Part shown: in pieces, positions 1-64,000 of the stretch | Numbering within the stretch: position 1 is the first letter of the stretch | How the letters are laid out: each line of letters opens with the position of its first letter | Program-made: the position numbers and the translations under genes | Assembly (NCBI GenBank): GCA_017415765.1 | Contig: JAFQED010000064.1 | Location: 17,381-81,380 of the forward strand | Direction of reading: 5' to 3' | Length of the DNA: 64,000 nucleotides | Origin: Desulfovibrio sp. | GTDB taxonomy: Bacteria; Desulfobacterota; Desulfovibrionia; Desulfovibrionales; Desulfovibrionaceae | Notes under the pieces: generated by a model | Databases searched by the model: none | Seen by the model: the letters and a program-made list of their open reading frames with translations, nothing else | What the model was told of the DNA's origin: nothing

Positions 1-623
1 CGCTCTTCCACATCACACAGATAGGGCAGGATGCGCGGAGCCAGAGAGAGCAATTCTTCGCAGACGGCGTTTTCATCCAGCGGCTCAAATTTGTAGAGTT
101 CCTGCAGAAGGATGTTCTTTTCCAGCAGGGCGTGGTGAACCTTGGCGCGCACGAGTTCGGGATCGGCCAAATCCCCGGCACGCAGCCCCACACGGGCGGC
201 CTTGTCCTCGTAGCAGGGGCCGATGCCACGACCGGTAGTGCCTATTTTCTGGCCAGCGCGCTTGGCTTCACGGGCTTTATCGAGGCTTTTGTGGTAGGGC
301 ATTATCAGATGCGTTTTTTTGCTGATGCCAAGCCGTGCCGGGCTGACATCCACCCCGCGCTCGGCCAGCATGTCCAGTTCGGACAAAAAGCCGACCACGT
401 CCAGCACAACGCCATTGCCGATCAGGCAGGTCTTGCCCTCGTGCAGGATACCGGAAGGGATAAGGTGCAGGATGGTCTCCTCACCCTTGACCTTGATGGT
501 GTGGCCGGCGTTGTTGCCGCCCTGGAAGCGCACGATGACCTGACTTGTGGCACTGAGCATATCAACGATCTTGCCCTTGCCTTCGTCGCCCCACTGCGCC
601 CCGATGATGACCGTGTTCGCCAT
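1..623 (-). CDS. purA: Adenylosuccinate synthetase PurA (N-terminal half; runs off the window)
   Basis: PurA joins aspartate to IMP at the expense of GTP, the first step of AMP synthesis, in the cytosol. The minus-strand reading starts with [20 protein letters not shown], which contains the family P-loop GDEGKGK. It continues with the [13 protein letters not shown]-like IMP/GTP-site motif (here [13 protein letters not shown]) and [14 protein letters not shown], all characteristic of the family. About 207 of the usual roughly 425 residues are present, and the C-terminal half lies beyond position 1. The start ATG at 623-621 is the one that gives the canonical N-terminus. Identification is secure. 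The plus-strand open frames over this stretch are antisense shadows. Confidence 0.96.
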
Positions 624-700
624 AATCTCTTTGCCTCCGGCCGCCCTGTGCGAGGCGGCAATACTTGGCCGCACGACAGCGGCCGAAAAAATTTTTCTAA

Positions 701-715
701 CCCCGCTGGGCGGGG
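701..715 (-). terminator. Rho-independent terminator of the small gene at 724-1077
   Basis: On the minus strand CCCCGCCCAGCGGGG forms a 6-bp GC stem just after the stop codon at 724. It is followed by TTAGAAAAATTTTTT, a T-rich run. This is a good intrinsic terminator separating that gene from purA. Confidence 0.6.
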
Positions 716-723
716 ACGTCAAA

Positions 724-1077
724 TCATGCTTTTTCGGGTGAGTCCGTAGCTGTCCCCCCTTGTGGCTGGAAGGGCAGTACCCGACATTTGACAGGCTGTT
801 CCGGTGTCGACTCCGGCTGTTCCAAGGAAAAGCCGGGCAACGGGGCAGATGCCTCCCCGACCCCGGCAGGGCGACTCTGCTGTGCCCAATTATGGTTAAA
901 AAGCTGATTTTTCCAGCGTTTGGCCTGGATGAGCGAAAAGATCAGGGCCGACTCCTCCCAGCGGCGGGTAGGCTCAAACCGGCTGGTGGCAGTGGCATAT
1001 TTGCTCCACAGTGACATGAGTGAAGCCTCGTCAATGGCATCCAGTTGCTGTGCCAGACGAACAAGCAGCTTTTCCAT
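724..1077 (-). CDS. Small conserved-type hypothetical protein (117 aa)
   Basis: I do not recognise this family. The protein begins [20 protein letters not shown]. It has a helical, charged N-terminal half with an LWSKY...F.PT..WEE segment around residues 20-40 and a Pro-rich, low-complexity C-terminal tail, and no membrane segment. The ATG at 1077 is chosen over one 30 bases upstream because GGAGG sits directly before it (AGGAtgt spacing), and the upstream extension is Cys/Gly-rich and unlike a protein start. A terminator follows at 701-715, so it is a single-gene unit upstream of purA. Reality of the gene is supported by the ribosome binding site and terminator; the function is unknown. Confidence 0.65.
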
Positions 1078-1197
1078 ACATCCTCCAGGGCGGCACACGC
1101 CGCACAAGCCCGTCTATACGGTGTTGTGCGGCCCGCGTCAACGCGGGGAGATGTCAGACACAGGGCAGAGTTTTGCCGGATATACCTTATAGCCTGG

Positions 1198-1584
1198 TCA
1201 GGATTCAGACGTTATTACGATTTTTCTAAGATTGTCTTCTGTCTTGCGCCAACGTTCAGCCTGTGGCAGTTCAATCATATTGATGATCAGATCATAGAGT
1301 GATGCCATGGTAGCATTGATATATGCACCATTGATACGCAAAAAAACATCACAGGCCGCAAATGCTGTTCGCTTATTCCCATCCATAAATGGATGATTGA
1401 TAAGGATACTTTCCAGTAATGCACAGGCTTCCTGAACAATATCCGTATAGTATCCGCTCTGGGGGCGGGACACGGCAGCTTCCAGGCTCCCCATATCACG
1501 TACACCACCCAGCCCACCGTATTTTTTTAGCAGAACAGCGTGTAGGTACAGGACATCAGCAGTGGTGAGGTAATTTCTGCTCAT
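1198..1584 (-). CDS. doc: Doc-type (Fic-fold) toxin
   Basis: This 128-residue protein has the Fic/Doc signature HPFMDGNKRTA at about residues 64-74, the catalytic loop used by Doc toxins to phosphorylate EF-Tu and stop translation. The N-terminal LTTADVLYLHAVLL and GVRDMGSLEAAVSRPQ segments also match the short Doc family, as does the length (Doc is about 126 aa). Its ATG overlaps the antitoxin stop codon (ATGA at 1581-1584), so the two are translationally coupled in the usual antitoxin-then-toxin order. All the conserved residues of the loop (His, Asp, Gly, Asn, Lys, Arg) are present, so the toxin looks intact. The family call is firm; the EF-Tu target is inferred from the family. Confidence 0.9.
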   Translation of the reverse strand: MSRNYLTTADVLYLHAVLLKKYGGLGGVRDMGSLEAAVSRPQSGYYTDIVQEACALLESILINHPFMDGNKRTAFAACDVFLRINGAYINATMASLYDLIINMIELPQAERWRKTEDNLRKIVITSES

Positions 1585-1814
1585 TTGGATAGCTTTGCAT
1601 ACAGTGCATCAAAATCCTGTATGCTGCCCCGGAGAGCTGCGGCAACATGCTGACGGGGGCCATGCTGCTGGCGTGTGTCAAAATACACGCGCAGGGCTTC
1701 ATCCAGTATGGCGTGTACCTGCCGCCCCTCCTGTCTGGCAGTTTCCTGCAACAGAGCCAGCATATCATCCGACATCTGAATGGTATAAGACGAAGATACA
1801 ACAGACTGTGTCAT
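1581..1814 (-). CDS. Antitoxin of the Doc toxin, ribbon-helix-helix-like
   Basis: A 77-residue protein encoded directly upstream of, and overlapping by 4 bases, the Doc toxin. The first 45 residues (SSSYTIQMSDDMLALLQETA, then a second helix ending DEALRVYF) have the strand-helix-turn-helix pattern of ribbon-helix-helix DNA-binding proteins. The C-terminal 30 residues (ending DFDALYAKLSK) would be the toxin-binding tail. Canonical Doc partners are Phd/YefM-fold proteins, and this one does not look like Phd, so the pairing is a variant. GAGAG lies before the ATG at 1814. It probably represses its own operon through the inverted repeat just upstream. The antitoxin role comes from position and size; the fold is my reading of the sequence. 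Confidence 0.75.
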   Translation of the reverse strand: MTQSVVSSSYTIQMSDDMLALLQETARQEGRQVHAILDEALRVYFDTRQQHGPRQHVAAALRGSIQDFDALYAKLSK

Positions 1815-1828
1815 AACCAGTCTCTCAC

Positions 1829-1881
1829 GGCTTACAGGTTACCAGTTTGTGTAAGGTAAGCCACACATGCCACGCTGTCAA
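1829..1881 (-). promoter_or_regulatory. Predicted promoter and operator of the antitoxin-toxin operon
   Basis: On the minus strand a perfect -35 TTGACA (1881-1876) is followed after 17 bases by TACCTT (1858-1853) as a weak -10. An inverted repeat GGCTTAC (1829-1835) / GTAAGCC (1856-1862) overlaps the -10 and lies just upstream of the antitoxin start, as expected for autoregulation. It is predicted from sequence only. Confidence 0.45.
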
Positions 1882-1931
1882 CGCACGCTCAAACCGTCAA
1901 ACTGCTGTTGGCTGTCGGCAATACAAAAAAC

Positions 1932-1998
1932 AAACCCTCGCGGGACAGCCGCAAGGGTTTTTCAACAGCACAAAAGCCCCTTGCCGTACACAAGGGGC
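1932..1998 (-). terminator. Two tandem hairpin terminators
   Basis: Two stem-loops lie downstream of the gene at 2047-2307. GCCCCTTG/CAAGGGGC (1976-1998) is followed on the minus strand by CTTTTG. A second hairpin (1932-1961, AAACCC...GGGTTT with one mismatch) is followed by GTTTTTTG. They insulate the toxin-antitoxin operon from the gene to its right. Confidence 0.7.
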
Positions 1999-2046
1999 AA
2001 AACAAGCTCATTGCTCCTGCTTCAGCAACAACGCCGGATGCGGCTG

Positions 2047-2307
2047 CTACAGGCCCAGCAGGGCAAAGACGCGGCTTTCACTGAGACCGCCGTGGACAGA
2101 AAGCGCGGCCAGATTGTCCTGCGCTATCATGTTCAGGGTACTATCCAGAACGCCGTCCACCTCGTCATCGGGCAAAAGCCAGGGGGAAGAAACATCCACC
2201 GTATCCGGCACGGGCTGGGCTGCGGCGGCCGGGGCCGCAGAACTGCCGTCCTTGTCGGGAAAAATGCCAGTGAAGAAGGGATTATTGCTCAGACCTTGGA
2301 TTTCCAT
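2047..2307 (-). CDS. Small hypothetical protein (86 aa)
   Basis: The protein starts MEIQGLSNNPFFTGIFPDKD, then has an Ala/Pro-rich stretch (residues 23-35). It ends with an acidic then hydrophobic region (DEVDGVLDSTLNMIAQDNLA and a LLGL terminus). There is no signal peptide and no membrane segment. The ATG at 2307 is preceded by GGGAGGAG at good spacing, which fixes the start, and two terminators follow. I do not recognise the family. The ribosome binding site plus terminators make it a credible single-gene unit; any role is unknown. Confidence 0.6.
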   Translation of the reverse strand: MEIQGLSNNPFFTGIFPDKDGSSAAPAAAAQPVPDTVDVSSPWLLPDDEVDGVLDSTLNMIAQDNLAALSVHGGLSESRVFALLGL

Positions 2308-2413
2308 ACTCTCCTCCCGGACGGCTTGCGGCACGATATATCTTGAGGGTCAAAATTTCCGCTATCCCGTCATCTGGCAAAGGATCATGCAAAATAAGTG
2401 CCAGCGACAAAAA

Positions 2414-2462
2414 AGCAGGGCGACCCGTCAGCACACACATGCAGCCAACGGGTCGCCCTGCT
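2414..2462 (-). terminator. Terminator of the YkgJ-type gene
   Basis: A perfect 15-bp inverted repeat, AGCAGGGCGACCCGT / ACGGGTCGCCCTGCT, with a 19-base loop, is followed on the minus strand by TTTTTTG. It begins 17 bases beyond the stop codon at 2479 and is a strong intrinsic terminator. Confidence 0.85.
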
Positions 2463-2478
2463 CCGGCAAGATTTCGGC

Positions 2479-3252
2479 TCAGGCGCGGTGCAGGTTGGGG
2501 CATTCCCCAAAGATGACCAGCTCCATCCAGTCCAGGCCAAAGTCCAGCGCGGCGGCATCGCCTTCGGGGCTGTCCTCCATGATGGCGGCCTGACGCGCCG
2601 CGTCCACATCCACCCGCCCAAAGATACCCATGTTGGTGATGAGCTGGCGGAATTTGTCCAACTGATAGAGGCATAAAATGGCCATGGTAGCCAGTTTTGC
2701 CTCCAACGGCTTGCCTGTGCCACGCACAAGGGCCATCAGGCGCATATAGCGGTCATTGGCCTGGTTGTAGGGGGCAAGGCCCTGATTTTCAAACCATTCT
2801 GCGGCTGTGCGTTCGCACCCCTTGTCAAAACCGTGACAATGGGGTTCGCGTACCAGAAAGAAGCGTTCGTCCACGCCAGCTCCCTCCAGCCTGGTGCCAC
2901 GCCCCAGCGGATAACAGCGGCAGGCACCGGGCCTGTCCTCATAGACGGAGCAGCCCGCAGGGCTGACAAAGGGGCAGGGTTCCCCCGGCCCGTCCAGCAT
3001 CCGCAGCAGGGGCAGGGGAAAGCCCGTGTCCGGGAAAGAACGCATGGTGGTGAAAGCCCGCAAAAACTCCTCACTGCCCATGCCCAACTGACGGCGCAGA
3101 CGCGCCACGTCATAGGGGGTAAGGGGCAGAGTCAGTTCGGCACAGCACTGATTGAAGCAGGGAACTTCCGGGCCGCAGTCAAAGCAGAATTTTTCACCGG
3201 GCGCAAGCTCCGGCAGGCTTTCCAGCATTTCGCGGCTGGCGTCATGGTTCAT
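2479..3252 (-). CDS. YkgJ-family Cys-cluster protein (putative Fe/Zn binding)
   Basis: A 257-residue protein with the YkgJ/UPF0153 cysteine pattern: FCFDCG and CFNQCC near residues 22-37, then CPF...GCSVYEDRPGACRCYPLG around residues 92-115, and a further CHGFDKGCE. These eight or so cysteines probably bind an Fe-S cluster or zinc; no enzyme activity is established for the family. The C-terminal half is helical. The start at 3252 has GGGGGAG seven bases upstream. It is the last gene of the hisI-hisG-ykgJ minus-strand run (18 bases after hisG) and is closed by a strong terminator. No link to histidine synthesis is implied beyond co-orientation. Confidence 0.85.
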   Translation of the reverse strand: MNHDASREMLESLPELAPGEKFCFDCGPEVPCFNQCCAELTLPLTPYDVARLRRQLGMGSEEFLRAFTTMRSFPDTGFPLPLLRMLDGPGEPCPFVSPAGCSVYEDRPGACRCYPLGRGTRLEGAGVDERFFLVREPHCHGFDKGCERTAAEWFENQGLAPYNQANDRYMRLMALVRGTGKPLEAKLATMAILCLYQLDKFRQLITNMGIFGRVDVDAARQAAIMEDSPEGDAAALDFGLDWMELVIFGECPNLHRA

Positions 3253-3270
3253 GCCGCTCCCCCTTTTGCT

Positions 3271-4164
3271 TTAAATAACCTTGTTCAGGGCATATTCGAT
3301 AATACCTTCGGCCCCGGCCTCGCGCAGACGCGGGATAAGGTCGCGCACGATGCGTATTTCCACCACGGTTTCCAGCGAAAACCATTCCCCGTCGCGCAGG
3401 GGGGACACCGTGGGGGAGTTGAGCGAGGGCAGCATTTCCAAAATGGCGTCCAGGCTGCTGGCCGGGGCGTTCATCTTGAGGGCCACCAGACTTTCTGCCC
3501 GCAGCGCGCCCTGCAAGAGCAGGGTTATCTGCTCGATTTTGGCGCGCTTGGCCGGGTCTGCCCAGGCATCCTTATTGGCAATGAGTACGGGGCTGGAGAC
3601 CATCACCTCATCAATGATCCGCAGCCCATGGGCGCGGATGGTGGTGCCGGTTTCGGTCACTTCCACAATGGCATCGGCAAGGCCGTCCACCACCTTGGCC
3701 TCGGTAGCCCCCCAGGAGTAAAGGATCTCCACATCCACGCCCAGCTTTTCAAAATAGCGGGCAGTGGTGCCTTCCAGTTCTGTAGCAATGCGCTTTCCCC
3801 GAAGGTCTGCGGGGCTGTTGTAAGGGGAATCACCCGCCACGGCCAGTACCCAGCGGCAGGGCCGGTTGGAGGTTTTGGAATAGACAAGCTCGGCCACTTG
3901 CACCACATTGGCATCATGCCCGCCTTCGCATATCCAGTCCAGCCCGGCTATGCCCACATCCAGCACGCCAGCTTCCACATAGCCGCCGATTTCCTGCGGG
4001 CGGCAAAGCGAAGCCGTGATCTCAGGGTCATTGATGTCGGGAAAGTAGTTGCGGGTGTGCTTGCGTATCTTCCAGCCAGCGCGTTCAAAAAGGCTGATGG
4101 TGGCGTCTTCCAGCGAGCCCTTGGGCACGCCCAGCTTGATATGGGTGCGGATTTCCTTGTTCAT
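3271..4164 (-). CDS. hisG: ATP phosphoribosyltransferase HisG (long form)
   Basis: HisG condenses ATP with PRPP, the committed step of histidine synthesis. The 297-residue product begins MNKEIRTHIKLGVPKGSLED and carries the DVGIAGLDWICEGG segment. It also has the PRPP-site motif region AIVEVTETGTTIRAHGLRII. The length and the C-terminal SLETVVEIRIVRDLIPRLREAGA region fit the long, homohexameric form with its own regulatory domain, usually feedback-inhibited by histidine, so no HisZ is needed. The ATG at 4164 follows AAGGA; the longer upstream frame has no ribosome site. It lies downstream of hisI on the same strand, with an 81-base gap. Confidence 0.95.
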   Translation of the reverse strand: MNKEIRTHIKLGVPKGSLEDATISLFERAGWKIRKHTRNYFPDINDPEITASLCRPQEIGGYVEAGVLDVGIAGLDWICEGGHDANVVQVAELVYSKTSNRPCRWVLAVAGDSPYNSPADLRGKRIATELEGTTARYFEKLGVDVEILYSWGATEAKVVDGLADAIVEVTETGTTIRAHGLRIIDEVMVSSPVLIANKDAWADPAKRAKIEQITLLLQGALRAESLVALKMNAPASSLDAILEMLPSLNSPTVSPLRDGEWFSLETVVEIRIVRDLIPRLREAGAEGIIEYALNKVI

Positions 4165-4245
4165 GTACGTTCCTTGTATCGGGCCGTGCAGCCCGATGCT
4201 CACAGTATGTTTTCTGGGCAATGCCCTGATGCAAAGGCCGTCGGG

Positions 4246-4644
4246 CTAGCCGCCGTACACCTTTTTGGGGTCAAACACCTGTGGCGAACACAGGCTGACC
4301 TGCCCCTGCTGCCACTGGCGGAAAAAGCAGGAACGCCGCCCGGTGTGGCAGGCTGCGCCCCCCACCTGCTCCACAAGCAGAAGGATCGTGTCGTTATCGC
4401 AGTCCAGCCGGATGGAGCGCACCTTCTGCACATTGCCAGAGGTACCGCCCTTGTGCCAGAGGCACTGACGGCTACGGCTCCAAAAGTGGGCCTCGCCGCT
4501 GGTCAGGGTGGCTTGCCAGGCTTCCTCATTCATGTAGGCCAGCATCAGCACCTCGCCGCTGGCTTCGTCCTGTACCACGGCGGGGATAAGCCCCTTACTG
4601 AAATCCGGGGCAAAATCGGCTGTTGCGCCTGTGTTTTCGCTCAT
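4246..4644 (-). CDS. hisI: Phosphoribosyl-AMP cyclohydrolase HisI
   Basis: HisI opens the adenine ring of phosphoribosyl-AMP, the third step of histidine synthesis. The 132-residue protein is the cyclohydrolase domain alone (no HisE fusion). It has [21 protein letters not shown], trimmed here to the core [15 protein letters not shown], then [14 protein letters not shown], the Mg-binding acidic motif DCDND, and the zinc-binding Cys/His set in [12 protein letters not shown]. All are as in the family, and the length is typical. It reads toward hisG and probably shares its transcript. Confidence 0.95.
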
Positions 4645-4703
4645 TGCTGTTCCCTTCTCTTGCCTTGTGCCCTGCTGCCACAGCGCGGGCGTCCGCTTTC
4701 GCT

Positions 4704-6539
4704 CTATCCCTTGCTCTTGGCCGCCCTGCCCGCGATCTGATACCGCTTCTGGGCAGAAAGCTCACTCTTGCGCAGACGGATGGAACTGGGGGTCACTTCC
4801 ACCATTTCATCCTCGCGCACAAAGTGCAGGGCGTGTTCAAGGGTCATCCGCTTCACCGGGGTCAGGATGACGTTTTCATCCTTACCGGCGGCGCGCAGGT
4901 TGGTCAGTTTCTTTTCCTTGGTGGCGTTGACATCTATGTCATTGTCGCGGTTGTGTTCGCCCACGATCATGCCTTCATAGACCGGGTCGCCCGGCTCCAC
5001 AAACAGCACGCCGCGCGGCTCCAGATTGAACAGGGCATAGGCCACGGCCGCACCGGGCCTGTCTGCCACAATGGAGCCGGTGAAGCGGGTGGGGAAGTCC
5101 CCGCGCCATTCCTCGTAGCCTTCCAGATAGGAATTCATGATGCCGGTGCCCTTGGTATCCGTAAGGAATTCGTCACGATAGCCAATAAGCCCGCGCGAAG
5201 GCACCGAAAATTCCAGACGTACCCGCCCTGTACCATTGTTGGTGCAGTTGAGCATCCGTCCCTTGCGCTGGGCCAGCTTGTCTGTAACAACGCCCATGAA
5301 GAACTCGTCACAGTCCACATAGAGATGTTCTATGGGTTCCAGGGTCTTGCCTTCGGGACTTTTTTTCAGGATGACCTCCGGCCGCCCCACGGAAAGCTCA
5401 AAACCCTCGCGCCGCATGGTCTCAATGAGGATAGCCATCTGAAACTCGCCCCGGCCCTTGACCAGAAAGGCGTCACGGTCGGCCGTGTCCTCCACCCGGA
5501 TGGCCACATTCCGCAGGCTTTCCTTTTGCAGACGGTCAAGGATGGCACGGCTTTGCACTATCTTGCCCTCACGACCGGCCAGCGGTGAGGTGTTGATGCC
5601 AAAGCGCATGGCCACCGTAGGCTCGTCCACGCGGATACGCGGCAGGGCGCGGGGGGCTTCGCGGGTGCAGATGGTGTCACCGATGGTCACATCCTCAATG
5701 CCCGCCAGCACCACGATGTCGCCGGCCTGGGCCTCGTCCACCTCGCGCAGGTTCAGGCCGTCATAAAGCTGGAGGCGGGTGGCCCGCAGCGGGCGGGGCT
5801 GGTCGTCCTCTCCCATGCAGACAAGGCTTTCCTTTGCCTGCACGCTGCCGTGCATGATGCGCCCCACGGCCAGACGGCCCAGATAATCGGAGTAATCCAA
5901 ATCGGCCACCAGCATCTGGAACGGCTCTGCCGGGTCGAAAGCCGGGCCGGGGATCTTTTCAAGGATGGTCTCGAAAAGCGGGGCAAGATCCTTCTGCTCG
6001 TCATCCAGGGCACGCATGGCCACGCCAGCCCGCCCGATGGCATAGAGCACGGGGAATTCAAGCTGCTCGTCGCTGGCCTCAAGGTCAATGAAGAGGTCGT
6101 ATATCTCGTTGAGCACTTCCTGCGGGCGGGCGTCCTTGCGGTCTATCTTGTTGATGACCACCACCACGGGCAAACCGGCCTCCAGGGTCTTACGGAGGAC
6201 AAAGCGGGTTTGCGGCAGCGGCCCTTCGGAAGCGTCCACCAGCAAAATAGCTCCGCTGGCCATGGACAGGGAGCGTTCCACCTCGCCGCCAAAGTCGGCG
6301 TGGCCGGGGGTGTCGATGATATTGATTTTGACATCCTGCCAGCGCACGGCGCAGTTTTTGGCCGCGATGGTGATGCCGCGTTCACGCTCCAGATCCATCT
6401 TGTCCATGACGCGGTCGTCCACGCGTTGGTCAGCGCGAAAGACGCCACCCTGCCGGAACAGAGCGTCCACCAGCGTGGTTTTGCCGTGGTCAACGTGGGC
6501 GATGATGGCCACATTGCGGAGTGATGTGTTTTCTTGCAT
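4704..6539 (-). CDS. typA: Ribosome-associated GTPase TypA/BipA
   Basis: TypA/BipA is a translational GTPase that acts on the 70S ribosome, mainly in stress and cold and in large-subunit assembly. The 611-residue protein begins [20 protein letters not shown]. It has the G1 motif [10 protein letters not shown]2 [11 protein letters not shown]3 [15 protein letters not shown]4 NKIDR and the BipA-specific C-terminal region ([17 protein letters not shown], then the [14 protein letters not shown] stretch). Length matches the family (about 605-615 aa). It precedes hisI by 59 bases on the same strand, but a shared transcript is not demonstrated. Confidence 0.97.
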
Positions 6540-6627
6540 GGAAATGCCTTGGCTTTGGGATACAAAAACGTCCGAGGCTTGTACTCGTTTTTTGCCCGCT
6601 TGTCATCTGCCCAACTACGTCCGACGC

Positions 6628-7503
6628 CTACAGCCCGGCAGCCACGGCGGCCAGCAGGCGGGCCAGCTCCTGCCCTGCCCGCCCGGCCACGGCCAGCACC
6701 TCTGCCAGCGGGGCGGGGGCCATGCAGTCGGGCAAATTCTTGTTGGTCAGGCAGGAGATCCCCAGCACCCGCAAGCCCAGATGCCGCGCGGCGATCACTT
6801 CCAGCACAGTGCTCATGCCCACGGCATCAGCCCCCCACTGGCGGTACATGCGGGTTTCGGCCGGGCTTTCCATCTCCGGCCCATGTACACCGATATACAC
6901 GCCACGTTCCAGCCGTATGCCCAAGTGAGCGGCGCAATCCAGTGCCAGCCGTTGCAACCCGGCATCAAAAATACGGCTCATATCCGGGAAGCGTTCTCCC
7001 CAGCCCTCATGGTTGGGGCCAGTCAGGGGGGAAAACCCGGTATGATTGATCTGGTCGGCAATGCACATCAGGTCGCCAGCTTCAAAGCGCGGGTTCAGTG
7101 CCCCGGCCGCATTGGTAACCACCAGGGTGTCTGCTCCCAGGCCCGCCATAAGCCGTACGCCCATACAGACCTCTGCCGGGCTGCGCCCCTCGTACAGATG
7201 GCAGCGGCCCTGCTGGGCCACCACCGGCACATCCCCCAACCAGCCGAACAAAAACGCGCCACTGTGCGAATCCACACCCGGCAGGGGCATACCCGGCACA
7301 TCCGCAAAGGGGACACGCAGACCGGGGCGGTCATGCGTACCGGCCAGCAGTTGCCCGGCCAGCGGAGACAGGCCCGTGCCAAGTATCAGGGCAAGGGGGG
7401 GACGCTGCCCCGGCCAGGGCAGAGCGGCCCTGTCGGCCCTTGCGGTGTGGAGCACGGCGCGTAACGCGCTGATGGCAAGCTGGACTTCTTGTGGATTTTG
7501 CAT
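6628..7503 (-). CDS. Purine nucleoside phosphorylase (PNP/MTAP family)
   Basis: This 291-residue protein reversibly splits purine nucleosides with phosphate to base plus ribose-1-phosphate, for purine salvage. Visible family motifs are LILGTGLSPLA near residue 37, VPVVAQQGRCHLYEG, the signature TLVVTNAAGALNP, and the substrate loop GVHGPEMESPAETRMYRQWGA followed by VGMSTVLEVIAARH. The Asn in SCLTNKN marks a purine (PNP-like) rather than MTA preference, though I cannot exclude an MTA phosphorylase role. The ATG at 7503 has GGGAGA upstream. The open frame extends 500 codons further upstream, but that part is antisense to the biotin carboxylase gene and is not coding. Confidence 0.9.
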   Translation of the reverse strand: MQNPQEVQLAISALRAVLHTARADRAALPWPGQRPPLALILGTGLSPLAGQLLAGTHDRPGLRVPFADVPGMPLPGVDSHSGAFLFGWLGDVPVVAQQGRCHLYEGRSPAEVCMGVRLMAGLGADTLVVTNAAGALNPRFEAGDLMCIADQINHTGFSPLTGPNHEGWGERFPDMSRIFDAGLQRLALDCAAHLGIRLERGVYIGVHGPEMESPAETRMYRQWGADAVGMSTVLEVIAARHLGLRVLGISCLTNKNLPDCMAPAPLAEVLAVAGRAGQELARLLAAVAAGL

Positions 7504-7653
7504 AAAATGGTCTCCCGGTTTTCTGCACAGATGTGTGCGCCAGCACGCGTGCCGACATATGTAAGCATGTTTGGCCCGGCCATCATAGCCTTTGCCCGCC
7601 GCCCCCACAAGGGCCGGGAGATGCAAGGCCCCTGGCCTTGCAGGGAGATACCC

Positions 7654-9111
7654 TTGAGCAAGGATGACAAGCAAAACAGGGCGCAGGTTGAGCTGCCCCT
7701 GGACGAACACAGGATACTGGTTGCCAACCGGGGCGAGATCGCCATGCGCATCATGCGGGCCTGCCGCAAGCTGGGCGTAGCCTTTACCGCTGTTTATACG
7801 GCGGAGGACGCAGCCTCCGGCCATGTGCGCTTTGCCCGTGACAACGGGGACGGCAAGGGGCTTTTCCGGGTTTCCTCCTACCACGATGCCAATGAGCTGA
7901 TGGCCGTTGCCGATATAGCGGGCTGCACCGCCGTGCATCCCGGTTACGGTTTTTTTGCCGAGGACTTCCGCTTTGCCCGCCGCGTAGCCAAGCGCGACCG
8001 CAAGATGATCTTTATCGGCCCCTCGTGGAAAATCATTCGTGAACTGGGCGACAAGATCAACACCAAGCGGCTGGCCCGCAGCCTCGGCGTCCCCACAGTC
8101 CCCGGCTCTGACAGGCCCATCTATGACGAGATGGAAGCCGAGCGCATTGCCAAGAGCGTTTTTGAATTTCAGGAGCAGCAGGGCATCCAGCGGCCGCTGG
8201 TGCTGGTCAAGGCTTCGGCGGGCGGCGGCGGCATGGGCATTGAGGAGGTCTATGACCCTGACCAGTTCCGCTCGGTCTATCGGCGTATCCGCAGCTACGC
8301 CATGCGCCAGTTCAAGGATGAGGGCGTACTCATCGAGCAGCGCATCACCGACTTCAACCATCTGGAAGTTCAGGTGGTTTCTGACCGCAGCGGGCGCAAC
8401 CCCGTGCATTTTGGCACACGCAACTGCTCCATCCAGTCCACGGGTCTGCAAAAAAGGATAGAGATAGCCCCCGGCTTTGCGCCGGAAACCCTGCAATACA
8501 CCTTCAATGCCGAGCGTGTGCTGACCGATATAGTGGACTATTCCCTCGCCATGGCCCGCAAGGTGGGCTATGACAATGTGGGCACCTGGGAATGGATCGT
8601 CACCCGCAAGGGCGAGCCTTTCCTGATGGAGGTCAACACCCGTATCCAGGTGGAAAACGGCGTCTCGGCCTGCATCAGCCGGGTACACGGCAAGGAAGGC
8701 GTGGATCTGATCGCGGAGCAGATCCGTATCGGTCTGGGCCAGCCCCTTGGCTACACCCAGGCAGACATTGCCACCGAGGGTGTGGGCATCGAATACCGCC
8801 TGATCGCCGAAGACCCGGACAATAACTTTACCCCCTGGGTGGGGCGCATTGAACGCTTCGAATGGCAGGATGCCCCGTGGCTGACCCTGCTGACCCATGT
8901 GCCCTGCGATGGCCCCTATGAGATCCCCACCGAGTTTGACCCCAACCTCGCCCTGGCCATCATCTGGGGCAAGGACCTGGACGAGGCCCGCGAGCGCGGC
9001 CTTGCCTTCCTCAATTCTCTGCGGCTGGAAGGCAGGAACAACGCGGGCGAACCGCTCAAATCCAATGTGGGTTTCCTGCGGGCCAATACCGGCCATATCC
9101 TGCATTTTTAA
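7654..9111 (+). CDS. accC: Biotin carboxylase subunit (AccC-like)
   Basis: AccC carboxylates biotin with bicarbonate and ATP, the first half-reaction of acetyl-CoA carboxylase. The ATP-grasp domains are visible: RILVANRGEIAMRI near the start, TAVHPGYGFFAED, the glycine loop KASAGGGGMGIEE, and the catalytic strand EVNTRIQVE, which keeps the Asn, Arg, Gln and Glu needed for catalysis. The usual HPVTE after it is replaced by NGVSA, so this is a divergent branch. I choose a TTG start at 7654 (product MSKDDKQNRAQVELPLDEHR..., 485 aa) because GGGAG lies 7 bases upstream; an ATG at 7621 is an alternative. It opens an acc operon with the transferase 41 bases downstream. Confidence 0.9.
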   Translation: MSKDDKQNRAQVELPLDEHRILVANRGEIAMRIMRACRKLGVAFTAVYTAEDAASGHVRFARDNGDGKGLFRVSSYHDANELMAVADIAGCTAVHPGYGFFAEDFRFARRVAKRDRKMIFIGPSWKIIRELGDKINTKRLARSLGVPTVPGSDRPIYDEMEAERIAKSVFEFQEQQGIQRPLVLVKASAGGGGMGIEEVYDPDQFRSVYRRIRSYAMRQFKDEGVLIEQRITDFNHLEVQVVSDRSGRNPVHFGTRNCSIQSTGLQKRIEIAPGFAPETLQYTFNAERVLTDIVDYSLAMARKVGYDNVGTWEWIVTRKGEPFLMEVNTRIQVENGVSACISRVHGKEGVDLIAEQIRIGLGQPLGYTQADIATEGVGIEYRLIAEDPDNNFTPWVGRIERFEWQDAPWLTLLTHVPCDGPYEIPTEFDPNLALAIIWGKDLDEARERGLAFLNSLRLEGRNNAGEPLKSNVGFLRANTGHILHF

Positions 9112-9152
9112 CGCCAGCCTGAGGGCCGCCCCGGGCGGTTTGTTGAGTTAGT

Positions 9153-11405
9153 ATGGACAACAATATCGAAAAACGCATCCAAAGTCTGCGCGACAGGCTG
9201 AGTTACCTGCAGGACATCTTTGCGGGCAAGCATGGCGACAATGCCAATCTGCTGCACGAACGGCTGGAGACCTTTACGGAGCGCGCCCGCTGGGGCCAGC
9301 TGGATGACCCGCACAGCGAAATGGCCTCTCTCGAAGACCTTTTTGCCTATGTGGAAAAGCGGCTGGAAGAGTGCATCACGCCCATGGACAAGGTACGCAT
9401 CGTCCGCCATCCACAACGCATCTGCCTGCGTGACATCCTCGAAAACGTCTATGACAACTTTACCGAGGTGGGCGGCCAGGACGAACACAGCCTTGACCCC
9501 AGTATGCTCATTGCCCGTGCGGTCATCACCCGGCGCAGTGGCAAGAAGACCTACACCCAGTCCGTGATGGTCATCGGGCAGGAAAAGGGCCACGGTGCAG
9601 AATTCCGCAACGGCGGCTCGGTCAAGCCCTGGGGCAATGCCAAGGCCCTGCAGTATATGCGCGTGGCCGAAACCGAGGGCATCCCCATCCATACCTACAT
9701 CTTTACCCCCGGTTCCTACCCCATCGAGGATAACCCCGGCGCGGCCCAGCAGATCGCCCGCAATATCTACGGCATGGCGGGTCTGCGCGTCCCCGTGGTG
9801 GCCGTTATTTCCGAAGGCGGTTCCGGCGGGGCAGAGGCCATTGGCCTGGCCGACAAACGTCTAATGCTCTCGCACGGCTACTATTCTGTCATCTCGCCCG
9901 AAGGGGCTGCCGCCATCGAGGGGCGCATCAAGGCTGGCATGCGCGCCACACCGGAGCTTATTGAGCACTGCGCCGAGCATTTGCGGATCACCGCACAGGA
10001 CAATCTGGCCTTTGGCTACATCGACCGCATCGTGCAGGAGCCGCCGCTGGGCGCACGCCCATGGCATTTTGACTTTTTCCGCCACCTGCGGCAGGAGGTC
10101 ATCCGGGCTACGGACGAGGTGGTCATCTCCACCCGGCGTATGCCACTGCTCAAGGGCATGGCTCTGTCCCGGCGGCGCAAGCCAGATGCCAATATGGAAG
10201 AAATGTTCATGCGCTGGGATCTGTCAGCCTCGGCCAGAGAACGTCTGCGCGACCGCCGCCAGCAAAAGTTCTTGCGCCTTTCGCGCCATGCGGCCCGCGA
10301 CCGGCGTCCCTTCTGGACAAAGACCGCCTCTGCCTTCTGGGACTGGCTTTCCAAGCCGTGGCGCACCTTCAAGTATGATTTTTACCGCAAGCACCAGCGT
10401 CACATCCGCGCTGTGCTGGAAGAGGTGGACAATGAATGGGAACAGCTCAAAAGCCGTATGCTGGCCCCGTGGCGGCGTCTTACGGGCAAAGCCGACAGCA
10501 CGGCTGCCGCACAGGCCCGCGAAGAGCTGACCGCGCTTTCGGCCTGGAGCGGTGAAGGGCGCAAGAGCAAGTGGAACTACCTCTCTCCCCGTTACAAGGT
10601 GGATCGCACCATTACCTGTCCCAACAGTGCCTCCTACGGTTGTCTTGACCTTTGGGGGCCGGATCTCTTTGCCGAGTTTGCCGGGGTGTGCAGCCATTGC
10701 GGCTACCATTTTCCCATGGAGCCGGAATGGTATGTCAAAAACGTGTTTGACGCGGGTTCTGTCTTTGAATTCAACAGCGAGATAGAGGCCGGTAACCCGC
10801 TGGACTTCCCCGATTTTGCACCGCGTATTGCCGAAGCTCAAAAGAAGACCGGGGCCAGGAGCGGCTGCATGACCTTTGAAGCGCGCATTGACGACATCAA
10901 GATGGTGGTGGCCATGCTCATGGGTACCTTCCGGGGCGGCAGTGTGGGCGCGGCCGAAGGCTACAAATTTGTGGAGGCTGCCCAGCGCGCTGCCAAAAAA
11001 CGCTATCCCTTCCTTGCCTATGTCCACGGTACGGCTGGCATCCGCATCCAGGAAGGCACCCACGGCGTCATCCAGATGCCGCGCTGCACAGTGGCGGTGC
11101 GCCGCTACATTGAGTCCGGCGGGCTTTACATGGTGCTGTACGACACCAACTCCTTTGCCGGGCCGCTGGCCAGCTTCCTGGGTTGTTCGCCCTATCAGTT
11201 TGCCGTGCGCTCGTCCAATATCGGTTTTGCCGGGCCGGGCGTCATCAAGGAAACCACCGGCATGGACATCCCGCCCAAGTACCACCGCTCCTACCGTGCC
11301 CTTTCACGCGGGCATATCCAGGGCATCTGGGACAGGCGGCAGATCCGCGCCAACCTGAAACAGGCCCTTTTGACCATCGGTGGACGCAATCTTTACTATC
11401 GGTAA
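9153..11405 (+). CDS. Fused acetyl-CoA carboxylase carboxyltransferase (alpha then beta)
   Basis: A 750-residue single chain. Residues about 60-345 are AccA-like: the oxyanion glycines appear in VISEGGSGGAEAIGLAD and SVISPEGAAAI. A basic linker covers about 350-470, and residues about 480-750 are AccD-like (AEFAGVCSHCGYHF, GTFRGGSVGAAEG, SSNIGFAGPGVIKETTG). Together these form the transferase that moves CO2 from carboxybiotin to acetyl-CoA to make malonyl-CoA for lipid synthesis. The alpha-beta order in one chain is unusual, since most bacteria use separate accA and accD. The first half of the zinc ribbon is altered: C-x7-C (TCPNSASYGC) precedes the normal CSHC. Shared operon with accC and the biotinyl protein. 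Confidence 0.9.
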   Translation: MDNNIEKRIQSLRDRLSYLQDIFAGKHGDNANLLHERLETFTERARWGQLDDPHSEMASLEDLFAYVEKRLEECITPMDKVRIVRHPQRICLRDILENVYDNFTEVGGQDEHSLDPSMLIARAVITRRSGKKTYTQSVMVIGQEKGHGAEFRNGGSVKPWGNAKALQYMRVAETEGIPIHTYIFTPGSYPIEDNPGAAQQIARNIYGMAGLRVPVVAVISEGGSGGAEAIGLADKRLMLSHGYYSVISPEGAAAIEGRIKAGMRATPELIEHCAEHLRITAQDNLAFGYIDRIVQEPPLGARPWHFDFFRHLRQEVIRATDEVVISTRRMPLLKGMALSRRRKPDANMEEMFMRWDLSASARERLRDRRQQKFLRLSRHAARDRRPFWTKTASAFWDWLSKPWRTFKYDFYRKHQRHIRAVLEEVDNEWEQLKSRMLAPWRRLTGKADSTAAAQAREELTALSAWSGEGRKSKWNYLSPRYKVDRTITCPNSASYGCLDLWGPDLFAEFAGVCSHCGYHFPMEPEWYVKNVFDAGSVFEFNSEIEAGNPLDFPDFAPRIAEAQKKTGARSGCMTFEARIDDIKMVVAMLMGTFRGGSVGAAEGYKFVEAAQRAAKKRYPFLAYVHGTAGIRIQEGTHGVIQMPRCTVAVRRYIESGGLYMVLYDTNSFAGPLASFLGCSPYQFAVRSSNIGFAGPGVIKETTGMDIPPKYHRSYRALSRGHIQGIWDRRQIRANLKQALLTIGGRNLYYR

Positions 11406-11462
11406 CCACATACGCCCGGAAGAAACTGCCAGCAATACAACCAAACGGAACCACGAGAGACG

Positions 11463-12113
11463 ATGATGGATATTTCTGCCTTGCTTGACGAGATCAAGGC
11501 CGCCCCTTTCCGCGAGATAGTCATTGCCACCCCCCATTGCGGCAGGGTGAGCTTTGCCGATCTCAAGCCTGGCGACAGCGTGGTGGGGCCACAGGGCCAA
11601 TGGAAAGAGAAACCCGGCAGCCATATTGCCACGCTGGAACGGGAACACAACCCCAAGCCCATCTGCGCCCTGGAAAAAGGCGAAATAAGCCTCCTGCATA
11701 CAGAGCTGGAAGGCCGCTTTGTGGAGGCCGGTACACCGCTGGCCGTCTTGCGGCACAAGTTGACCCGCGAGGAAGTGCAGCGGCTTATCCTGCAAAAGGC
11801 CCTGCACCTCTTTTGCGCACCGGAACGCGCCAAGTATTATTTTATCCCTGAAGTGGACAAGAAGATACGCGCCGCCGATGCCCACAGCGTTACCGTGCGT
11901 GACGGCATGGAGCTGCTCATCATGTCGCGCATGAAGCGCGAGGTTCCGCTGCACTACACTGGCCCGGATGGCGTCATCTACGAGATCTATTTCAAGATCA
12001 ACGACAACGTCAATGCCGGGGATCCGCTCATCGGCGTTTGCCCGCGTGACCAGCTTCCTGTCATCCAAGATGTCATCATGCGGGTACAAACCGAGTGGGC
12101 AGAGCAGGGCTAA
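11463..12113 (+). CDS. Biotinyl-domain protein of the acc operon (BCCP-like, atypical acceptor motif)
   Basis: A 216-residue protein whose C-terminal 70 residues resemble a biotin/lipoyl hammerhead. ELLIMSRMKREVPLHYTGPD is followed by GVIYEIYFKINDNVNAGDPLIGV, aligning with the ExMKM...GVV.EI.V..GD.V..G..L pattern of carrier proteins. The putative acceptor is Lys158 in SRMKR, whereas carriers normally have MKM, so biotinylation is inferred. The first 140 residues match nothing I recognise and may tether the domain to the carboxylase. Tight placement between the transferase and a small gene (3-base gap) supports a role as the carboxyl carrier of this acetyl-CoA carboxylase. The start may be either of two adjacent ATGs. 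Confidence 0.7.
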   Translation: MMDISALLDEIKAAPFREIVIATPHCGRVSFADLKPGDSVVGPQGQWKEKPGSHIATLEREHNPKPICALEKGEISLLHTELEGRFVEAGTPLAVLRHKLTREEVQRLILQKALHLFCAPERAKYYFIPEVDKKIRAADAHSVTVRDGMELLIMSRMKREVPLHYTGPDGVIYEIYFKINDNVNAGDPLIGVCPRDQLPVIQDVIMRVQTEWAEQG

Positions 12114-12116
12114 ACC

Positions 12117-12455
12117 ATGGGAAAAGCCCTGCAGATCCGCGTCAGTGCCGTCACCTGGGATGAAGACCTGCTGGAAAAACTCTGGCCTCGCCTGACGGAA
12201 CTAGCCTTCAGTGTGCCCATCCTGCATGAAAAACGCGGCGTGTTGGAAATGGTGCGCGCCCTGGACGAGGGCCTGACCTTTATGGACTGGTCTGCCGCAC
12301 GACGGCAGAACATGGGAGCAGGCATCCGCGAGGCAGCACGTCTGCGTACAGCCATAGGTGCGGCCCTTGCCGACTGGGATCCGCGCACGGCCAATCGCCT
12401 CAGTGACGAGCTGGAAGACGTGCTGGATGATCTGGAAAAATCTTTTGTGGCCTGA
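12117..12455 (+). CDS. Small hypothetical protein in the acc-ssb run (112 aa)
   Basis: The start codon lies 3 bases after the preceding stop, so the gene is translationally linked to the biotinyl protein. The protein begins MGKALQIRVSAVTWDEDLLE. It is predicted mostly helical with Trp residues (KLWPRL, FMDWSAARRQN, ALADWDPR) and an acidic helix near the end (DELEDVLDDLEKSF). No signal peptide, membrane segment or catalytic motif is seen. I do not recognise the family; position hints at a link with the carboxylase genes, but nothing more can be claimed. Confidence 0.75.
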   Translation: MGKALQIRVSAVTWDEDLLEKLWPRLTELAFSVPILHEKRGVLEMVRALDEGLTFMDWSAARRQNMGAGIREAARLRTAIGAALADWDPRTANRLSDELEDVLDDLEKSFVA

Positions 12456-12476
12456 GCCACCCAAGAGGGAAAGCAT

Positions 12477-12995
12477 ATGCTGAACAAAGTCATGATTATC
12501 GGCAGACTGGGACGTGACCCCGAACTGCGTTACACCCAGAGCGGCGCACCCATCGCCAGCCTGAACATCGCTACTGACGAATCCTACACTGACCGTGACG
12601 GCAACAAGGTGGAACGCACCGAATGGCACCGGGTTTCCGTATTCCAGCGGCAGGCCGAAAACTGCGCCAACTATCTGGCCAAGGGCAGCCTTGTCTATGT
12701 GGAGGGCAGCCTTCAGACCCGTAAGTGGCAGGATCAGCAGGGTCAGGATCGTTACACCACCGAGATCAAGGCCCAGCGCGTACAGTTTCTGGATCGCAAG
12801 GGCGAGGGTGGCCGTGCTGGCCAAGGTGGCATGGGCGGCCCGCAGGGGGGCTTTGAAGACAATTTTGACAGCGCACCGCCCCAGCGCAATCAGGCTGGTT
12901 ATGGCGGACGTGCCCAGCCCCGCCAGCAACAGAATGATGACCTTGGCCCGGCCTTCCCGTCCGAGGCATCCAGCATGGATGAGGTGCCGTTTTAA
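12477..12995 (+). CDS. ssb: Single-stranded DNA-binding protein
   Basis: SSB coats single-stranded DNA during replication, repair and recombination. The 172-residue protein begins MLNKVMIIGRLGRDPELRYT and has the OB-fold core (ASLNIATDES, TEWHRVSVF, LAKGSLVYVEGSLQTRKWQD) over residues 1-110. A Gly/Gln-rich flexible linker follows, and the acidic tip ends MDEVPF, the partner-binding tail common to bacterial SSBs. AGAGGGAAAGC before the ATG supplies the ribosome site. It may be co-transcribed with the acc genes (21-base gap). Confidence 0.97.
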   Translation: MLNKVMIIGRLGRDPELRYTQSGAPIASLNIATDESYTDRDGNKVERTEWHRVSVFQRQAENCANYLAKGSLVYVEGSLQTRKWQDQQGQDRYTTEIKAQRVQFLDRKGEGGRAGQGGMGGPQGGFEDNFDSAPPQRNQAGYGGRAQPRQQQNDDLGPAFPSEASSMDEVPF

Positions 12996-13066
12996 GCTCT
13001 GTTTTGCCGGAAAAGCCGTAGCAGACGGAAAATCGGTGTCCGTCCACAAAAAGTTGCCGGGGGCAG

Positions 13067-13095
13067 TTGACTTTTTGTTAGATTATTCACAAGAT
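13067..13095 (+). promoter_or_regulatory. Predicted promoter of sat
   Basis: TTGACT (13067-13072) is followed after 17 bases by CAAGAT (13090-13095), about 90 bases before the sat start codon. The -35 is a 5/6 match and the -10 only 3/6, so this is moderate evidence. The window of about 190 bases between ssb and sat fits a separate, strongly expressed transcript. Confidence 0.4.
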
Positions 13096-13186
13096 AGCGT
13101 ACACGACATCACGCGCTGTAGCTGGCAGACTGTTCTGCCCTTGCGGCGGCGTGGCTTTTATAACACCCAATATGGAGGATAAGGCG

Positions 13187-14458
13187 ATGTCCAAACTGGT
13201 TCCCCCGCATGGCGGAAAAGGCCTTGTGTGCTGCTTGCTCGAAGGCCAGGCTCTGGAAGACGAAAAGAAAAAGGCTGCCGGCCTGAAGCAGATCGAGATC
13301 TCTTCCCGGGCCAAGGGTGACCTGATCATGATGGGCATCGGCGGCTTCTCGCCCCTGAACGGCTTCATGGGCAAGGCTGACTGGAAGGGCGTCTGCGAAA
13401 AGATGCTGATGGCCGATGGTACTTTCTGGCCCGTGCCGGTGACCCTTGACGTTTCCGCTGACGATGCCAAGGCCGTCAAGGTTGGCGAAGAAGTGGCCCT
13501 CGTTCGCAACGGCGAAGTCATGGCCACCATGAAGGTCGAAGAAGTCTATGAAATGACCGAAGCCGACAAGAAGTGGGAATGCGAACTGGTCTTCAAGGGC
13601 GAAGGCCCCGACTCTGAAAAGTTCTGGGAAGTGGCCCCCAATGACCATCCCGGCGTCAAGATGGTGCTGGCTCAGAAAGAATACAACATGGCCGGCCCGG
13701 TCAAGGTGCTCTCGCAGGGCGACTTCCCCGAAAAGTTCCCCGGCGTCTACATGAGCCCCGCCGAACTGCGCGCCAAGATGGACGAACGCGGCTGGCAGAA
13801 AGTGGCTGCCCTGCAGCTGCGCAACCCCATGCACCGTTCGCATGAATACCTCGCCAAGATCGGCGTGGAAGTGTGCGATGGCGTGGTCATCCACTCCCTC
13901 GTGGGTTCGCTGAAGCCCGGCGACATCCCGGCTGAAGTCCGCGTGAAGTGCATCGACACCCTGGTCGAAAAGTACTTCGTGAAGGAAAACGTCATCCAGG
14001 CCGGTTATCCCCTGGATATGCGTTATGCTGGCCCGCGTGAAGCCCTGCTCCACGCCACCTTCCGTCAGAACTACGGCATCAACAACCTGCTGGTTGGCCG
14101 CGACCACGCCGGTGTGGGCGACTTCTACGGTATGTTTGAAGCTCAGGAAATCTTCCGCAAGATGCCTGTGCCCGCCGAAGAAGGCAAACGTCTGCTCTGC
14201 GAACCCCTGAACATTGACTGGACCTTCTATTGCAAGAAATGCGACGGCATGGCCTCCATGCGCACCTGCCCGCACGGCAAGGAAGACCGCGTCATCCTGT
14301 CCGGTACCAAGCTGCGCAAGATGCTCTCCGAAGGTGCGGAAGTGCCGGATCACTTTGGCCGCGATGAAGTGCTCGCCATCCTGCGCGAATACTATGAAGG
14401 CCTCACCGAAAAGGTGGAAATCAAGATGCAGCGTGCTGCTTCCGGTTCCACCATGTAA
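13187..14458 (+). CDS. sat: Sulfate adenylyltransferase (ATP sulfurylase)
   Basis: Sat activates sulfate with ATP to adenosine phosphosulfate plus pyrophosphate, the entry step of dissimilatory sulfate reduction in the cytosol. The 423-residue chain begins [20 protein letters not shown]. It has the active-site motif [14 protein letters not shown] (QxRNPxHxxH), then [14 protein letters not shown] and the C-terminal Cys pattern [18 protein letters not shown] with [10 protein letters not shown]. These match the Desulfovibrio/Archaeoglobus-type enzyme, not the CysDN assimilatory form. The ATG at 13187 follows GGAGGATAAGGCG. Codon use is strongly biased (GAA, AAG, CTG, ATC), as in highly expressed genes. 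A promoter and a clean terminator make it a single-gene unit. Confidence 0.97.
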
Positions 14459-14484
14459 GACGGCTTCGGCCTGACGACAGTACA

Positions 14485-14509
14485 GGGCCGCCCAATGGGC
14501 GGCCCTTTT
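14485..14509 (+). terminator. sat terminator
   Basis: GGGCCGCCC/GGGCGGCCC is a 9-bp perfect stem with a 3-base loop, followed by TTTTC. It lies 27 bases after the sat stop codon and is a classic intrinsic terminator. Confidence 0.9.
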
Positions 14510-14535
14510 CTGTTGATCAGAGAAGGGGGAACGGC

Positions 14536-15195
14536 TCAGGCCGCGGGATCACTCCATTCGGGGATGGCCCCACCGGCAATGGCCCACAGATAGAGCGAAG
14601 CCACAGTGCCATGGGGACTGTAGCGGCGGCGGTACTGTTCAAAACGTGATTTATCAATGCTTTTGTGCCGGTACAGCATCCGCAGACCGCGCAGGATGCC
14701 AAAATCCCCAAAGCTCAGGACATCCGGCCGCCCAAGGCAAAAGATAAGCAGCATTTCGGCTGTCCAGCGGCCCACGCCGGGCAGGGAACACAGGGTGGTG
14801 CAAAAATCATCGTCAGCCAGGCTGGCCAGCCTGGCCGGGTCAAGATCACCCCGCACAAAGCGGGCCGCAGCCTCCTGCACCCAGGCCACCTTGCGGGCCG
14901 AAAGCCCGCAGGCGCGCAGCCTCTCTGGTGCAGCAGCACAGACAGTGTCAGGCGAGAGCTGCCCCAGGGCGGCCTGAAGCCGCCCCCAGACAGCGGCCTG
15001 AGCCTTGCCGGAAATCTGCTGCCCCACAATAGCATGCAGCAGGGCTGCAAAGAGGTCTGGCATCAACTCCCGTTGCGGCGGGCTTAATAGTGCCATGACC
15101 TCGGCCAGCCGCCTGTCCTTGCGGGCCAGATGGGTCAGGGCTTGCGGTGGTATCGGGACAAGCCGTGCATCAAGCGGCAAGGCCTGGGGGGACAT
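14536..15195 (-). CDS. DNA-3-methyladenine glycosylase II (AlkA-like)
   Basis: A 219-residue HhH-GPD base-excision glycosylase. It has the AlkA-type entry AALLHAIVGQQISGKAQAAV, trimmed by family comparison to IVGQQIS. The helix-hairpin-helix is LCSLPGVGRWTAEMLLIF, and the catalytic aspartate lies in DVLSFGDFGILRG. It removes alkylated bases such as 3-methyladenine. The short N-terminus lacks the extra AlkA domain of E. coli, which is common for this branch. The ATG at 15195 is immediately downstream of the DUF711 gene, 9 bases after its stop, so the two are probably co-transcribed, although no functional link is evident. Confidence 0.9.
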   Translation of the reverse strand: MSPQALPLDARLVPIPPQALTHLARKDRRLAEVMALLSPPQRELMPDLFAALLHAIVGQQISGKAQAAVWGRLQAALGQLSPDTVCAAAPERLRACGLSARKVAWVQEAAARFVRGDLDPARLASLADDDFCTTLCSLPGVGRWTAEMLLIFCLGRPDVLSFGDFGILRGLRMLYRHKSIDKSRFEQYRRRYSPHGTVASLYLWAIAGGAIPEWSDPAA

Positions 15196-15203
15196 GATCC
15201 GAG

Positions 15204-16589
15204 CTAGTTTTTCAGACTGTGGATGGGCGCGGGGATACGCCCGCCGTGCCCGATAAAGGCCGAGGCATCCCCCTGTGGCACAGGGATGATGGCCGCCTTA
15301 CCCAACAGCCCGCCGAAGGAAACTTCTTCTCCCACGCCCTTGCCCGGCACGGGGATGACGCGCACAGCCGTGGTCTTGTGATTGATCATGCCGATGGCCA
15401 TTTCATCGGCAATCAGGCCGGCAATGCTTGTGGCCGGGGTATCACCGGGGATGGCTATCATGTCCAGCCCCACGGAACAGACACTGGTCATGGCCTCCAG
15501 CTTTTCCAGCCCCAGCAGGCCCGATGTGGCAGCCGCCTCAATGCTGGAATCCTCCGAAACAGGGATAAAGGCCCCGGACAGCCCCCCCACGGAAGAAGAC
15601 GCAAAAGCCCCACCCTTCTTGACAGCATCATTGAGCATGGCCAGCACTGCCGTGCTGCCGGGCGCGCCGATACTGGACAGGCCAAGGCTCTGGAAGATCT
15701 CGCCCACAGAATCCCCCACCGCCGGTGTGGGGGCCAGCGAAAGGTCGGCCACACCAAAGGGGATGCCGAGCCGCCGGGCCACCTCGCTGCCGATGATCTC
15801 GCCAACGCGGGTCACCTTGTAGGCCGTGCGCTTGATGACCTCGGCCAGATCCAGCAGGGTCAGCCGGCCTCCTCCGGCATTGCAGCCGCTGGCCACGGCC
15901 CTGTCAATGGCCTTTTTGACCACACCGGGGCCGGACACACCCACATTGATGACCACATCCGGCTCTCCCACGCCCAGATAGGCCCCGGCCATGAAGGGCA
16001 CATCCTGCGGGATGTTGGCAAAGATAACCAGCTTGGCACAGCCAATGCCGCCACGGTCGGCCGTAGCCTGTGCCGTCCGCAAGATCTGCTGTCCCATGAG
16101 GGCCACGGCATCCATGTTGATGCCACTGCGCGACGAGGCCACATTGATGGACGAGCACACCCGGTCTGTGCGGGCCAGGGCTTCGGGCAAAGCCTCGATG
16201 AGAGCCTTGTCGCCACAGGTAAAGCCTTTTTCCACCAGGGCGGAAAAACCACCCAGAAAATCCACCCCGGCTTCCTTGGCTGCCGCGTCCAGCGCACAAC
16301 AGATCCGCACCATGCCGTCCGGGCCAAAGGGCGCGCCCACCACAGCAATGGGGCTGACGCTGATGCGCTTGTTGACCACAGGGATGCCGTACTTGTCCCC
16401 CACCTCATTGCACACGGACACCAGTTGCGCGGCATAGCGGTTGATTTTGGCCCGCACGTTGGCCATGAACAGGTCAAGGTCATGGCTCACGCAATCAAAC
16501 AGGCTCACCCCCAGGGTGACCGTGCGTACATCAAGGTGCTCGTTACGGAGCATATTCAGGATGCTGGTGACTTCACGTTCCGAAAGCAT
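15204..16589 (-). CDS. UPF0210 / DUF711 (PFL-like fold) family protein
   Basis: A 461-residue protein matching the UPF0210 family. It starts MLSEREVTSILNMLRNEHLD, then has RTVTLGVSLFDCVS, AAQLVSVCNEVGDKYGIPVVNKRISVSP, INVGVSGPGVVKKAID, and a glycine-rich C-terminal half ending in a PVPQGDASAFIGHGGRIPAP stretch. The family adopts a pyruvate-formate-lyase-like barrel; no reaction is established, and I see no glycyl-radical motif. Throughout bacteria and archaea it is encoded next to an ACT-domain protein, exactly as here (gene at 16639-17199, 49 bases upstream). The pairing supports the identification. Confidence 0.92.
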   Translation of the reverse strand: MLSEREVTSILNMLRNEHLDVRTVTLGVSLFDCVSHDLDLFMANVRAKINRYAAQLVSVCNEVGDKYGIPVVNKRISVSPIAVVGAPFGPDGMVRICCALDAAAKEAGVDFLGGFSALVEKGFTCGDKALIEALPEALARTDRVCSSINVASSRSGINMDAVALMGQQILRTAQATADRGGIGCAKLVIFANIPQDVPFMAGAYLGVGEPDVVINVGVSGPGVVKKAIDRAVASGCNAGGGRLTLLDLAEVIKRTAYKVTRVGEIIGSEVARRLGIPFGVADLSLAPTPAVGDSVGEIFQSLGLSSIGAPGSTAVLAMLNDAVKKGGAFASSSVGGLSGAFIPVSEDSSIEAAATSGLLGLEKLEAMTSVCSVGLDMIAIPGDTPATSIAGLIADEMAIGMINHKTTAVRVIPVPGKGVGEEVSFGGLLGKAAIIPVPQGDASAFIGHGGRIPAPIHSLKN

Positions 16590-16638
16590 AGTATATCCTT
16601 GGCAAAGGCTGGATGACAGGGGGGACAGCGGGCCGTGC

Positions 16639-17199
16639 TTAGGTGGCCCCTACACGGTGGACAGCTTCAAAAATATCGCGGTGCTGCACGCTCACGCGCA
16701 GGGAACGGCTTTGGGCCTCGCAGGCCAGCTCCCGCCGCAGACGCCCCAGATCCACGTTTTCCGGCACCTGTACCTCAAAGACAAAGAGGGCATGATCCGT
16801 CCCCTCCTCACCGAGGATCGCCTTGAGATATTCTATATTGATCTGGTGACGGGCAAAAACACGGCTCATCAGGGCGATCAGGCCGGGCTGGTCTGGCCCG
16901 TCAACGCTGACCACAAAGGGTTCACAGCGCAGGGCACTGGCAAATTCCTTCTGTGCGGGGCGCACCAGCACAGAAAGATCCACCCCGGCCTCGGCCAGAC
17001 CCTGTTCCAGTCTGGCGCGCAGGGCCTCCGGCCCTGGCCCTGCCGCTGTCTCCACCGCAAAAATTGCCGCAAACTGCCCCAGCAGGATAGTTTGGCTGAC
17101 CTCAACGATATTGCATCCCGCCTCGCCCAGCAGGGCACTGACCGTGGCAACAACGCCGGGGCAATCCCTGCCAAGAAAGGACGCCGTGTACTTTTGCAT
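16639..17199 (-). CDS. Double ACT-domain protein (GcvR/UPF0237-like)
   Basis: A 186-residue protein with two ACT domains: residues 1-85 (KYTASFLGRDCPGVVATVSA and LGEAGCNIVEVSQTIL) and about 92-175 (FVVSVDGPDQPGLIALMSRV, then ARHQINIEYLKA). ACT domains bind amino acids and act as sensors; the N-terminal one resembles UPF0237 and GcvR. It probably regulates or partners with the DUF711 protein that follows it in the operon. The start at 17199 has AGGGA upstream. There is no DNA-binding domain, so transcriptional control would be indirect. The ligand cannot be told from sequence. Confidence 0.85.
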   Translation of the reverse strand: MQKYTASFLGRDCPGVVATVSALLGEAGCNIVEVSQTILLGQFAAIFAVETAAGPGPEALRARLEQGLAEAGVDLSVLVRPAQKEFASALRCEPFVVSVDGPDQPGLIALMSRVFARHQINIEYLKAILGEEGTDHALFVFEVQVPENVDLGRLRRELACEAQSRSLRVSVQHRDIFEAVHRVGAT

Positions 17200-17294
17200 G
17201 GCACATCCCTGGAAAAAACAGTATTTTCAATTGTTAATACAGGCAAAACCCCCGCACTTCAAGCCTTTGCCCCTGTTGGCGTAAGTGCACAATC

Positions 17295-17323
17295 TTGACG
17301 CTCCCCGGTGAATGGCATAACAT
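17295..17323 (+). promoter_or_regulatory. Predicted promoter of lysS
   Basis: TTGACG (17295-17300, 5/6) and TAACAT (17318-17323, 4/6) are separated by 17 bases. They would start transcription near 17330. That excludes any lysS start codon upstream of about 17330 and supports the ATG at 17383. Confidence 0.5.
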
Positions 17324-17382
17324 GCACACCTTCCAGAATTTTATATACATCCAGGACGGTCGTGACCACGCCGCCGCCCGTT

Positions 17383-18978
17383 ATGGAGATCGTTGTGGAA
17401 AGCCGCGAAAAGAGCAAAAAGCCTGTGGTCAAGCTGGGCACCAAGTCGCCCCACGCACGCTATTTCATGCCCATGCTGGAAAGTTTTGCCCGGCGGGACG
17501 ACCTTAACGAGGTCATCAAGAACCGGGTCAGCAAGGCCTGCGACCTGCTGGACGCGGGTATCCCCCTCTTCCCCAATGATTTCCGCAAAAAGGACGCCAT
17601 CAATGCCATCATTGAGGCAAACTCTGCCAAGGATGCCGAAGAACTGGCCGCAGATGGGGCGATTTTTGCCACGGCCGGACGCATCATCTCCCTGCGCTCC
17701 TTTGGCAAGGTAGCCTTCTTCCATCTTATGGATCAGGGCGGGCGTTTGCAGTGCTATGCCTCGCAGGAATTTCTGGACGAAGCCACCCACAAGATGGTCA
17801 AGAAGCTGGAAGTGGGGGATATCCTGGGGGTGGAAGGGCATCTCTTCCGCACCAAGACGGGTGAACTCACCCTGGCCTGTCGCAGCCTGCGGCTGCTGAC
17901 GCGCTCCATGCGGCCGCTGCCCGAAAAGTACCACGGCCTCAAGGACATGGAAACGCGTTACCGCCAACGCTATGTGGATCTTATCGTCACCCCCCGTGCC
18001 CGCGAGATATTCACCAAGCGCAGCCTTATCGTGCGCGAGTTTCGCCGCTTTATGGAAGACCACGGCTTCATGGAGGTGGAAAGCCCCATCATGCAGCCCC
18101 TGGCCGGGGGGGCCACGGCCCGCCCCTTCCGCACCCACCACAATGCCCTTGATATTGAACTCTTCCTGCGTATCGCGCCGGAACTGTATCTGAAGCGACT
18201 GCTGGTGGGCGGCTTTGAAAAGGTATTCGAGCTAAATCGCAGCTTCCGCAATGAAGGCATAGACACCCGGCACAATCCCGAATTTACCATGTGTGAATTC
18301 TACTGGGCCTATGCCACCTTTGAAGACCTGATGGACTTCACCGAAAAACTCTTTGCCCATTTGGCGCAAGTGGCCTGCGGCAGTACCATCGTGACCTATC
18401 AGGGGCAGGAGATAGACCTGACCCCCGGCCGCTGGAGACGCCTCAGCTTCTATGAGTCCCTGACGGAAATCGGCGGACACCAGCCGGATTTCTACAATGA
18501 TTACAACAAGGTGAAGGCCTACATCCGCGAGCGGGGCGAAAAAGCCACCGAAAGCGAAAGTCTGGAAAAGCTCCAGGCCAAGCTCTTTGACCTGGATGTG
18601 GAAGCCAAGCTGATCCAGCCGCACTTCATCTACCACTATCCTACGGAAATCTCACCCCTGTCACGCCGTAACGACAAGCAGCCGGAGATAACCGACCGCT
18701 TTGAGCTGTTCATCACCGGGCGGGAGCTTTCCAACGCCTTCTCCGAACTGAACGACCCTGTTGACCAGCGGCTGCGCTTTGAGGCGCAGGTGCGGGAAAA
18801 GGAAGCCGGCGACGACGAGGCCCACGCCATGGATGAGGATTACCTGCGCGCGCTGGAATACGGTATGCCCCCGGCCGCCGGACAGGGTGTGGGCATTGAC
18901 CGCCTGGTCATGCTGCTGACGGATTCCCCCTCCATCCGTGAGGTCATCCTCTTCCCGCTGCTCAAGCCAGAGTTTTAG
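17383..18978 (+). CDS. lysS: Lysyl-tRNA synthetase, class II
   Basis: LysRS charges tRNA-Lys. The 531-residue product has the OB-fold anticodon domain (ATAGRIISLRSFGKVAFFHL; residues about 85-180). The class II core follows: motif 1 region RYVDLIVTPRAREIFTKRS and FMEVESPIM, motif 2 FELNRSFRNEGIDTRHNPEF, and motif 3 MPPAAGQGVGIDRLVMLL. About 30 residues precede the point where most LysRS proteins begin (DDLNEVIKNRVSKACDLLDA), so the N-terminus is slightly extended. ATG 17383 lies 60 bases after the predicted promoter, but its ribosome site is weak; ATGs at 17467 or 17473 are alternatives. The 25-bp inverted repeat after the stop probably ends transcription. Confidence 0.95.
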   Translation: MEIVVESREKSKKPVVKLGTKSPHARYFMPMLESFARRDDLNEVIKNRVSKACDLLDAGIPLFPNDFRKKDAINAIIEANSAKDAEELAADGAIFATAGRIISLRSFGKVAFFHLMDQGGRLQCYASQEFLDEATHKMVKKLEVGDILGVEGHLFRTKTGELTLACRSLRLLTRSMRPLPEKYHGLKDMETRYRQRYVDLIVTPRAREIFTKRSLIVREFRRFMEDHGFMEVESPIMQPLAGGATARPFRTHHNALDIELFLRIAPELYLKRLLVGGFEKVFELNRSFRNEGIDTRHNPEFTMCEFYWAYATFEDLMDFTEKLFAHLAQVACGSTIVTYQGQEIDLTPGRWRRLSFYESLTEIGGHQPDFYNDYNKVKAYIRERGEKATESESLEKLQAKLFDLDVEAKLIQPHFIYHYPTEISPLSRRNDKQPEITDRFELFITGRELSNAFSELNDPVDQRLRFEAQVREKEAGDDEAHAMDEDYLRALEYGMPPAAGQGVGIDRLVMLLTDSPSIREVILFPLLKPEF

Positions 18979-19005
18979 GCCGGGATTCTAGGGCGGAGCT
19001 ACATC

Positions 19006-19060
19006 ATTAGAGCATTTTTTGATTGAAACATAGAGTGTTTCAATCAAAAAATGCTCTAAT
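19006..19060. repeat. Perfect 25-bp inverted repeat (hairpin) after lysS
   Basis: Both arms are 25 bases (19006-19030 and 19036-19060; left arm begins ATTAGAGCATTTTTTGATTG) around a 5-base loop TAGAG, with no mismatch. The arms are AT-rich, unlike a standard GC-stem terminator, and the T6 run is inside the stem. It may serve as a bidirectional terminator or may be a MITE/REP-like mobile hairpin. Symmetry to the last base favours the latter. Confidence 0.85.
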
Positions 19061-19179
19061 CGCTACCATGCCCACGACTCGCTCTACCAATAGCTTGTAT
19101 TCTATTCAGCTCCCAGTGCAAGAATTCCACTTCAAAAAAAGCCTTGAATCTGCGGGCAAGCTGGGCCAGAATACCAGCC

Positions 19180-20406
19180 ATGTCTTTTGAGCTTTTTGTA
19201 GCCCTGCGATACCTCTTTTCCCGGCGCAAGCAGACCTTCATCTATGTCATTTCCCTCATGTCCATTCTGGGAGTGGCCCTGGGGGTCGGTGCGCTGGTGG
19301 TGGTGCTTGGCGTCTATAACGGCCTGACCACGGATATGCGTGACAAGATACTGGGTGCCAATGCCCATGGCATCGTCATGTCCTATCTGCCACAAGCCTT
19401 TGCGGCCAATCCCAACATTACGGAACAGGTACGGGCTGTGTCCGGTGTTACCGGGGCCACGCCCTTTATCTATACGGAAGTCATGCTTTCCACCCCCAAC
19501 GGGGTCAAGGGTGTGGTGCTGCGCGGCATAGACCCCGCAGGTGCGCCCGATGTGGTCACCCTTCTGCGCCAGACACAGCAGGGCACGGCCCTGGATCTGC
19601 AAAGGGAGGGTACCCCCGGCATCATCGTGGGTGAGGAGCTGGCAAAACGCCTCGGCCTTGTGAAAGGCAGCCGGGTCAACCTGCTGTCGCCTTCGGGACA
19701 AAAAAGTGCCGCAGGCTTCAGCCCGCGCATCCGCCCCTTTGAGGTGGTGGGCATCTTCAAGTCCGGCATGTTCGAGTATGACTCATCCCTGGCCTTTGTC
19801 ACGCTGGCCGCGGCCCGCGATATGCTCAACCTGCCGGAAGGCTATCTCTCCGGCGTGGAAATCACCGTGGATGACTTGTTTGAGGCAGATGCCATTGCCA
19901 GCCGTCTGACCGATGCGCTGGGTTCGCCCTTTTATGCCCGCTCCTGGATGGAGATGAACGCCAACCTTTTTGCGGCCCTCAAGCTGGAAAAGATCGGCAT
20001 GTTCATCCTGCTGGCCATGGTGGTGCTCATCGGTTCCTTCTCCATTGTCACCAGCCTGATCATGCTGGTCATGGAAAAAACACGCGACATTGCCATCATG
20101 ATGTCCATGGGGGCCACACGCGGCATGATCCGCCGTATCTTCATGTATCAGGGTATCATCATTGGTGCTGTCGGCACCCTGCTGGGCTATGCGCTGGGCC
20201 TCAGCGTGGGGGGGCTGCTCAAGCGGTACCAGTTCATCAAGCTGCCCGAAAATGTCTATACGCTTGACCACCTGCCCATCAGCATCACCATGACAGATGT
20301 GCTTATCGTGGGGGCCAGTGCCATGCTGCTCTGCTTCCTTGCCACCCTCTACCCGGCCCGGCAGGCCGCACGCCTGATGCCGGCCGAAGCCCTGCGGTAC
20401 GAATGA
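19180..20406 (+). CDS. Lipoprotein-releasing ABC transporter permease (LolC/LolE type)
   Basis: A 408-residue inner-membrane permease that, with LolD, pulls lipoproteins from the inner membrane for transfer to LolA. It starts MSFELFVALRYLFSRRKQTF, the typical LolC/E opening, followed by TM1 (VISLMSILGVALGVGALVVV). A large periplasmic MacB-PCD-like domain covers residues about 45-265. The FtsX domain has three more TM helices (FILLAMVVLIGSFSIVTSLI; GIIIGAVGTLLGYALGLSVG; VLIVGASAMLLCFLATLYPA). It ends PARQAARLMPAEALRYE, as in the family. A single LolC/E gene implies a homodimeric (LolF-like) exporter. It overlaps lolD by 4 bases. The ATG at 19180 is chosen by homology to the family N-terminus. 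Confidence 0.93.
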   Translation: MSFELFVALRYLFSRRKQTFIYVISLMSILGVALGVGALVVVLGVYNGLTTDMRDKILGANAHGIVMSYLPQAFAANPNITEQVRAVSGVTGATPFIYTEVMLSTPNGVKGVVLRGIDPAGAPDVVTLLRQTQQGTALDLQREGTPGIIVGEELAKRLGLVKGSRVNLLSPSGQKSAAGFSPRIRPFEVVGIFKSGMFEYDSSLAFVTLAAARDMLNLPEGYLSGVEITVDDLFEADAIASRLTDALGSPFYARSWMEMNANLFAALKLEKIGMFILLAMVVLIGSFSIVTSLIMLVMEKTRDIAIMMSMGATRGMIRRIFMYQGIIIGAVGTLLGYALGLSVGGLLKRYQFIKLPENVYTLDHLPISITMTDVLIVGASAMLLCFLATLYPARQAARLMPAEALRYE

Positions 20407-21092
20407 TGGCTGCCCTCTATCAGTTCTGCAAGGTCTGCAAGTCCTTTCCCGGCCCGGACGCGGATATTGAGATTTTGCGGGATATCGACCTCGAGATACA
20501 CGCTGGCGAGGCACTAGCCATCGTGGGGGCTTCCGGCTCCGGCAAGTCCACCCTCTTGCATCTTATGGGCGCACTTGATACTCCAAGTTCCGGCAGGATA
20601 GTTTTTGACGGAACAGACCTGGCCCAGATGCGCCCGGATGCAAAGGCGGCCTTCCGCAACCGTTCGCTGGGCTTTGTTTTTCAGTTCCATCATCTTTTGC
20701 CGGAATTTTCTGCGCTGGAAAACGTCGCCATGCCCGCCATCATCGGTGGGGCGCGGCGGGATGCCATCAGCGGGGATGCCCGCGCCATGCTGGAGCGCGT
20801 TGGCCTTGCCCACCGCGCAGACAGCAAAACAGCCACCCTCTCCGGCGGGGAACGCCAGCGGGTGGCCATTGCCCGTGCCGTCCTCATGCGGCCGCGTGTC
20901 CTGCTGGCAGACGAACCCACGGGCAACCTTGACGAAACAAGCGGCGCGCAGGTTGGCGACCTGCTGGCCGAACTCAACCGCGAACTGGGCATGACTCTTG
21001 TGGTCGTGACACATAATCAGGAGTTGGCTGCGCGTATGGATCGCGGGCTGGAACTCAGGGCGGGGGCTCTGTATGAGAAGTCTTTTGCGTAA
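20403..21092 (+). CDS. lolD: Lipoprotein-releasing system ATP-binding protein LolD
   Basis: A 229-residue ABC ATPase that powers lipoprotein release. It has Walker A GASGSGKST, Q-loop FQFHHLLPEF, signature LSGGERQRVAIARA, Walker B VLLADEPTGNLDE and the switch His in VVVTHNQEL. FQFHHLLPEFSALENVAMPA is the hallmark of the LolD/FtsE/MacB class. It starts inside the stop codon of the permease gene (ATGATG at 20403; the first ATG overlaps TGA), and its 3' end overlaps bamA by 20 bases. This makes a tightly coupled lol-bamA operon for outer-membrane biogenesis. Confidence 0.95.
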   Translation: MMAALYQFCKVCKSFPGPDADIEILRDIDLEIHAGEALAIVGASGSGKSTLLHLMGALDTPSSGRIVFDGTDLAQMRPDAKAAFRNRSLGFVFQFHHLLPEFSALENVAMPAIIGGARRDAISGDARAMLERVGLAHRADSKTATLSGGERQRVAIARAVLMRPRVLLADEPTGNLDETSGAQVGDLLAELNRELGMTLVVVTHNQELAARMDRGLELRAGALYEKSFA

Positions 21093-23826
21093 TGTGCTGT
21101 TTGGGGGATTGCTGGCCGCCGTGCTGTGCTGTGCCACCAGCGGGGCCGCCCTGGCGGCTGCCAGGGTGCTGGTGCTGCCCTTTCAGGTCAATGCCGGCCC
21201 GGAAATGCCACAGGCAGCGCAGGACGTGCCCCAGAGCATCGTCAACCAGCTTGGGCAGCAGGGCCTTGAGGCCGTCCCCATGCGTCAGTCCCGCAACCTC
21301 TTCCAGTCCAGCGGTGACGGCAGCATAGACCTTGCAACGGCCCGGCGACTGGGGCAACAGGCCGGTGCAGCCCTTGTCATTTATGGAAATTTCAACCAGC
21401 TGGGCGATGGCTTTGTCATGGAGACCCGCCTTGTCCCGGTAGATGCGGGCCAGCCCGTGCCTGCGGGCTTTGAGCGGGACAGTCTGCTTGCCCTGGAAGA
21501 ATGTTCTGCCCTCATCGCCGGACGCGCTGCCCAGATGCTGGGCGCGACCAGCGCAGAGGGGCGGACTGGTTCAAGCGCGCCTGCCGCAGCCTCGGCCGGG
21601 CTTGTGCCCATGATCGCCCCCAGCACGGGCGGCCTTGCCGATGTGCAGGTGCGCGGCATGAACGTCATGGATCCGGATACGGTGCTGATGCGCCTGACCA
21701 TCCGCAAGGGTGACAGCCCCGATGCCAATGCCATCAATGAAGAAATCAAGCGCATCTGGGAAATGGGCTATTTCAGTGATGTACAGGCCTTCATGGAAGG
21801 CAATGTCCTGGTCTTCAGCGTGGTGGAGAAACCGCGTATCGACAATATCATCGTGGAAGGCTCCAGCGAGATCGACCAGGAGGACGTACTGGCTGTCATG
21901 GGTACGCGGACAGGCAGCGTCCTGAACGAGCAAATGCTCTCCGATGACCTGCAAAAAATCATCGAACTCTACCGCAAGGACGGCTTCTATCTGGCCGAGG
22001 CCGATTACCGGCTGGAAGACCGCGCCGGTGGGCGTGGTGCCGTGCTGGTCATCTCTGTCAAGGAGGGCAACAAGCTCTATATCAAGGAAGTCATCATCAA
22101 CGGCCTGAAAGAGCTGGATCGCGATGATCTTAACGACTATCTGGCTCTGCGTCCGCGTGGGATCTTCTCCTGGATGACCGGGACAGGCGTCCTCAAGGAA
22201 GAATATCTTGAGCGCGATACCAACGCCATAGCCGCCTTTGGCCTGAACCAAGGGCATATCGACATCCAGGTTTCCGCGCCTGAAGTGGAATACAAGCCCG
22301 ATGGCATCTATGTGACCTTTACCGTGTCCGAAGGCCCGCGCTACACTATCCGCAGTGTGCAGTTTGCCGGGGATGTCATCGACACCGAAGAGCAGATGCT
22401 TGAGGTCGTCCAGATGGACGACTGGAAGGACGATGAGACCTACTTCTCCCTTACCGTGATGCAGGAGGACTCCAAACGCCTTACCGATCACTACGCCAAC
22501 TACGGCTACGCCTTTGCAGAGGTGGACACCAGGCTCATCAAGGCTGATGACGGCAGCCCGCAGGTGGATGTGGGCTACCTGATCAACAAGAAGCAAAAGA
22601 TATTCATCCGCCGCATGAGCGTGGAAGGCAACACCAAAACCCGTGACAATGTCATCCTGCGTGAAATGCGCCTTGGTGATGGCGATATGTACGAAGGGGC
22701 AAAACTGCGCCGCTCCAATGAGCGTCTGAACCGTCTGCGCTATTTTGCGGCCGTGGACACAGAGCTTGTCCCCACCGGGCAGGAGGACGAGGTTGACCTC
22801 AAGGTCAAGGTCAAGGAGGCCAATACCGGGGCACTCATGGGTGGTATCGGCTATTCCACCTACTATGATGTGGGTGTTTCGGCCTCCATCATGGAGCGCA
22901 ACCTCTTTGGCCGTGGCTACTGGTTGCAGTTGCAGGGCTTCTTCTCCTGGCGGCGCACATCCGGGATGCTTTCCTTTACCAACCCGCGTCTCTATGACAC
23001 CGAAATTTCCTTCGGCAACGACCTCTACTATACCTACGAATACTGGGACGACTTTACCAAGGAAACCATCGGCGACAGTATCCGCTTTGGCTATCCCATC
23101 GGCGAATACAGCAGCGTGGGCCTGGGCTACCGCCTGGAACGCTACATCCTGACCGACGTTTACGAGTACGCGTCTCCCTATATCAGCGATTACGAAGGCA
23201 TAAACTGGACGAGTGCCGTCTCTGTACGCTTTACGCGCGACTCCACCGATGCCAAGGATCGTCCCACCAAGGGTACCATCACCCGCCTCTGGGCCGAATA
23301 CGGCGGCGGCGGCCTGGGCGGTACGGACAACTTCATCAAGACCATGGCCGACTGGCAGGGCTTCTGGTCCGTGAATCCAGAGCATGTCTTCCATGTGCGG
23401 GCGCGTCTGGGCGGCGTTTTCCAGAACACTGACCATCCTGTGCCGGTCTTTGAACGCTTCTGGCTGGGCGGCATGGACACCATCCGTGGCTATTCCTATA
23501 CCGACATCTCGCCGCGCGACTACCGCTACGCGGGCGAACATGTGGGCGGCGACCGCATGGGCGTGCTGAACCTGGAATACATCTGGACCTTTGAAAAAGA
23601 AATGGGGCTGGCCATCGTGCCCTTTGTGGACGCCGGCTTCAACATCGACCAGAAGACCATGGGCGACAAGCTGGACGAATACATGGTGGCCTCCACCGGC
23701 CTGGAGCTGCGCTGGCGTTCGCCCATGGGGGATCTGCGTATCGCCTATGGCATCCCGCTGGTCAAGGACTACGACAAGGAACGCGAACAGGGTCGGCTGG
23801 AATTCAGCATGGGCCAGTTCTTCTAA
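21073..23826 (+). CDS. bamA: Outer-membrane protein assembly factor BamA with an N-terminal extra domain
   Basis: BamA inserts beta-barrel proteins into the outer membrane. The 917-residue precursor has a signal peptide (about residues 1-28, ending GAALA/AA). An extra alpha/beta domain follows over about 29-175 (ARVLVLPFQVNAGPE ... GAALVIYGNFNQLGDGF), which resembles TolB-N/FlgO-like folds. Then come five POTRA repeats (about 190-560; first starts LADVQVRGMNVMDPDTVLMR) and the 16-strand barrel, with the loop-6 lid FERFWLGGMDTIRGYSY and a terminal Phe. E. coli BamA is about 800 residues and lacks the extra domain. It overlaps lolD and is followed by amidase, ompH and fabZ, the usual envelope block without lpxD. 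Confidence 0.95.
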   Translation: MRSLLRNVLFGGLLAAVLCCATSGAALAAARVLVLPFQVNAGPEMPQAAQDVPQSIVNQLGQQGLEAVPMRQSRNLFQSSGDGSIDLATARRLGQQAGAALVIYGNFNQLGDGFVMETRLVPVDAGQPVPAGFERDSLLALEECSALIAGRAAQMLGATSAEGRTGSSAPAAASAGLVPMIAPSTGGLADVQVRGMNVMDPDTVLMRLTIRKGDSPDANAINEEIKRIWEMGYFSDVQAFMEGNVLVFSVVEKPRIDNIIVEGSSEIDQEDVLAVMGTRTGSVLNEQMLSDDLQKIIELYRKDGFYLAEADYRLEDRAGGRGAVLVISVKEGNKLYIKEVIINGLKELDRDDLNDYLALRPRGIFSWMTGTGVLKEEYLERDTNAIAAFGLNQGHIDIQVSAPEVEYKPDGIYVTFTVSEGPRYTIRSVQFAGDVIDTEEQMLEVVQMDDWKDDETYFSLTVMQEDSKRLTDHYANYGYAFAEVDTRLIKADDGSPQVDVGYLINKKQKIFIRRMSVEGNTKTRDNVILREMRLGDGDMYEGAKLRRSNERLNRLRYFAAVDTELVPTGQEDEVDLKVKVKEANTGALMGGIGYSTYYDVGVSASIMERNLFGRGYWLQLQGFFSWRRTSGMLSFTNPRLYDTEISFGNDLYYTYEYWDDFTKETIGDSIRFGYPIGEYSSVGLGYRLERYILTDVYEYASPYISDYEGINWTSAVSVRFTRDSTDAKDRPTKGTITRLWAEYGGGGLGGTDNFIKTMADWQGFWSVNPEHVFHVRARLGGVFQNTDHPVPVFERFWLGGMDTIRGYSYTDISPRDYRYAGEHVGGDRMGVLNLEYIWTFEKEMGLAIVPFVDAGFNIDQKTMGDKLDEYMVASTGLELRWRSPMGDLRIAYGIPLVKDYDKEREQGRLEFSMGQFF

Positions 23827-23951
23827 CAAGAGCTGGCAACAGCCTGTGCCTGTCAAACAAACAGGCGCAAGGATATGGCCAAGATAGCGTGTGCCCATTG
23901 TCCTCGCCGGGCAGTGGGCACACGGCGTAGTCCAGCCCTGCTGCAAAGGGC

Positions 23952-23980
23952 TTGACAAGTCTGCCAGAGATATATTTACA
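23952..23980 (+). promoter_or_regulatory. Predicted promoter upstream of the amidase gene
   Basis: A perfect -35 TTGACA (23952-23957) is followed after 17 bases by TTTACA (23975-23980, 3/6). It sits in the 294-base gap between bamA and the amidase gene. That gap otherwise shows only a small GCCTGT/ACAGGC hairpin soon after bamA. Confidence 0.4.
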
Positions 23981-24120
23981 GTGAGGTTGCGGAAGCACAG
24001 GCTGGCAGCCGTTTCCTTTGGAAAAGGGAGATCCCCCGGCCCTTATGCCGTCAGCACGCCGACCGATAAGATAGTTGTGTGGGCTGCATATGCAGCAAAG
24101 TCATACCAGCGGGAGCCACC

Positions 24121-26475
24121 GTGGCAAAAATACAGCAGCATCCCACCGATACGCGCCTCCTGAGGCGTCTTGCGCCGCCCCTGGCCTTCGTGGCGGCTCT
24201 CTGTGTGCTGGTCATCTGTTGTTACGATTCTGGCTACACCTCCCTGCCCCCCACAGAAAAACGCTACAGCGCGGCCAAGGCCGACATCGCCAGCCTCAAG
24301 GCCAATACCAAACGGGCCAGTCAGCGTGAACCGTGGGAGAAGCTGGCTCAGGAATTTCGCGACATCTACGAGCAGGATCCGGCCTGGCCCAATCGCCCGG
24401 CAGCCCTCTTCCGGGCTGCTGAAAGTCTGGAAGAACTGGCCCGCCGCTCCTTTGTCAAGGCAGACGCCCGCAAGGCTGTGGCCTGTTATGAAAATCTGGC
24501 CCTGCGCCATGCGGACAGCCGTCTGGCAGATGACGCCCTCTTCCGGGCAGCGCGCTTGCGGGCCTCATGGCTGCGGGATGACGCGGGCGCGCTGGAATTG
24601 CTGCGCCGCGCCAGAAAGCAATACCCCCGTGGTGATATGCGGGCCAAGATCGACGCGCTGGAAAAGGCCCTCAGGGCCTCGGCCAGCGGGCGCACCGCCC
24701 CCGAGGCCATGCAGGTCGCTGCTGCCGAGCAGCCAGTGCAGGAAGACGCCCCTGTCCGTCCACAGAACGACAGTACGGATCCACGTGGTATCATGCCACG
24801 CTATATCGCTGCCAAAAAACGCATGGAAAATCTGACGGCAGACAAGACCAGAAGCTGCTGGCGGCAGCCGTGGGAGGAACTGCGTGATGAATTCCTGACC
24901 CTCAGCAAGGCCGGTAAGGGCTGGGCCATCGCGCCCGGCGCGCTTTTCCGTGCGGCTGCCAGTCAGGAGTCGCTGGCCCGCTGCTCACATCAGGGCAGTG
25001 ATTACCGCAAGGCCCTTCAGCTGTACCACAGCCTGACCATGACCTTCCCCAAGAGTGCGCTGGCCGATGACGCCATGTTGCAGGCAGCTCGCATCAATGC
25101 CCATCTCAAGGAAAAGGACAAGGCACTGGCTCTGGTACAGGATTTGTACAAACGCTATCCCAATGGAGATATGCGCCCGGCCGCCGAAGCCCTTGCGGCT
25201 TCTCTCCAGGCACAGGCCCAGCCCGCTGCCCCGGCCGGCAAACAAGCCGTAGAACAGAGCCAGGCCAAAACTCCGGCGCACAAGTCGGAGCTGCAAGTGC
25301 TTTCGTGGGATTCGCCCAACAGGGACAGCGTGGAGATCGTGCTGGAAATGAGCGGCCCGGTGCAGTACAGTTCCCGCCTTGTCAGAAAGGAAAAAAAGGG
25401 GCAGGACACGCCTGACCGGCTGTATCTTGACCTGGCGGACAGCAGCGTGGTCAGTGACGTCCGCAAGGGGGTGAGCATCAGCGGCAGTCTGCTGCAAGCC
25501 GTGCGCGTGCGTGACCGCAAGGACGGCGGGGCAACCCTTCAGTTTGATTTTCGGGATGTGGGCCGCTATGACATCCGCAAGGAAGACGACCCCTGCCGCA
25601 TTGTGCTGAGTGTGGCCGCTGGCAAGGTTCCCCTGCCCCAACGTCAGAATGCCGCTGTGGCAGAGGCATTGCCGGATACGCCGGATGCTCCGCCCCCTTC
25701 CTCCCGCAAGGTCACAGCTCCCGGACAAATGGCCAATATGGCCAACCAGCTTGGCCTCAGTGTCCATACGGTATTCATTGACGCCGGCCACGGCGGCCGA
25801 GACCCCGGTGCTACCCACAACGATGTGCTGGAACGCAACATTACCCTTGATGTGGCCATGACCCTGGGGCGTCTGCTGCGGGCCAACGGGCTGGAAGTCG
25901 TGTACAGTCGTAAGCGCGATCAGGCCATCGCCCTCAGCGAGCGTACCCACATGGCCAACAAGGAACGGGCAGATCTTTTTGTGTCCATACACGTCAATGC
26001 CAGCCCGGATCCCAGCGTCCACGGCGTGGAAACCTATTACCTTGACCTGGCCCGCAATCCGCAGGCCGCCCGTGTGGCCGCGCTGGAAAACGCCGGCAGT
26101 GATCGCCGCCTTGGCGACATGCAGGACATGCTGGCCGATGTCATGTTGTCGGCCCGAGTGGGAGAATCCCGCCGTCTGGCGGGCGACATCCAGCGGCTCA
26201 CCATGTTCCGCCTCAAACGGCGGAATTACGAGGTACGCAACAACGGCGTCAAATCCGCCCCCTTCCATGTGCTCATCGGCGCGCAAATGCCCGCCGTACT
26301 GGTGGAGCTGGGCTATTGTTCCAACAAGGCCGAAGCGAAGAAGCTGCTTGACCCCAAGTATCGTCTGGCACTGGCCGAGGGACTGGCCGAGGGTATCCTG
26401 GCCTACAGGGATCGTCTGCAGGATAACAGCACGGCGCAGAACACCTTGACGAACAAAAAGCCCGATGCTATGTGA
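24121..26475 (+). CDS. N-acetylmuramoyl-L-alanine amidase (AMIN + Amidase_3) with N-terminal TPR-like repeats
   Basis: A 784-residue periplasmic cell-wall amidase that cuts the MurNAc-L-Ala bond of peptidoglycan, probably in daughter-cell separation. I start it at GTG 24121 (MAKIQQHPTDTRLLRR), preceded by GGGAG; an ATG at 24079 lacks a ribosome site. A signal anchor (about residues 18-36) is followed by two homologous TPR/tol-pal-like blocks (PWEKLAQEFRDIYEQ... and PWEELRDEFLTLSK...). Then comes an AMIN domain (about 395-500, SELQVLSWDSPNRDSVEIVL). The zinc amidase domain has the metal ligands in VFIDAGHGGRDPGA, the Glu of VLERNITLD, the His in VSIHVNAS, and the catalytic Glu in VLVELGYCSN. 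All ligands are present, so it should be active. Confidence 0.93.
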   Translation: MAKIQQHPTDTRLLRRLAPPLAFVAALCVLVICCYDSGYTSLPPTEKRYSAAKADIASLKANTKRASQREPWEKLAQEFRDIYEQDPAWPNRPAALFRAAESLEELARRSFVKADARKAVACYENLALRHADSRLADDALFRAARLRASWLRDDAGALELLRRARKQYPRGDMRAKIDALEKALRASASGRTAPEAMQVAAAEQPVQEDAPVRPQNDSTDPRGIMPRYIAAKKRMENLTADKTRSCWRQPWEELRDEFLTLSKAGKGWAIAPGALFRAAASQESLARCSHQGSDYRKALQLYHSLTMTFPKSALADDAMLQAARINAHLKEKDKALALVQDLYKRYPNGDMRPAAEALAASLQAQAQPAAPAGKQAVEQSQAKTPAHKSELQVLSWDSPNRDSVEIVLEMSGPVQYSSRLVRKEKKGQDTPDRLYLDLADSSVVSDVRKGVSISGSLLQAVRVRDRKDGGATLQFDFRDVGRYDIRKEDDPCRIVLSVAAGKVPLPQRQNAAVAEALPDTPDAPPPSSRKVTAPGQMANMANQLGLSVHTVFIDAGHGGRDPGATHNDVLERNITLDVAMTLGRLLRANGLEVVYSRKRDQAIALSERTHMANKERADLFVSIHVNASPDPSVHGVETYYLDLARNPQAARVAALENAGSDRRLGDMQDMLADVMLSARVGESRRLAGDIQRLTMFRLKRRNYEVRNNGVKSAPFHVLIGAQMPAVLVELGYCSNKAEAKKLLDPKYRLALAEGLAEGILAYRDRLQDNSTAQNTLTNKKPDAM

Positions 26476-26548
26476 CAGCAATTGAGCAGAGGGGCCCCAG
26501 GCTCCCGACACGCATACGAATACCAGTAATCGGGGAAGGAGACAGTTC

Positions 26549-27091
26549 ATGCGTAATATCATTCTTATGGCCTTCGCGCTCTGCCTGCTGCTGACCGCCC
26601 CGGCCAAGGCTGCTGATGCGGAAGTCGCCAAAGGTGTCCACAAGATCGGTGTAGTGGATATGCAGGTGGTGGCTACGGAAAGTGAACCCGCCAAGGCCGC
26701 CAAAAAGCAGATGGAAAGCAAGTACAGCAAGGAACGCGACGAGCTGGAAAAGCAGGGCAAAGCCCTGCAAAAGAAGGCCGAAGCCCTGAAAGACCCCAAG
26801 GCCAGCGAAGAAAAGAAGCTCGCCTTCATCCGGGCCAAGCAGGATCTTGACCAGAAGACCCGTAACTTCATGCGCAAGGTGGAGCAGGAAGAGCTTACCC
26901 TGCGTCAGGACATGGTCAAGCGCGTTTTCAGTGCCACTTACGAAGTGGCCCGCGCCAAGGGCTTTGACTTTGTGGTGGACATTACCGCCGGTGGCGTCCT
27001 CTATGCCGACAAATCCATGGATCTGACCACAGATGTGCTGGAAGAAGTCAACAAGCAGTACAAGGCCGACCAGAAAGAAAAGAAAAAGTAG
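26549..27091 (+). CDS. OmpH/Skp-family periplasmic chaperone
   Basis: A 180-residue precursor with a clear signal peptide (MRNIILMAFALCLLLTAPAKA/AD). The mature part starts with KIGVVDMQVVATESEPAKAA, the OmpH/Skp N-terminal strand. A long charged coiled coil follows (residues about 60-125, many K/E/A), then a short strand region, KGFDFVVDITAGGVLYADKSMDLT. The family forms trimers that hold unfolded outer-membrane proteins on their way to BamA. Its position between the BamA/amidase genes and fabZ is the conserved one. GGGGAAGGAGA precedes the ATG. Confidence 0.92.
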   Translation: MRNIILMAFALCLLLTAPAKAADAEVAKGVHKIGVVDMQVVATESEPAKAAKKQMESKYSKERDELEKQGKALQKKAEALKDPKASEEKKLAFIRAKQDLDQKTRNFMRKVEQEELTLRQDMVKRVFSATYEVARAKGFDFVVDITAGGVLYADKSMDLTTDVLEEVNKQYKADQKEKKK

Positions 27092-27120
27092 CCCGGTGGC
27101 TGCACGATACTGTCACATCC

Positions 27121-27152
27121 AAAGTCCTTCTGCCTCCGGGTGGAAGGACTTT
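27121..27152 (+). promoter_or_regulatory. Hairpin between ompH and fabZ
   Basis: AAAGTCCTTC and GAAGGACTTT form a perfect 10-bp stem with a 12-base loop, ending 24 bases before the fabZ start. There is no proper T-run after it (GTGTAG), so it may moderate or process the transcript rather than end it. Confidence 0.5.
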
Positions 27153-27176
27153 GTGTAGCTGCCTACAGGAGGAACC

Positions 27177-27641
27177 ATGCAGGACGCCAGCCAACATCCC
27201 TGTCAGACTATGGACATCCAGCGCATCCTTTCGCTCTTGCCTCACCGCTACCCCTTCCTGCTGGTGGACAGGGTGGTGGAATGTGTGCCCGGTTCCCACA
27301 TCCGGGCGTACAAGAATGTCAGCTTTAACGAGCCTTTTTTCCAGGGGCATTTTCCGGGTGCGCCCATCATGCCGGGTGTCCTCATCCTGGAGGCACTGGC
27401 CCAGACTGGCGGCCTGTTGGCCGCTGCTGGTATGGAAAACCTGGGCGACAAGCTCTTTCTGTTCACCGGCCTTGATGGTGTAAAATTCCGTCGGCAGGTC
27501 GTCCCCGGCGACAGGCTGGAACTGGAATGCAGCAATATCCGCATGAAGCTCAAACTCTGCAAGATGGACGCCCGCGCCCTTGTGGACGGCAAGCTGGCCG
27601 CTGAAGCCCAGATAACCGCCGCCATCGGCGACAGGCCGTAA
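27177..27641 (+). CDS. fabZ: 3-hydroxyacyl-ACP dehydratase FabZ
   Basis: FabZ dehydrates beta-hydroxyacyl-ACP in fatty-acid elongation. The 154-residue protein has the hot-dog fold with the catalytic His in LLPHRYPFLLVDRV and Glu in MPGVLILEALAQTGG. It also has FNEPFFQGHFPGAPIMPG, the hallmark active-site region. Length and motifs are typical. AGGAGG precedes the ATG. In many genomes fabZ sits between lpxD and lpxA in the lipid A block; neither is seen here, and a terminator follows directly. Confidence 0.97.
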   Translation: MQDASQHPCQTMDIQRILSLLPHRYPFLLVDRVVECVPGSHIRAYKNVSFNEPFFQGHFPGAPIMPGVLILEALAQTGGLLAAAGMENLGDKLFLFTGLDGVKFRRQVVPGDRLELECSNIRMKLKLCKMDARALVDGKLAAEAQITAAIGDRP

Positions 27642-27664
27642 CTCCCCCCCAGTATACGATACAA

Positions 27665-27692
27665 AAACGGCGGAGCCAAAGCCCCGCCGTTT
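27665..27692. terminator. Bidirectional terminator between fabZ and the hydrogenase gene
   Basis: AAACGGCGG and CCGCCGTTT form a perfect 9-bp stem around a GC-rich loop. On the minus strand it is followed by TTG and is closed by TTTTTG-type flanks; on the plus strand a weaker T-containing tail follows. It lies between the convergent genes at 27177-27641 and 27719-29521. Confidence 0.75.
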
Positions 27693-27718
27693 CATATTGC
27701 TTTTCATACGTGTCTAGC

Positions 27719-29521
27719 CTACTCGTCCGTCAGGGTCAGCCTGCGCTTGTTGGCCTGGATGCTCTCGCTGGGCTGGGCACTGCGGTCAGCATAGCCGGTG
27801 TGCAGCAAGTGGTGCGCTTTTTCGGAATTGGGAGCACCCAGGAAGTCCGCATAGAGCTTTTTGACCTGCGGATTGTTGTGCGACTGGCGACGCGGCATGG
27901 AGCGATCCAGGGCATACAATGCCTGCTGGCGCAGATATGCCCCGGGGTGATAGTCCCTCTTGATGCGGCTGGTACCGCCACCGTCCACACAGCCGCCCGG
28001 ACAGGCCATGACCTCAATAAAGGTATAGGGGGATTCACCACGCAGGGCCTGTTCTGCCAGGATGCGGGCATTGCGAAGGCCGTGGCAAATGGCAACCTTG
28101 ATGCTGCCATTGCCCTCACCCAGATCCACATCAGCCTCACGTACACCTTCCATACCGCGCAGTGGTTCAGATTCTATGCGCTCCATCTCCTTGCCGTTGA
28201 GTACGGCATAGACAGTACGCACGGCAGCTTCCATCACCCCGCCGGTAGAGCCAAAGATGACCGCCGCACCGGTGGAGGCACTCATGAAGGGATTATCAAA
28301 GGGTTCCGGCTCAATGGAGGCCAGATCCACGCCCATACGGCGCAAAAGGCGGGCAAACTCACGCACGGTAATGACCACATCCACATCCGGCACACCGTAC
28401 TGGGCCAGCTCTGGCCGGGCGGCCTCATCCTTCTTGGCGATGCAGGGCATGATGGAGATGGTGCGGATACGCGTCGTATCCAAATCCATCACCTTGGGCA
28501 GATAGGTTTTGCACAACGCCCCCAGGACGCCCTGCGGAGAACGAGTGCTGGACACATAGGGCAGGATGGCCGGGCAATGCTTTTCCGCATAGTTGACCCA
28601 GCCGGGACAGCAGGACGTGAACATGGGCAGCCGTGCCCCGCTCCTAATTTTTTCCAGCAGTTCCGTGCCCTCTTCCATGATGACCACGTCAGCGGCAAAG
28701 TCCGTATCCAGCACCACATCGGCACCGATCCGGCGCAGGGCCGCCACGATCTTGCCTTCTACGTTGACGCCGGGGGTAAAGCCAAACTCCTCACCCAGCA
28801 GGACGCGCACGGACGGCGCAAAGCTGAAAACCGTGATCAGCTCCGGGTCTGCCAGATAATCCAGCACAGTGTCGTTCTGGTCGCGTTCGGCCAGCGCACC
28901 TGTAGGACAAACCAGGGTACACTGCCCGCACTGGATACAGGCCGAGGAACGGTGATCTGCCGACATGCCCACGCCAATGCAGGCTTCCAGCCCCTTGCCG
29001 TCCACCGTGAGGGCAGCCACGCCCTGTATCTGACGGCAGACTTCCACACAGCGCAAACAGCGGATGCACTTGGTCATGTCGCGGGTCATGCCGGTGGCAC
29101 TGTCGTCCACCGGCCGCTCCCCGGCGGCAGGGCGCAGACGGTGGGTAAAACGGTTGCGGACAAGGCCCACGGCCTCGCCCAGATCCTGCAATTCACAGTC
29201 TCCGTGCCGCGCACAGGAGACACACTCCTGATCGTGGTCGGCAAAGATCATCTCCACCTGCATACGCTGCATGTCACGCACATGGCGGGAGAAGGTATCC
29301 ACCTGCATCCCCTCGGTCATGGGCGTGTCACAGGCCGTGACGATGCGCGTACCCAGCGCGTCCGTCACCTCGGTCAGACAAACGCGACAGGTGGCCGGTT
29401 TGTGCCGCAGCGGCTCAAAGCGGCACAGGGACGGGATAAAGATACCGTTGCGCCGGGCCACATGCAGGATGCTTTCGCCTTCCTCGAAGCTGTATTCCTT
29501 GCCGTTGATACTTGCTTTCAT
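27719..29521 (-). CDS. [FeFe]-hydrogenase large subunit (HndD-like)
   Basis: A 600-residue cytosolic iron hydrogenase. Domain order: a 2Fe-2S ferredoxin domain (residues 1-75, CRVCLTEV), a His-ligated 4Fe-4S segment (DHDQECVSCARHGDCELQDL), two 4Fe-4S clusters (CIRCLRCVEVCR and CIQCGQCTLVCPTGA), and the H-cluster domain with all three signatures: TSCCPGW, MPCIAKKDE and EVMACPGGCVDGGG. A C-terminal small-subunit tail has YADFLGAPNSEKAHHLLHTGY, within the family pattern. This matches the HndD subunit of NAD(P)-linked hydrogenases. ATG 29521 has AGGAGG upstream. The motif is normally GCIGGGG; here VD replaces the usual pair. It is preceded by an electron-transfer fusion gene and hydF. Confidence 0.93.
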   Translation of the reverse strand: MKASINGKEYSFEEGESILHVARRNGIFIPSLCRFEPLRHKPATCRVCLTEVTDALGTRIVTACDTPMTEGMQVDTFSRHVRDMQRMQVEMIFADHDQECVSCARHGDCELQDLGEAVGLVRNRFTHRLRPAAGERPVDDSATGMTRDMTKCIRCLRCVEVCRQIQGVAALTVDGKGLEACIGVGMSADHRSSACIQCGQCTLVCPTGALAERDQNDTVLDYLADPELITVFSFAPSVRVLLGEEFGFTPGVNVEGKIVAALRRIGADVVLDTDFAADVVIMEEGTELLEKIRSGARLPMFTSCCPGWVNYAEKHCPAILPYVSSTRSPQGVLGALCKTYLPKVMDLDTTRIRTISIMPCIAKKDEAARPELAQYGVPDVDVVITVREFARLLRRMGVDLASIEPEPFDNPFMSASTGAAVIFGSTGGVMEAAVRTVYAVLNGKEMERIESEPLRGMEGVREADVDLGEGNGSIKVAICHGLRNARILAEQALRGESPYTFIEVMACPGGCVDGGGTSRIKRDYHPGAYLRQQALYALDRSMPRRQSHNNPQVKKLYADFLGAPNSEKAHHLLHTGYADRSAQPSESIQANKRRLTLTDE

Positions 29522-29543
29522 GGCGTTGTGTCCTCCTGTGCGA

Positions 29544-32099
29544 TCAGGCCACCTGGCCGGGGATGGGGGCATCGGTCACCACGGAAAGCACCCGGTAGCA
29601 GCGCATGCAGCGCGCAGCCTCGGCCCAGGCTTCCTCCTGGCTCATGGTCTGCTCCACTTCGCAAAAATTGCCCTGCCGCTGGGCGGGTTCCAGCTCGCGC
29701 AGCGGGGCGCGTGCCCTGCGCTCCTTGCCGGGCACAGGCTTGCCGTCATCCAGCAGCTTGCCGGCCGCTATCAGCTCGCTCATGCGCCAGCGCGAGTCAA
29801 AGGGCATCTGCCCGGTGGAGAGATAGCGGTCAATGGAGCGGGCCGCAAAATAGGCCTGCCCCATACCCATGATCATGGTGGTAGGCCCGGTGGCACGCGG
29901 GCCGGAAGTGCAGTCCCCACCGGCAAAGACGCCGGGGCGGCTGGTTTCGTGCGCAGCGTTGATGATGATGCAGTTCTTGCGGTCGCGGGCAATGCCCTCG
30001 TCATCGCCCAGCATGGCCTTGTCGGCTTTCTGACCAATGGCCGCAATGACATGGCTGCACGGCAGCACCCGTTCCGTACCTGGGATGGGACGCACGCCGC
30101 GCCGCCCGCTGGCATCGGGTTCGGTACGTTCCATGTCCTGTACGCGCAGGCCCACTATTTTGCCATCCTCCACCACCAGGGCGTTTTGCCCACACAGGAA
30201 GTGGAACTCCACCCCTTCAGCCCTGGCCGCCGCGATTTCCTCATGGTCGGCCGGTGCATCGGCCTCGGTGCGCCGGTAGATGAGATGTACCGTGCCTGTG
30301 GCGATACGGGCTGCCGCCCGGCAGCAGTCCATAGCCACGTTGCCGCCGCCCACCACGACGACATCGCCTTCCAGCACGGGCGGCGCACCGGCTTCCACGC
30401 CGTCATAGACACGTTCAAGGAAGTCAATGCCGTTTTCATACTCGGCAAGGCTGGTATCTTCACCGTCCATCCCCAGATAGGAACCTTGCGGGCAGCCACC
30501 GCTGATAAAGACGGCACTGTAGCCGCGCCCGAAGAGGTCATCCACCCGGAAGTCCCGTCCCAGCTTCTGGTTGAAGAAGAACTTGCCACCCATGGCAGAC
30601 ACGATGTCGGTTTCTTCCTGCAGGGTCTGCTTGGGCAGACGATAGACCGGGATACCATAGCGGATCATGCCGCCCGCCTGGGACTTGGCCTCGTACAGAT
30701 CCACCTGATAGCCGCGCTCCAGCAAATGGTAGGCACAGGATATGCCCACAGGCCCGGCCCCCACCACGGCCACGCGCTCTTCCCGGCCGGGTGCGCTGTC
30801 CTGCGGCTTGAGCAGACCGGAGGCTATGGCCTTGTCGGCTGCATAACGCTTGAGATTGCGGATGGAAATGGGCTCATCCACCTTGCCGCGCCGACAGGCA
30901 CTTTCACAGGTGCGCACGCACACGCGGCCACAACTGCCCACCAGCGGGTAGTGGCGCAAAACCGTATTGGCCGCCAGGTCGTCATGCCCGTCCTTGATGT
31001 AGTCAATGTAGCGGGGGATGTTGACGATGCCGGGACAGGCCTCGATGCAGGGGCTAGTCACCGCGCTGTAGAAGCCATGCTTGCCGGGTGTGCCGGGCCG
31101 CTGCAAATCATCGGGGAAGTGCGCAAGGGCCTGGAGCAGGGGCTGCGGCCCTGTCTTCCCCACACCGCAAAGGGAGGTCTGGGCCATCTGGCTGGCCAGC
31201 TCCCGCAGGGCGGTCAGATCCACCTTACCGGTACGCAGGGCGGCTTCCAGGGCATCGCGCAGCAGGGGCGCGCCCGTGCGACAGGGAGAGCATTTGCCAC
31301 AGGACTCTGCTGCTACCCGGTGAAAATGCCTCCACATGGCCCACAGCAGGGGGATCTTGGCATCCAGGACCAGAAAACCCCTGTCGCTCATGAACATCCC
31401 CGCAGCATTGCCCTCGTTGAAATGGGCAAAGATGTTCAGATCCAGACCGGGCGGGCTGGCCTGTACGCGGGCCTTGCGGTTGTCGTAGGCAATGCCGTCC
31501 CAGACGCCGTAAGCAAGTTGTGGCATACGCTGACCTCCAGAAAGCGTGTTGGTGAACTTTCGCAATGAAAGCGGCCGGTAAACAGAAATCAGGCACATGG
31601 ACAGGATGAGCAGTACCTGCAGGCCGCCCTCATACATGTTTTCTGGCAGGATGCAGGCCCGCACGAAACGCAGAGGCCAATCCAGGCCGTGCGGCACAAG
31701 CCATTCTATAAGGCGATCCCCCAGACCGCTCCAGAACAGCGTCCCCCAGAAGGCCGCCGCAAGGGTTATCACCCACTTGTAGGCTATCCAGAAAAACTTG
31801 AAAAAGCCGATGGCCGTACACAGCGAATAAAAAAGCCCTGTCAGGATGCACAGGCCCAGGCCGGGCATGACTATCCAGGTGTCCACAAAATACAGGCAGT
31901 AGCCCGCCTGGGCCACGCGCACGGGATCCTCGCTGGACAGCCGGATAAAGCTCAGGGCCTGCATGGACATGGCCCCGCCGGCCCAGGCCGTGGCCGCCAG
32001 CAAGTGCAGGGCCTTCATACCCTTGATGATGATATGATCAGGCGAGCTGCGGCCCTTGCCCCGCGTACCGTAGGTTCTGACAATGCTGGAATGTGACAT
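29544..32099 (-). CDS. Membrane domain + NuoF C-terminal domain + GltD-like NAD(P)H oxidoreductase in one open frame
   Basis: The frame is open for 851 codons. Residues 1-191 form an integral-membrane module with about five hydrophobic segments (LHLLAATAWAGGAMSMQALS; VMPGLGLCILTGLFYSL; VITLAAAFWGTLFW). From Met192 a soluble part begins, with a NuoF C-terminal 4Fe-4S domain (ESCGKCSPCRTG ... TSLCGVG) and no FMN domain. A GltD-like flavoprotein follows, with an N-terminal Cys cluster (CIEACPGIVNIPRY, CGRVCVRTCESACRRG), the FAD site VAVVGAGPVG, and the NAD(P) site VVVVGGGNVAMD. A strong GGAGG stands 7 bases before the Met192 codon (ATG 31526-31524), so that start is probably used too. The gene may feed NAD(P)H electrons to, or from, the neighbouring hydrogenase. 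The fusion is real in this sequence; separate translation is inference. Confidence 0.82.
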   Translation of the reverse strand: MSHSSIVRTYGTRGKGRSSPDHIIIKGMKALHLLAATAWAGGAMSMQALSFIRLSSEDPVRVAQAGYCLYFVDTWIVMPGLGLCILTGLFYSLCTAIGFFKFFWIAYKWVITLAAAFWGTLFWSGLGDRLIEWLVPHGLDWPLRFVRACILPENMYEGGLQVLLILSMCLISVYRPLSLRKFTNTLSGGQRMPQLAYGVWDGIAYDNRKARVQASPPGLDLNIFAHFNEGNAAGMFMSDRGFLVLDAKIPLLWAMWRHFHRVAAESCGKCSPCRTGAPLLRDALEAALRTGKVDLTALRELASQMAQTSLCGVGKTGPQPLLQALAHFPDDLQRPGTPGKHGFYSAVTSPCIEACPGIVNIPRYIDYIKDGHDDLAANTVLRHYPLVGSCGRVCVRTCESACRRGKVDEPISIRNLKRYAADKAIASGLLKPQDSAPGREERVAVVGAGPVGISCAYHLLERGYQVDLYEAKSQAGGMIRYGIPVYRLPKQTLQEETDIVSAMGGKFFFNQKLGRDFRVDDLFGRGYSAVFISGGCPQGSYLGMDGEDTSLAEYENGIDFLERVYDGVEAGAPPVLEGDVVVVGGGNVAMDCCRAAARIATGTVHLIYRRTEADAPADHEEIAAARAEGVEFHFLCGQNALVVEDGKIVGLRVQDMERTEPDASGRRGVRPIPGTERVLPCSHVIAAIGQKADKAMLGDDEGIARDRKNCIIINAAHETSRPGVFAGGDCTSGPRATGPTTMIMGMGQAYFAARSIDRYLSTGQMPFDSRWRMSELIAAGKLLDDGKPVPGKERRARAPLRELEPAQRQGNFCEVEQTMSQEEAWAEAARCMRCYRVLSVVTDAPIPGQVA

Positions 32100-32224
32100 T
32101 ACCGGCCCGCCCTCTCACAGCAAGAAATTTTGCAAGGATATGCCATACGCCACCTGCTTGCAAGCGTCCATGACAAAAGCACACGGGCAGTCGCATGACC
32201 ACAATGGAACTGACGACCGCTGCC

Positions 32225-33490
32225 CTATGCCTCCCCTGTCGGACGGGCCAGCTCTTCAAAGGCGTGCAGCGCATCGGGGAAAGAAGCCAGGGCCTGTACC
32301 AGCACACCCTGCGCCAGCGAGATGGCAAGGCCATAATTTGTCATGGGCAAGCCCACCTCGGCAGCGGCCTCCAGCCGGGCCAGCATTTGCCGACGACTGA
32401 GCATACAGCCCCCACAATGTACCACCACCTTGCAGGACGTATCGTAGGCCGGGAAGCCCCGCCCCGCATGCCAGCTGAACTGCAATGGCCCGCCAGCCAG
32501 CTTTTGTAGCAGACGCGGCAGCTTGACACGGCCAATATCATCCTGCTGCGGGTGGTGTGTGCAGGATTCCTGTATCAGCACATGGTCGCCCGGTTCAAGG
32601 CGGGTCAGGGCGGCAGCCCCCCGCGCCAAAGCGGATAAATCTCCCTTGTGCCGTGCCATGAGGATGGAAAAGGTCGTCATGGGCATGGCAGCGGGCAGCC
32701 CCTCCCCATCAAGGTAGGACACCACCCTGCTGACCACCTGCGAATCACACACCACCAAATCGGGCAGGCGTCCAAGGCTGGTCAGCGCAACGGGCAAACG
32801 GGCTTCGGTCACCACCATGCAGAGCTTGTCGTGATCCAGACAATCACGGATGGCCTGCATCTGCGGCAGGATGAGACGCCCCCTGGGCGCGCCGGAATCC
32901 ACGGGCGTTACCAGCAGGGCCAGACCGTCCGGCGGCAGCAGGTCGGCCAGCAGGGGAGGCTGCTCCCCCTCTCCACGGGCCTGTGTGGCCAAATCCACCA
33001 GGGCAGCCCGGATGGCATCCAGCCCCTGCCCGTTCCGGGCCGAGGCCGCCAGCACGGCGACGCCTTCCGGCACGGCAGCCGGGGGCAGCCTGTCCTTGCC
33101 CAAACATCTGTCGGCCTTGTTCTGCACCACGGCAAAGGGGATGCCCCGCCGTTGCAAAAGAGCGGCTGTCTTTACCTCGGCCTGACCCCAGCGGCCATCG
33201 CTGACCAGCAGGGCCACATCCACCCGGCCCAGGACTTGCAGGCTGCGCCCCACGCGCAGTTGGCCCAGCTCGCCTTCGTCATCCAGCCCGGCCGTATCCA
33301 CAAAGACCACCGGCCCCAGCGGGGCAAGCTCCATGGCCTTTTCTACCGGGTCTGTCGTGGTGCCGGGCGTGGCCGAGACCAGGGCCAGGCTCTGGCCCGT
33401 AAGGGCATTGAGCAGAGACGACTTGCCCACATTGCGGCGGCCAAACAAACCAATATGCAAACGCATACCCCTGGGCGTCCCGTGCATCAT
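32225..33490 (-). CDS. hydF: [FeFe]-hydrogenase maturation GTPase HydF
   Basis: HydF is the scaffold on which HydE and HydG build the 2Fe subcluster before it is handed to the hydrogenase. The roughly 421-residue protein has an N-terminal GTPase domain: G1 GLFGRRNVGKSSLLNAL, G2 TPGTTTDPVEKAMEL, G3 DTAGLDDEGELG, and NKAD. It also has the C-terminal cluster ligands Cys-x-His (ESCTHHPQ) and HCGGCMLSRRQM. Translation may start at one of two ATGs at 33490/33487, right after GGGGGAGG, or at 33466 (MRLHIGLFGRR). It lies 125 bases upstream of the membrane/NuoF/GltD frame and supports an active [FeFe]-hydrogenase here. HydE and HydG are not in the window. Confidence 0.93.
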   Translation of the reverse strand: MMHGTPRGMRLHIGLFGRRNVGKSSLLNALTGQSLALVSATPGTTTDPVEKAMELAPLGPVVFVDTAGLDDEGELGQLRVGRSLQVLGRVDVALLVSDGRWGQAEVKTAALLQRRGIPFAVVQNKADRCLGKDRLPPAAVPEGVAVLAASARNGQGLDAIRAALVDLATQARGEGEQPPLLADLLPPDGLALLVTPVDSGAPRGRLILPQMQAIRDCLDHDKLCMVVTEARLPVALTSLGRLPDLVVCDSQVVSRVVSYLDGEGLPAAMPMTTFSILMARHKGDLSALARGAAALTRLEPGDHVLIQESCTHHPQQDDIGRVKLPRLLQKLAGGPLQFSWHAGRGFPAYDTSCKVVVHCGGCMLSRRQMLARLEAAAEVGLPMTNYGLAISLAQGVLVQALASFPDALHAFEELARPTGEA

Positions 33491-33689
33491 CCTCCCCCAC
33501 AGCAAGAGTTGCGGTCTATCCCCCCTGCCAGCGCAGAGGCGTTCTGGCAGACATGGCCGATGCTCAAGCATAGCCAAGTTCTACGGCAACAACAAGCAGG
33601 GACGCCAGAAGACGCAGCCCTGCTGCTGGCCTTGTCGCGGCTGGACTGAAGCGGAAAAAATCGCTATGCTTGCGGCATGGGAGGTCATC

Positions 33690-33965
33690 ATGTCCAGCCT
33701 GACCTTTGATACCCTTGGATACTTTGAAAAGCTCAAGGCCGCCGGTGTGCCTGACGCACAAGCCAAGGTGCAGGTGGAAGCCATGCAGGACGTTGTACGG
33801 CAGTATGACGAAAGCAGTCGCAAGGAGCTTGCCACCAAGGGTGACATTCAGGATGTAAGGCTTGAAATGAAGTCCATGGAAATGCGGCTCCTGAAGTGGC
33901 AAATCGGCCTTGCCGTTGCCATCATTGCCATCATGGCCAAGGGCTTTGGCTGGCTTGGTTTCTGA
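33690..33965 (+). CDS. Small coiled-coil protein with a C-terminal membrane helix (DUF1640-like)
   Basis: A 91-residue protein beginning MSSLTFDTLGYFEKLKAAGV. It has a helical middle (AQAKVQVEAMQDVVRQYDES, LATKGDIQDVRLEMKSMEMR) and one hydrophobic helix near the end (IGLAVAIIAIMAKGFGWLGF). The F.....L...GV...QA......A.........LATK.D......L. pattern is that of DUF1640/CCDC90-like proteins, short tail-anchored coiled coils common in bacteria and often near mobile DNA. GGGAGG at the right spacing before ATG 33690 supports the start. Role unknown. Confidence 0.8.
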   Translation: MSSLTFDTLGYFEKLKAAGVPDAQAKVQVEAMQDVVRQYDESSRKELATKGDIQDVRLEMKSMEMRLLKWQIGLAVAIIAIMAKGFGWLGF

Positions 33966-34005
33966 AGCGTATTTTCTGCGTCAAGCGTAACAACACCAAT
34001 ATCAA

Positions 34006-35802
34006 GTGACAGACAAACAGCACACCAACTACACTGTGGCGGACATCTGCCGCCAAATCTATACCCTTGCCAGTCCGGGAGAGCGTCGCCTTTTCTGGTG
34101 GCTGTGCGTCCTCAATATCTGTATGGGGCTGCTGGAAATCGGCGTGGCTGGGGGCATCTCCCTGCTGGGGGTTGCCATGTCCACGCCGGAAAGCCTGGTG
34201 CGCTTCCCCCTGCTGGGGGAGATACGTGCGGCCCTGCTCTTTCCCGCACAGATGCCGGTGGCTATCCAGTTTTTGCTTCTGGTGCTTGGTATCGTCTGCG
34301 TGGCGACACTCTGTAAAAATCTCTTGCTGGGCGGCATCACCTGGCTGCAAAACTGTTTTTGCCAGAAGATTGCCTGGAGTCTCGGCTGTGATCTATTCCG
34401 CCGCTTTCTGGGTGCGCCTCCCATCTGGCATACCGGGCAGAATTCCGCTGAATTGCTGACAGTCCTGAATTGGCGCGGCACTGTTGCAGGCTACGCCAGC
34501 AGTCTGCTTCTTCTGTGTACACAGATTGCTATTGCCGCCTTCTTGCTGATAGGCTCACTCATCCTGACGCCGCTGCCTTCCTGTCTGCTCTTTGCCTCTG
34601 TTGCCCTGCTGGGCTGGGGCATCAAGCAATTTACCTCAAGTAAAACCTATGCTCTATCATCGAGCATCCGCAACTACGACCTGCATAACGCCCGCGTGGC
34701 CATGCAGGGTCTACACGGGCTGCGCGAAGTCTGCATCTATGATAGGAAACAGGCCTTTCAGGAGGAGTTTCAACGCTTTATCCCTCCCTATATCGAGGAA
34801 AACAGCACCAGAAGCACCCTGCCCATGCTGCCTGTCTGGCTGCTGGAGACGGCTGGCATGTTTCTGCTGCTGCTGGCCCTGCTGGTGCAGGTCTGGCTGG
34901 GGGCCAGCGTGGCGGCAACGACAGGTACGTTGACCCTGCTGGCAGCGGTTTCGTGGCGGTTGCTGCCGGCTGCCAACAAGATCATGGGCGCGGTCATTAC
35001 CATGCGTTCCTGTCAGCCCCACGTTGAAAAGCTGTTTGACTTTGTGCAGGATCTGCCAGCCCCGGCCAGCCTGGTGGCCCGCCCCCTACGGCCATTCCAG
35101 AAAGAGATACGCCTGACCGACCTCCATTTTACCTATCCCACGGCAAGCCAGCCCGCCCTGGACGGCGTATCCCTGCATATCCCCAGGGGAAGCATGGTGG
35201 GCATCGTGGGCCATTCCGGCTCTGGCAAGAGTACGCTGATCGCCCTGCTCACGGGTCTGCTCCAGCCGCAGCGTGGTCAACTTTCCGTAGATGCCCAGCC
35301 CTGGGATCCTGCCAAGGAGCGACTGCACATCGGCTATGTGCCGCAGCAGCTCTATCTGCTGGACGCCACCCTGGCCGAAAACGTGGCCTTTTCCCATTGG
35401 GGCGAACCCGTGGATGAGGTGCGAGTGCTGGAATGTTGCCGCATGGCGGCTATGGACTTTGTGGATGACTTGCCAGACGGCATCCACACCCCACTGGGAG
35501 AACGCGGTGTGCGCCTTTCCGGCGGGCAGATCCAGCGTGTGGGGATTGCCCGCGCCCTGTATGACGATCCCGACCTGCTTGTCTTTGACGAAGCCACCTC
35601 TGCCCTTGACGGAGCAACAGAAAAGGCCGTACAATCAACCATTGAAAGTTTACGCCAGCACATTACCCTTGTTGTGGTCGCTCACCGCCTGAGTACCGTA
35701 GAAGCCTGTGATATGCTCTACTGGATGGACAAAGGGGTAATGGTGAAGAGCGGAAAGCCGGATGCGATATTGAAGAACTATTGCAGTGCTTTAATATATT
35801 AG
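34006..35802 (+). CDS. ABC transporter, PglK/MsbA-like flippase at the head of the glycan locus
   Basis: A 598-residue half-transporter with an N-terminal six-helix membrane domain (residues about 20-330; e.g. WWLCVLNICMGLLEIGVAGG, IQFLLLVLGIVCVATLC). The C-terminal ATPase has Walker A GHSGSGKST, signature RLSGGQIQRVGIARAL, Walker B LLVFDEATSALD and the switch His in VVAHRLST. This architecture flips lipid-linked oligosaccharides across the inner membrane (PglK type). It lies immediately before a 28-kb glycan locus, so export of that glycan is the likely job. The GTG at 34006 gives the full frame, but I see no good ribosome site. Substrate is inferred from context. Confidence 0.88.
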   Translation: MTDKQHTNYTVADICRQIYTLASPGERRLFWWLCVLNICMGLLEIGVAGGISLLGVAMSTPESLVRFPLLGEIRAALLFPAQMPVAIQFLLLVLGIVCVATLCKNLLLGGITWLQNCFCQKIAWSLGCDLFRRFLGAPPIWHTGQNSAELLTVLNWRGTVAGYASSLLLLCTQIAIAAFLLIGSLILTPLPSCLLFASVALLGWGIKQFTSSKTYALSSSIRNYDLHNARVAMQGLHGLREVCIYDRKQAFQEEFQRFIPPYIEENSTRSTLPMLPVWLLETAGMFLLLLALLVQVWLGASVAATTGTLTLLAAVSWRLLPAANKIMGAVITMRSCQPHVEKLFDFVQDLPAPASLVARPLRPFQKEIRLTDLHFTYPTASQPALDGVSLHIPRGSMVGIVGHSGSGKSTLIALLTGLLQPQRGQLSVDAQPWDPAKERLHIGYVPQQLYLLDATLAENVAFSHWGEPVDEVRVLECCRMAAMDFVDDLPDGIHTPLGERGVRLSGGQIQRVGIARALYDDPDLLVFDEATSALDGATEKAVQSTIESLRQHITLVVVAHRLSTVEACDMLYWMDKGVMVKSGKPDAILKNYCSALIY

Positions 35803-36103
35803 TTTTAATAACATCTCAAATATTTCACCAATGTAAGCAACTCTTCTAGAGATAGAGTGTATAATAAGATGCCTTCCTGTGATTGGGGCTTTTGTGGTTT
35901 AACCGATTTGTAATTATCAATAAAAAAGAGTATAACAAATATTTATATAAAGTTTGTCATATTGGAATACTTCTTGTGATTCAAAAAGGACGTTGCATTA
36001 AGACCCATTATACAAAAGTATGTACTTTATCATGGGCTACAATAATTCAAGAACACTATCTTATATAAATCTTACACTTTCCTGCCATAGGCAAGGAGCA
36101 GGC
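35803..36103 (+). promoter_or_regulatory. AT-rich leader region with a predicted promoter for the glycan genes
   Basis: These 301 bases hold no credible gene. TTGTAA (35908-35913) and TATAAC (35931-35936) are spaced by 17 bases, a good sigma-70-type promoter. A second TATAAT lies at 35860-35865 with a poor -35. The region is strikingly AT-rich compared with both flanks and leads into the glycosyltransferase gene at 36104. Confidence 0.5.
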
Positions 36104-36979
36104 ATGAAACTCTGGATATTGCTGCCCGCATACAACGAAGAGGCGTCACTGCCGCGGCTTTTCCCTCGCATCAGGGAAGCCTGCACGGCGCAAGGGTTTG
36201 ACTGGCAGATCGTCGTGCTTGACGACGGCAGCACGGACGCCACTTGGGAATGCTTGCAGGCCATGCGCGAAGAATATCCCCTCATCCCCCTGCGCCATGC
36301 CGTCAACAGGGGGCTGGGCGAAACTGAAAGGGACATCTTTGAATACGCGGCTGCCAATGCCGCCCCCGACGACGTGGCCCTGCGCCTTGACTGCGACGAC
36401 ACGCACGATCCCTGTTTCTTCCTCTCCATGGTACGGAAGCTGGAAGAAAGCGGCGCGGATGTGGTGGTGGCCTCGCGCTTTCAGCAGGGCGGCGGGCAGG
36501 ACGGTGTGCACGGCTACCGCCTGCTGCTGACCATGGCCGCCAGCCTGTACATGCGCATGCTGTTTCCCATCAAAAACATTCGCGACTATTCCTGCGGCTT
36601 CCGTGCCTACCGTATCCGCATCCTCCAAGATGCCATAGAAATTTTCGGCAACAATTTCATTCAGATGAAGGGGCTCGGCTTCACGTCCACCCTAGAGACC
36701 ATCGTCAAGCTGAACCTGCTTGGCGCCCGTTTCCGGGAAGTGCCCTTCCTGCTGCACTACGCCCGCAAGGCCAGCCCCAGCAAGATGCTCTCAAGCATAA
36801 CCACCCTGGGCTACATGATCATGACCGTGTTGCACTGGTGGCCGCTCGGCGGCTGGCGCGCCGCGTACAAGGGGCTGGCCGACCACTACCGCCGGGACGC
36901 GGCCGGAGCCGTTGCAGCCTTCAGAAAAGGCAACCGCAAGCTGCCGCTCTTCTCCTCCATCGGCGGCGGCGGCGTCTAG
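36104..36979 (+). CDS. Family 2 glycosyltransferase (dolichyl-phosphate-mannose-synthase-like)
   Basis: A 291-residue GT-A enzyme. It begins MKLWILLPAYNEEASLPRLF and has QIVVLDDGSTDATWE (nucleotide binding), the metal-binding acidic motif RLDCDDTHD, and a C-terminal region rich in hydrophobic residues (LGYMIMTVLHWWPLGGW). It resembles DPM1/GtrB-type enzymes that load a sugar onto a polyprenyl phosphate or extend a lipid-linked glycan. The ATG at 36104 has AAGGAG at ideal spacing. It is the first gene after the AT-rich leader, followed by asnB after 44 bases. Donor and acceptor cannot be told from sequence. Confidence 0.9.
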   Translation: MKLWILLPAYNEEASLPRLFPRIREACTAQGFDWQIVVLDDGSTDATWECLQAMREEYPLIPLRHAVNRGLGETERDIFEYAAANAAPDDVALRLDCDDTHDPCFFLSMVRKLEESGADVVVASRFQQGGGQDGVHGYRLLLTMAASLYMRMLFPIKNIRDYSCGFRAYRIRILQDAIEIFGNNFIQMKGLGFTSTLETIVKLNLLGARFREVPFLLHYARKASPSKMLSSITTLGYMIMTVLHWWPLGGWRAAYKGLADHYRRDAAGAVAAFRKGNRKLPLFSSIGGGGV

Positions 36980-37023
36980 GCTCTCATGGTCGCGCGCACA
37001 AACCACCCGGGAGGTCACGGCAC

Positions 37024-38934
37024 ATGTGCGGCATAGCAGGCATCTTCGGCGGTTCCCTGCCGCGCGCGCCGCGCCGCGCCGCCACGGAAGCCATGCTGCA
37101 GGCCATCGCGCACCGCGGGCCGGACGGGCAGGGCCTGGAAGCGGAAGACGGCTGGAGCCTGGCACACTGCCGGCTGGCCATCATCGCGCCCGGAGAGGGC
37201 GCCCAGCCCATGTGGTCGCCCGACGGGCGCTACTGCCTTGCGTACAACGGGGAAGTCTACAACTACGTGGAACTGCGCCAACAGCTTGAGACGGAGGGCG
37301 TGACTTTCGCCACGGGCACGGACACCGAAGTTGTGCTGCAGCTCCTCATCCGGTCCGGCACGGCGGGGCTGCGGCGCTGCAACGGCATGTTTGCCCTGGC
37401 CCTGTATGACACGCGGACAAGAACCCTGCTGCTCGCCCGCGACCATTGCGGCATCAAGCCGCTCTATTACGCGCCGCTCGCCGACGGCGGCATCGCCTTC
37501 GCCTCGGAAATCAAGGCGTTGTTCCACTGCCCCGGCTGCCGCCCCGAGGCTGACCGCGAAAGCCTGAACGCCTATCTGGTCTTCCAGTTCTGCCTGGGCG
37601 ACAAGACCCTGTTCAAAAATATCTTCAAGCTGCCGCCGGGCCATGTGCTGCTCCATGCGGAAGGCGAGGGGAACCGCACGCAGCCTTGGTACCGGCAGGA
37701 CACGTCGCTCGACATCTACCACAACGAGACGTATTTTGTGGAGGCGCTGCGGCACCATCTGGAGCGTTCCGTGCAGCGGCAGCTGCGCAGTGATGTCCCT
37801 TTGGGAGCGTATCTCTCCGGCGGGCTTGATTCCAGCATCGTCGCCACGCTCGCTGCCCGGCACAGCAGAAATTTTTCCTGTTTTACCGGTTACTTCACGG
37901 AATCCCCGGCCTACGACGAAACGCGCTACGCAAAAGCCGTCTGCGATGCCACAGGCGTCAATCTGCATGCCGTGGCGCCTTCCGAACAGGATTTCGTTGA
38001 CTGGATGCCGCGCATCATCAGGGCCATGGACGAACCCGTGGCGGGACCCGGCGTTTTCCCCCAGTTTCTTGTTTCCCGGCTGGCCAGCCGGCATGTCAAG
38101 GTCTGCCTCGGCGGGCAGGGCGGCGACGAGCTGTTCGGCGGCTATGCCCGTTACTTGGTGGCCTACCTGGAGCAGGCCCTCAAGGGAGCCATTTTCGAAA
38201 CGCAGTCGGAGGGCCGGTTTGTCGTCACGCTGGAGTCCATCGTGCCCAACCTGCCAGTGCTGCGCCAGTATGTGCCCATGCTCCGGCAGTTCTGGCAGAG
38301 CGGCCTGTTTGAAAGCGCAGACCGCCGCTACTTCGCCCTGCTCAACCGCGCCCCCCATATCCTGCCGCTGCTGACGCCCGAGCAGCAGCGCAACCTGGAC
38401 ATGGAAGGCCTGTTCAGCCGGTTCGCCGAATTGTTCAACGGCGCGGGCAGCATGTCCGGCATTAACCGCATGCTGCATGTGGACCAGCAGACCCTGCTTC
38501 CGGCCCTGCTGCGGGTGGAAGACCGGGCGAGCATGTACTCCGGCCTCGAATCGCGCGTGCCGCTGCTGGACCCGGAAATCATGCGCCTGGCCGTGAGCAT
38601 CCCCCCGACCATCAAGTTCAAGGGAGGAAAGCTGAAAAACGTGCTGCGCGAGGCCGTGGCGCCCTTTATCGTCCCGGAGGTGCTGCGCCGCAAGGACAAG
38701 ATGGGCTTCCCCGTGCCGCTGGGCGAGTGGATGCGACGCCCGCCTGTGCGCGACTTCGTCTGCGACATTCTCCTGTCCCGGCGCAGCAGGCAGCGCGGCA
38801 TCTACAGCCTTCAGGCGCTGGAAAACCTTGCGTGCACGGACGACAACGGCAGCCGACGCGCTCTCTGGGGCGCGCTGTGTCTGGAGTTGTGGCATCAGAC
38901 ATTTATTGACAATCTGTCCGCCGACGCGTGTTGA
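37024..38934 (+). CDS. asnB: Asparagine synthase (glutamine-hydrolysing) family amidotransferase
   Basis: A 636-residue AsnB-type enzyme. The N-terminal glutaminase begins MCGIAGIFGG with the catalytic Cys2, then IAHRGPDGQG and CLAYNGEVYNY. The synthetase domain has the PP-loop LSGGLDSSIVATLA, the QGGDELFGGYARY motif and the C-terminal KFKGGKLKNVLREA. In glycan loci such enzymes often amidate sugar acids or substrates other than aspartate, so that role is as likely as asparagine supply. GGGAGG precedes ATG 37024. The last 99 codons are duplicated 2375 bases downstream (see repeats). Confidence 0.92.
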   Translation: MCGIAGIFGGSLPRAPRRAATEAMLQAIAHRGPDGQGLEAEDGWSLAHCRLAIIAPGEGAQPMWSPDGRYCLAYNGEVYNYVELRQQLETEGVTFATGTDTEVVLQLLIRSGTAGLRRCNGMFALALYDTRTRTLLLARDHCGIKPLYYAPLADGGIAFASEIKALFHCPGCRPEADRESLNAYLVFQFCLGDKTLFKNIFKLPPGHVLLHAEGEGNRTQPWYRQDTSLDIYHNETYFVEALRHHLERSVQRQLRSDVPLGAYLSGGLDSSIVATLAARHSRNFSCFTGYFTESPAYDETRYAKAVCDATGVNLHAVAPSEQDFVDWMPRIIRAMDEPVAGPGVFPQFLVSRLASRHVKVCLGGQGGDELFGGYARYLVAYLEQALKGAIFETQSEGRFVVTLESIVPNLPVLRQYVPMLRQFWQSGLFESADRRYFALLNRAPHILPLLTPEQQRNLDMEGLFSRFAELFNGAGSMSGINRMLHVDQQTLLPALLRVEDRASMYSGLESRVPLLDPEIMRLAVSIPPTIKFKGGKLKNVLREAVAPFIVPEVLRRKDKMGFPVPLGEWMRRPPVRDFVCDILLSRRSRQRGIYSLQALENLACTDDNGSRRALWGALCLELWHQTFIDNLSADAC

Positions 38935-38968
38935 CGCCTTCGGGGGAAACGCATGAGAGAGAGAGAGA
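38638..38968 (+). repeat. 331-bp direct repeat, copy 1 (asnB 3' end + SD + ATG + GA tract)
   Basis: The last about 297 bases of asnB, the following 18-base gap, the ATG of the acyltransferase gene and the first 14 bases of its GA tract recur at 41013-41343 at a constant offset of 2375. I count 5 mismatches by eye. The copies lie in direct orientation on both sides of the acyltransferase gene. Confidence 0.95.
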
Positions 38969-40929
38969 GAGAGAACAAATATCGCCCCGATATTGACGGT
39001 CTTCGAGCGCTGGCCGTGCTGCTTGTCGTCGGCTACCACGCTTTTCCCGGTAAAATACAGGGCGGTTTTATAGGTGTAGACATATTTTTTGTTATCTCCG
39101 GTTATTTGATCACCTCTCTATTGATAGATGACACCATAAATAACAGATTCAGCATTATCACTTTCTATAACAGGAGGATCAGAAGACTTTTACCAGCTCT
39201 TATTACAGTCCTTATAGCCATACTCATCTTCGGGTATTTTGCACTTCTCCCAATTGAATTAAAAAATTTAGGAAAGCATATTTTTGGCGGTTCATTTTAC
39301 ATATCAAATTTCATTCTTTGGAATGAATCCGGATATTTTGATATAGAAGCAACCCTCAAACCATTATTGCATCTCTGGTCGCTCGGTGTGGAGGAACAAT
39401 TTTATATATTTTTCCCATTTGTTATATTTATATGCACAAAATATAAATTACGGATATTTAATCTAATATTTATACTATGCTTATTCTCCTTTTTTTGTTT
39501 ATGTTATACAGATCAAATTTCAGCTTTTTATTCACCAATTTCTAGAGCATGGGAGTTGCTTTCCGGAGCTAGCTTAAGCGCAATTCAGCGGCAGAAAAAT
39601 ATAAATTTAACAGCAACAAAGCATCGATCAACATTTTATAAAAACATAGATAACATAATATCAAGTTTAGGAATTCTCTTAATTTGCATTGCTGTTTTTG
39701 TGACTAATAGCAAAAAACCATGGCCCAGCTTTTTAACACTATTGCCAATATGTGGTTCTTTATTTATCATAGCTTCAGGAAGAAATGCCCTGATAAATAA
39801 ATTTTTTCTCTCAAATAGAATTGCAATATTTATAGGACTCATCTCTTACCCTCTATATTTATGGCACTGGCCTTTATTATCATTTTACTATATTATTCAC
39901 GGCGATCTTGGTTCACAATCTCGCTTACTTCGTATTGGAATTGTTCTCATTTCATTTCTTCTTGCCACCGTTACATATTATTTTATAGAATATAAAATCA
40001 GATTTAAATATAAAAATAAAACAATCCCAATATCATTACTCATAATCTTAACTGTTATAGGGCTTTCAGGAATCGCCATATACTTCTCAGATGGAATGTA
40101 TAATAGAGATAACATAAAGAAATATCTTGATTTTTCAGTTCAGCTCAAACCTTATATCCCTTATGATATGTCATGGAAAGGATATTTATCTGATGGAACT
40201 GGCTTACATTTTTGTAAATTTAAGGATACAGGAACATCACACACCGTCGCTATTGTTGGAGACAGTTTTGCCGGACATACATTTCACGGTTTAGCCTTAT
40301 TGGGAGAGAAATACAAGTTCAATACATTGTTGCTAGGTCGATTCGTACCGGGTGGAGAACATTTTGACCACGATCGCTCAGGGAAGTATAATGAACGGAT
40401 TATATCGATTTTAATTGAGAAAAAAGATATAGATAAAGTATTTTTATGTTTTCGTGGAATGTCATATATTGATGCAACAGATATTACACTAGGGTATAAA
40501 ACCTATAAAATTGATTACGGCAAGCCCATCGGCGACACCTTTTTTTCAGAGCTCCAAAAATATGTCAGTCTCTTAAATAGACATGGGAAAAAAGTTTATA
40601 TTGTTTCTGAAATCCCAACGCTTCCGGATAAAATCTATCATTATATTGATAGACCATTTAAAATCCTTGGTAATTTTCCGAATGATTTTCCAAAATTCAC
40701 TAAAGATGACGTAATAAAATATCAGAAAAAATATTTGTATGGTCTACAGAATATAAAAAATGCAACAATAATTCCAACTATAGAGAAAATGTGCAATCTC
40801 AACGAATTAAATGAGTGTCTCGTTTTCACTGCTGGCGGATTGCCGACAAGATATGACAACGCACATCTGTCATTTATCGGGAGCGAATTATTTGCAGAGA
40901 CAATATTGCTTCCCTATATTCTAGATTAA
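38953..40929 (+). CDS. O-acyltransferase (acyltransferase-3 + SGNH), AT-rich inserted gene with a phase-variable start
   Basis: A 658-residue membrane enzyme of the OafA/OatA type that acetylates a surface sugar. Residues 1-12 are the GA-tract peptide MRERERENKYRP, then IDGLRALAVLLVVGYHAFPG (with the catalytic His), GVDIFFVISGYLITSLL and about ten TM helices to residue about 380. The C-terminal SGNH domain has the Ser in VAIVGDSFAGHTFHG and the Asp/His in DNAHLSFIG. The gene is far more AT-rich than asnB, and the composition changes exactly after the GA tract, so it is clearly foreign. It is flanked by the 331-bp direct repeats. The SD is GGGGGAAACGC; the copy 2 version is GGAGG. Confidence 0.92.
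   Translation: MRERERENKYRPDIDGLRALAVLLVVGYHAFPGKIQGGFIGVDIFFVISGYLITSLLIDDTINNRFSIITFYNRRIRRLLPALITVLIAILIFGYFALLPIELKNLGKHIFGGSFYISNFILWNESGYFDIEATLKPLLHLWSLGVEEQFYIFFPFVIFICTKYKLRIFNLIFILCLFSFFCLCYTDQISAFYSPISRAWELLSGASLSAIQRQKNINLTATKHRSTFYKNIDNIISSLGILLICIAVFVTNSKKPWPSFLTLLPICGSLFIIASGRNALINKFFLSNRIAIFIGLISYPLYLWHWPLLSFYYIIHGDLGSQSRLLRIGIVLISFLLATVTYYFIEYKIRFKYKNKTIPISLLIILTVIGLSGIAIYFSDGMYNRDNIKKYLDFSVQLKPYIPYDMSWKGYLSDGTGLHFCKFKDTGTSHTVAIVGDSFAGHTFHGLALLGEKYKFNTLLLGRFVPGGEHFDHDRSGKYNERIISILIEKKDIDKVFLCFRGMSYIDATDITLGYKTYKIDYGKPIGDTFFSELQKYVSLLNRHGKKVYIVSEIPTLPDKIYHYIDRPFKILGNFPNDFPKFTKDDVIKYQKKYLYGLQNIKNATIIPTIEKMCNLNELNECLVFTAGGLPTRYDNAHLSFIGSELFAETILLPYILD
38955..38974 (+). repeat. 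(GA)10 tract in the acyltransferase start
   Basis: Ten GA units begin at the G of the start ATG and encode alternating Arg-Glu. The current length is in frame with the conserved NKYRPDIDGLRALAV. One unit fewer leads to TGA 8 codons after the tract, and one more also meets an early stop, so the gene is switchable and presently ON. Confidence 0.95.
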
Positions 40930-41012
40930 AACATCAAATTGCTGAAAGATGTAACACCTTACGAATATGAAATACTTGACATAATAAAGAGATTTTTTAT
41001 ATACTATTCTTT

Positions 41013-41309
41013 AACGTGCTGCGCGAGGCCGTGGCACCCTTTATCGTCCCGGAGGTGCTGCGCCGCAAGGACAAGATGGGCTTCCCCGTGCCGCTGGGCG
41101 AGTGGATGCGACGCCCGCCGGTGCGCGACTTCGTCTGCGACATTCTCCTGTCCCGGCGCAGCAGGCAGCGCGGCATCTACAGCCTTCAGGCGCTGGAAAC
41201 CCTTGCGGGCACGGACGACAACGGCAGCCGACGCGCTCTCTGGGGCGCGCTGTGTCTGGAGTTGTGGCATCAGACATTTATTGACAATCTGTCCGCCGAC
41301 GCGTGTTGA
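41013..41309 (+). pseudogene. Duplicated 3' fragment of asnB
   Basis: This piece encodes the last 98 or so codons of AsnB (VLREAVAPFIVPEVLRRKDK ... IDNLSADAC) with only a few changes (for example ENLACTD becomes ETLAGTD). It has no N-terminal domains, glutaminase or PP-loop. The junction with the AT-rich upstream DNA is abrupt at 41012/41013. It is not a functional gene but one arm of the direct repeat. It carries the better ribosome site (GGAGG) for the methyltransferase gene that follows. Confidence 0.93.
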
Positions 41310-41327
41310 CGCCTTCGGAGGAAACGC

Positions 41328-42183
41328 ATGAGAGAGAGAGAGAATGTCCCTATCACAACGGTTCGGGATTTCTGGGACAGCAACCCCCTGTTCGCGGGCG
41401 AAGGAGCCGGAGAGCCGGGTACGCGCCCATGGTTTGAGCAGCATGAAAGGGTGCTCGCCGCAGATTGCCTTGCGGATGAACGGGCACTGTCATTTGTGAC
41501 GCAGGATGTGCGCAAAGACGCATGCATCTTGGATGTGGGCTGCGGCCCGGGATTCTGGGTGCGCTTTTTCCTCCGCCGCGGCTTCCAGCGCGTATGGGCC
41601 TGCGACCTGACGCCGCAGGCGGTGCGGCTCACACGAACAAGCCTGGACATCTTCGGCTTGCGCACGGAAGGAACCATTCAGGAAGGCAACGCGGAACAAC
41701 TGCCGTATGAAGATGCGACATTCGACCATGTCAACTGCCAAGGCGTCATTCACCACACTCCGGATACTGAGCAGTGCGTGCGCGAATTTTTCCGCGTCCT
41801 GAAACCGGGGGGGACAGTGTGTTTTTCCGTCTACTATAAAAACTTCATTCTGCGCCATCCGGCCTTGTTCCGCACCGTGCAACGCGCTCTTTCATCCCTT
41901 GTCGGCCTCAAGGGGCGCGGACGGGAGGCAATGCTGCGCGACGCAAAGAATGCGGAGGACATGGTTCGCCTGTTATGACGGCGCTGACAATCCCATCGGC
42001 AAGGCCTACACTCTGGATGATGTGCTGCGCATGGTGCGGGCGACCGGCCTTATCCCGCTTGGGCATCGCCGCAGCTTTTTCCCGGCGCGAGCCATTCCCC
42101 TCCCCGTGCCGCGCCAGCTGCACCGTCAGCTTGACCGCCATTGCGGTCTGCTTGTCATGGTGAGGGCCTATAAGCCTTGTTGA
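41328..42183 (+). pseudogene. SAM-dependent methyltransferase with a 1-base frameshift near its end
   Basis: The first frame (41328-41978) starts MRERENVPITTVRDFWDSNP. It has the SAM-binding motif ILDVGCGPGFWVRFFLRRGF, the acidic motif region, NCQGVIHHTPDTEQCVREFF and LKPGGTVCFSVYY, a class I methyltransferase. It stops early at TGA (41976). A second frame (+1) continues the same protein: YDGADNPIGKAYTLDDVLRM to KPC at 42183. Removing one T of TTAT near 41973 would give a continuous MVRLYDGADNP. The catalytic domain is complete, so the truncated form might still be folded. The start carries a (GA)7 tract, in frame. The frameshift is not in a simple repeat. Confidence 0.82.
41330..41343 (+). 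repeat. (GA)7 tract at the methyltransferase start
   Basis: Seven GA units overlap the G of ATG 41328-41330 and read MRERE. In the present length the tract is in frame with VPITTVRDFWD (ON up to the later frameshift). Confidence 0.93.
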
Positions 42184-43466
42184 CGACAGCTTTTTCGGCG
42201 GCAGCCCTGCGCAATGACGCGCTTGCCCAGTGCGGCCGCTACTGGCCCGTGGGCAGCGAGCCAGTGGCCGCTCTGCCCATGCCCGCGCCTGCGGCGCTGC
42301 CGCAGGAGGTTTTGCCGCCGCGCCTGGTCATGGTGCGCCTGCCCGAATTTGCGGAGGATGTGGGCGTGGCCGGCGCGCTGGCCGTACCGCAACACTACTG
42401 CCCTGCTTCTGGCCGATGGACGGATGTGGACTGGCTTTGCGTCATGGGCTGGTTCCTCCACAACCTGGCCGAGCGTGCCCACGAGGACGCCCATGGCCCC
42501 ATACACTCCTACAGCTTCCGTCTGCACGGCTGGGACGAACGCATCTGGAAGCACGCCTGGGTCAACCGCGCAGCCCTGTTCCTACGGCGCTGGGCGGCGG
42601 AAACGGCAGGCAGGCCGGAAGAAGAACTGCTTGGCCCCATGCCCGCGGCGGAAATCCGGCTGACGCACGATGTGGACGCCATCCGCAAGACATTCGCCAT
42701 CCGGGGCAAGCAAAGCGCTTTCCTGCTGTTCAACGCCGCACGCCGTGCGCTGCACGGTCGTCGGCGCGAGGCGCTTTCCTGTCTGCGCAAGGCCCTGCGC
42801 TTCTTTTTCACGCCCGGGGACGACTGGGGCTTCGAACGCATAGCCCGGCTGGACGAGGCCCATGGGCTGACCGCCACCTTCCTTTTCGCCGGTTGCCCCG
42901 CGCCGCCGCCGTGGAAGGATTTCCGCCGCTGGCTCATAGACCCCCAGTACGACGTGGCCGCGCTGGCGGGACGCATTGCGGCGCTGCGTCATGCGGGGCA
43001 TCGCGTCGGCCTGCACCCGTCGGTTGCCGCCTGGCGCGACGCAGACAGACTGCGCGCAACGGCGGAACGCGTGGCTGCGGCGGCAGGCGGCCCTATCACC
43101 GTATGCCGCCAGCACTGGCTCATGTTCTCCTTCGCGCGCACATGGGCCGCGCAACAGCAGGCCGGCATAACGGAGGACTGCACCCTGGGCTTCAACGACA
43201 GGTCGGGCTTCCGCAACGGCGCGGCGCTGGCCTTTACACCGGCGGGCTCATTTGGTAGTTACCGTGCATGGCCGCTGGCCCTCATGGATTCCCATCTCCA
43301 CGACTACGCAACCTGCCCGGAGGCGGCTCAAAAAACGACCTTGCACATCCTGAAAGAGCTGTGGGCGACAGGCGGGCAGGCGACAATTTTGTGGCATCCG
43401 CACACCATTTCCAACGATTACGGCTGGCAGACGACGTATAATTTTTTATTGAACCGACTGCAATAG
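42177..43466 (+). CDS. Polysaccharide deacetylase-like protein
   Basis: A 429-residue protein of the NodB-like type found in glycan loci. A roughly 150-residue N-terminal region (GWFLHNLAERAHEDAHGPIH; WDERIWKHAWVNRAALFLRR) precedes a metal-site motif EIRLTHDVDAIRKTF (HDVD). Then come TATFLFAGC, HRVGLHPSVAAW and TEDCTLGFNDRSGFRNGAAL and the final LHILKELWATGGQATILWHP. It probably removes an acetyl group from an N-acetyl sugar. The start is TTG at 42177, overlapping the end of the methyltransferase frame; GAGGG lies 11 bases upstream. Its 3' end is partly repeated at 45120-45254. Substrate unknown. Confidence 0.82.
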   Translation: MLTTAFSAAALRNDALAQCGRYWPVGSEPVAALPMPAPAALPQEVLPPRLVMVRLPEFAEDVGVAGALAVPQHYCPASGRWTDVDWLCVMGWFLHNLAERAHEDAHGPIHSYSFRLHGWDERIWKHAWVNRAALFLRRWAAETAGRPEEELLGPMPAAEIRLTHDVDAIRKTFAIRGKQSAFLLFNAARRALHGRRREALSCLRKALRFFFTPGDDWGFERIARLDEAHGLTATFLFAGCPAPPPWKDFRRWLIDPQYDVAALAGRIAALRHAGHRVGLHPSVAAWRDADRLRATAERVAAAAGGPITVCRQHWLMFSFARTWAAQQQAGITEDCTLGFNDRSGFRNGAALAFTPAGSFGSYRAWPLALMDSHLHDYATCPEAAQKTTLHILKELWATGGQATILWHPHTISNDYGWQTTYNFLLNRLQ

Positions 43467-43502
43467 TGAAGGAGCGAGCTATGCAGGAGAGAGAGAGAGA
43501 GA
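43368..43502 (+). repeat. 135-bp direct repeat, copy A (deacetylase 3' end + SD + ATG + GA tract)
   Basis: The last about 100 bases of the deacetylase gene, the gap, the start codon of the radical SAM gene and its GA tract recur at 45120-45254 at a constant offset of 1752. I count 9 mismatches (about 93% identical), so this duplication is older than the 331-bp one. Confidence 0.93.
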
Positions 43503-44812
43503 GTATCCGTGAATATTTGATATCTAAAGATATAGTGTTGAATAATGTACCAGAAATTTTACTTCCAGCTATCAAACAAATGGTTGATGAAGGTGACCAT
43601 TTTTACCTTTCATCAAACAATTATAATAGATATCATGGAGAAAAAATATTCTATTCTTATTCTTATCTCGTGTCGGCAGATCCATGGTCTGCATATTCAA
43701 AAAAGGATGAGAATTATATCCAAGAAGAAGTTACCCCTAATCAGCAACGATATATTGCTGCGGCCCTTTTCAATCCATCATCAATAAAAACTTGGTCTAT
43801 ACATTTGACGCCTTTTTGCAATATAAGCTGTCCAATGTGTCCATTTCACGGCAAAGAAGGAGATGCATATAAAGCTGAAAGAAAAAAAATGTTTGTTACT
43901 GTTCCACTTGAAACAGCATTTGAACGCATAAAAAAGATCGCTGATTTTGGTGCTACACATTTATCGTTAACGCCTTTAGGTGAACTATTTATGTACAAAC
44001 ACTGGCGTGAGGTTATTAAATATGCCAAGGAACTTGGACTGCATGTCGGCTTTACCAGTAACGGCACGCTGTTGACAAGAGAGCGCTGCCGAGAGCTTGC
44101 CGAACTTGGCATTGATTCTCTCACACTAAGTATTGATGCTATAAATTTTGATACATATGCCAAAGTTCATTCCTCCAAAAAAGAGTATTATGAAACAGCT
44201 ATTAACGCACCAGAAACATTAAGAGAATTCAACATTGAGACAGGCGTTCATTTTGTACGCCAGCCTGAGAACTTAAAAGATGAAAATGAATTTATCAATT
44301 ACTATACAAACAAAGATTTCTCCGTTGGAGTTGGAGAATACCTAGAATTTATTGATGGTAAATTGCTTCGGATCAAAAGAGAGGAAAAAATATCAAATCC
44401 AACAAACACATCATCGAGTTGCAACAACTACCAGCCGATCATTCAACCAGATGGTAAAATTGTTTTTTGTTGTGCGTTAAATCACTTCCAGTTTGATGAC
44501 AACAGATTTAATATCATTGAACATCCGCATGTAGACGATGGTATCGAACATGCTGTCGCTTGGTTTAAGAAACATTATATTTGTGAGAAAACGTTTGACA
44601 GCATCTGCTCTACATGTGCACTCTGGGATACACTTGCATATACACAATACACGATGAACGGAATTGATTGCAAAAAAGCGCGTACGAATCAGACATATAA
44701 TAAGTCCGTCGGTCTTATGAAAAAATGGAAAAGCCGTCTTGTTCATGCTATCTATGACCCACGATGGGCTGTTCACAAGCTGAAAGAACATATTAACAAA
44801 TTACTGGACTGA
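43481..44812 (+). CDS. Radical SAM protein with SPASM-like C-terminus, phase-variable start (ON)
   Basis: A 443-residue enzyme. The cluster motif CNISCPMC (C-x3-C-x2-C) lies at about residues 111-118. It is followed by THLSLTPLGELFMYKHWREV (GxE-like), GFTSNGTLLT and LTLSIDA, all typical of radical SAM barrels. A C-terminal Cys set (SCNNYQPIIQPDGKIVFCCA, then CEKTFDSICSTC) suggests auxiliary clusters of the SPASM type. Radical SAM/SPASM proteins in glycan loci modify sugars or peptides; the reaction is unknown. ATG 43481 follows GGAG and is followed by the GA tract (MQERERES). It is AT-rich from the tract onward. A second, broken relative lies at 45233-46545. Confidence 0.85.
   Translation: MQERERESIREYLISKDIVLNNVPEILLPAIKQMVDEGDHFYLSSNNYNRYHGEKIFYSYSYLVSADPWSAYSKKDENYIQEEVTPNQQRYIAAALFNPSSIKTWSIHLTPFCNISCPMCPFHGKEGDAYKAERKKMFVTVPLETAFERIKKIADFGATHLSLTPLGELFMYKHWREVIKYAKELGLHVGFTSNGTLLTRERCRELAELGIDSLTLSIDAINFDTYAKVHSSKKEYYETAINAPETLREFNIETGVHFVRQPENLKDENEFINYYTNKDFSVGVGEYLEFIDGKLLRIKREEKISNPTNTSSSCNNYQPIIQPDGKIVFCCALNHFQFDDNRFNIIEHPHVDDGIEHAVAWFKKHYICEKTFDSICSTCALWDTLAYTQYTMNGIDCKKARTNQTYNKSVGLMKKWKSRLVHAIYDPRWAVHKLKEHINKLLD
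43487..43502 (+). repeat. (GA)8 tract in the first radical SAM gene
   Basis: Eight GA units (plus a G) start two codons after ATG 43481 and read ERERE. The current length is in frame with SIREYLISKD (ON). GC-rich DNA ends and AT-rich DNA begins here. Confidence 0.93.
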
Positions 44813-45119
44813 TAAATTTCTCAATCGGTTATGACTTATTGATGAATGTCTCGGGCATATCTTAACCCCCACAAGTTTACAGCCGTACTAAAATTTGCGC
44901 TTGATGTTTATAGCAGAAATTCCTTGGAAAGTCGGCGTGTTTTAAGGTGAGGGTTAGCACTTGCTGTCTGAACAGCATAGAGCGGCAATGCTTACATTGT
45001 CTACGCTTTGTACAGTGACGGAGTGTAGGCGATATATGGTCTTGATACCGCTGGACATTGGCTAATTTACGTACTTCGTATGGATCCCTATCTACGTGGT
45101 ACGCAACCGCTTCAGGAAC
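44813..45119. other. Spacer of 307 bases with no recognisable gene
   Basis: This stretch lies between the first radical SAM gene and the 135-bp repeat. A 92-codon minus-strand frame (45155-44877) overlaps the repeat and resembles nothing I know. I see no promoter, terminator or IS end that I can support; it may be debris from the insertion. Confidence 0.5.
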
Positions 45120-45254
45120 ACAGGCGGGCAGGCGACAATTTTGTGACATCCGCATACCATTTCCAACGATTACGGTTGGCAGGCGACGTATAATTTTTTA
45201 TTGAACCGACTGCAATAATGGAGAAGCAAGCTATGCAAGAGAGAGAGAGAGAGA
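45120..45254 (+). repeat. 135-bp direct repeat, copy B
   Basis: Matches 43368-43502 (see that entry). In this copy the deacetylase reading frame is broken by a TGG to TGA change, so only the translation start of the next gene is still meaningful. Confidence 0.93.
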
Positions 45255-46545
45255 TTACAAGAGCAGGGCGTCGCTCTTAATAATATCCCCGATGCATTAA
45301 TTCCGGCCATAACGCAACTTGCTGAGAATAACACACCTTTTTTATCACAAATACTAATTTTGACATCATTGACAATAATCACGTCCAGTATATTTGCTGT
45401 GACAGTGCATGGAAAGCCACAAGCTGGAGTGCCGCTTTTTTGCTGGAATCCGCGCCGCCGTCCGTCAGCGCAGAAGTGGGGGAGGCATTGGCTGTGGCCA
45501 TGCTGCAATCTTACAAACCAACATCATGGTCTCTGTTGCTTGATTGGCGCTGCATCTATACATGCCCCATGTGTCCGTTCCATGGCGAAGGCTATACCGG
45601 AGATTATTGGAAAAACAGACAGAAGCAGCGGACTGTCGTGCCATTGGAAACAGCAAAATGGCGCATAGACCTATTGAAACACTACGGAGCCTCACATCTG
45701 TCGCTCATCTCCTCTGGAGAGATATTTTTATATCCCTATTGGAAGGATGTTGCAGACTATGCGAAAGATCTTGGCTTCTCACTAGGAACAACTACAAATG
45801 GTGCCATGATTACGCCAGAGCTTTGCCAAGAGCTTATTAAGCATGGGTTCACAAATATTTCTGTCAGTCATGATGCTATAACATTTGAAACATATAAACA
45901 AGTTCGTTCCGCAGACAGAAAGAATTTTGAAGCTGCCATGAAAGCGCCAGAAATGCTTACGGACGCTGGCCTTAAAGTAAATGTACATTTTGTACAGCAA
46001 GATGCCAATATCCATGAAAAACAACAATATATTGATATGTGGAAAAATCAAATATTGATTCATTCTCAATCGGATCACAGACAATATACAATGAGGATGG
46101 CTCATGCTCAAAACGAGACACATCAAATGATATTTTCATTCAACCACTTTGCTCTTGGTTTGGTAGTTATTGTATTCATGTCGATGGGACAGTTTCGCTC
46201 TGTTGTCAATCGCAAACGCTTATAGATGACACAAACTCATATGGCATAGATTTTCCTAATATAGACGAAATTCAGGATGCCGAGACGGTAGTTAAAAAAC
46301 TTCATGCCCTGATGTGCCATTCCTCACTGACACCGTATTGTAAAAAATGCGGCTTATATTCACTACGGAAAAATCCCGTTTGGAATATTTCTCCAAAATG
46401 GAAGCATCTTAAAAACGATACTGACCTTGATATTTGGGAACGTATTCATCCGTACAGCGATCTCTGTGAATACTTAAAACTACACAGACCAAAGGCATTC
46501 CAGATACTGCAAAAATGCAAACATATGCTGCTGGGAAACGCATAG
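45233..46545 (+). pseudogene. Second radical SAM gene, phase-OFF and frameshifted
   Basis: A relative of the gene at 43481: LNNIPDALIPAITQ parallels LNNVPEILLPAIKQ, CIYTCPMCPFHG carries the cluster motif, and SHLSLISSGEIFLYPYWKDV and LGTTTNGAMIT match the barrel. Reading from ATG 45233 meets TAA at 45278-45280 because the GA tract is one unit short (or two too long). Two further shifts lie in homopolymers: T6 near 45338 and A5 near 46040, each one base short. With all three mended the frame would run to 46545 (LLGNA). It is either decayed or silenced by several slippage sites. Confidence 0.85.
45239..45254 (+). repeat. (GA)8 tract in the second radical SAM gene (OFF)
   Basis: Eight GA units follow ATG CAA. 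Nine would read AGA TTA CAA GAG CAG into the homologous N-terminus; eight gives ATT ACA AGA GCA ... TAA. Confidence 0.92.
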
Positions 46546-46564
46546 CCTTTGCCAAGAGGAAACG

Positions 46565-47338
46565 ATGAAAAAGACAACTTACCCAACCATTGTTCCCTTA
46601 CTCCCTGCGGCGTGGCAAAAGGTTCTTTTCGGTGATAGAAAAGCAGAGAGAGAGAGAGACCCGGATTGGCTTGAGTGGCAGCGTTGCTACCTGGCGTTTT
46701 ACCAAAACACGCAGAAAGCCGGCATAGGGCAAGTGGTCAATAATGCAGGCTACAACATTCTGCGAGGATATGACTTCACCGGGTTGCGCTGTCTGGAAAT
46801 CGGCCCCGGCATCCTGCCTCACATGCGCTTCTGGCGCGGCAGGCCCGCATGCTACGATATCGCCGACATCCAGAAAGATCTTTTGGACGCCTCCCGGACA
46901 ATTCTGGACAGGGCGGGGGTGCCCGGGATGGCCATGCTGCTGCCGGAGCGTGCGCAGGCGGGCATTTCCGCCCCTGACGCCTCCTATGACTGCATTCTCT
47001 CTTTTTACAGCCTCGAGCACCTGTCCCCCCTGGATGCGCACCTGAAAGAGTATCACCGCCTCCTGCGGCCCGGCGGCATGCTGGTTGGAGCCATCCCGGC
47101 CGAGGGAGGGCTGGCGTGGGGGCTGGGACGAATGCTGACATCCCGGCGCTACGCGAAAAAGCACTTCAGTTATGATTTTGACAAAATCACCGCCTGGGAG
47201 CATTGTAACACCGTCGGCAGCATCCTGCGCGCCTGTGACGCGCTTTTCCGGCAGGGACTCCTTGAATTTTGGCCCTTGCGCGCTCCGCTTGTCTATATAA
47301 ACCTTGTTATCCGCTTCAAATACCGAAAGGCCGCATGA
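46565..47338 (+). CDS. Class I SAM-dependent methyltransferase with an internal GA tract (ON)
   Basis: A 257-residue methyltransferase. Motif I is LRCLEIGPGILPHMRF, with CILSFYSLEHLSPLDAHLKE and LLRPGGMLVGAIPAEGG further along. The first 26 residues (MKKTTYPTIVPLLPAAWQKV...) precede the GA-encoded KAERERD, after which DWLEWQRCYLAFYQN begins. GAGG precedes the ATG at 46565. It is GC-rich except for the first 80 bases, so its 5' end may have been joined from AT-rich DNA near the tract. The stop overlaps the next start (ATGA), so it is coupled to the gene at 47335. Acceptor unknown, probably a sugar. Confidence 0.85.
   Translation: MKKTTYPTIVPLLPAAWQKVLFGDRKAERERDPDWLEWQRCYLAFYQNTQKAGIGQVVNNAGYNILRGYDFTGLRCLEIGPGILPHMRFWRGRPACYDIADIQKDLLDASRTILDRAGVPGMAMLLPERAQAGISAPDASYDCILSFYSLEHLSPLDAHLKEYHRLLRPGGMLVGAIPAEGGLAWGLGRMLTSRRYAKKHFSYDFDKITAWEHCNTVGSILRACDALFRQGLLEFWPLRAPLVYINLVIRFKYRKAA
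46646..46659 (+). repeat. (GA)7 tract inside the methyltransferase gene
   Basis: Seven GA units at codons about 28-32 read AERERD in the present frame. It is the only tract far from the start codon that is ON. Slippage would truncate the protein after about 35-60 codons. Confidence 0.92.
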
Positions 47339-48876
47339 CCCCCATAGCCGCCCAAGTTGCCCACACCCTGCCGCGCGTCCTGTCGCTTTTTGACAGAGAC
47401 CCGCGCAGCGCATGCTATGGCATTGGCGACAGGCAGCATGTCTCCTGGTGTACCAAAGACTATGCCAACGGCACGCAGCAGGCTTTGGCCCACGGCCTGG
47501 CCCGCCTGCTGCATGACGGCGCGCTGCCCCCGTTCTGCCCCCCCGGGCAGGCGTCCCGCGTTGTGGAAAGCGCGTTTGCCGGCCTGGCGCGCATTACGCG
47601 CAGCGATGGCAGCCTAGAAGAGGCCTTCCCCTACGAAAGCTCCTTTTGCGTCACTGCGCTCGGCCTGCATGACCTGCTGTGGGCGCACCGCCTCTGCCCG
47701 CCGGACACCCCGGCCACGCGGGCGCGCCGCCTGGCCGCCCTCGCGCCGCTGGCGCGCTTCCTCCTGCGCGCCGACGAGCGACACGGCTTCATTTCCAATC
47801 ACTTGGCCACGGCGGCGGGCGCGCTCTACCTCTGGCATGCGGAAACGGGCGACGCTGCGGCGGAACGCTGCGGCGGGCTGCTGCTCCGGCGCATCCTTGA
47901 GCATGCCTCCCCCGAGGGCTGGTTTCGAGAATATGACGGCGCAGACCCCGGCTACCAGAGCCTCTGCCTGCACTATCTCGCCCTGCTGCACGTCGCCCGG
48001 CCGGATCTCGGACTGATGCCGCACCTGTGCCGGGGCATCGACTTCCTGACGCATTTCGTCTTTCCCGACGGTTCGTTCGGCGGCATTTTCGGCAGCCGCA
48101 GGACGCGCTTCTACTATCCCACGGCCGCGGCGCTGCTTGCCGAATCCCATCCCCCGGCCGCTGCGCTGCATGCCGCCATGTCGGCCTCCATCGCGGCCAT
48201 GAACTGCGTCACCCTAGCCTGCATGGATGACGACAATCTGGCGCCCATGTTCAATGCCTACGCCTGTGCGGCGTCCATTTCGGTTCCGCAGGAGACCGGG
48301 GCCCTGCCCTGCGCCGCGCCCGCGCCCCTGCGTCGCTTTCCCGGGGCTGGCCTCGCCGTCTACAATACGACGGCGCACTATACGGTTGTTGCCGTGGGTC
48401 TGGGGGGCGCCTATGAAAGCGCCTCCAAGGTGGACGGGAGCCATATGACGGACGGGGGGAGCCTGCTTCGGCGCGGCGATCGGCTCTGGAGTACGCAATG
48501 CCGTGACCCGCAAGCGACGGCGTTGCTCTCGGACGACGGACTGGATGTCACCTGCCGCGCCGTCAGGGTGCTGCGCCGCCGTCCCGCCCCTTTGCAGCTG
48601 CTCTGCCTGCGCCTGCTGGCCATGACCGTCATGCGTGTGCCCGCGGTGTCCCGCCTGATCAAACGCCTGCTGGCTTTCCTGCTCATGGGCAAAAAAAGTT
48701 TTCATCCGGTCGCCATCCGACGGCGCATCGACATGAGTGGCGGGCGCCCTGCCGTCACGGCAGCACCGGTCGGCCCCTTGCCGTCGGGCACGGTCTTCGA
48801 GGCACAGGGCGGCACAAGTCTTTCCATCCACATGGCTTCTGCGGGCTACTGGCAGCGCACGGAGGCGCAAGAATGA
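47335..48876 (+). CDS. Unrecognised 513-residue protein, alpha/alpha-toroid-like
   Basis: I do not recognise a named family. The N-terminal 330 residues are helical and Trp/His/Tyr-rich with recurring segments (TKDYANGTQQALAHGLARLL; FISNHLATAAGALYLWHAET; REYDGADPGYQSLCLHYLAL; PDGSFGGIFGSRRTRFYYPT). This looks like an (alpha/alpha) barrel as in glycoside hydrolases, heparinase-like lyases and similar sugar enzymes. The C-terminal part is beta-rich (YTVVAVGLGGAYESASKVDG). It overlaps the methyltransferase stop (ATGA) and its own stop overlaps the DegT start, so it belongs to the same glycan operon. A sugar lyase, hydrolase or epimerase role is a guess from fold and place. Confidence 0.6.
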   Translation: MTPIAAQVAHTLPRVLSLFDRDPRSACYGIGDRQHVSWCTKDYANGTQQALAHGLARLLHDGALPPFCPPGQASRVVESAFAGLARITRSDGSLEEAFPYESSFCVTALGLHDLLWAHRLCPPDTPATRARRLAALAPLARFLLRADERHGFISNHLATAAGALYLWHAETGDAAAERCGGLLLRRILEHASPEGWFREYDGADPGYQSLCLHYLALLHVARPDLGLMPHLCRGIDFLTHFVFPDGSFGGIFGSRRTRFYYPTAAALLAESHPPAAALHAAMSASIAAMNCVTLACMDDDNLAPMFNAYACAASISVPQETGALPCAAPAPLRRFPGAGLAVYNTTAHYTVVAVGLGGAYESASKVDGSHMTDGGSLLRRGDRLWSTQCRDPQATALLSDDGLDVTCRAVRVLRRRPAPLQLLCLRLLAMTVMRVPAVSRLIKRLLAFLLMGKKSFHPVAIRRRIDMSGGRPAVTAAPVGPLPSGTVFEAQGGTSLSIHMASAGYWQRTEAQE

Positions 48877-50072
48877 TTCCCCGCCTGCGCCCGCGCCTGG
48901 GCCTCCCCGAATTGCTGGCCGCCCTGCGCCCGGGGGACGACGCTCAGGCCGTGACCGAGTTTGAACAAGCCTTTGCGGATATGACCGGCCAGCGCCACGC
49001 CGTGGCCTTTCCCTATGGGCGTACAGGGCTGTATTGCCTGCTCAAGGCGCTAGGACTGCGCAACAGCATGGTCGTCACGCCGGCCTGGACCTGCGTGGTC
49101 GTGCCGCACGCCACGGTGAGCAGCGGCAATGAGCCGGTCTTCGTCGACAGCGCCCCCGGCGACTACAACATGGATCTGCGCCGTGCCGGCGAAACGCTGG
49201 ACGAAACCGACGCGGGCGCGCTCATCGCCACATCGATTTTCGGCCACCCCGTGGATCTCGACGCGCTGGAAGCCCTGCGCCGCACGCATCCCGGCGTCTG
49301 CATTATCCAGGACTGCGCGCACTCCTTCCTGTGCGAACACGGGGGGCGCCCCGTACATGCATACGGCGATGCGGCCGTGTTCGGCCTTAATGTCAGCAAG
49401 CTCATGTCTTCCATTTTCGGGGGGATGGTGGCCACCGACGACGACACGCTGGCCGCACGCCTGCGCAACGAACGAAGCAAGACGCTCAGCCCGGCCCCCT
49501 GGCGCAAGGCATGGAGCCGGCGCATCTATCTGGCGGCGTCCATGCTCGCGCTCTGGCCGCCGGCGTACAGCGCCGTGAACTTGCTTGAACGCAGCGGCGC
49601 GCTCGGCCGTTTTGTCAGCTACTACGACGAGGGGCGCATCGACATGCCCGCTGACTGGGATGTAGCCATGACCGCCCCGGAAGCGAGGGTCGGCGTCGTC
49701 CAGTGCGGGCGATACACCAGCATCATCGCCAACCGCCGGCGCAATGCGGCGGCCTATACGGAAGCCCTGCGGCACATCCCCGGCATCACCCTACCGCCGC
49801 ACGATGATGGGGCCACATGGTCGCATTACACCATCCTTGTGGACAGGCGCGAGGCGCTGCTTGACCGCGCATTGCGTGCGGGCATACAGTTGGGCCGACT
49901 TATCGAATACAACATTCCCGACATGCCCGCCTACCGCGCCCGGCCCGGCTACAGGGACTGTCCGCGGGCCCGCAGGCTTGCGGAGCACAGCGTCAACCTC
50001 CCTGTCTGGTGCGGCCCACGGGATGTACAACGCGTCATTGATTTCCTGAAAAATACAATGGGACACTATTGA
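48873..50072 (+). CDS. DegT/DnrJ/EryC1/StrS-type aminotransferase
   Basis: A 399-residue PLP enzyme of the sugar aminotransferase family. Visible marks are HAVAFPYGRTGLYCLLKAL (phosphate-cup region), TPAWTCVVVPHATVSS, IIQDCAHSFLCEHGGRPVHA with the cofactor Asp, and GLNVSKLMSSIFGGM with the Schiff-base Lys. It normally moves an amino group from glutamate onto a 3- or 4-keto sugar nucleotide. It overlaps the upstream stop by 4 bases and ends 1 base before the formyltransferase gene. That suggests an amino sugar is made here and then N-formylated by its neighbour. Confidence 0.87.
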   Translation: MIPRLRPRLGLPELLAALRPGDDAQAVTEFEQAFADMTGQRHAVAFPYGRTGLYCLLKALGLRNSMVVTPAWTCVVVPHATVSSGNEPVFVDSAPGDYNMDLRRAGETLDETDAGALIATSIFGHPVDLDALEALRRTHPGVCIIQDCAHSFLCEHGGRPVHAYGDAAVFGLNVSKLMSSIFGGMVATDDDTLAARLRNERSKTLSPAPWRKAWSRRIYLAASMLALWPPAYSAVNLLERSGALGRFVSYYDEGRIDMPADWDVAMTAPEARVGVVQCGRYTSIIANRRRNAAAYTEALRHIPGITLPPHDDGATWSHYTILVDRREALLDRALRAGIQLGRLIEYNIPDMPAYRARPGYRDCPRARRLAEHSVNLPVWCGPRDVQRVIDFLKNTMGHY

Positions 50073-50073
50073 A

Positions 50074-50707
50074 ATGAAAAATGCCAGCATACTCTGCATC
50101 ACCAGCGACGATGCCTGGGGGGCGCAGGCCGCCCGTCTGGCGTCCCGCTACCCCAATGTTCTGGTGGCCCGCGATGCGCGCTCGCTTTCCGCATCGCGCG
50201 CGCTGAAGCTGCTGTTCAAGAGAGAGAGAGAGAGAGAGAACGTTGCGCCTCTCGGTGGTGCTGCGACAGCTTGCCGCCATGCTGCAACGCGTCAAGGAGC
50301 CCTGCACCTTTGACGCAGGCGTCGCCAGCAGCGCGGATATCCTGCGCATCTGCCGGGCCGAGGCAATCAAGGCGGTCGTCCTCTACCGCGCCGGCATCTA
50401 CATCAACCGCCAACTGCTGGAAGCCGTGCCGCAGGTGTTCAACATCCACTGCGCGGACATATACCGCTACGGCGGGCTGAATGCCATCGGACGCATACGG
50501 GCCGACAGGGAGCGCCGCCAGTGGGCGACCCTGCACCGTGTCACGCCGCGCATTGACGAGGGGCCGGTGATTGCCCTGAAGGAATACCGCCTCAATCCGG
50601 CCATGGCCTATTGCAGCATGGAGGATGTGGCCTATCGCGCCGGCCTTGAGCTGCTGGAAGGTTTTTTTAACGCATATACGCAAGGTTTCTCCCCGAAACT
50701 GGAATAA
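50074..50707 (+). pseudogene. Formyltransferase family gene, phase-OFF through a GA tract
   Basis: Frame 1 gives MKNASILCITSDDAWGAQAA and 48 residues of a Rossmann-like start, then KRERERE from the GA tract, then a shifted tail ending at TGA 50314. Frame 2 continues the real protein from just after the tract: TLRLSVVLRQLAAMLQ, VFNIHCADIYRYGGLNAI (the N-x-H-x(n)-P/Y-x-x-G formyltransferase motif), RIDEGPVIALKEYRL, and a stop at 50707. One GA unit more (or two fewer) joins the halves into a protein of about 210 residues. The family uses 10-formyl-THF to formylate amino sugars; the substrate is probably the neighbouring aminotransferase's product. Confidence 0.88.
50220..50239 (+). repeat. (GA)10 tract inside the formyltransferase gene (OFF)
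   Basis: Ten GA units at codons about 49-55, in GC-rich DNA on both sides. Eleven would restore the frame, and nine or ten would not. The tract lies between the nucleotide-fold start and the catalytic half. Confidence 0.94.
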
Positions 50708-50708
50708 C

Positions 50709-51672
50709 ATGATGAAACAAGGTTTGCTTTTCCAATCAAGATTGCTGTGGGATATTTTATCAGAAGTGTACAATTTACATTATGAGATAATCTCATATAA
50801 GGGCTCTGAAATTCCGGTATTTCATCCAAAAAATAAACTTGCAAAAAAATATATACAAATGCTCCATATATGTTCTATGATTTTATTCCAGATGAGTATC
50901 GCAAAAATGCAGGAGAAGAGATAAAATTTTTGTTAAAAAATCAGTCATCGTATAATTATATACATAAAACATGTGTAAATATTAATGAATATACGAATAA
51001 AATAGAAGAAGGAATAATTTCATTTATAAATATTGCGCCACATAGCTTTGATTCATATATAAAAGAATTATCAAAAAAACATTGCCAAAACATACGAACA
51101 GCTGAAAATAAAATAAAAAAAAATAAATATTATGTGATATGTGAAGCGACAACAGAAACTGAATTGCATAGGATTTACGATCTTCTTGCAATAACATATG
51201 CAAAAAACATCGTATGTTTTTTCATCCATACAAATTATTTTTGTTATTATTCAAGAATAATGTAATTAATGCACATTATATCGAGGATCGCGCGAATTCG
51301 TCGATAATGAATGCAATCATAACTGCTCACGACTCATACACAATGCATTACATGTGGGGAATGAACAATCCACAATATTATCGCTTGTCGTTAAGTCATA
51401 TTTTATTAAAAAACATGATTGAGGAAGCTTTTGCTCGAAACCTACGCTATGTCTCATTTGGTTCAACTTCTTTATCTGACACAAATTTACTGGCTTTTAA
51501 AACAAAATGGAAGTGCGCTCATACTCCAATATATGCATACTATACCAAAGAGCGTCCCCTTGTTATTGATGTTGAATCAAGCTATAAATTTTTGCGTAGA
51601 ATATTTTTTTCTCTTCCTGTCCCATTTTTAAAAAAGCTTATGCCAAAAGCCTTACAAATACTCGTTCAATAA
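50709..51672 (+). pseudogene. FemAB/GNAT-like acyltransferase broken by two frameshifts
   Basis: Three consecutive frames together make a FemAB-like protein. The first (MMKQGLLFQSRLLWDILSEV to AKK) is the N-terminal domain; the second (YTNAPYMFYDFIPDEYRKNA to KNIVCF) and third (FHPYKLFLLLFKNNVINAHY to ALQILVQ) are the rest. MHYMWGMNNPQYYRLSLSHILL and AFARNLRYVSFGSTSLSDTN are the family's C-terminal hallmark. The shifts fall in A7 near 50846 and T6 near 51218, each one base short. It is very AT-rich. Such enzymes transfer aminoacyl or acyl groups. It lies between two formyltransferase genes. It may be decay or homopolymer error. Confidence 0.78.
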
Positions 51673-51693
51673 TAGCTCCTAAAGGAGAAGTAC

Positions 51694-52434
51694 ATGCGTG
51701 TTGCAATTATTACAGGAACAGGAGAAGCCTCAATCAAAAGCTGCAATCGTCTTGTGGAGCTGTTGAAGGACGAGGCAGACACGTTTATTGTGCAAGAGAA
51801 ATCACTCACGATGAAAAAAATTTGTCATATTATATTAAAAAGAATAAAAAGTAAAGGGTTTATAAATGCATTAGGAATGATTTTTGGTTATTTATTTGGC
51901 ATGCTACAACCATCTAAAAAAATAGATCCTACATACACAATAAATTACAAAACAACAGCTATCAATAAAGATGTTTGCGCTGAAACTAAAATATGCGAAT
52001 TCACTGCGGACTATATTGTTACAATAGGATGCTCGCTACTGAAAAAAACATTACTCAATAAGCTAAACACTCCGATCATTAATATCCATCCTGGTATCAA
52101 TCCAAGATATAGAGGGGCTGGAAATGTTTGGGCCTGCTTTGATAACGATTTTTCGACAACTGGCGTAACTATACATAAAATTGATGCGGGTATTGATACA
52201 GGCGAGATCATTTCAAATAGATTTATCGATTTTAAGCAAGCTAGAATTAATTTTGTAAATATGAATGCTATTTGTATGGAAGAAGGAAGCTATCTTGTTT
52301 ATGATTTTTTATGCCAAAATAAAAAGAGCATTGATATAGATGTAACAAAATTACAAAGTAATTTTAGAGGTTTTCCGACATTTTTTGAAATACTAAAAGC
52401 GAAAAATAATTTTCAAAAAAATAAATTAGTATAA
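51694..52434 (+). CDS. Formyltransferase family protein (sugar N-formyltransferase-like)
   Basis: A 246-residue AT-rich gene whose product has the family catalytic motif: TPIINIHPGINPRYRGAGNV (Asn, His and the HPGxxPRYRG loop) followed by GVTIHKIDAGIDTGEIIS with the catalytic Asp. The N-terminus (MRVAIITGTGEASIKSCNRL) is a Rossmann-like start. It lacks the C-terminal domain of methionyl-tRNA formyltransferase, so an amino-sugar substrate fits better. AAAGGAG precedes the ATG. It is intact despite several A6 runs, and it lies in the AT-rich block with the broken FemAB-like gene. A second, phase-variable formyltransferase lies 1 kb upstream. Confidence 0.85.
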   Translation: MRVAIITGTGEASIKSCNRLVELLKDEADTFIVQEKSLTMKKICHIILKRIKSKGFINALGMIFGYLFGMLQPSKKIDPTYTINYKTTAINKDVCAETKICEFTADYIVTIGCSLLKKTLLNKLNTPIINIHPGINPRYRGAGNVWACFDNDFSTTGVTIHKIDAGIDTGEIISNRFIDFKQARINFVNMNAICMEEGSYLVYDFLCQNKKSIDIDVTKLQSNFRGFPTFFEILKAKNNFQKNKLV

Positions 52435-52548
52435 CCATGATATTATACTAGTAAGTGTGACAATTAGCTACATATTTATACAATTAAATTATATGTTCAT
52501 AAAAACAGTCATCGCATAGACTGCATTACTAACTCTGGGTACTTGCCT

Positions 52549-54444
52549 ATGAACACCCTGTATAAGTCTGTCAGGCTGGTCATTGAATGGCTGTTCACGC
52601 CGATTACCATGCTGCCGGCGATGCTGCGCACCTACCGACAGCTTTTCGACATTTTTTCCGGCGCATGGGAGCGGAGGGAGGGCAAGCCCCTCTGGTGTTT
52701 CTCCGGCAAAGACATTGCATTCCGCGGGTGGTATGAAAAGCTTGCCCGCGACTTCACTCTGCGCGGCCGCTTTGGCTATGAGTGGGCCAACGGAGCAGGC
52801 GATAACCTCGCCGGCAAAATTTACAATAACTTTGTCACATACTGGCTTTACGGCAAATTGGGTACACGGCTGTTTCACGGTGCCGCGATCGCCATCTTTG
52901 CTTTGGCTCTTTTTATCTCTGCATGGATCCAATTTGGTTTTTTCGTAGCGGCGCTAGCGCTCTTCTTCTTTCTCCCATCCTCATTTGTTGTCGTATCTTT
53001 GATGCATATGGGGAAGCCGGAAAGCCTGTTCTGGGGATTTTCCCTTATCGCCATGTTGCTGCTGCTTTCCGGTTGGTACATATCCGCCGGGATTTTATGG
53101 AGCTGCATAGCCTTTTGCAATCTGCCTGCGGCGGCAATGTGCGGCATTTTTATGGGGCCGGTCGGCTGTGTGCAAGCATTCTGCGACGACGCCCTTGTGC
53201 CGCTTCTTTTTTCCATAGCTCCGGGCGCGGCCAAAACAGTCTGGCGAATTTATTATATGCACAAGGCCGGCACGCTTTCACACATGTACTCCGAGCAGGT
53301 AAAAATGGCTTCAATTCCCCCACTCCCCTTACGATGGGAATGCGTGACCGCCATCCCCATCGTAGTTTCCTTATGCCTCTGCCCTCTGCTTTTTCCTGGC
53401 GGAACAATCCATTGGGCCGCCTGTAGCTGGATACTTTTTTCCGGCTGGCTCAACGACAGGTTCATCCGTTACAACGACAAGGAAAGCGTGCAGGCATTCA
53501 TGGCGATCTGCGCTTTCGCCCTGGCGACAACCTCATGCAATATCGGTTCATATGCTGTACTGCTGTATCTGCTGTACCCCCCGATACAGGATGTGCACGC
53601 CGCTTTTCCGCAGTTTCCCGGAGAGACGGGACATGCCGCCAAGTGCAGAACCTTCCGGCATATTTATCCCAATCTGACCTCACGCCCCTACATTGTGCCC
53701 GACGCGCTGCAGTCTTTTTTTTCCCATATCCCCAAATACTCACGAATTATCGCTGAATATGACGGCGATCCTCGCAGCGGAAGCCCCATGCGCGCTTTCT
53801 GGAGCTATCTGGACATGTTCCGCGCAAACCGGGAAATCAATCTTTTCAATGACATGTATTTACGTCCCTTCGCACCACTAATTTCCTCTATGGTTGCGAA
53901 CCGTTTTTCCCCCGATCTCATGTCGGCGCAGGAGATGTCGGAACATTTGCACTACTTCGGCATTAAATACGTCATCGCATATACCGATGCTATGTGTACA
54001 AGGTTGGATAACATGGCGTGCAAATATATCGCAACAGTTTTTCCTGTATATTCCCAATTTCTGTTTGGATATGACGTCCAGGCCATAGCAAGAATGCATC
54101 AAAAGATGCACCTGTTCCGCACAGATGTACAAGATGGAATTATATCTGATACAGACACGTTCACTGTCGACAAGAAAATTTTGAGATTTATTGCCGAAAG
54201 GGGAAAGGCCCATACCGTCCGCTTGCTTTATTCTCCGCAGTTTCATGTTTCGCAGGCAGGAAAGGAACTGCCTTTCTCCCCTGCCGCGCATCCGCGCCTC
54301 CCTTGCGAGCCGTTCATTTCCCTTCCCATTGTCGATTCCGGCCCTGTGACGCTCACCCATCCCCTCTGGGGCTTTTCTCGCGCGCCGGAGAACAGGAGAC
54401 CAGGCTGCTCTTGTTCGGACAACTGTGAACTTGTCTCAAAATGA
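52549..54444 (+). CDS. Unrecognised integral-membrane protein of the glycan locus (631 aa)
   Basis: I do not recognise a named family. Residues about 1-85 are mainly soluble (YRQLFDIFSGAWERREGKPL). They are followed by about eight hydrophobic segments to residue about 350 (FHGAAIAIFALALFISAWIQ; FFVAALALFFFLPSSFVVVS; FSLIAMLLLLSGWYISAGIL; VTAIPIVVSLCLCPLLFPGG; AVLLYLLYPPIQDVHAAFPQ). The C-terminal 270 residues are soluble. The plan, many membrane helices then a periplasmic-type tail, recalls GT-C glycosyltransferases, which use lipid-linked sugar donors. The start may be ATG 52549 or TTG 52543; no clear ribosome site. A glycosyltransferase role is a guess from topology and place. Confidence 0.6.
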   Translation: MNTLYKSVRLVIEWLFTPITMLPAMLRTYRQLFDIFSGAWERREGKPLWCFSGKDIAFRGWYEKLARDFTLRGRFGYEWANGAGDNLAGKIYNNFVTYWLYGKLGTRLFHGAAIAIFALALFISAWIQFGFFVAALALFFFLPSSFVVVSLMHMGKPESLFWGFSLIAMLLLLSGWYISAGILWSCIAFCNLPAAAMCGIFMGPVGCVQAFCDDALVPLLFSIAPGAAKTVWRIYYMHKAGTLSHMYSEQVKMASIPPLPLRWECVTAIPIVVSLCLCPLLFPGGTIHWAACSWILFSGWLNDRFIRYNDKESVQAFMAICAFALATTSCNIGSYAVLLYLLYPPIQDVHAAFPQFPGETGHAAKCRTFRHIYPNLTSRPYIVPDALQSFFSHIPKYSRIIAEYDGDPRSGSPMRAFWSYLDMFRANREINLFNDMYLRPFAPLISSMVANRFSPDLMSAQEMSEHLHYFGIKYVIAYTDAMCTRLDNMACKYIATVFPVYSQFLFGYDVQAIARMHQKMHLFRTDVQDGIISDTDTFTVDKKILRFIAERGKAHTVRLLYSPQFHVSQAGKELPFSPAAHPRLPCEPFISLPIVDSGPVTLTHPLWGFSRAPENRRPGCSCSDNCELVSK

Positions 54445-54576
54445 TTTCTGGTGTATTTTGTTTTTTACCTTATGTGACACACAGGCCTCTCCTTGCAGAG
54501 GGAGCTGATAAACGTGCATTTCGATGTACTGTTAACCTACATTAGGTGAATTACTTGTCAGTAATAGGAGTTTATC

Positions 54577-55776
54577 ATGTACAGACAATGCACTCGTTGC
54601 GTCATGGACACAAGCGATCCGCAGATCACGTTCGACGCTGACGGCCATTGCAATCATTGCACTCAAGCTGCAAAGCTGCTGTCAGAACTTCCAACCGACA
54701 AAGAAAAAGCCCTTTCCCTTCTGATCGCAAATATCCAGGGCATGGGGAAAGACAAGCCGTATGACTGCATTATCGGCCTTTCCGGTGGCGTCGATTCCTC
54801 CTATCTGGCGTACAAAGCCAAGGACTGGAACCTGCGCCCGCTTCTCGTACATGTGGATAGCGGCTGGAATACCCCGGAATCAGAGAATAATGTTGTCCGT
54901 CTTGCCGAATACCTGAACGCCCCCCTTGTGCGGGAAACTGCGGATTGGGAGGACATGCGCGACTTGCAGAGAGCCTTCCTGCAATCCGGCGTTCCCAATC
55001 AGGATATTCCGCAGGATCATCTTTTCTTCTCTGTCATCTATGAGCAGGTGCGCAAGCACGCAATTCCCTGCTGGCTCAGCGGAAGCAACCTGGCGGGCGA
55101 ATCCATTCTCCCGCAGGCATGGGGATACAACGCCATGGATTCCTGGCATCTCCGTGAAATCCATCGCAAATTCGGGACGCGTAACCTGTCCTCCTTCAAA
55201 TTTATGTCCCTGCTAGACTACCTTGGCTATTACTGCGGTTTTGATGAAAGCCTGCAACGATTTTCCCCGTTGAATCTGTTGGACTACAACCCCCTGGAAG
55301 CCCGCGAAACCCTCAAACGGGACTGCGGCTGGCAGGATTACGGACGTAAGCATGGGGAATCATATTTCACGCGCTATTTCCAAAATTATTACCTCCCCAA
55401 ACGCTTCGGCTATGACAAGCGCAAAGCCCATCTGTCGAGCCTGATCATGAGCGGTGCCATCACGCGGGATCAGGCCATTGAAGAATTACAGCGTCCCCTG
55501 TATGTTCCCGAAGACTTGGAGAAGGACGAAACCATCGTCCGTGAAAAACTCGGTTACAGCAAAGCGCAGTGGGAGTGCATTCTCAACCTGCCCACGCACC
55601 CGCACGAAGACTATCCAAGCCGACATGCGCTGATTACCCGGATATCCGCCACTTCCGGCATTAAGCGAATGTTTCTGGTGGCCCTCTTTTTGCTTCTTCG
55701 CGGCGATTTTTCGACCCTCTCAAAAAAAATCTCTCACAAATGGCGTCGGCGTCCGCTTGCTGGGGAAGGCCTATGA
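54577..55776 (+). CDS. N-acetyl sugar amidotransferase (WbpG/PseA/LegG type)
   Basis: A 399-residue PP-loop enzyme with a zinc-finger-like start MYRQCTRCVMDTSDPQITFD...CNHC and the ATP site IIGLSGGVDSSYLAYKA. These are followed by LLVHVDSGWNTPESENNV and LFFSVIYEQVRKHAIPCWLS, as in WbpG. Members add an amidino group to N-acetyl sugars (acetamidino groups of O-antigens or of pseudaminic/legionaminic acids). They usually work with HisH- and HisF-like partners supplying ammonia, and neither is in this window. GGAG precedes the ATG. The 132-base gap before it probably holds its own promoter, but I could not fix one. Confidence 0.9.
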   Translation: MYRQCTRCVMDTSDPQITFDADGHCNHCTQAAKLLSELPTDKEKALSLLIANIQGMGKDKPYDCIIGLSGGVDSSYLAYKAKDWNLRPLLVHVDSGWNTPESENNVVRLAEYLNAPLVRETADWEDMRDLQRAFLQSGVPNQDIPQDHLFFSVIYEQVRKHAIPCWLSGSNLAGESILPQAWGYNAMDSWHLREIHRKFGTRNLSSFKFMSLLDYLGYYCGFDESLQRFSPLNLLDYNPLEARETLKRDCGWQDYGRKHGESYFTRYFQNYYLPKRFGYDKRKAHLSSLIMSGAITRDQAIEELQRPLYVPEDLEKDETIVREKLGYSKAQWECILNLPTHPHEDYPSRHALITRISATSGIKRMFLVALFLLLRGDFSTLSKKISHKWRRRPLAGEGL

Positions 55777-55827
55777 GGCTGACCAACCGTCCGTGTACCA
55801 CTTGCATCATGCTGTGAGATATAGCGC

Positions 55828-57003
55828 ATGAAGAACCAGACCTCTTTTCTCTCCCTCTTTGAAGGGCAGTTCGGCACGGCATCTCGTCCAACGCGCATGG
55901 GACAGTTGGCGATCCGTCTGGGAGGGGAGCTGACGGTGTATTCCCGCACCAGTGCAAAAAATACGGCGGAGCACCGGCCGCATATCCGCTTTGTGCCCTT
56001 CCGCCCGACAGAGCGCCCTCTGCTGAGTAAAGTGCAGCGCCGCGCGGACCTCGCCCTGCGGCGCTTCGACGCCGTGCGGCGCAATGACGCACAGTGGGCT
56101 GTCCCGCCGGGCCCGTTGCAGGAGGAACCTTTTGACATCATCCTCTGCCATGACCTGATACTCCTGCCCATGGCATATGCCGTCAGGGAACTGCCCCATA
56201 ACCGCGGCCGGGCTAAAATTGTCATGGACCTGCGGGAGTATTACCCGAGGCAGGTGGAATCCAGCTTGAGATGGAAGCTTTCCACAGGAATTCTGTATCA
56301 TCTCCTGTGCGATTGCTATCTGCGCCATGCGGACACGCTGCTGACCGTTTCGCCGGGGCTGGTTGACGAATACAAACGTGTGTACGGTGTCACATGCCGT
56401 CTCCTGCCGAGCTATTCGCCGTTTCATGACTTACAGCCAAGTGCCATTGCGGAGGATCCCATCCGCTGCATCCATCATGGAGGCGCGCAGCCGAACCGCA
56501 AGCTGGAAGGCATGATCGAGGCCGTCCGCATGCTCAACGGTCGTTTCACCCTTGATTTCATGCTCGCCTTGGGGGACGCCGCCTATTTGCGGCAGCTTCA
56601 GGAAATGGCGCGCGATGTGCCGTGGGTGCGTTTTCTCCCACCTGTTCCCATGCCGGATATTGTCACTGCCATACACAGCTACCACCTTGGATTATATCTT
56701 ATTTCCCCAATTTCCTTCAACCATCGTCATTGCTGGCCCAACAAGCTTTTCGAGTTCATTCAGGCGCGGCTCGGCGTGATCGTCAGCCCCGTGCCGGACA
56801 TGGCCGGCCTTGTCCGGGGCTGGGGCGTCGGCGCGGTGAGCGACGACTTCACCCCGGAATCCCTGGCAAGGCTTCTTGACGGCCTCGCGCCTGAAACCAT
56901 CAGGCGGTTCAAGGAGCACTCCCATATGGCGGCAAAAGAACTCTGCTGGGAACACAATGAAAAGGTTCTTGAGGGGATATTCAACAACCTTTTGACGCAA
57001 TGA
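55828..57003 (+). CDS. Family 4-type glycosyltransferase
   Basis: A 391-residue GT-B enzyme. It has an N-terminal region MKNQTSFLSLFEGQFGTASR, DIILCHDLILLPMAYAV (His loop), KIVMDLREYYPR, HADTLLTVSPGLVDEYKRVY, and CIHHGGAQPNRKLEGMIEAV. A C-terminal nucleotide-sugar site is around CWPNKLFEFIQARLGVIVSP (ExxxxG/A...E-like). It should transfer a sugar from a nucleotide donor to the growing glycan on the cytosolic face. The gap to the WbpG gene is 51 bases. Donor and linkage cannot be read. Confidence 0.85.
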   Translation: MKNQTSFLSLFEGQFGTASRPTRMGQLAIRLGGELTVYSRTSAKNTAEHRPHIRFVPFRPTERPLLSKVQRRADLALRRFDAVRRNDAQWAVPPGPLQEEPFDIILCHDLILLPMAYAVRELPHNRGRAKIVMDLREYYPRQVESSLRWKLSTGILYHLLCDCYLRHADTLLTVSPGLVDEYKRVYGVTCRLLPSYSPFHDLQPSAIAEDPIRCIHHGGAQPNRKLEGMIEAVRMLNGRFTLDFMLALGDAAYLRQLQEMARDVPWVRFLPPVPMPDIVTAIHSYHLGLYLISPISFNHRHCWPNKLFEFIQARLGVIVSPVPDMAGLVRGWGVGAVSDDFTPESLARLLDGLAPETIRRFKEHSHMAAKELCWEHNEKVLEGIFNNLLTQ

Positions 57004-57045
57004 TTTTTATTGCATCCTTAAGAATACTGTGAGGGGCAGCATCCC

Positions 57046-58041
57046 ATGGCCCAGAAACTTCTCATCACCGGAGCAGACGGCTTCATCGGCTCGCATCTCG
57101 CTGAATTCTGCGTGCAGAAGGGGTACGATGTGCGCGCCTTCTGCCTGTACAATTCCTTCGGCCGGCTGGGCTGGCTGGACAGCAGCCCCCTGCTGCCCGA
57201 AATGGACGTTTTCTGCGGCGACATACGGGATGCCTACGGTGTGCGCCAGGCCATGCGCGGCTGCGACGCCGTGCTGCACCTGGCGGCACTGATCGCCATC
57301 CCCTATTCCTACCATTCGCCGGAAACCTACGTGGACACCAACATCAAGGGAACGCTGAACGTGGTGCAGGCCGCGCGCGACCTTGATGTCAGCCGGGTGG
57401 TGCATACCTCCACCAGCGAGGTGTATGGCACGGCCCGCTTCGTGCCCATCACGGAAGAGCACCCGCTGCAGGGGCAGTCTCCCTATTCGGCGACGAAAAT
57501 CGGCGCGGACCAGCTGGCCTTGTCGTTCCACAAGGCCTTCGGCACGCCTGTGGCCGTGCTTCGCCCGTTCAACACCTACGGCCCGCGCCAGTCCACACGG
57601 GCGGTCATCCCTACCATCATCACGCAGCTTGCCGCAGGCATGCGCGAGATTCGGCTCGGCAGCCTGCACCCCACCCGCGACTTCAGCTATGTGACGGATA
57701 CCGCCGCCGCCTTTGAGGCCGTGCTGCGCTCGGACGATTGCGTCGGCGAGGTGGTCAACGGCGGATCGGGCTTTGAGATCAGCATCGGCGACCTGGCGCG
57801 TGACATTGCGGAACTCATGAGCGCAGACATTGAAATACGCTACGACGACGCCCGTCTCCGTCCGGCGGACAGCGAGGTGGAACGCCTGTGGGCCGACAAT
57901 TCCAAGCTGAAAAGGTTGACAACATGGCGTCCCCTGTTTGAAGGTAGGGAAGGCTTCCGGCGAGGCCTGCGCGAAACCATAGACTGGTTCTCCCGCCCTG
58001 AAAACCTGCGCCTCTACAAGCCGGGCCGGTACATCCTTTAG
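57046..58041 (+). CDS. NAD-dependent nucleotide-sugar 4,6-dehydratase/epimerase (LegB-like extended SDR)
   Basis: A 331-residue extended SDR. It has the NAD site KLLITGADGFIGSHLAEFC, the catalytic Ser/Thr region HTSTSEVYGTARFVPITEEH, and the YxxxK motif SPYSATKIGADQLALSF. RPFNTYGPRQSTRAVIPTII and TRDFSYVTDTAAAFEAVLRS complete the sugar-nucleotide fold. TSTSEVYGTA and the length fit the UDP-GlcNAc/GDP-GlcNAc 4,6-dehydratases of legionaminic acid synthesis (LegB). It is followed directly by a nucleotidyltransferase and a DegT aminotransferase, the natural order for making a 4-amino-6-deoxy sugar. GAGGGG precedes the ATG. Confidence 0.85.
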   Translation: MAQKLLITGADGFIGSHLAEFCVQKGYDVRAFCLYNSFGRLGWLDSSPLLPEMDVFCGDIRDAYGVRQAMRGCDAVLHLAALIAIPYSYHSPETYVDTNIKGTLNVVQAARDLDVSRVVHTSTSEVYGTARFVPITEEHPLQGQSPYSATKIGADQLALSFHKAFGTPVAVLRPFNTYGPRQSTRAVIPTIITQLAAGMREIRLGSLHPTRDFSYVTDTAAAFEAVLRSDDCVGEVVNGGSGFEISIGDLARDIAELMSADIEIRYDDARLRPADSEVERLWADNSKLKRLTTWRPLFEGREGFRRGLRETIDWFSRPENLRLYKPGRYIL

Positions 58042-58049
58042 GAATTCGC

Positions 58050-58763
58050 ATGAAAGCAGTCATCCAGGCAGGCGGCAAGGGCACGCGCCTGCGGCCGTAC
58101 ACGCTTGTCCTGCCCAAGCCGCTCGTGCCCGTGGGCGGCTACCCCGTCATCGAGATTCTGCTGAAATGGCTGCGCCGCAACGGCGTCGCCGAGAGCTGCA
58201 TCACCCTGGGGTACCTGGGCTCGCTCATCCGCGCCGTGTGCGGTGACGGCGAAAAATTCGGCATGCCCATCCGCTATGTGCAGGAGGAAGAGCCGCTCAA
58301 CACCGTGGGCGCGCTGCATCTGCTGGGAAAATCCGTGCTGGATGCAACCTTCCTCTCGCTCAACGGCGATGTTATCACCGACCTCAATCTGCGCGAGATG
58401 CTCCGCTTTCACAAGAACCACGGCGGCCTGCTCACAGTGGCCACGGCCACCAAGCCGGTTTCTCTCGACCTGGGCGTGCTGGAGCTGGACGAGAACAATA
58501 TCGCCACCGGTTTCCGGGAAAAGCCGAAGCTGACGTATGCCGTCAGCATGGGCATCTATTGCATGGAGCCGGAGATCCTTGACCTCATCCCCGAAAAGGT
58601 CGCCTTCGGCTTTGACGACCTCATGTACACCATGCTGGACAAGGGCCTGCCGGTGCATGCCTACCGGCATCAGGGCATGTGGATGGACATCGGCCGGCCC
58701 GAGGATTATGTCAAGGCTCAGGAGGTCTTCGAGAAAAACCAGGCCAGCATTCTGGGGGTCTGA
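58050..58763 (+). CDS. Sugar-1-phosphate nucleotidyltransferase (PtmE/RfbA-like)
   Basis: A 237-residue nucleotidyltransferase. The activation loop is MKAVIQAGGKGTRLRPYT, with LPKPLVPVGGYPVIE behind it (substrate Lys). FLSLNGDVITDLNLREMLRF carries the metal Asp, and GFDDLMYTMLDKGLPVHAYR and MWMDIGRPEDY close the family pattern. It makes an NDP-sugar from a sugar phosphate. The short form without extra domain resembles PtmE, the guanylyltransferase of GDP-linked legionaminic acid synthesis. The gap from the LegB-like gene is 8 bases, and 1 base separates it from the aminotransferase. Confidence 0.85.
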   Translation: MKAVIQAGGKGTRLRPYTLVLPKPLVPVGGYPVIEILLKWLRRNGVAESCITLGYLGSLIRAVCGDGEKFGMPIRYVQEEEPLNTVGALHLLGKSVLDATFLSLNGDVITDLNLREMLRFHKNHGGLLTVATATKPVSLDLGVLELDENNIATGFREKPKLTYAVSMGIYCMEPEILDLIPEKVAFGFDDLMYTMLDKGLPVHAYRHQGMWMDIGRPEDYVKAQEVFEKNQASILGV

Positions 58764-58764
58764 C

Positions 58765-59889
58765 ATGGATGCCGTGAAACACATCGGCCTTTCCGAAGCC
58801 AGCCTTGGCCCGGAGGAGGAGGAAGCCGTCCTGGCCGTTCTGCGGAGCGGTTGGCTGACGCAGGGCGAAAAGGTCGCAACCTTCGAGCGGGCCTTCGCCC
58901 GGACGCACGCCATGGAGCACGCCGTGGCGGTCAATTCCGCGACGGCCGGGCTGCACCTTTCTCTGGCCGCCCTGGGCATCGGGCCGGGCGAGGACGTGCT
59001 CGTGCCCGCAGTCACGTTTGTGGCCACGGCCAATGCCGTTTTTTACACCGGGGCCAAGGCTCTGCCGGTGGACGCGGCAGCGGCGGACAATCCCCACATG
59101 TCCATGGAGCATGCGGCCTCCCTGCTCACGGACAGGACGCGCGCGGTCATCCTCATGCATTACGGCGGCTATGCCATGGATATGGAAGCCTGGAGCGCCT
59201 TCTGCGCGCGTCATGGCCTGCTGCTGCTGGAAGACGCGGCGCACGCGCCCGGCCTCAAAGGCGTGGGGCGGCAGTCGTCCGCCGCCGTATACAGCTTTTT
59301 CGGCAACAAGAACATGACCACCGCCGAGGGCGGCATGATCACAACGCGCGACGGGGCTCTGGCCGAGCGACTGCGCCGGCTGCGCGGCCATGCCATGTCC
59401 GCCCCCACCCTGACGCGGGCCAGGGGGCATGCCTTCAGCTACGACATTGAGGAGCTGGGCTGGAATTACCGCCTGGACGAGCTGCGAGCCGCCGTCGGCC
59501 TTGCCCAGTTGCAGAAGCTGGACGCCTTCAACGCCCGGCGCGCCGCGCTGGCGCGGCTCTACCGCCGCCTCATGGCCGAGGCGTTGCCGGAGGCAGCGGC
59601 GCCCTTCTCCGGGGAACATGCGAGCGTCAACCACCTGTTTACCGTCGTCCTGCCGGAGGGAACCGCGCGCCCCGATGTCATGCGGGCCATGCGCGAACGC
59701 GGCGTCCAGACCAGCATTCACTATCCCCCGTGGTATCGTTTCACCTGGCACAGCGACCAAGTGGGAACGGTCAGCCTGCCCCATGCAGACGCCTACTGCG
59801 CGCGAACCCTGACGCTCCCCCTGCACCCGCAGATGACGGACGATGACGTGGCCTATGTGGTGCAGTCCCTGAGCTCCAGCCTGCGGTGA
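58765..59889 (+). CDS. DegT/LegC-like PLP aminotransferase
   Basis: A 374-residue sugar aminotransferase. Marks are the N-terminal SGWLTQGEKVATFERAFA, VPAVTFVATANAVFYTGAKA, LLLEDAAHAPGLKG with the PLP Asp, and YSFFGNKNMTTAEGGMI with the Schiff-base Lys, then NYRLDELRAAVGLAQL. It would aminate the 4-keto sugar produced by the LegB-like dehydratase two genes upstream. The ATG at 58765 lies 1 base after the previous stop. The last codon overlaps the next gene's start (GTG in TGCGGTGAG). Together with the two upstream genes it forms a compact amino-sugar module. Confidence 0.88.
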   Translation: MDAVKHIGLSEASLGPEEEEAVLAVLRSGWLTQGEKVATFERAFARTHAMEHAVAVNSATAGLHLSLAALGIGPGEDVLVPAVTFVATANAVFYTGAKALPVDAAAADNPHMSMEHAASLLTDRTRAVILMHYGGYAMDMEAWSAFCARHGLLLLEDAAHAPGLKGVGRQSSAAVYSFFGNKNMTTAEGGMITTRDGALAERLRRLRGHAMSAPTLTRARGHAFSYDIEELGWNYRLDELRAAVGLAQLQKLDAFNARRAALARLYRRLMAEALPEAAAPFSGEHASVNHLFTVVLPEGTARPDVMRAMRERGVQTSIHYPPWYRFTWHSDQVGTVSLPHADAYCARTLTLPLHPQMTDDDVAYVVQSLSSSLR

Positions 59890-61223
59890 GCGGCGTGCGC
59901 ATCCTTGTACTCTCCCATACGGCGACGCCACATACGGTACGCCCTGTGGAGCATCTGTTGCGCCAAGGGCATGAGGTCGTCATGGTGGGAGCGCAAAACC
60001 CCTGGCCGGAAGGGCGGGCAGGCTTCGCGCATGTCCTGCGCCAAGGGGCTTTCACAGGGCTGCCCCGGCTCCTGCGCGACATCGGCAGGCTTTTCGCGCC
60101 GCATGTCGTTCATGTGCACTACGCATGGCTGGAAGTCCTCTACAGCGTACAGGCCCATATCGCTCCGGTCGTTGTGTCCGTGTGGGGGAGCGACATCAAC
60201 GATTTTGTCTCGCTCACGCCCAGGGGCTGCGCCTGGCGCCCGTTCATGCCGCGCCGCCTTGATCTGCGCCGGGCGTTTCCCGGAGTGGCGCGGGTTATCA
60301 TTGACGACGCGACCATGTTTGACAAATGCCGCTTCATCGCGCCGGACTGCGCCCCCATTGAACTGCTCCATCTCGGTGTGGACACGCGGCAGTTCCGCCC
60401 CCCCACCGGGGAAGAACGCGCACAGGCGCGGGCACGGCTGGGATTCGCGCCGGAGGATGTGGTGCTGTTCTCCCCGCGCGTCATGAGCAGGGCATACAAT
60501 CAGGCCACTATCCTGCGATGTTTCGCCGCTGCCGCAGCACAAAACAGCCGCGCCCGGCTGATCCTCAAAACCTATATCCCCGGCGGTTCGCGGGCAGACA
60601 GCGACTACGCCCAAAAGCTGGCGCGCGCTGCCGCCGCCCTGCCCTGCTCGCAACAAATCCGCTTTGTGCCTCCCGTGCCCTCGGAAGAACTGCACACCCT
60701 ATACTGGGCTTCTGACGGCGTCATCAACTATCCGCAGGAGGACGGGTTCCCTGTGACGCTGGCCGAGGCCGCAGCCACATGCACACCCATCATCACAACC
60801 ATGCTGCCGGCCTACGCCGGAACCTTTGCCGAGAAGGACGCTTTCCGCATCATTACCGATGCGGGCTCGCTCACGAGCGCATTGACAGCATTTCTCCATT
60901 CTCCCGCCCTGCCGGAAGCGCAACTGCGTGACGCGCGTGACGCAGTGCTGCGGGCCTATGATTTTGACAACTACACACAGCGGCTTTCATGCATATACCA
61001 GGAGATTGTCTGCGAGCATCCGCATGATGCCTGCCAGCCATCTTCCGCCGCGAACAAAACTGCCTCCACAGTGGCTGCCGAGATGTCTCATGAGACATCC
61101 TCCAAAATGTCCCTGCGGCAGACATGGGTTGACGGCATCAAAAAACTTGTGCCTGCCAGAATAAAAATGGCCGTACATTTGCACCAGGCACTTACGGGTG
61201 GCACCTATGAAAAAATATCTTGA
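59886..61223 (+). CDS. Family 4-type glycosyltransferase (445 aa)
   Basis: A GT-B enzyme with a GTG start overlapping the aminotransferase stop. It has MSGVRILVLSHTATPHTVRP, HVVHVHYAWLEVLYSV, VVVSVWGSDINDFVSL, IELLHLGVDTRQFRPP and the donor-site region VINYPQEDGFPVTLAEAAAT. GVD..FRP and EGFP.TL.EA-like patterns are typical of GT4. About 50 extra residues at the C-terminus (Ser/Ala-rich, then KMSLRQTWVDGIKKLV) are unusual. Its end overlaps the next gene by 17 bases. Confidence 0.88.
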   Translation: MSGVRILVLSHTATPHTVRPVEHLLRQGHEVVMVGAQNPWPEGRAGFAHVLRQGAFTGLPRLLRDIGRLFAPHVVHVHYAWLEVLYSVQAHIAPVVVSVWGSDINDFVSLTPRGCAWRPFMPRRLDLRRAFPGVARVIIDDATMFDKCRFIAPDCAPIELLHLGVDTRQFRPPTGEERAQARARLGFAPEDVVLFSPRVMSRAYNQATILRCFAAAAAQNSRARLILKTYIPGGSRADSDYAQKLARAAAALPCSQQIRFVPPVPSEELHTLYWASDGVINYPQEDGFPVTLAEAAATCTPIITTMLPAYAGTFAEKDAFRIITDAGSLTSALTAFLHSPALPEAQLRDARDAVLRAYDFDNYTQRLSCIYQEIVCEHPHDACQPSSAANKTASTVAAEMSHETSSKMSLRQTWVDGIKKLVPARIKMAVHLHQALTGGTYEKIS

Positions 61224-62202
61224 CATATTCACATCGGAATTCGGTGATATCTTCATTCCTCCCGCCCAAAACAGCTCCAAGATTTCCATCCTTTGCGCGC
61301 ACTACAACAACCATGCATTTTTGCCGGATTTCATCAGATCTTTGCAATGGCAGACCTATGACAACTGGGAAGCCATCATCGTCGATGACTGCTCCACCAT
61401 GGGCGACCCGGTTGAACTGGTGGCCGCCGCGCATGACCCGCGCATCATCTACCATCGTCTGGACAAGAATGCGGGTGCCTGTGCCGCCAGGAACGCCGCC
61501 TTTGCACGGTCGAGCGGAGAGTATGTAATCTGCCTAGATCCAGATGACATCGTGCACCCAGCGATGCTCACAGCTCTTGGCACACACATAGAGGAAAATG
61601 AGAACCAAATTGTAATGTTTGACTACATCTGCTTTGGCAACAATACTGCGCTCTATAAAAATAAAGTATACGATGCGAAAAAAATTTTGTCACAGCAGTG
61701 GATTGCTGGAACATCCCTAGTAAATCATCGAATTTGGGAAAGAGTAGGTGGTCAAGATAGTCATCCTGCATTGCGTTATGGCAACCAGGATTGGGAATTC
61801 TGGCTGAATGTACTGGAACACTATCCGAACATCAAGATCATCCATATCCCCCTGCCGCTCATGCTGTACCGTCAACACGAGGGGGCAATCTCCCCGCGAC
61901 GCCTGCTGCATGACCATGAAACCAGAAAATATATTCTGCGCAAGCATCAGGCACTTTTTGACTGTTACGACGCAGGCACCGCCTTTCTGGCTGGGGGCTA
62001 TGCCATCTCCACAGCATCTCGGCTGTTTTCCAGAGATTTTTCCGGCGCGGTCGATGTGTTCGTGGAGGGCATGCGCGCCTGCCCAGCCCGCCTTCTGTGC
62101 CGATGCCTGCCTGGTGAATTGAAAAGCGCTTTTCTGCAAACTCGTACAGGCAGGCTCATGCATCCCTGGCTGCGAAAACTGAAACATAAATTAATGACAT
62201 GA
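61207..62202 (+). CDS. Family 2 glycosyltransferase, last gene of the glycan locus
   Basis: A 331-residue GT-A enzyme. KISILCAHYNNHAFLPDFIR, EAIIVDDCSTMGDPVE, NAGACAARNAAFARSSGEYV and the metal motif CLDPDDIVHP are the GT2 signature. W..RVGGQD and LRYGNQDWEFWLNVLE (the ED-like acidic acceptor site) follow. The ATG at 61207 is inside the end of the upstream gene; a GTG at 61198 is an alternative. Its middle (61580-61760) is more AT-rich than the ends, hinting at a mosaic origin. It is followed 12 bases later by IS30 DNA. Confidence 0.88.
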   Translation: MKKYLDIFTSEFGDIFIPPAQNSSKISILCAHYNNHAFLPDFIRSLQWQTYDNWEAIIVDDCSTMGDPVELVAAAHDPRIIYHRLDKNAGACAARNAAFARSSGEYVICLDPDDIVHPAMLTALGTHIEENENQIVMFDYICFGNNTALYKNKVYDAKKILSQQWIAGTSLVNHRIWERVGGQDSHPALRYGNQDWEFWLNVLEHYPNIKIIHIPLPLMLYRQHEGAISPRRLLHDHETRKYILRKHQALFDCYDAGTAFLAGGYAISTASRLFSRDFSGAVDVFVEGMRACPARLLCRCLPGELKSAFLQTRTGRLMHPWLRKLKHKLMT

Positions 62203-62235
62203 TTTCCATGAATTTTTTGATACCAAATTGCAATT

Positions 62236-63044
62236 TCAAATTGAACACCCTGTAGGATATTCGTCCCTTATGGCGTAGATCCGATCAAGGGCAGCCTCAA
62301 ACAGCTCTTCCGGTGTCCGATAGCCCAGGCTACGCCTCGGCAGTGCATTCAGATAGTCTCCGATAGATGCGACCTCATCGTATGTAAATTTTGAGATTAG
62401 GACTCCTTTTGGGATGTAGCGTCGTAGCATCCCATTATACTTTTCATTCTGTCCTCGCTCCCAGGCAGAATATGGATGGCTGTAATATATCTTTGTTCCA
62501 ACTTCTTTCAACTCTGGCAGTCTGCTGAATTCTGTTCCATTATCTGATGTAATACTCTTGAATACTTCATTGAACTTTGTACCATATAAATCAATCAGGG
62601 AGAGAAATGCTGATTGTACTGATTCGCTCGTCTTATCATCAAGATATATAGATATGTTGCTTGATGTCTGTTTTTCAAGCAATGTCAAAATGACAGAATC
62701 ATTACTTTTTTACCGAGAACAGTATCAGCCTCCCAATGTCCAAATTCTGTACGGTCGTTTATAACAGGGGGGCGTGTCTCAATACTCCTTCCAAAACATT
62801 TCGACTTTTGTGTCTTACGATATTTACGCTTCCTCCTGCGCATCATTTCTGGTAAATCTAATGGCTTTATACAAATATGATTTTTCTTTATCGCATTGTA
62901 CCATGTGCTTGTGCAACCTGTCTCTGCGACAGAAAACGATCCAGTTCTTCTGGCATATCCAACACAGGTATCTATAGACCATTTATCTGATTTTACTTTG
63001 CCATCCATCCAGTTTATGAAATCCTGACAATCCTCTATGCGCAT
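62236..63044 (-). pseudogene. IS30-family transposase, truncated and frameshifted
   Basis: The minus strand encodes two frames of one IS30 transposase. The 5' part (MRIEDCQDFINWMDGKVKSD) ends with RPPVINDRTEFGHWEADTVL, where GHWE.D is the DDE-family signature. The 3' part has FKSITSDNGTEFSRLPELKE, YYSHPYSAWERGQNEKYNGM and LRRYIPKG, with the second Asp and the Glu. Joining needs one more A in A6 near 62705. The usual N-terminal helix-turn-helix (about 80 residues) is missing upstream, where unrelated IS-like DNA begins. It is therefore inactive unless the frameshift is an error; the truncation makes it defective in any case. Confidence 0.88.
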
Positions 63045-63322
63045 CTTTTTATGACATCTCCTACGATTTGATTCGTAGACGATTTGACCGCTTCAGGCGC
63101 ACCTATATGAAACCCTAGATAGGCATTGACACCGAGCCTGGGATGTATCGGGGGCTCTGGGGTCGGGTGCAAAACAAGTTCGTAATCCAGTGGTGTGTCA
63201 AGATAGCGGTGCAGGTGTTTCGCCACAGCAGCATGGCCTGGCCTGCCTGGAAGAAATTGCTGCATGTCTTCGGCAAGTACCTGACGGAGGTGTACCCGGA
63301 ATTTGCCTGTACTGTCCCGTAG

Positions 63323-63544
63323 CTGACAGCCAAGTACCGCATTCTCACCCAGCACTGCATTGGGCATTCCCAGACGACATACCGGGCCTTTGCCAAAAGC
63401 AGGCTTGTCCGTTTCCGTGGCCTCCAGAAGTATGCTTTGTATTTCCACTTGAAAGCGTGTGAATTTCGATTTACTCCTAGGCAAAAAAACATTTACTTGC
63501 TTGTGTTAAAAATGCATAGAGAACGCCCGCTCAACAAGACCTGA
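63323..63544 (+). pseudogene. Remnant of an IS1595/ISXO2-like transposase C-terminus
   Basis: After a TAG at 63320, the same frame gives LTAKYRILTQHCIGHSQTTY, then RAFAKSRLVRFRGLQKYALY, FHLKACEFRFTPRQKNIYLL, and a stop at 63544. The FAK.RL..F.G......FHLK.CE.RF pattern is that of the ISXO2-like family's end. The upstream part up to the IS30 scar is open in frame from 63119 but not recognised. This is a decayed fragment. Confidence 0.55.
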
Positions 63545-63648
63545 GCCGAGCATTTTAACAGGGCGGCCAGTCCATGCTGTCCCGGCATCCGGCCTGCCCT
63601 GACCGTGTTCTGCCAAATGACGCTGCCTATCAGCGGGAGGAGCCGATC

Positions 63649-64000
63649 ATGTTCCGCAACGCCCTTTCCCTTGCGCTGGCCCTGTTTCTCTGCCTTTTCT
63701 CCGTCCCGACTGCGCGGGCGGCCTATGTCTTTCCCGTGCCGGAGGATGGTTCCTTTTTCCGCTTCCTCCTACTGGAACCGGGAGAACCCTTTACCGACTA
63801 TCCCGATGCTGAAGCTTCCGCCTTTGAGCTTGACGAGGACGAGCTGGGTTCCCTCCAGACAGGGGCGGAGTACTGGCGCGGGATTCTCCAGCCCGGCGCA
63901 CGCAATGCCAGCCCGCTGACCATCGAGGTGCTCACGCGGGACAGGTATGACGATAACGCCTCCGCGTCCAGCATTCCCCTGCGACAGGGGCCTTACGCCG
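63649..64000 (+). CDS. Secreted protein, 5' part only (runs off the window)
   Basis: ATG 63649 follows GGGAGG at good spacing. The product has a classic signal peptide (MFRNALSLALALFLCLFSVP then TARA, cleavage before AYVFPV) and then an acidic mature part (FELDEDELGSLQTGAEYWRG, GARNASPLTIEVLTRDRYDD). At least 117 residues are present with no stop before the window end. The opening AYVFPVPEDGSFFRFL and TGAEYWRGIL recall exported or autotransporter-like proteins of this group, but I do not recognise the family. The 105 bases upstream of it show no gene. Confidence 0.75.
   Translation, partial: MFRNALSLALALFLCLFSVPTARAAYVFPVPEDGSFFRFLLLEPGEPFTDYPDAEASAFELDEDELGSLQTGAEYWRGILQPGARNASPLTIEVLTRDRYDDNASASSIPLRQGPYA

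Follow-up and report, generated by a model that had tools for sequence, protein, structure and literature searches.

Repeat-driven phase variation is best known in a few pathogens. Published accounts of Campylobacter and Haemophilus describe tracts in or before surface-modifying genes, with effects on frame or promoter (PMC6321876, PMC2651432), and the Desulfovibrio sp. locus described below resembles them in this respect. However, Campylobacter tracts are mostly poly-G and those of Haemophilus mostly tetranucleotides (PMC6321876, PMC2651432), whereas the locus of the sulfate-reducing Desulfovibrio carries GA dinucleotides in coding sequence, with putative switching. The mod gene of Mycoplasma mycoides subsp. 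capri likewise harbors an AG dinucleotide repeat in its coding region; there, the gene is out of frame with 12 AG units and in frame with 10, activity follows, and two clones of different repeat length were found (PMC3498834). That system is a single type III methyltransferase gene, in contrast to the glycan cluster of Desulfovibrio (PMC3498834). Finally, the TA repeats that precede the Haemophilus influenzae pilus genes hifA/hifB (PMC2651432) are dinucleotide repeats ahead of a surface-appendage gene and may be likened to the GA tracts that precede flagellin genes in relatives of our strain, although the distance between the latter tracts and the first Met is 34-372 nt. Our literature search found no report of slipped-strand phase variation in the Desulfovibrio group. 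The mechanism is a known one, and the Desulfovibrio locus is best explained as a further case of it.

The window analyzed here is a 64-kb stretch from a Desulfovibrio sp. genome assembly of 2.10 Mb (74 contigs, 91% complete). Pfam and NCBIfam matches delineate a surface-polysaccharide cluster with an ABC exporter, glycosyltransferases, AsnB, decorating enzymes, two DegT aminotransferases, a WbuX-like amidotransferase and a nucleotide-sugar epimerase/dehydratase. The cluster and its relevant genes are:

34006..62202, forward strand, surface-polysaccharide cluster surrounding the tracts (Pfam/NCBIfam matches)
36838..38934, forward strand, AsnB-like asparagine synthase, tract-free (PF00733, PF13537)
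38953..40929, forward strand, AT3-SGNH acyltransferase, 658 aa, tract in frame (PF01757, PF19040)
41328..42183, forward strand, methyltransferase 1, tract in frame, extra frameshift near 41970 (PF08241 over the first 216 aa)
43481..44812, forward strand, radical SAM protein 1, 443 aa, tract in frame (PF04055)
45233..46545, forward strand, radical SAM protein 2 (inner ORF matching PF04055), tract out of frame
46565..47338, forward strand, methyltransferase 2, 257 aa, tract in frame (PF08241/PF13489)
50074..50707, forward strand, formyltransferase 1 (weak match), tract out of frame (PF00551)

The match of formyltransferase 1 to PF00551 (E 1.4e-4, 22.1 bits) falls under the cut-off of 26.1, and the two radical SAM proteins share ~36% identity. 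A search for the locus DNA in the 78 other genomes of the genus returned matches to the asnB region only, in two genomes; radical SAM 1, searched in the genus at E 1e-20, found only its own paralogue; and no plasmid or phage matched 34000-52500 at megablast level.

A first-pass annotation of this DNA had reported six GA tracts of 7-10 units. The repeat search of the window bore out all six, at their exact positions:

38955..38974, forward strand, (GA)10, starting inside the ATG of the acyltransferase gene
41330..41343, forward strand, (GA)7, starting inside the ATG of the methyltransferase 1 gene
43487..43502, forward strand, (GA)8, at codon 3 of radical SAM 1
45239..45254, forward strand, (GA)8, at codon 3 of radical SAM 2
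46646..46659, forward strand, (GA)7, at codon 28 of methyltransferase 2
50220..50239, forward strand, (GA)10, at codon 49 of formyltransferase 1

The further statement that four tracts lie within the first two codons holds for the genes at 38953 and 41328, with the tract inside the ATG, but not for those at 43481 and 45233, where it begins at codon 3. The window contains no other dinucleotide run of at least five units, and the backbone genes and neighboring glycosyltransferases are free of such runs, in agreement with the annotation. Window-trained Markov models (orders 1, 2, 3 and 5) put the number of (GA)7 matches expected on both strands at 0.00005-0.0002 per 64 kb and 0.0016-0.0067 (~0.002-0.007) per 2.1 Mb. 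The whole genome yielded 15 overlapping (GA)7 matches, which represent seven tracts, six of them within the locus; the clustering that the annotation had expected of (GA)n≥7 was thereby found. The seventh tract (C43:7824) is unlinked, and it opens a DUF2079 membrane-protein gene that is out of frame. By family, the tract genes belong to surface-structure classes: an acyltransferase, methyltransferases, radical SAM proteins, a weakly matched formyltransferase and the DUF2079 membrane protein.

These observations lead us to consider slipped-strand phase variation of surface-glycan decorators as very probably the best explanation of the locus. Several decorating enzymes would be contingency genes, each with a pure GA tract in its 5' coding region, and replication slippage would add or remove 2-bp units. 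At two thirds of the possible lengths the frame would be shifted and the protein truncated past the tract, while at one third the protein would be whole. This reading is supported by tract numbers far above chance, the clustering of 6/7 tracts, and the placement of all seven close to the 5' end of a gene, with GA in the sense strand. It is further supported by the mixture of frames (four genes in frame after the tract and three out of frame), by the tract lengths of 7-10 units, all of which exceed the PhasomeIt cut-off of at least six units for phase-variable dinucleotide repeats (PMC6321876), and by tracts in comparable gene classes in relatives. It also fits the unlinked seventh tract, the tract-free glycosyltransferases, the exclusive use of AGA for Arg inside the tracts, and the syntenic length differences in relatives presented below. 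By frame arithmetic, a unit change moves the downstream frame and truncates the product in 7/7 genes, with other frameshifts adding to this in two.

The use of AGA, which makes up 5.8% of the Arg codons in window ORFs of at least 900 bp, also bears on the proposal that the repeat is kept for an Arg-Glu peptide, or as a purine stretch that enhances translation from the nearby start, rather than for switching. Such a role would agree with the reading of Arg-Glu in every frame and with the four genes whose tract adjoins the start codon, but it does not account for Arg coded by this rare codon alone, for two tracts starting at codons 28 and 49, or for the 3/7 genes out of frame past the tract, and we regard it as scarcely credible. 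Selection for Arg-Glu repeats at the protein level was rejected on the basis of the frames and the AGA-only Arg.

The annotation had scored four genes as ON and two as OFF. The count of four in-frame and two out-of-frame genes in the window is correct, but the ON state at 41330 and the OFF state at 45239 are not clean, because both genes are frameshifted elsewhere too. Methyltransferase 1 has its frameshift outside the tract, and the radical SAM 2 frame ends after 15 codons, with two or more additional frameshifts elsewhere in the gene; both genes look like decayed pseudogenes beyond the tract, and an out-of-frame tract therefore need not mean a reversible OFF state. The formyltransferase 1 frame stops after 79 codons. 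The damage in these two of the six genes counts against phase variation, and together with a nearby split GNAT/FemAB-like gene, also frameshifted outside repeats, it would be expected if the tracts were neutral microsatellites of an island undergoing decay and recombination, in which GA tracts expanded and were copied with their leaders and the frame changes are simply damage. We consider this improbable, since the island backbone genes lack tracts of five or more units, the frame is intact past the tract in four of the six genes, three of which are otherwise undamaged, and the unlinked seventh tract likewise opens a membrane-protein gene.

The copying of leaders that this alternative invokes is present in the locus, as two repeats:

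38638..38954, forward strand, leader repeat 1 copy 1 (asnB 3' end, leader, ATG start), 98.4% identical over 317 bp to copy 2
41013..41329, forward strand, leader repeat 1 copy 2, before methyltransferase 1, identity with copy 1 ending at the tract
43368..43505, forward strand, leader repeat 2 copy 1 (VimE-like deacetylase gene end, leader, ATG, tract), 93% identical to copy 2
45120..45257, forward strand, leader repeat 2 copy 2, 93% identical to 43368-43505

The first leader derives from the asnB 3' end. Both duplications (98% and 93%) end exactly at tracts and are followed by different genes, and homology ends accumulate at tracts across the genus, in genome pairs that are not independent of one another. 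The leader had no matches in viral contigs. The duplications, the tract lengths or the frameshifts could also be errors of sequencing or assembly, as the 74 contigs and 91% completeness of the source, the extra frameshifts in the locus and the position of some relatives' tracts at contig ends might suggest; however, our tracts span at most 21 bp, a one-contig genome (G007) also has long GA tracts, and the leader copies differ from each other by several bases and so are not an assembler's duplication of one sequence. An artefact is very unlikely.

Loss of mismatch repair was rejected as the cause of instability in this genome, in which mutS1 (E 8.9e-274) and mutL (E 5.8e-146) are present. Their presence was also counted against phase variation. 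Among the tract-bearing relatives, G009 has no mutL match and G013 only a weak mutS1 match, and repair loss may thus apply to some of them.

The annotation knew of no comparable locus in Desulfovibrio-type bacteria, and the survey of relatives contradicts its uniqueness. Of the 79 genus genomes, 34 have (GA)7+; at family level, (GA)8+ is present in 67 of 288 genomes and in 15 of 44 genera. Most of these genera have small genomes, a division that was made by eye on rounded sizes, with no correction for completeness or phylogeny. Within the genus, the occurrence of (GA)8+ does not simply follow genome size: of the genomes with 90% completeness or more, it is present in 1/11 of at least 3.4 Mb, 20/36 of 2.4-3.3 Mb and only 1/8 below 2.4 Mb. 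(CA)7 occurs in 14/79 genus genomes, making GA the main repeat and not the sole one. Stretches of RBS-ATG-(GA)7 were found at least 119 times in named genomes from many phyla.

Some tracts of relatives adjoin flagellin, c-di-GMP, chemotaxis and methyltransferase genes. With tracts of equal 20-base flanks counted as one copy, 175 tracts were classified, 78 as 5' or internal, 29 as 3' and 68 as lacking a scored neighbor gene, by a home-made coding score that is weak on AT-rich glycan genes and assigned the first window tract to the wrong strand. The coding strand carries GA in 51 of the 78 and TC in 27; across the genus, the sense-strand rule of our genome breaks down. At five syntenic tracts, each with at least 90% identity in both flanks, 7/7 genome pairs differ in unit number. 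Unit numbers of long tracts are uncertain in short-read assemblies. The sole syntenic tract scored as 5' coding differs by three units with the frame unchanged, which, like the 68 tracts without a scored gene, counts against phase variation; those 68 also favor neutral microsatellites.

Under phase variation, the decorators, presumably acting on a surface glycan, would switch independently of one another and of the unlinked DUF2079 membrane protein, and the cells of a clonal population would differ in their surface chemistry, probably a form of bet-hedging toward phage or a host. In small-genome Desulfovibrionaceae the GA tracts might, more doubtfully, serve both as frame or promoter switches and as seams for gene exchange, with leader, start codon and tract fixed and different ORFs becoming joined to them. 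If true, every newly captured surface gene would be phase-variable at once, which would explain the recruitment of genes into phase variation. GA tracts occur in a large genus of sulfate reducers and, across its family, chiefly in genera with small genomes; this provides a comparative system in which slippage-driven diversity of surface glycans, flagella and c-di-GMP signaling is testable, and names candidate loci for strain differences in phage sensitivity or colonization.

A repeat search of the window found six uninterrupted GA tracts, 7-10 units long, each where the first-pass annotation had put it, and no other dinucleotide run of at least 5 units. The genome sequence, 91% complete, comprises 2,103,166 bases in 74 contigs, with the window at C62:17381-81380. 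Searching all of it gave seven (GA)7+ tracts, of which six fall inside the window, as expected from the predicted clustering of long GA tracts at this locus. The expectation for (GA)7 under Markov models of order 1, 2, 3 and 5 is 0.0016-0.0067 per genome. The seventh tract lies on another contig, C43.

GA tracts and the genes that carry them (window positions unless marked C43)
38955, AT3-SGNH acyltransferase, in frame across the tract
41330, methyltransferase 1, in frame
43487, radical SAM 1, in frame
45239, radical SAM 2, out of frame, stop after 15 codons
46646, methyltransferase 2, in frame
50220, formyltransferase 1 (weak match), out of frame, stop after 79 codons
C43:7824, DUF2079 gene, tract at codon 6, out of frame, stop after 16 codons

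The frame continuing past the C43 tract encodes about 490 residues of a predicted membrane protein matching PF09852 (DUF2079), and its upstream neighbor is, by eye, presumably fliR-like. Frame arithmetic for the window gives four genes in frame and two out of frame, in agreement with the four ON and two OFF states assigned earlier. Methyltransferase 1 carries one more frameshift outside its tract and radical SAM 2 carries two more, so that at most five of the seven candidate switches look functional. A GNAT/FemAB-like gene (50870-51672) is also split, by a frameshift away from any repeat.

By its predicted gene content the region is a surface-polysaccharide locus. The tract-free neighbors include an ABC exporter, glycosyltransferases and AsnB. 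Tracts are likewise lacking in both DegT aminotransferases, in a second formyltransferase, in a WbuX-family amidotransferase, in a GDP-mannose-dehydratase-like enzyme and in a VimE-like deacetylase (NCBIfam match with a score far below cut-off). Arginine inside the tracts is always encoded by AGA, a codon that makes up 5.8% of Arg codons in window ORFs of at least 900 bp (tracts included), which argues that the GA repeat is made or kept as DNA rather than for the protein.

Two of the tract-bearing gene pairs share duplicated leaders. The first repeat (38638-38954 and 41013-41329), 317 bp comprising the asnB 3' end, a leader and the start of the ATG, precedes the acyltransferase and recurs before methyltransferase 1 at 98.4% identity. 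The second (43368-43505 and 45120-45257) occupies 118-138 bp before radical SAM 1 and recurs before radical SAM 2 at 93%. In both pairs the identity reaches the tract and ends there. The genes behind the first repeat are unrelated and the proteins behind the second are about 36% identical, which argues that the leaders postdate the divergence of their downstream genes.

Joins at tracts were also compared across the genus. The comparison took in 155 tracts flanked on each side by at least 400 bp; 140 tract pairs have homologous DNA in register, and in 33 pairs the homology extends to both sides. Outer homology ends lie within 8 bp of the tract in 36 of 157 cases, a count that the N spacer used in the survey biases towards the tract; elsewhere out to 160 bp, bins of 20 bp hold 0-7 ends each. 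A second, broader pile (n = 33) lies 680-819 bp to the right. In a separate comparison, homology stopped at the tract on one side in 31 pairs and continued on both sides in 11; in 38 pairs the other side matched again at a greater distance, and one pair was not classifiable. By eye the pairs fall into about 11 families, and many are accounted for by flagellin paralogues and by mobile-element ends (integrase, DotH/IcmK-like gene). Assembly errors across long tracts may lie behind some of the joins; the tracts in both leader cases of the own genome are at most 21 bp. A possible role of GA tracts as recombination seams is a lead suggested by sequence comparison. Mobile-element DNA (integrase; DotH/IcmK-like gene) adjoins GA tracts at loci L263, L277, L256, L315, L318 and L101, and in several genomes the DNA across the tract from it is unrelated. 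In genomes G063 and G019, about 1.5 kb on either side is common at 99.8-99.9% and joined differently, with misassembly possible.

The length of the tracts was compared in the relatives rather than in the window's own species: five syntenic tracts supplied seven pairs of genomes in which both flanks are at least 90% identical (matches within 500 bp). Unit numbers differ in all seven pairs (18/21, 23/30, 19/21.5, 19/20, 21.5/20, 15/12 and 17.5/16.5). Of the analyses made, this comes closest to checking the refuting condition of the first-pass annotation, a fixed tract length. One of the five tracts, in a GGDEF gene (18/21 units), was scored as 5' coding, and its difference keeps the frame; another (15/12 units) sits upstream of a flagellin.

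Tracts of (GA)7+ occur in 34 of the 79 genomes of the genus, the own genome included, and are absent from the other 45. Anchored patterns and fetched loci yielded 175 distinct tracts in these 34 genomes (median 17 units, maximum 40). A home-made coding score assigned 78 of these to a scored frame, either inside it or at its 5' end; 29 lie at a 3' end, and the other 68 have no scored frame beside them. Of 63 downstream frames above the score threshold, 30 were scanned, chosen by score and interest rather than at random; 22 contained a Pfam family and eight did not.

Pfam families in scanned frames downstream of GA tracts in relatives
GGDEF or GGDEF/EAL proteins, five: L243, L280, L270, L057, L056
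Methyltransferases, four: L247, L250, L244, L061
Solute-binding domain proteins, three: L066, L281, L049
Sulfatase-fold proteins, two: L234, L070
Chemotaxis receptor: L295
UbiA-family protein: L050
Eco57I-type restriction-modification enzyme: L251 (G026:C6)
Single cases: saccharopine dehydrogenase, outer-membrane efflux protein, TonB plug, PPDK_N, DUF6056

Within its coding frame the Eco57I-type gene carries two neighboring GA tracts, one of 34 and one of 8 units, and is a candidate phase-variable methylation switch. Ten more proteins were scanned besides the 30. Thirteen tracts lie upstream of 11 flagellin-like genes, found by motif, in five genomes, at a distance of 34-372 nt from the first Met (L309, L306, L310, L312 and L313 in G070; L293 and L297 in G065; L256 in G063; L271 in G009; L096 and L299 in G067). 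These tracts read TC on the flagellin strand in every case, each of the five flagellin-like copies of G070 has one, and all five flagellin-like proteins scanned contained flagellin domains.

Across the Desulfovibrionaceae, 67 of 288 genomes carry (GA)8+, and they belong to 15 of the 44 genera. With the home genus set aside, it occurs in 12 of 17 small-genome genera (median under 3 Mb, sorted by eye), which we take to be host-associated, and in 2 of 26 larger-genome genera (Fisher p = 3e-5, phylogeny ignored). The size trend within the genus is not monotone, with 1 of 11 genomes positive at 3.4 Mb or more, 20 of 36 at 2.4-3.3 Mb and 1 of 8 below 2.4 Mb. (CA)7 was found in 14 of the 79 genomes; long CA/TG tracts occur in G014, G049, G054, G056, G078 and other genomes of the genus, and several lie in the smallest genomes, which have few or no GA tracts. 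The single 3.70-Mb contig G007:C1 has 26 GA tracts. The 21 between 1.63 and 3.13 Mb are on the + strand without exception and the five outside this arc on the - strand, a distribution that may reflect the direction of replication.

Judged from the anatomy of the locus, the tracts would change length by slipped-strand mispairing. Loss of mismatch repair in the own genome was ruled out, mutS1 and mutL both being present. Phase variation is likely the correct interpretation, with the caveat that two tract genes are damaged by frameshifts outside the tract. Precedents for repeat-driven phase variation appear in PMC6321876, PMC2651432 and PMC3498834. For the Desulfovibrio group, no description was found among the listed matches of full-text searches in the open literature, most subscription papers falling outside the search: the passages covered in PMC12579266 mention phase variation only alongside DNA methylation, a 2025 review (PMC11868660) contains neither 'Desulfo' nor 'dinucleotide', and 'Desulfovibrio' is absent from the main text of a survey of prokaryotic sequence patterns (PMC4060949). 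The mechanism is already known; what appears not to have been described before, within the literature searched, is the taxon and the breadth of the phenomenon across it.
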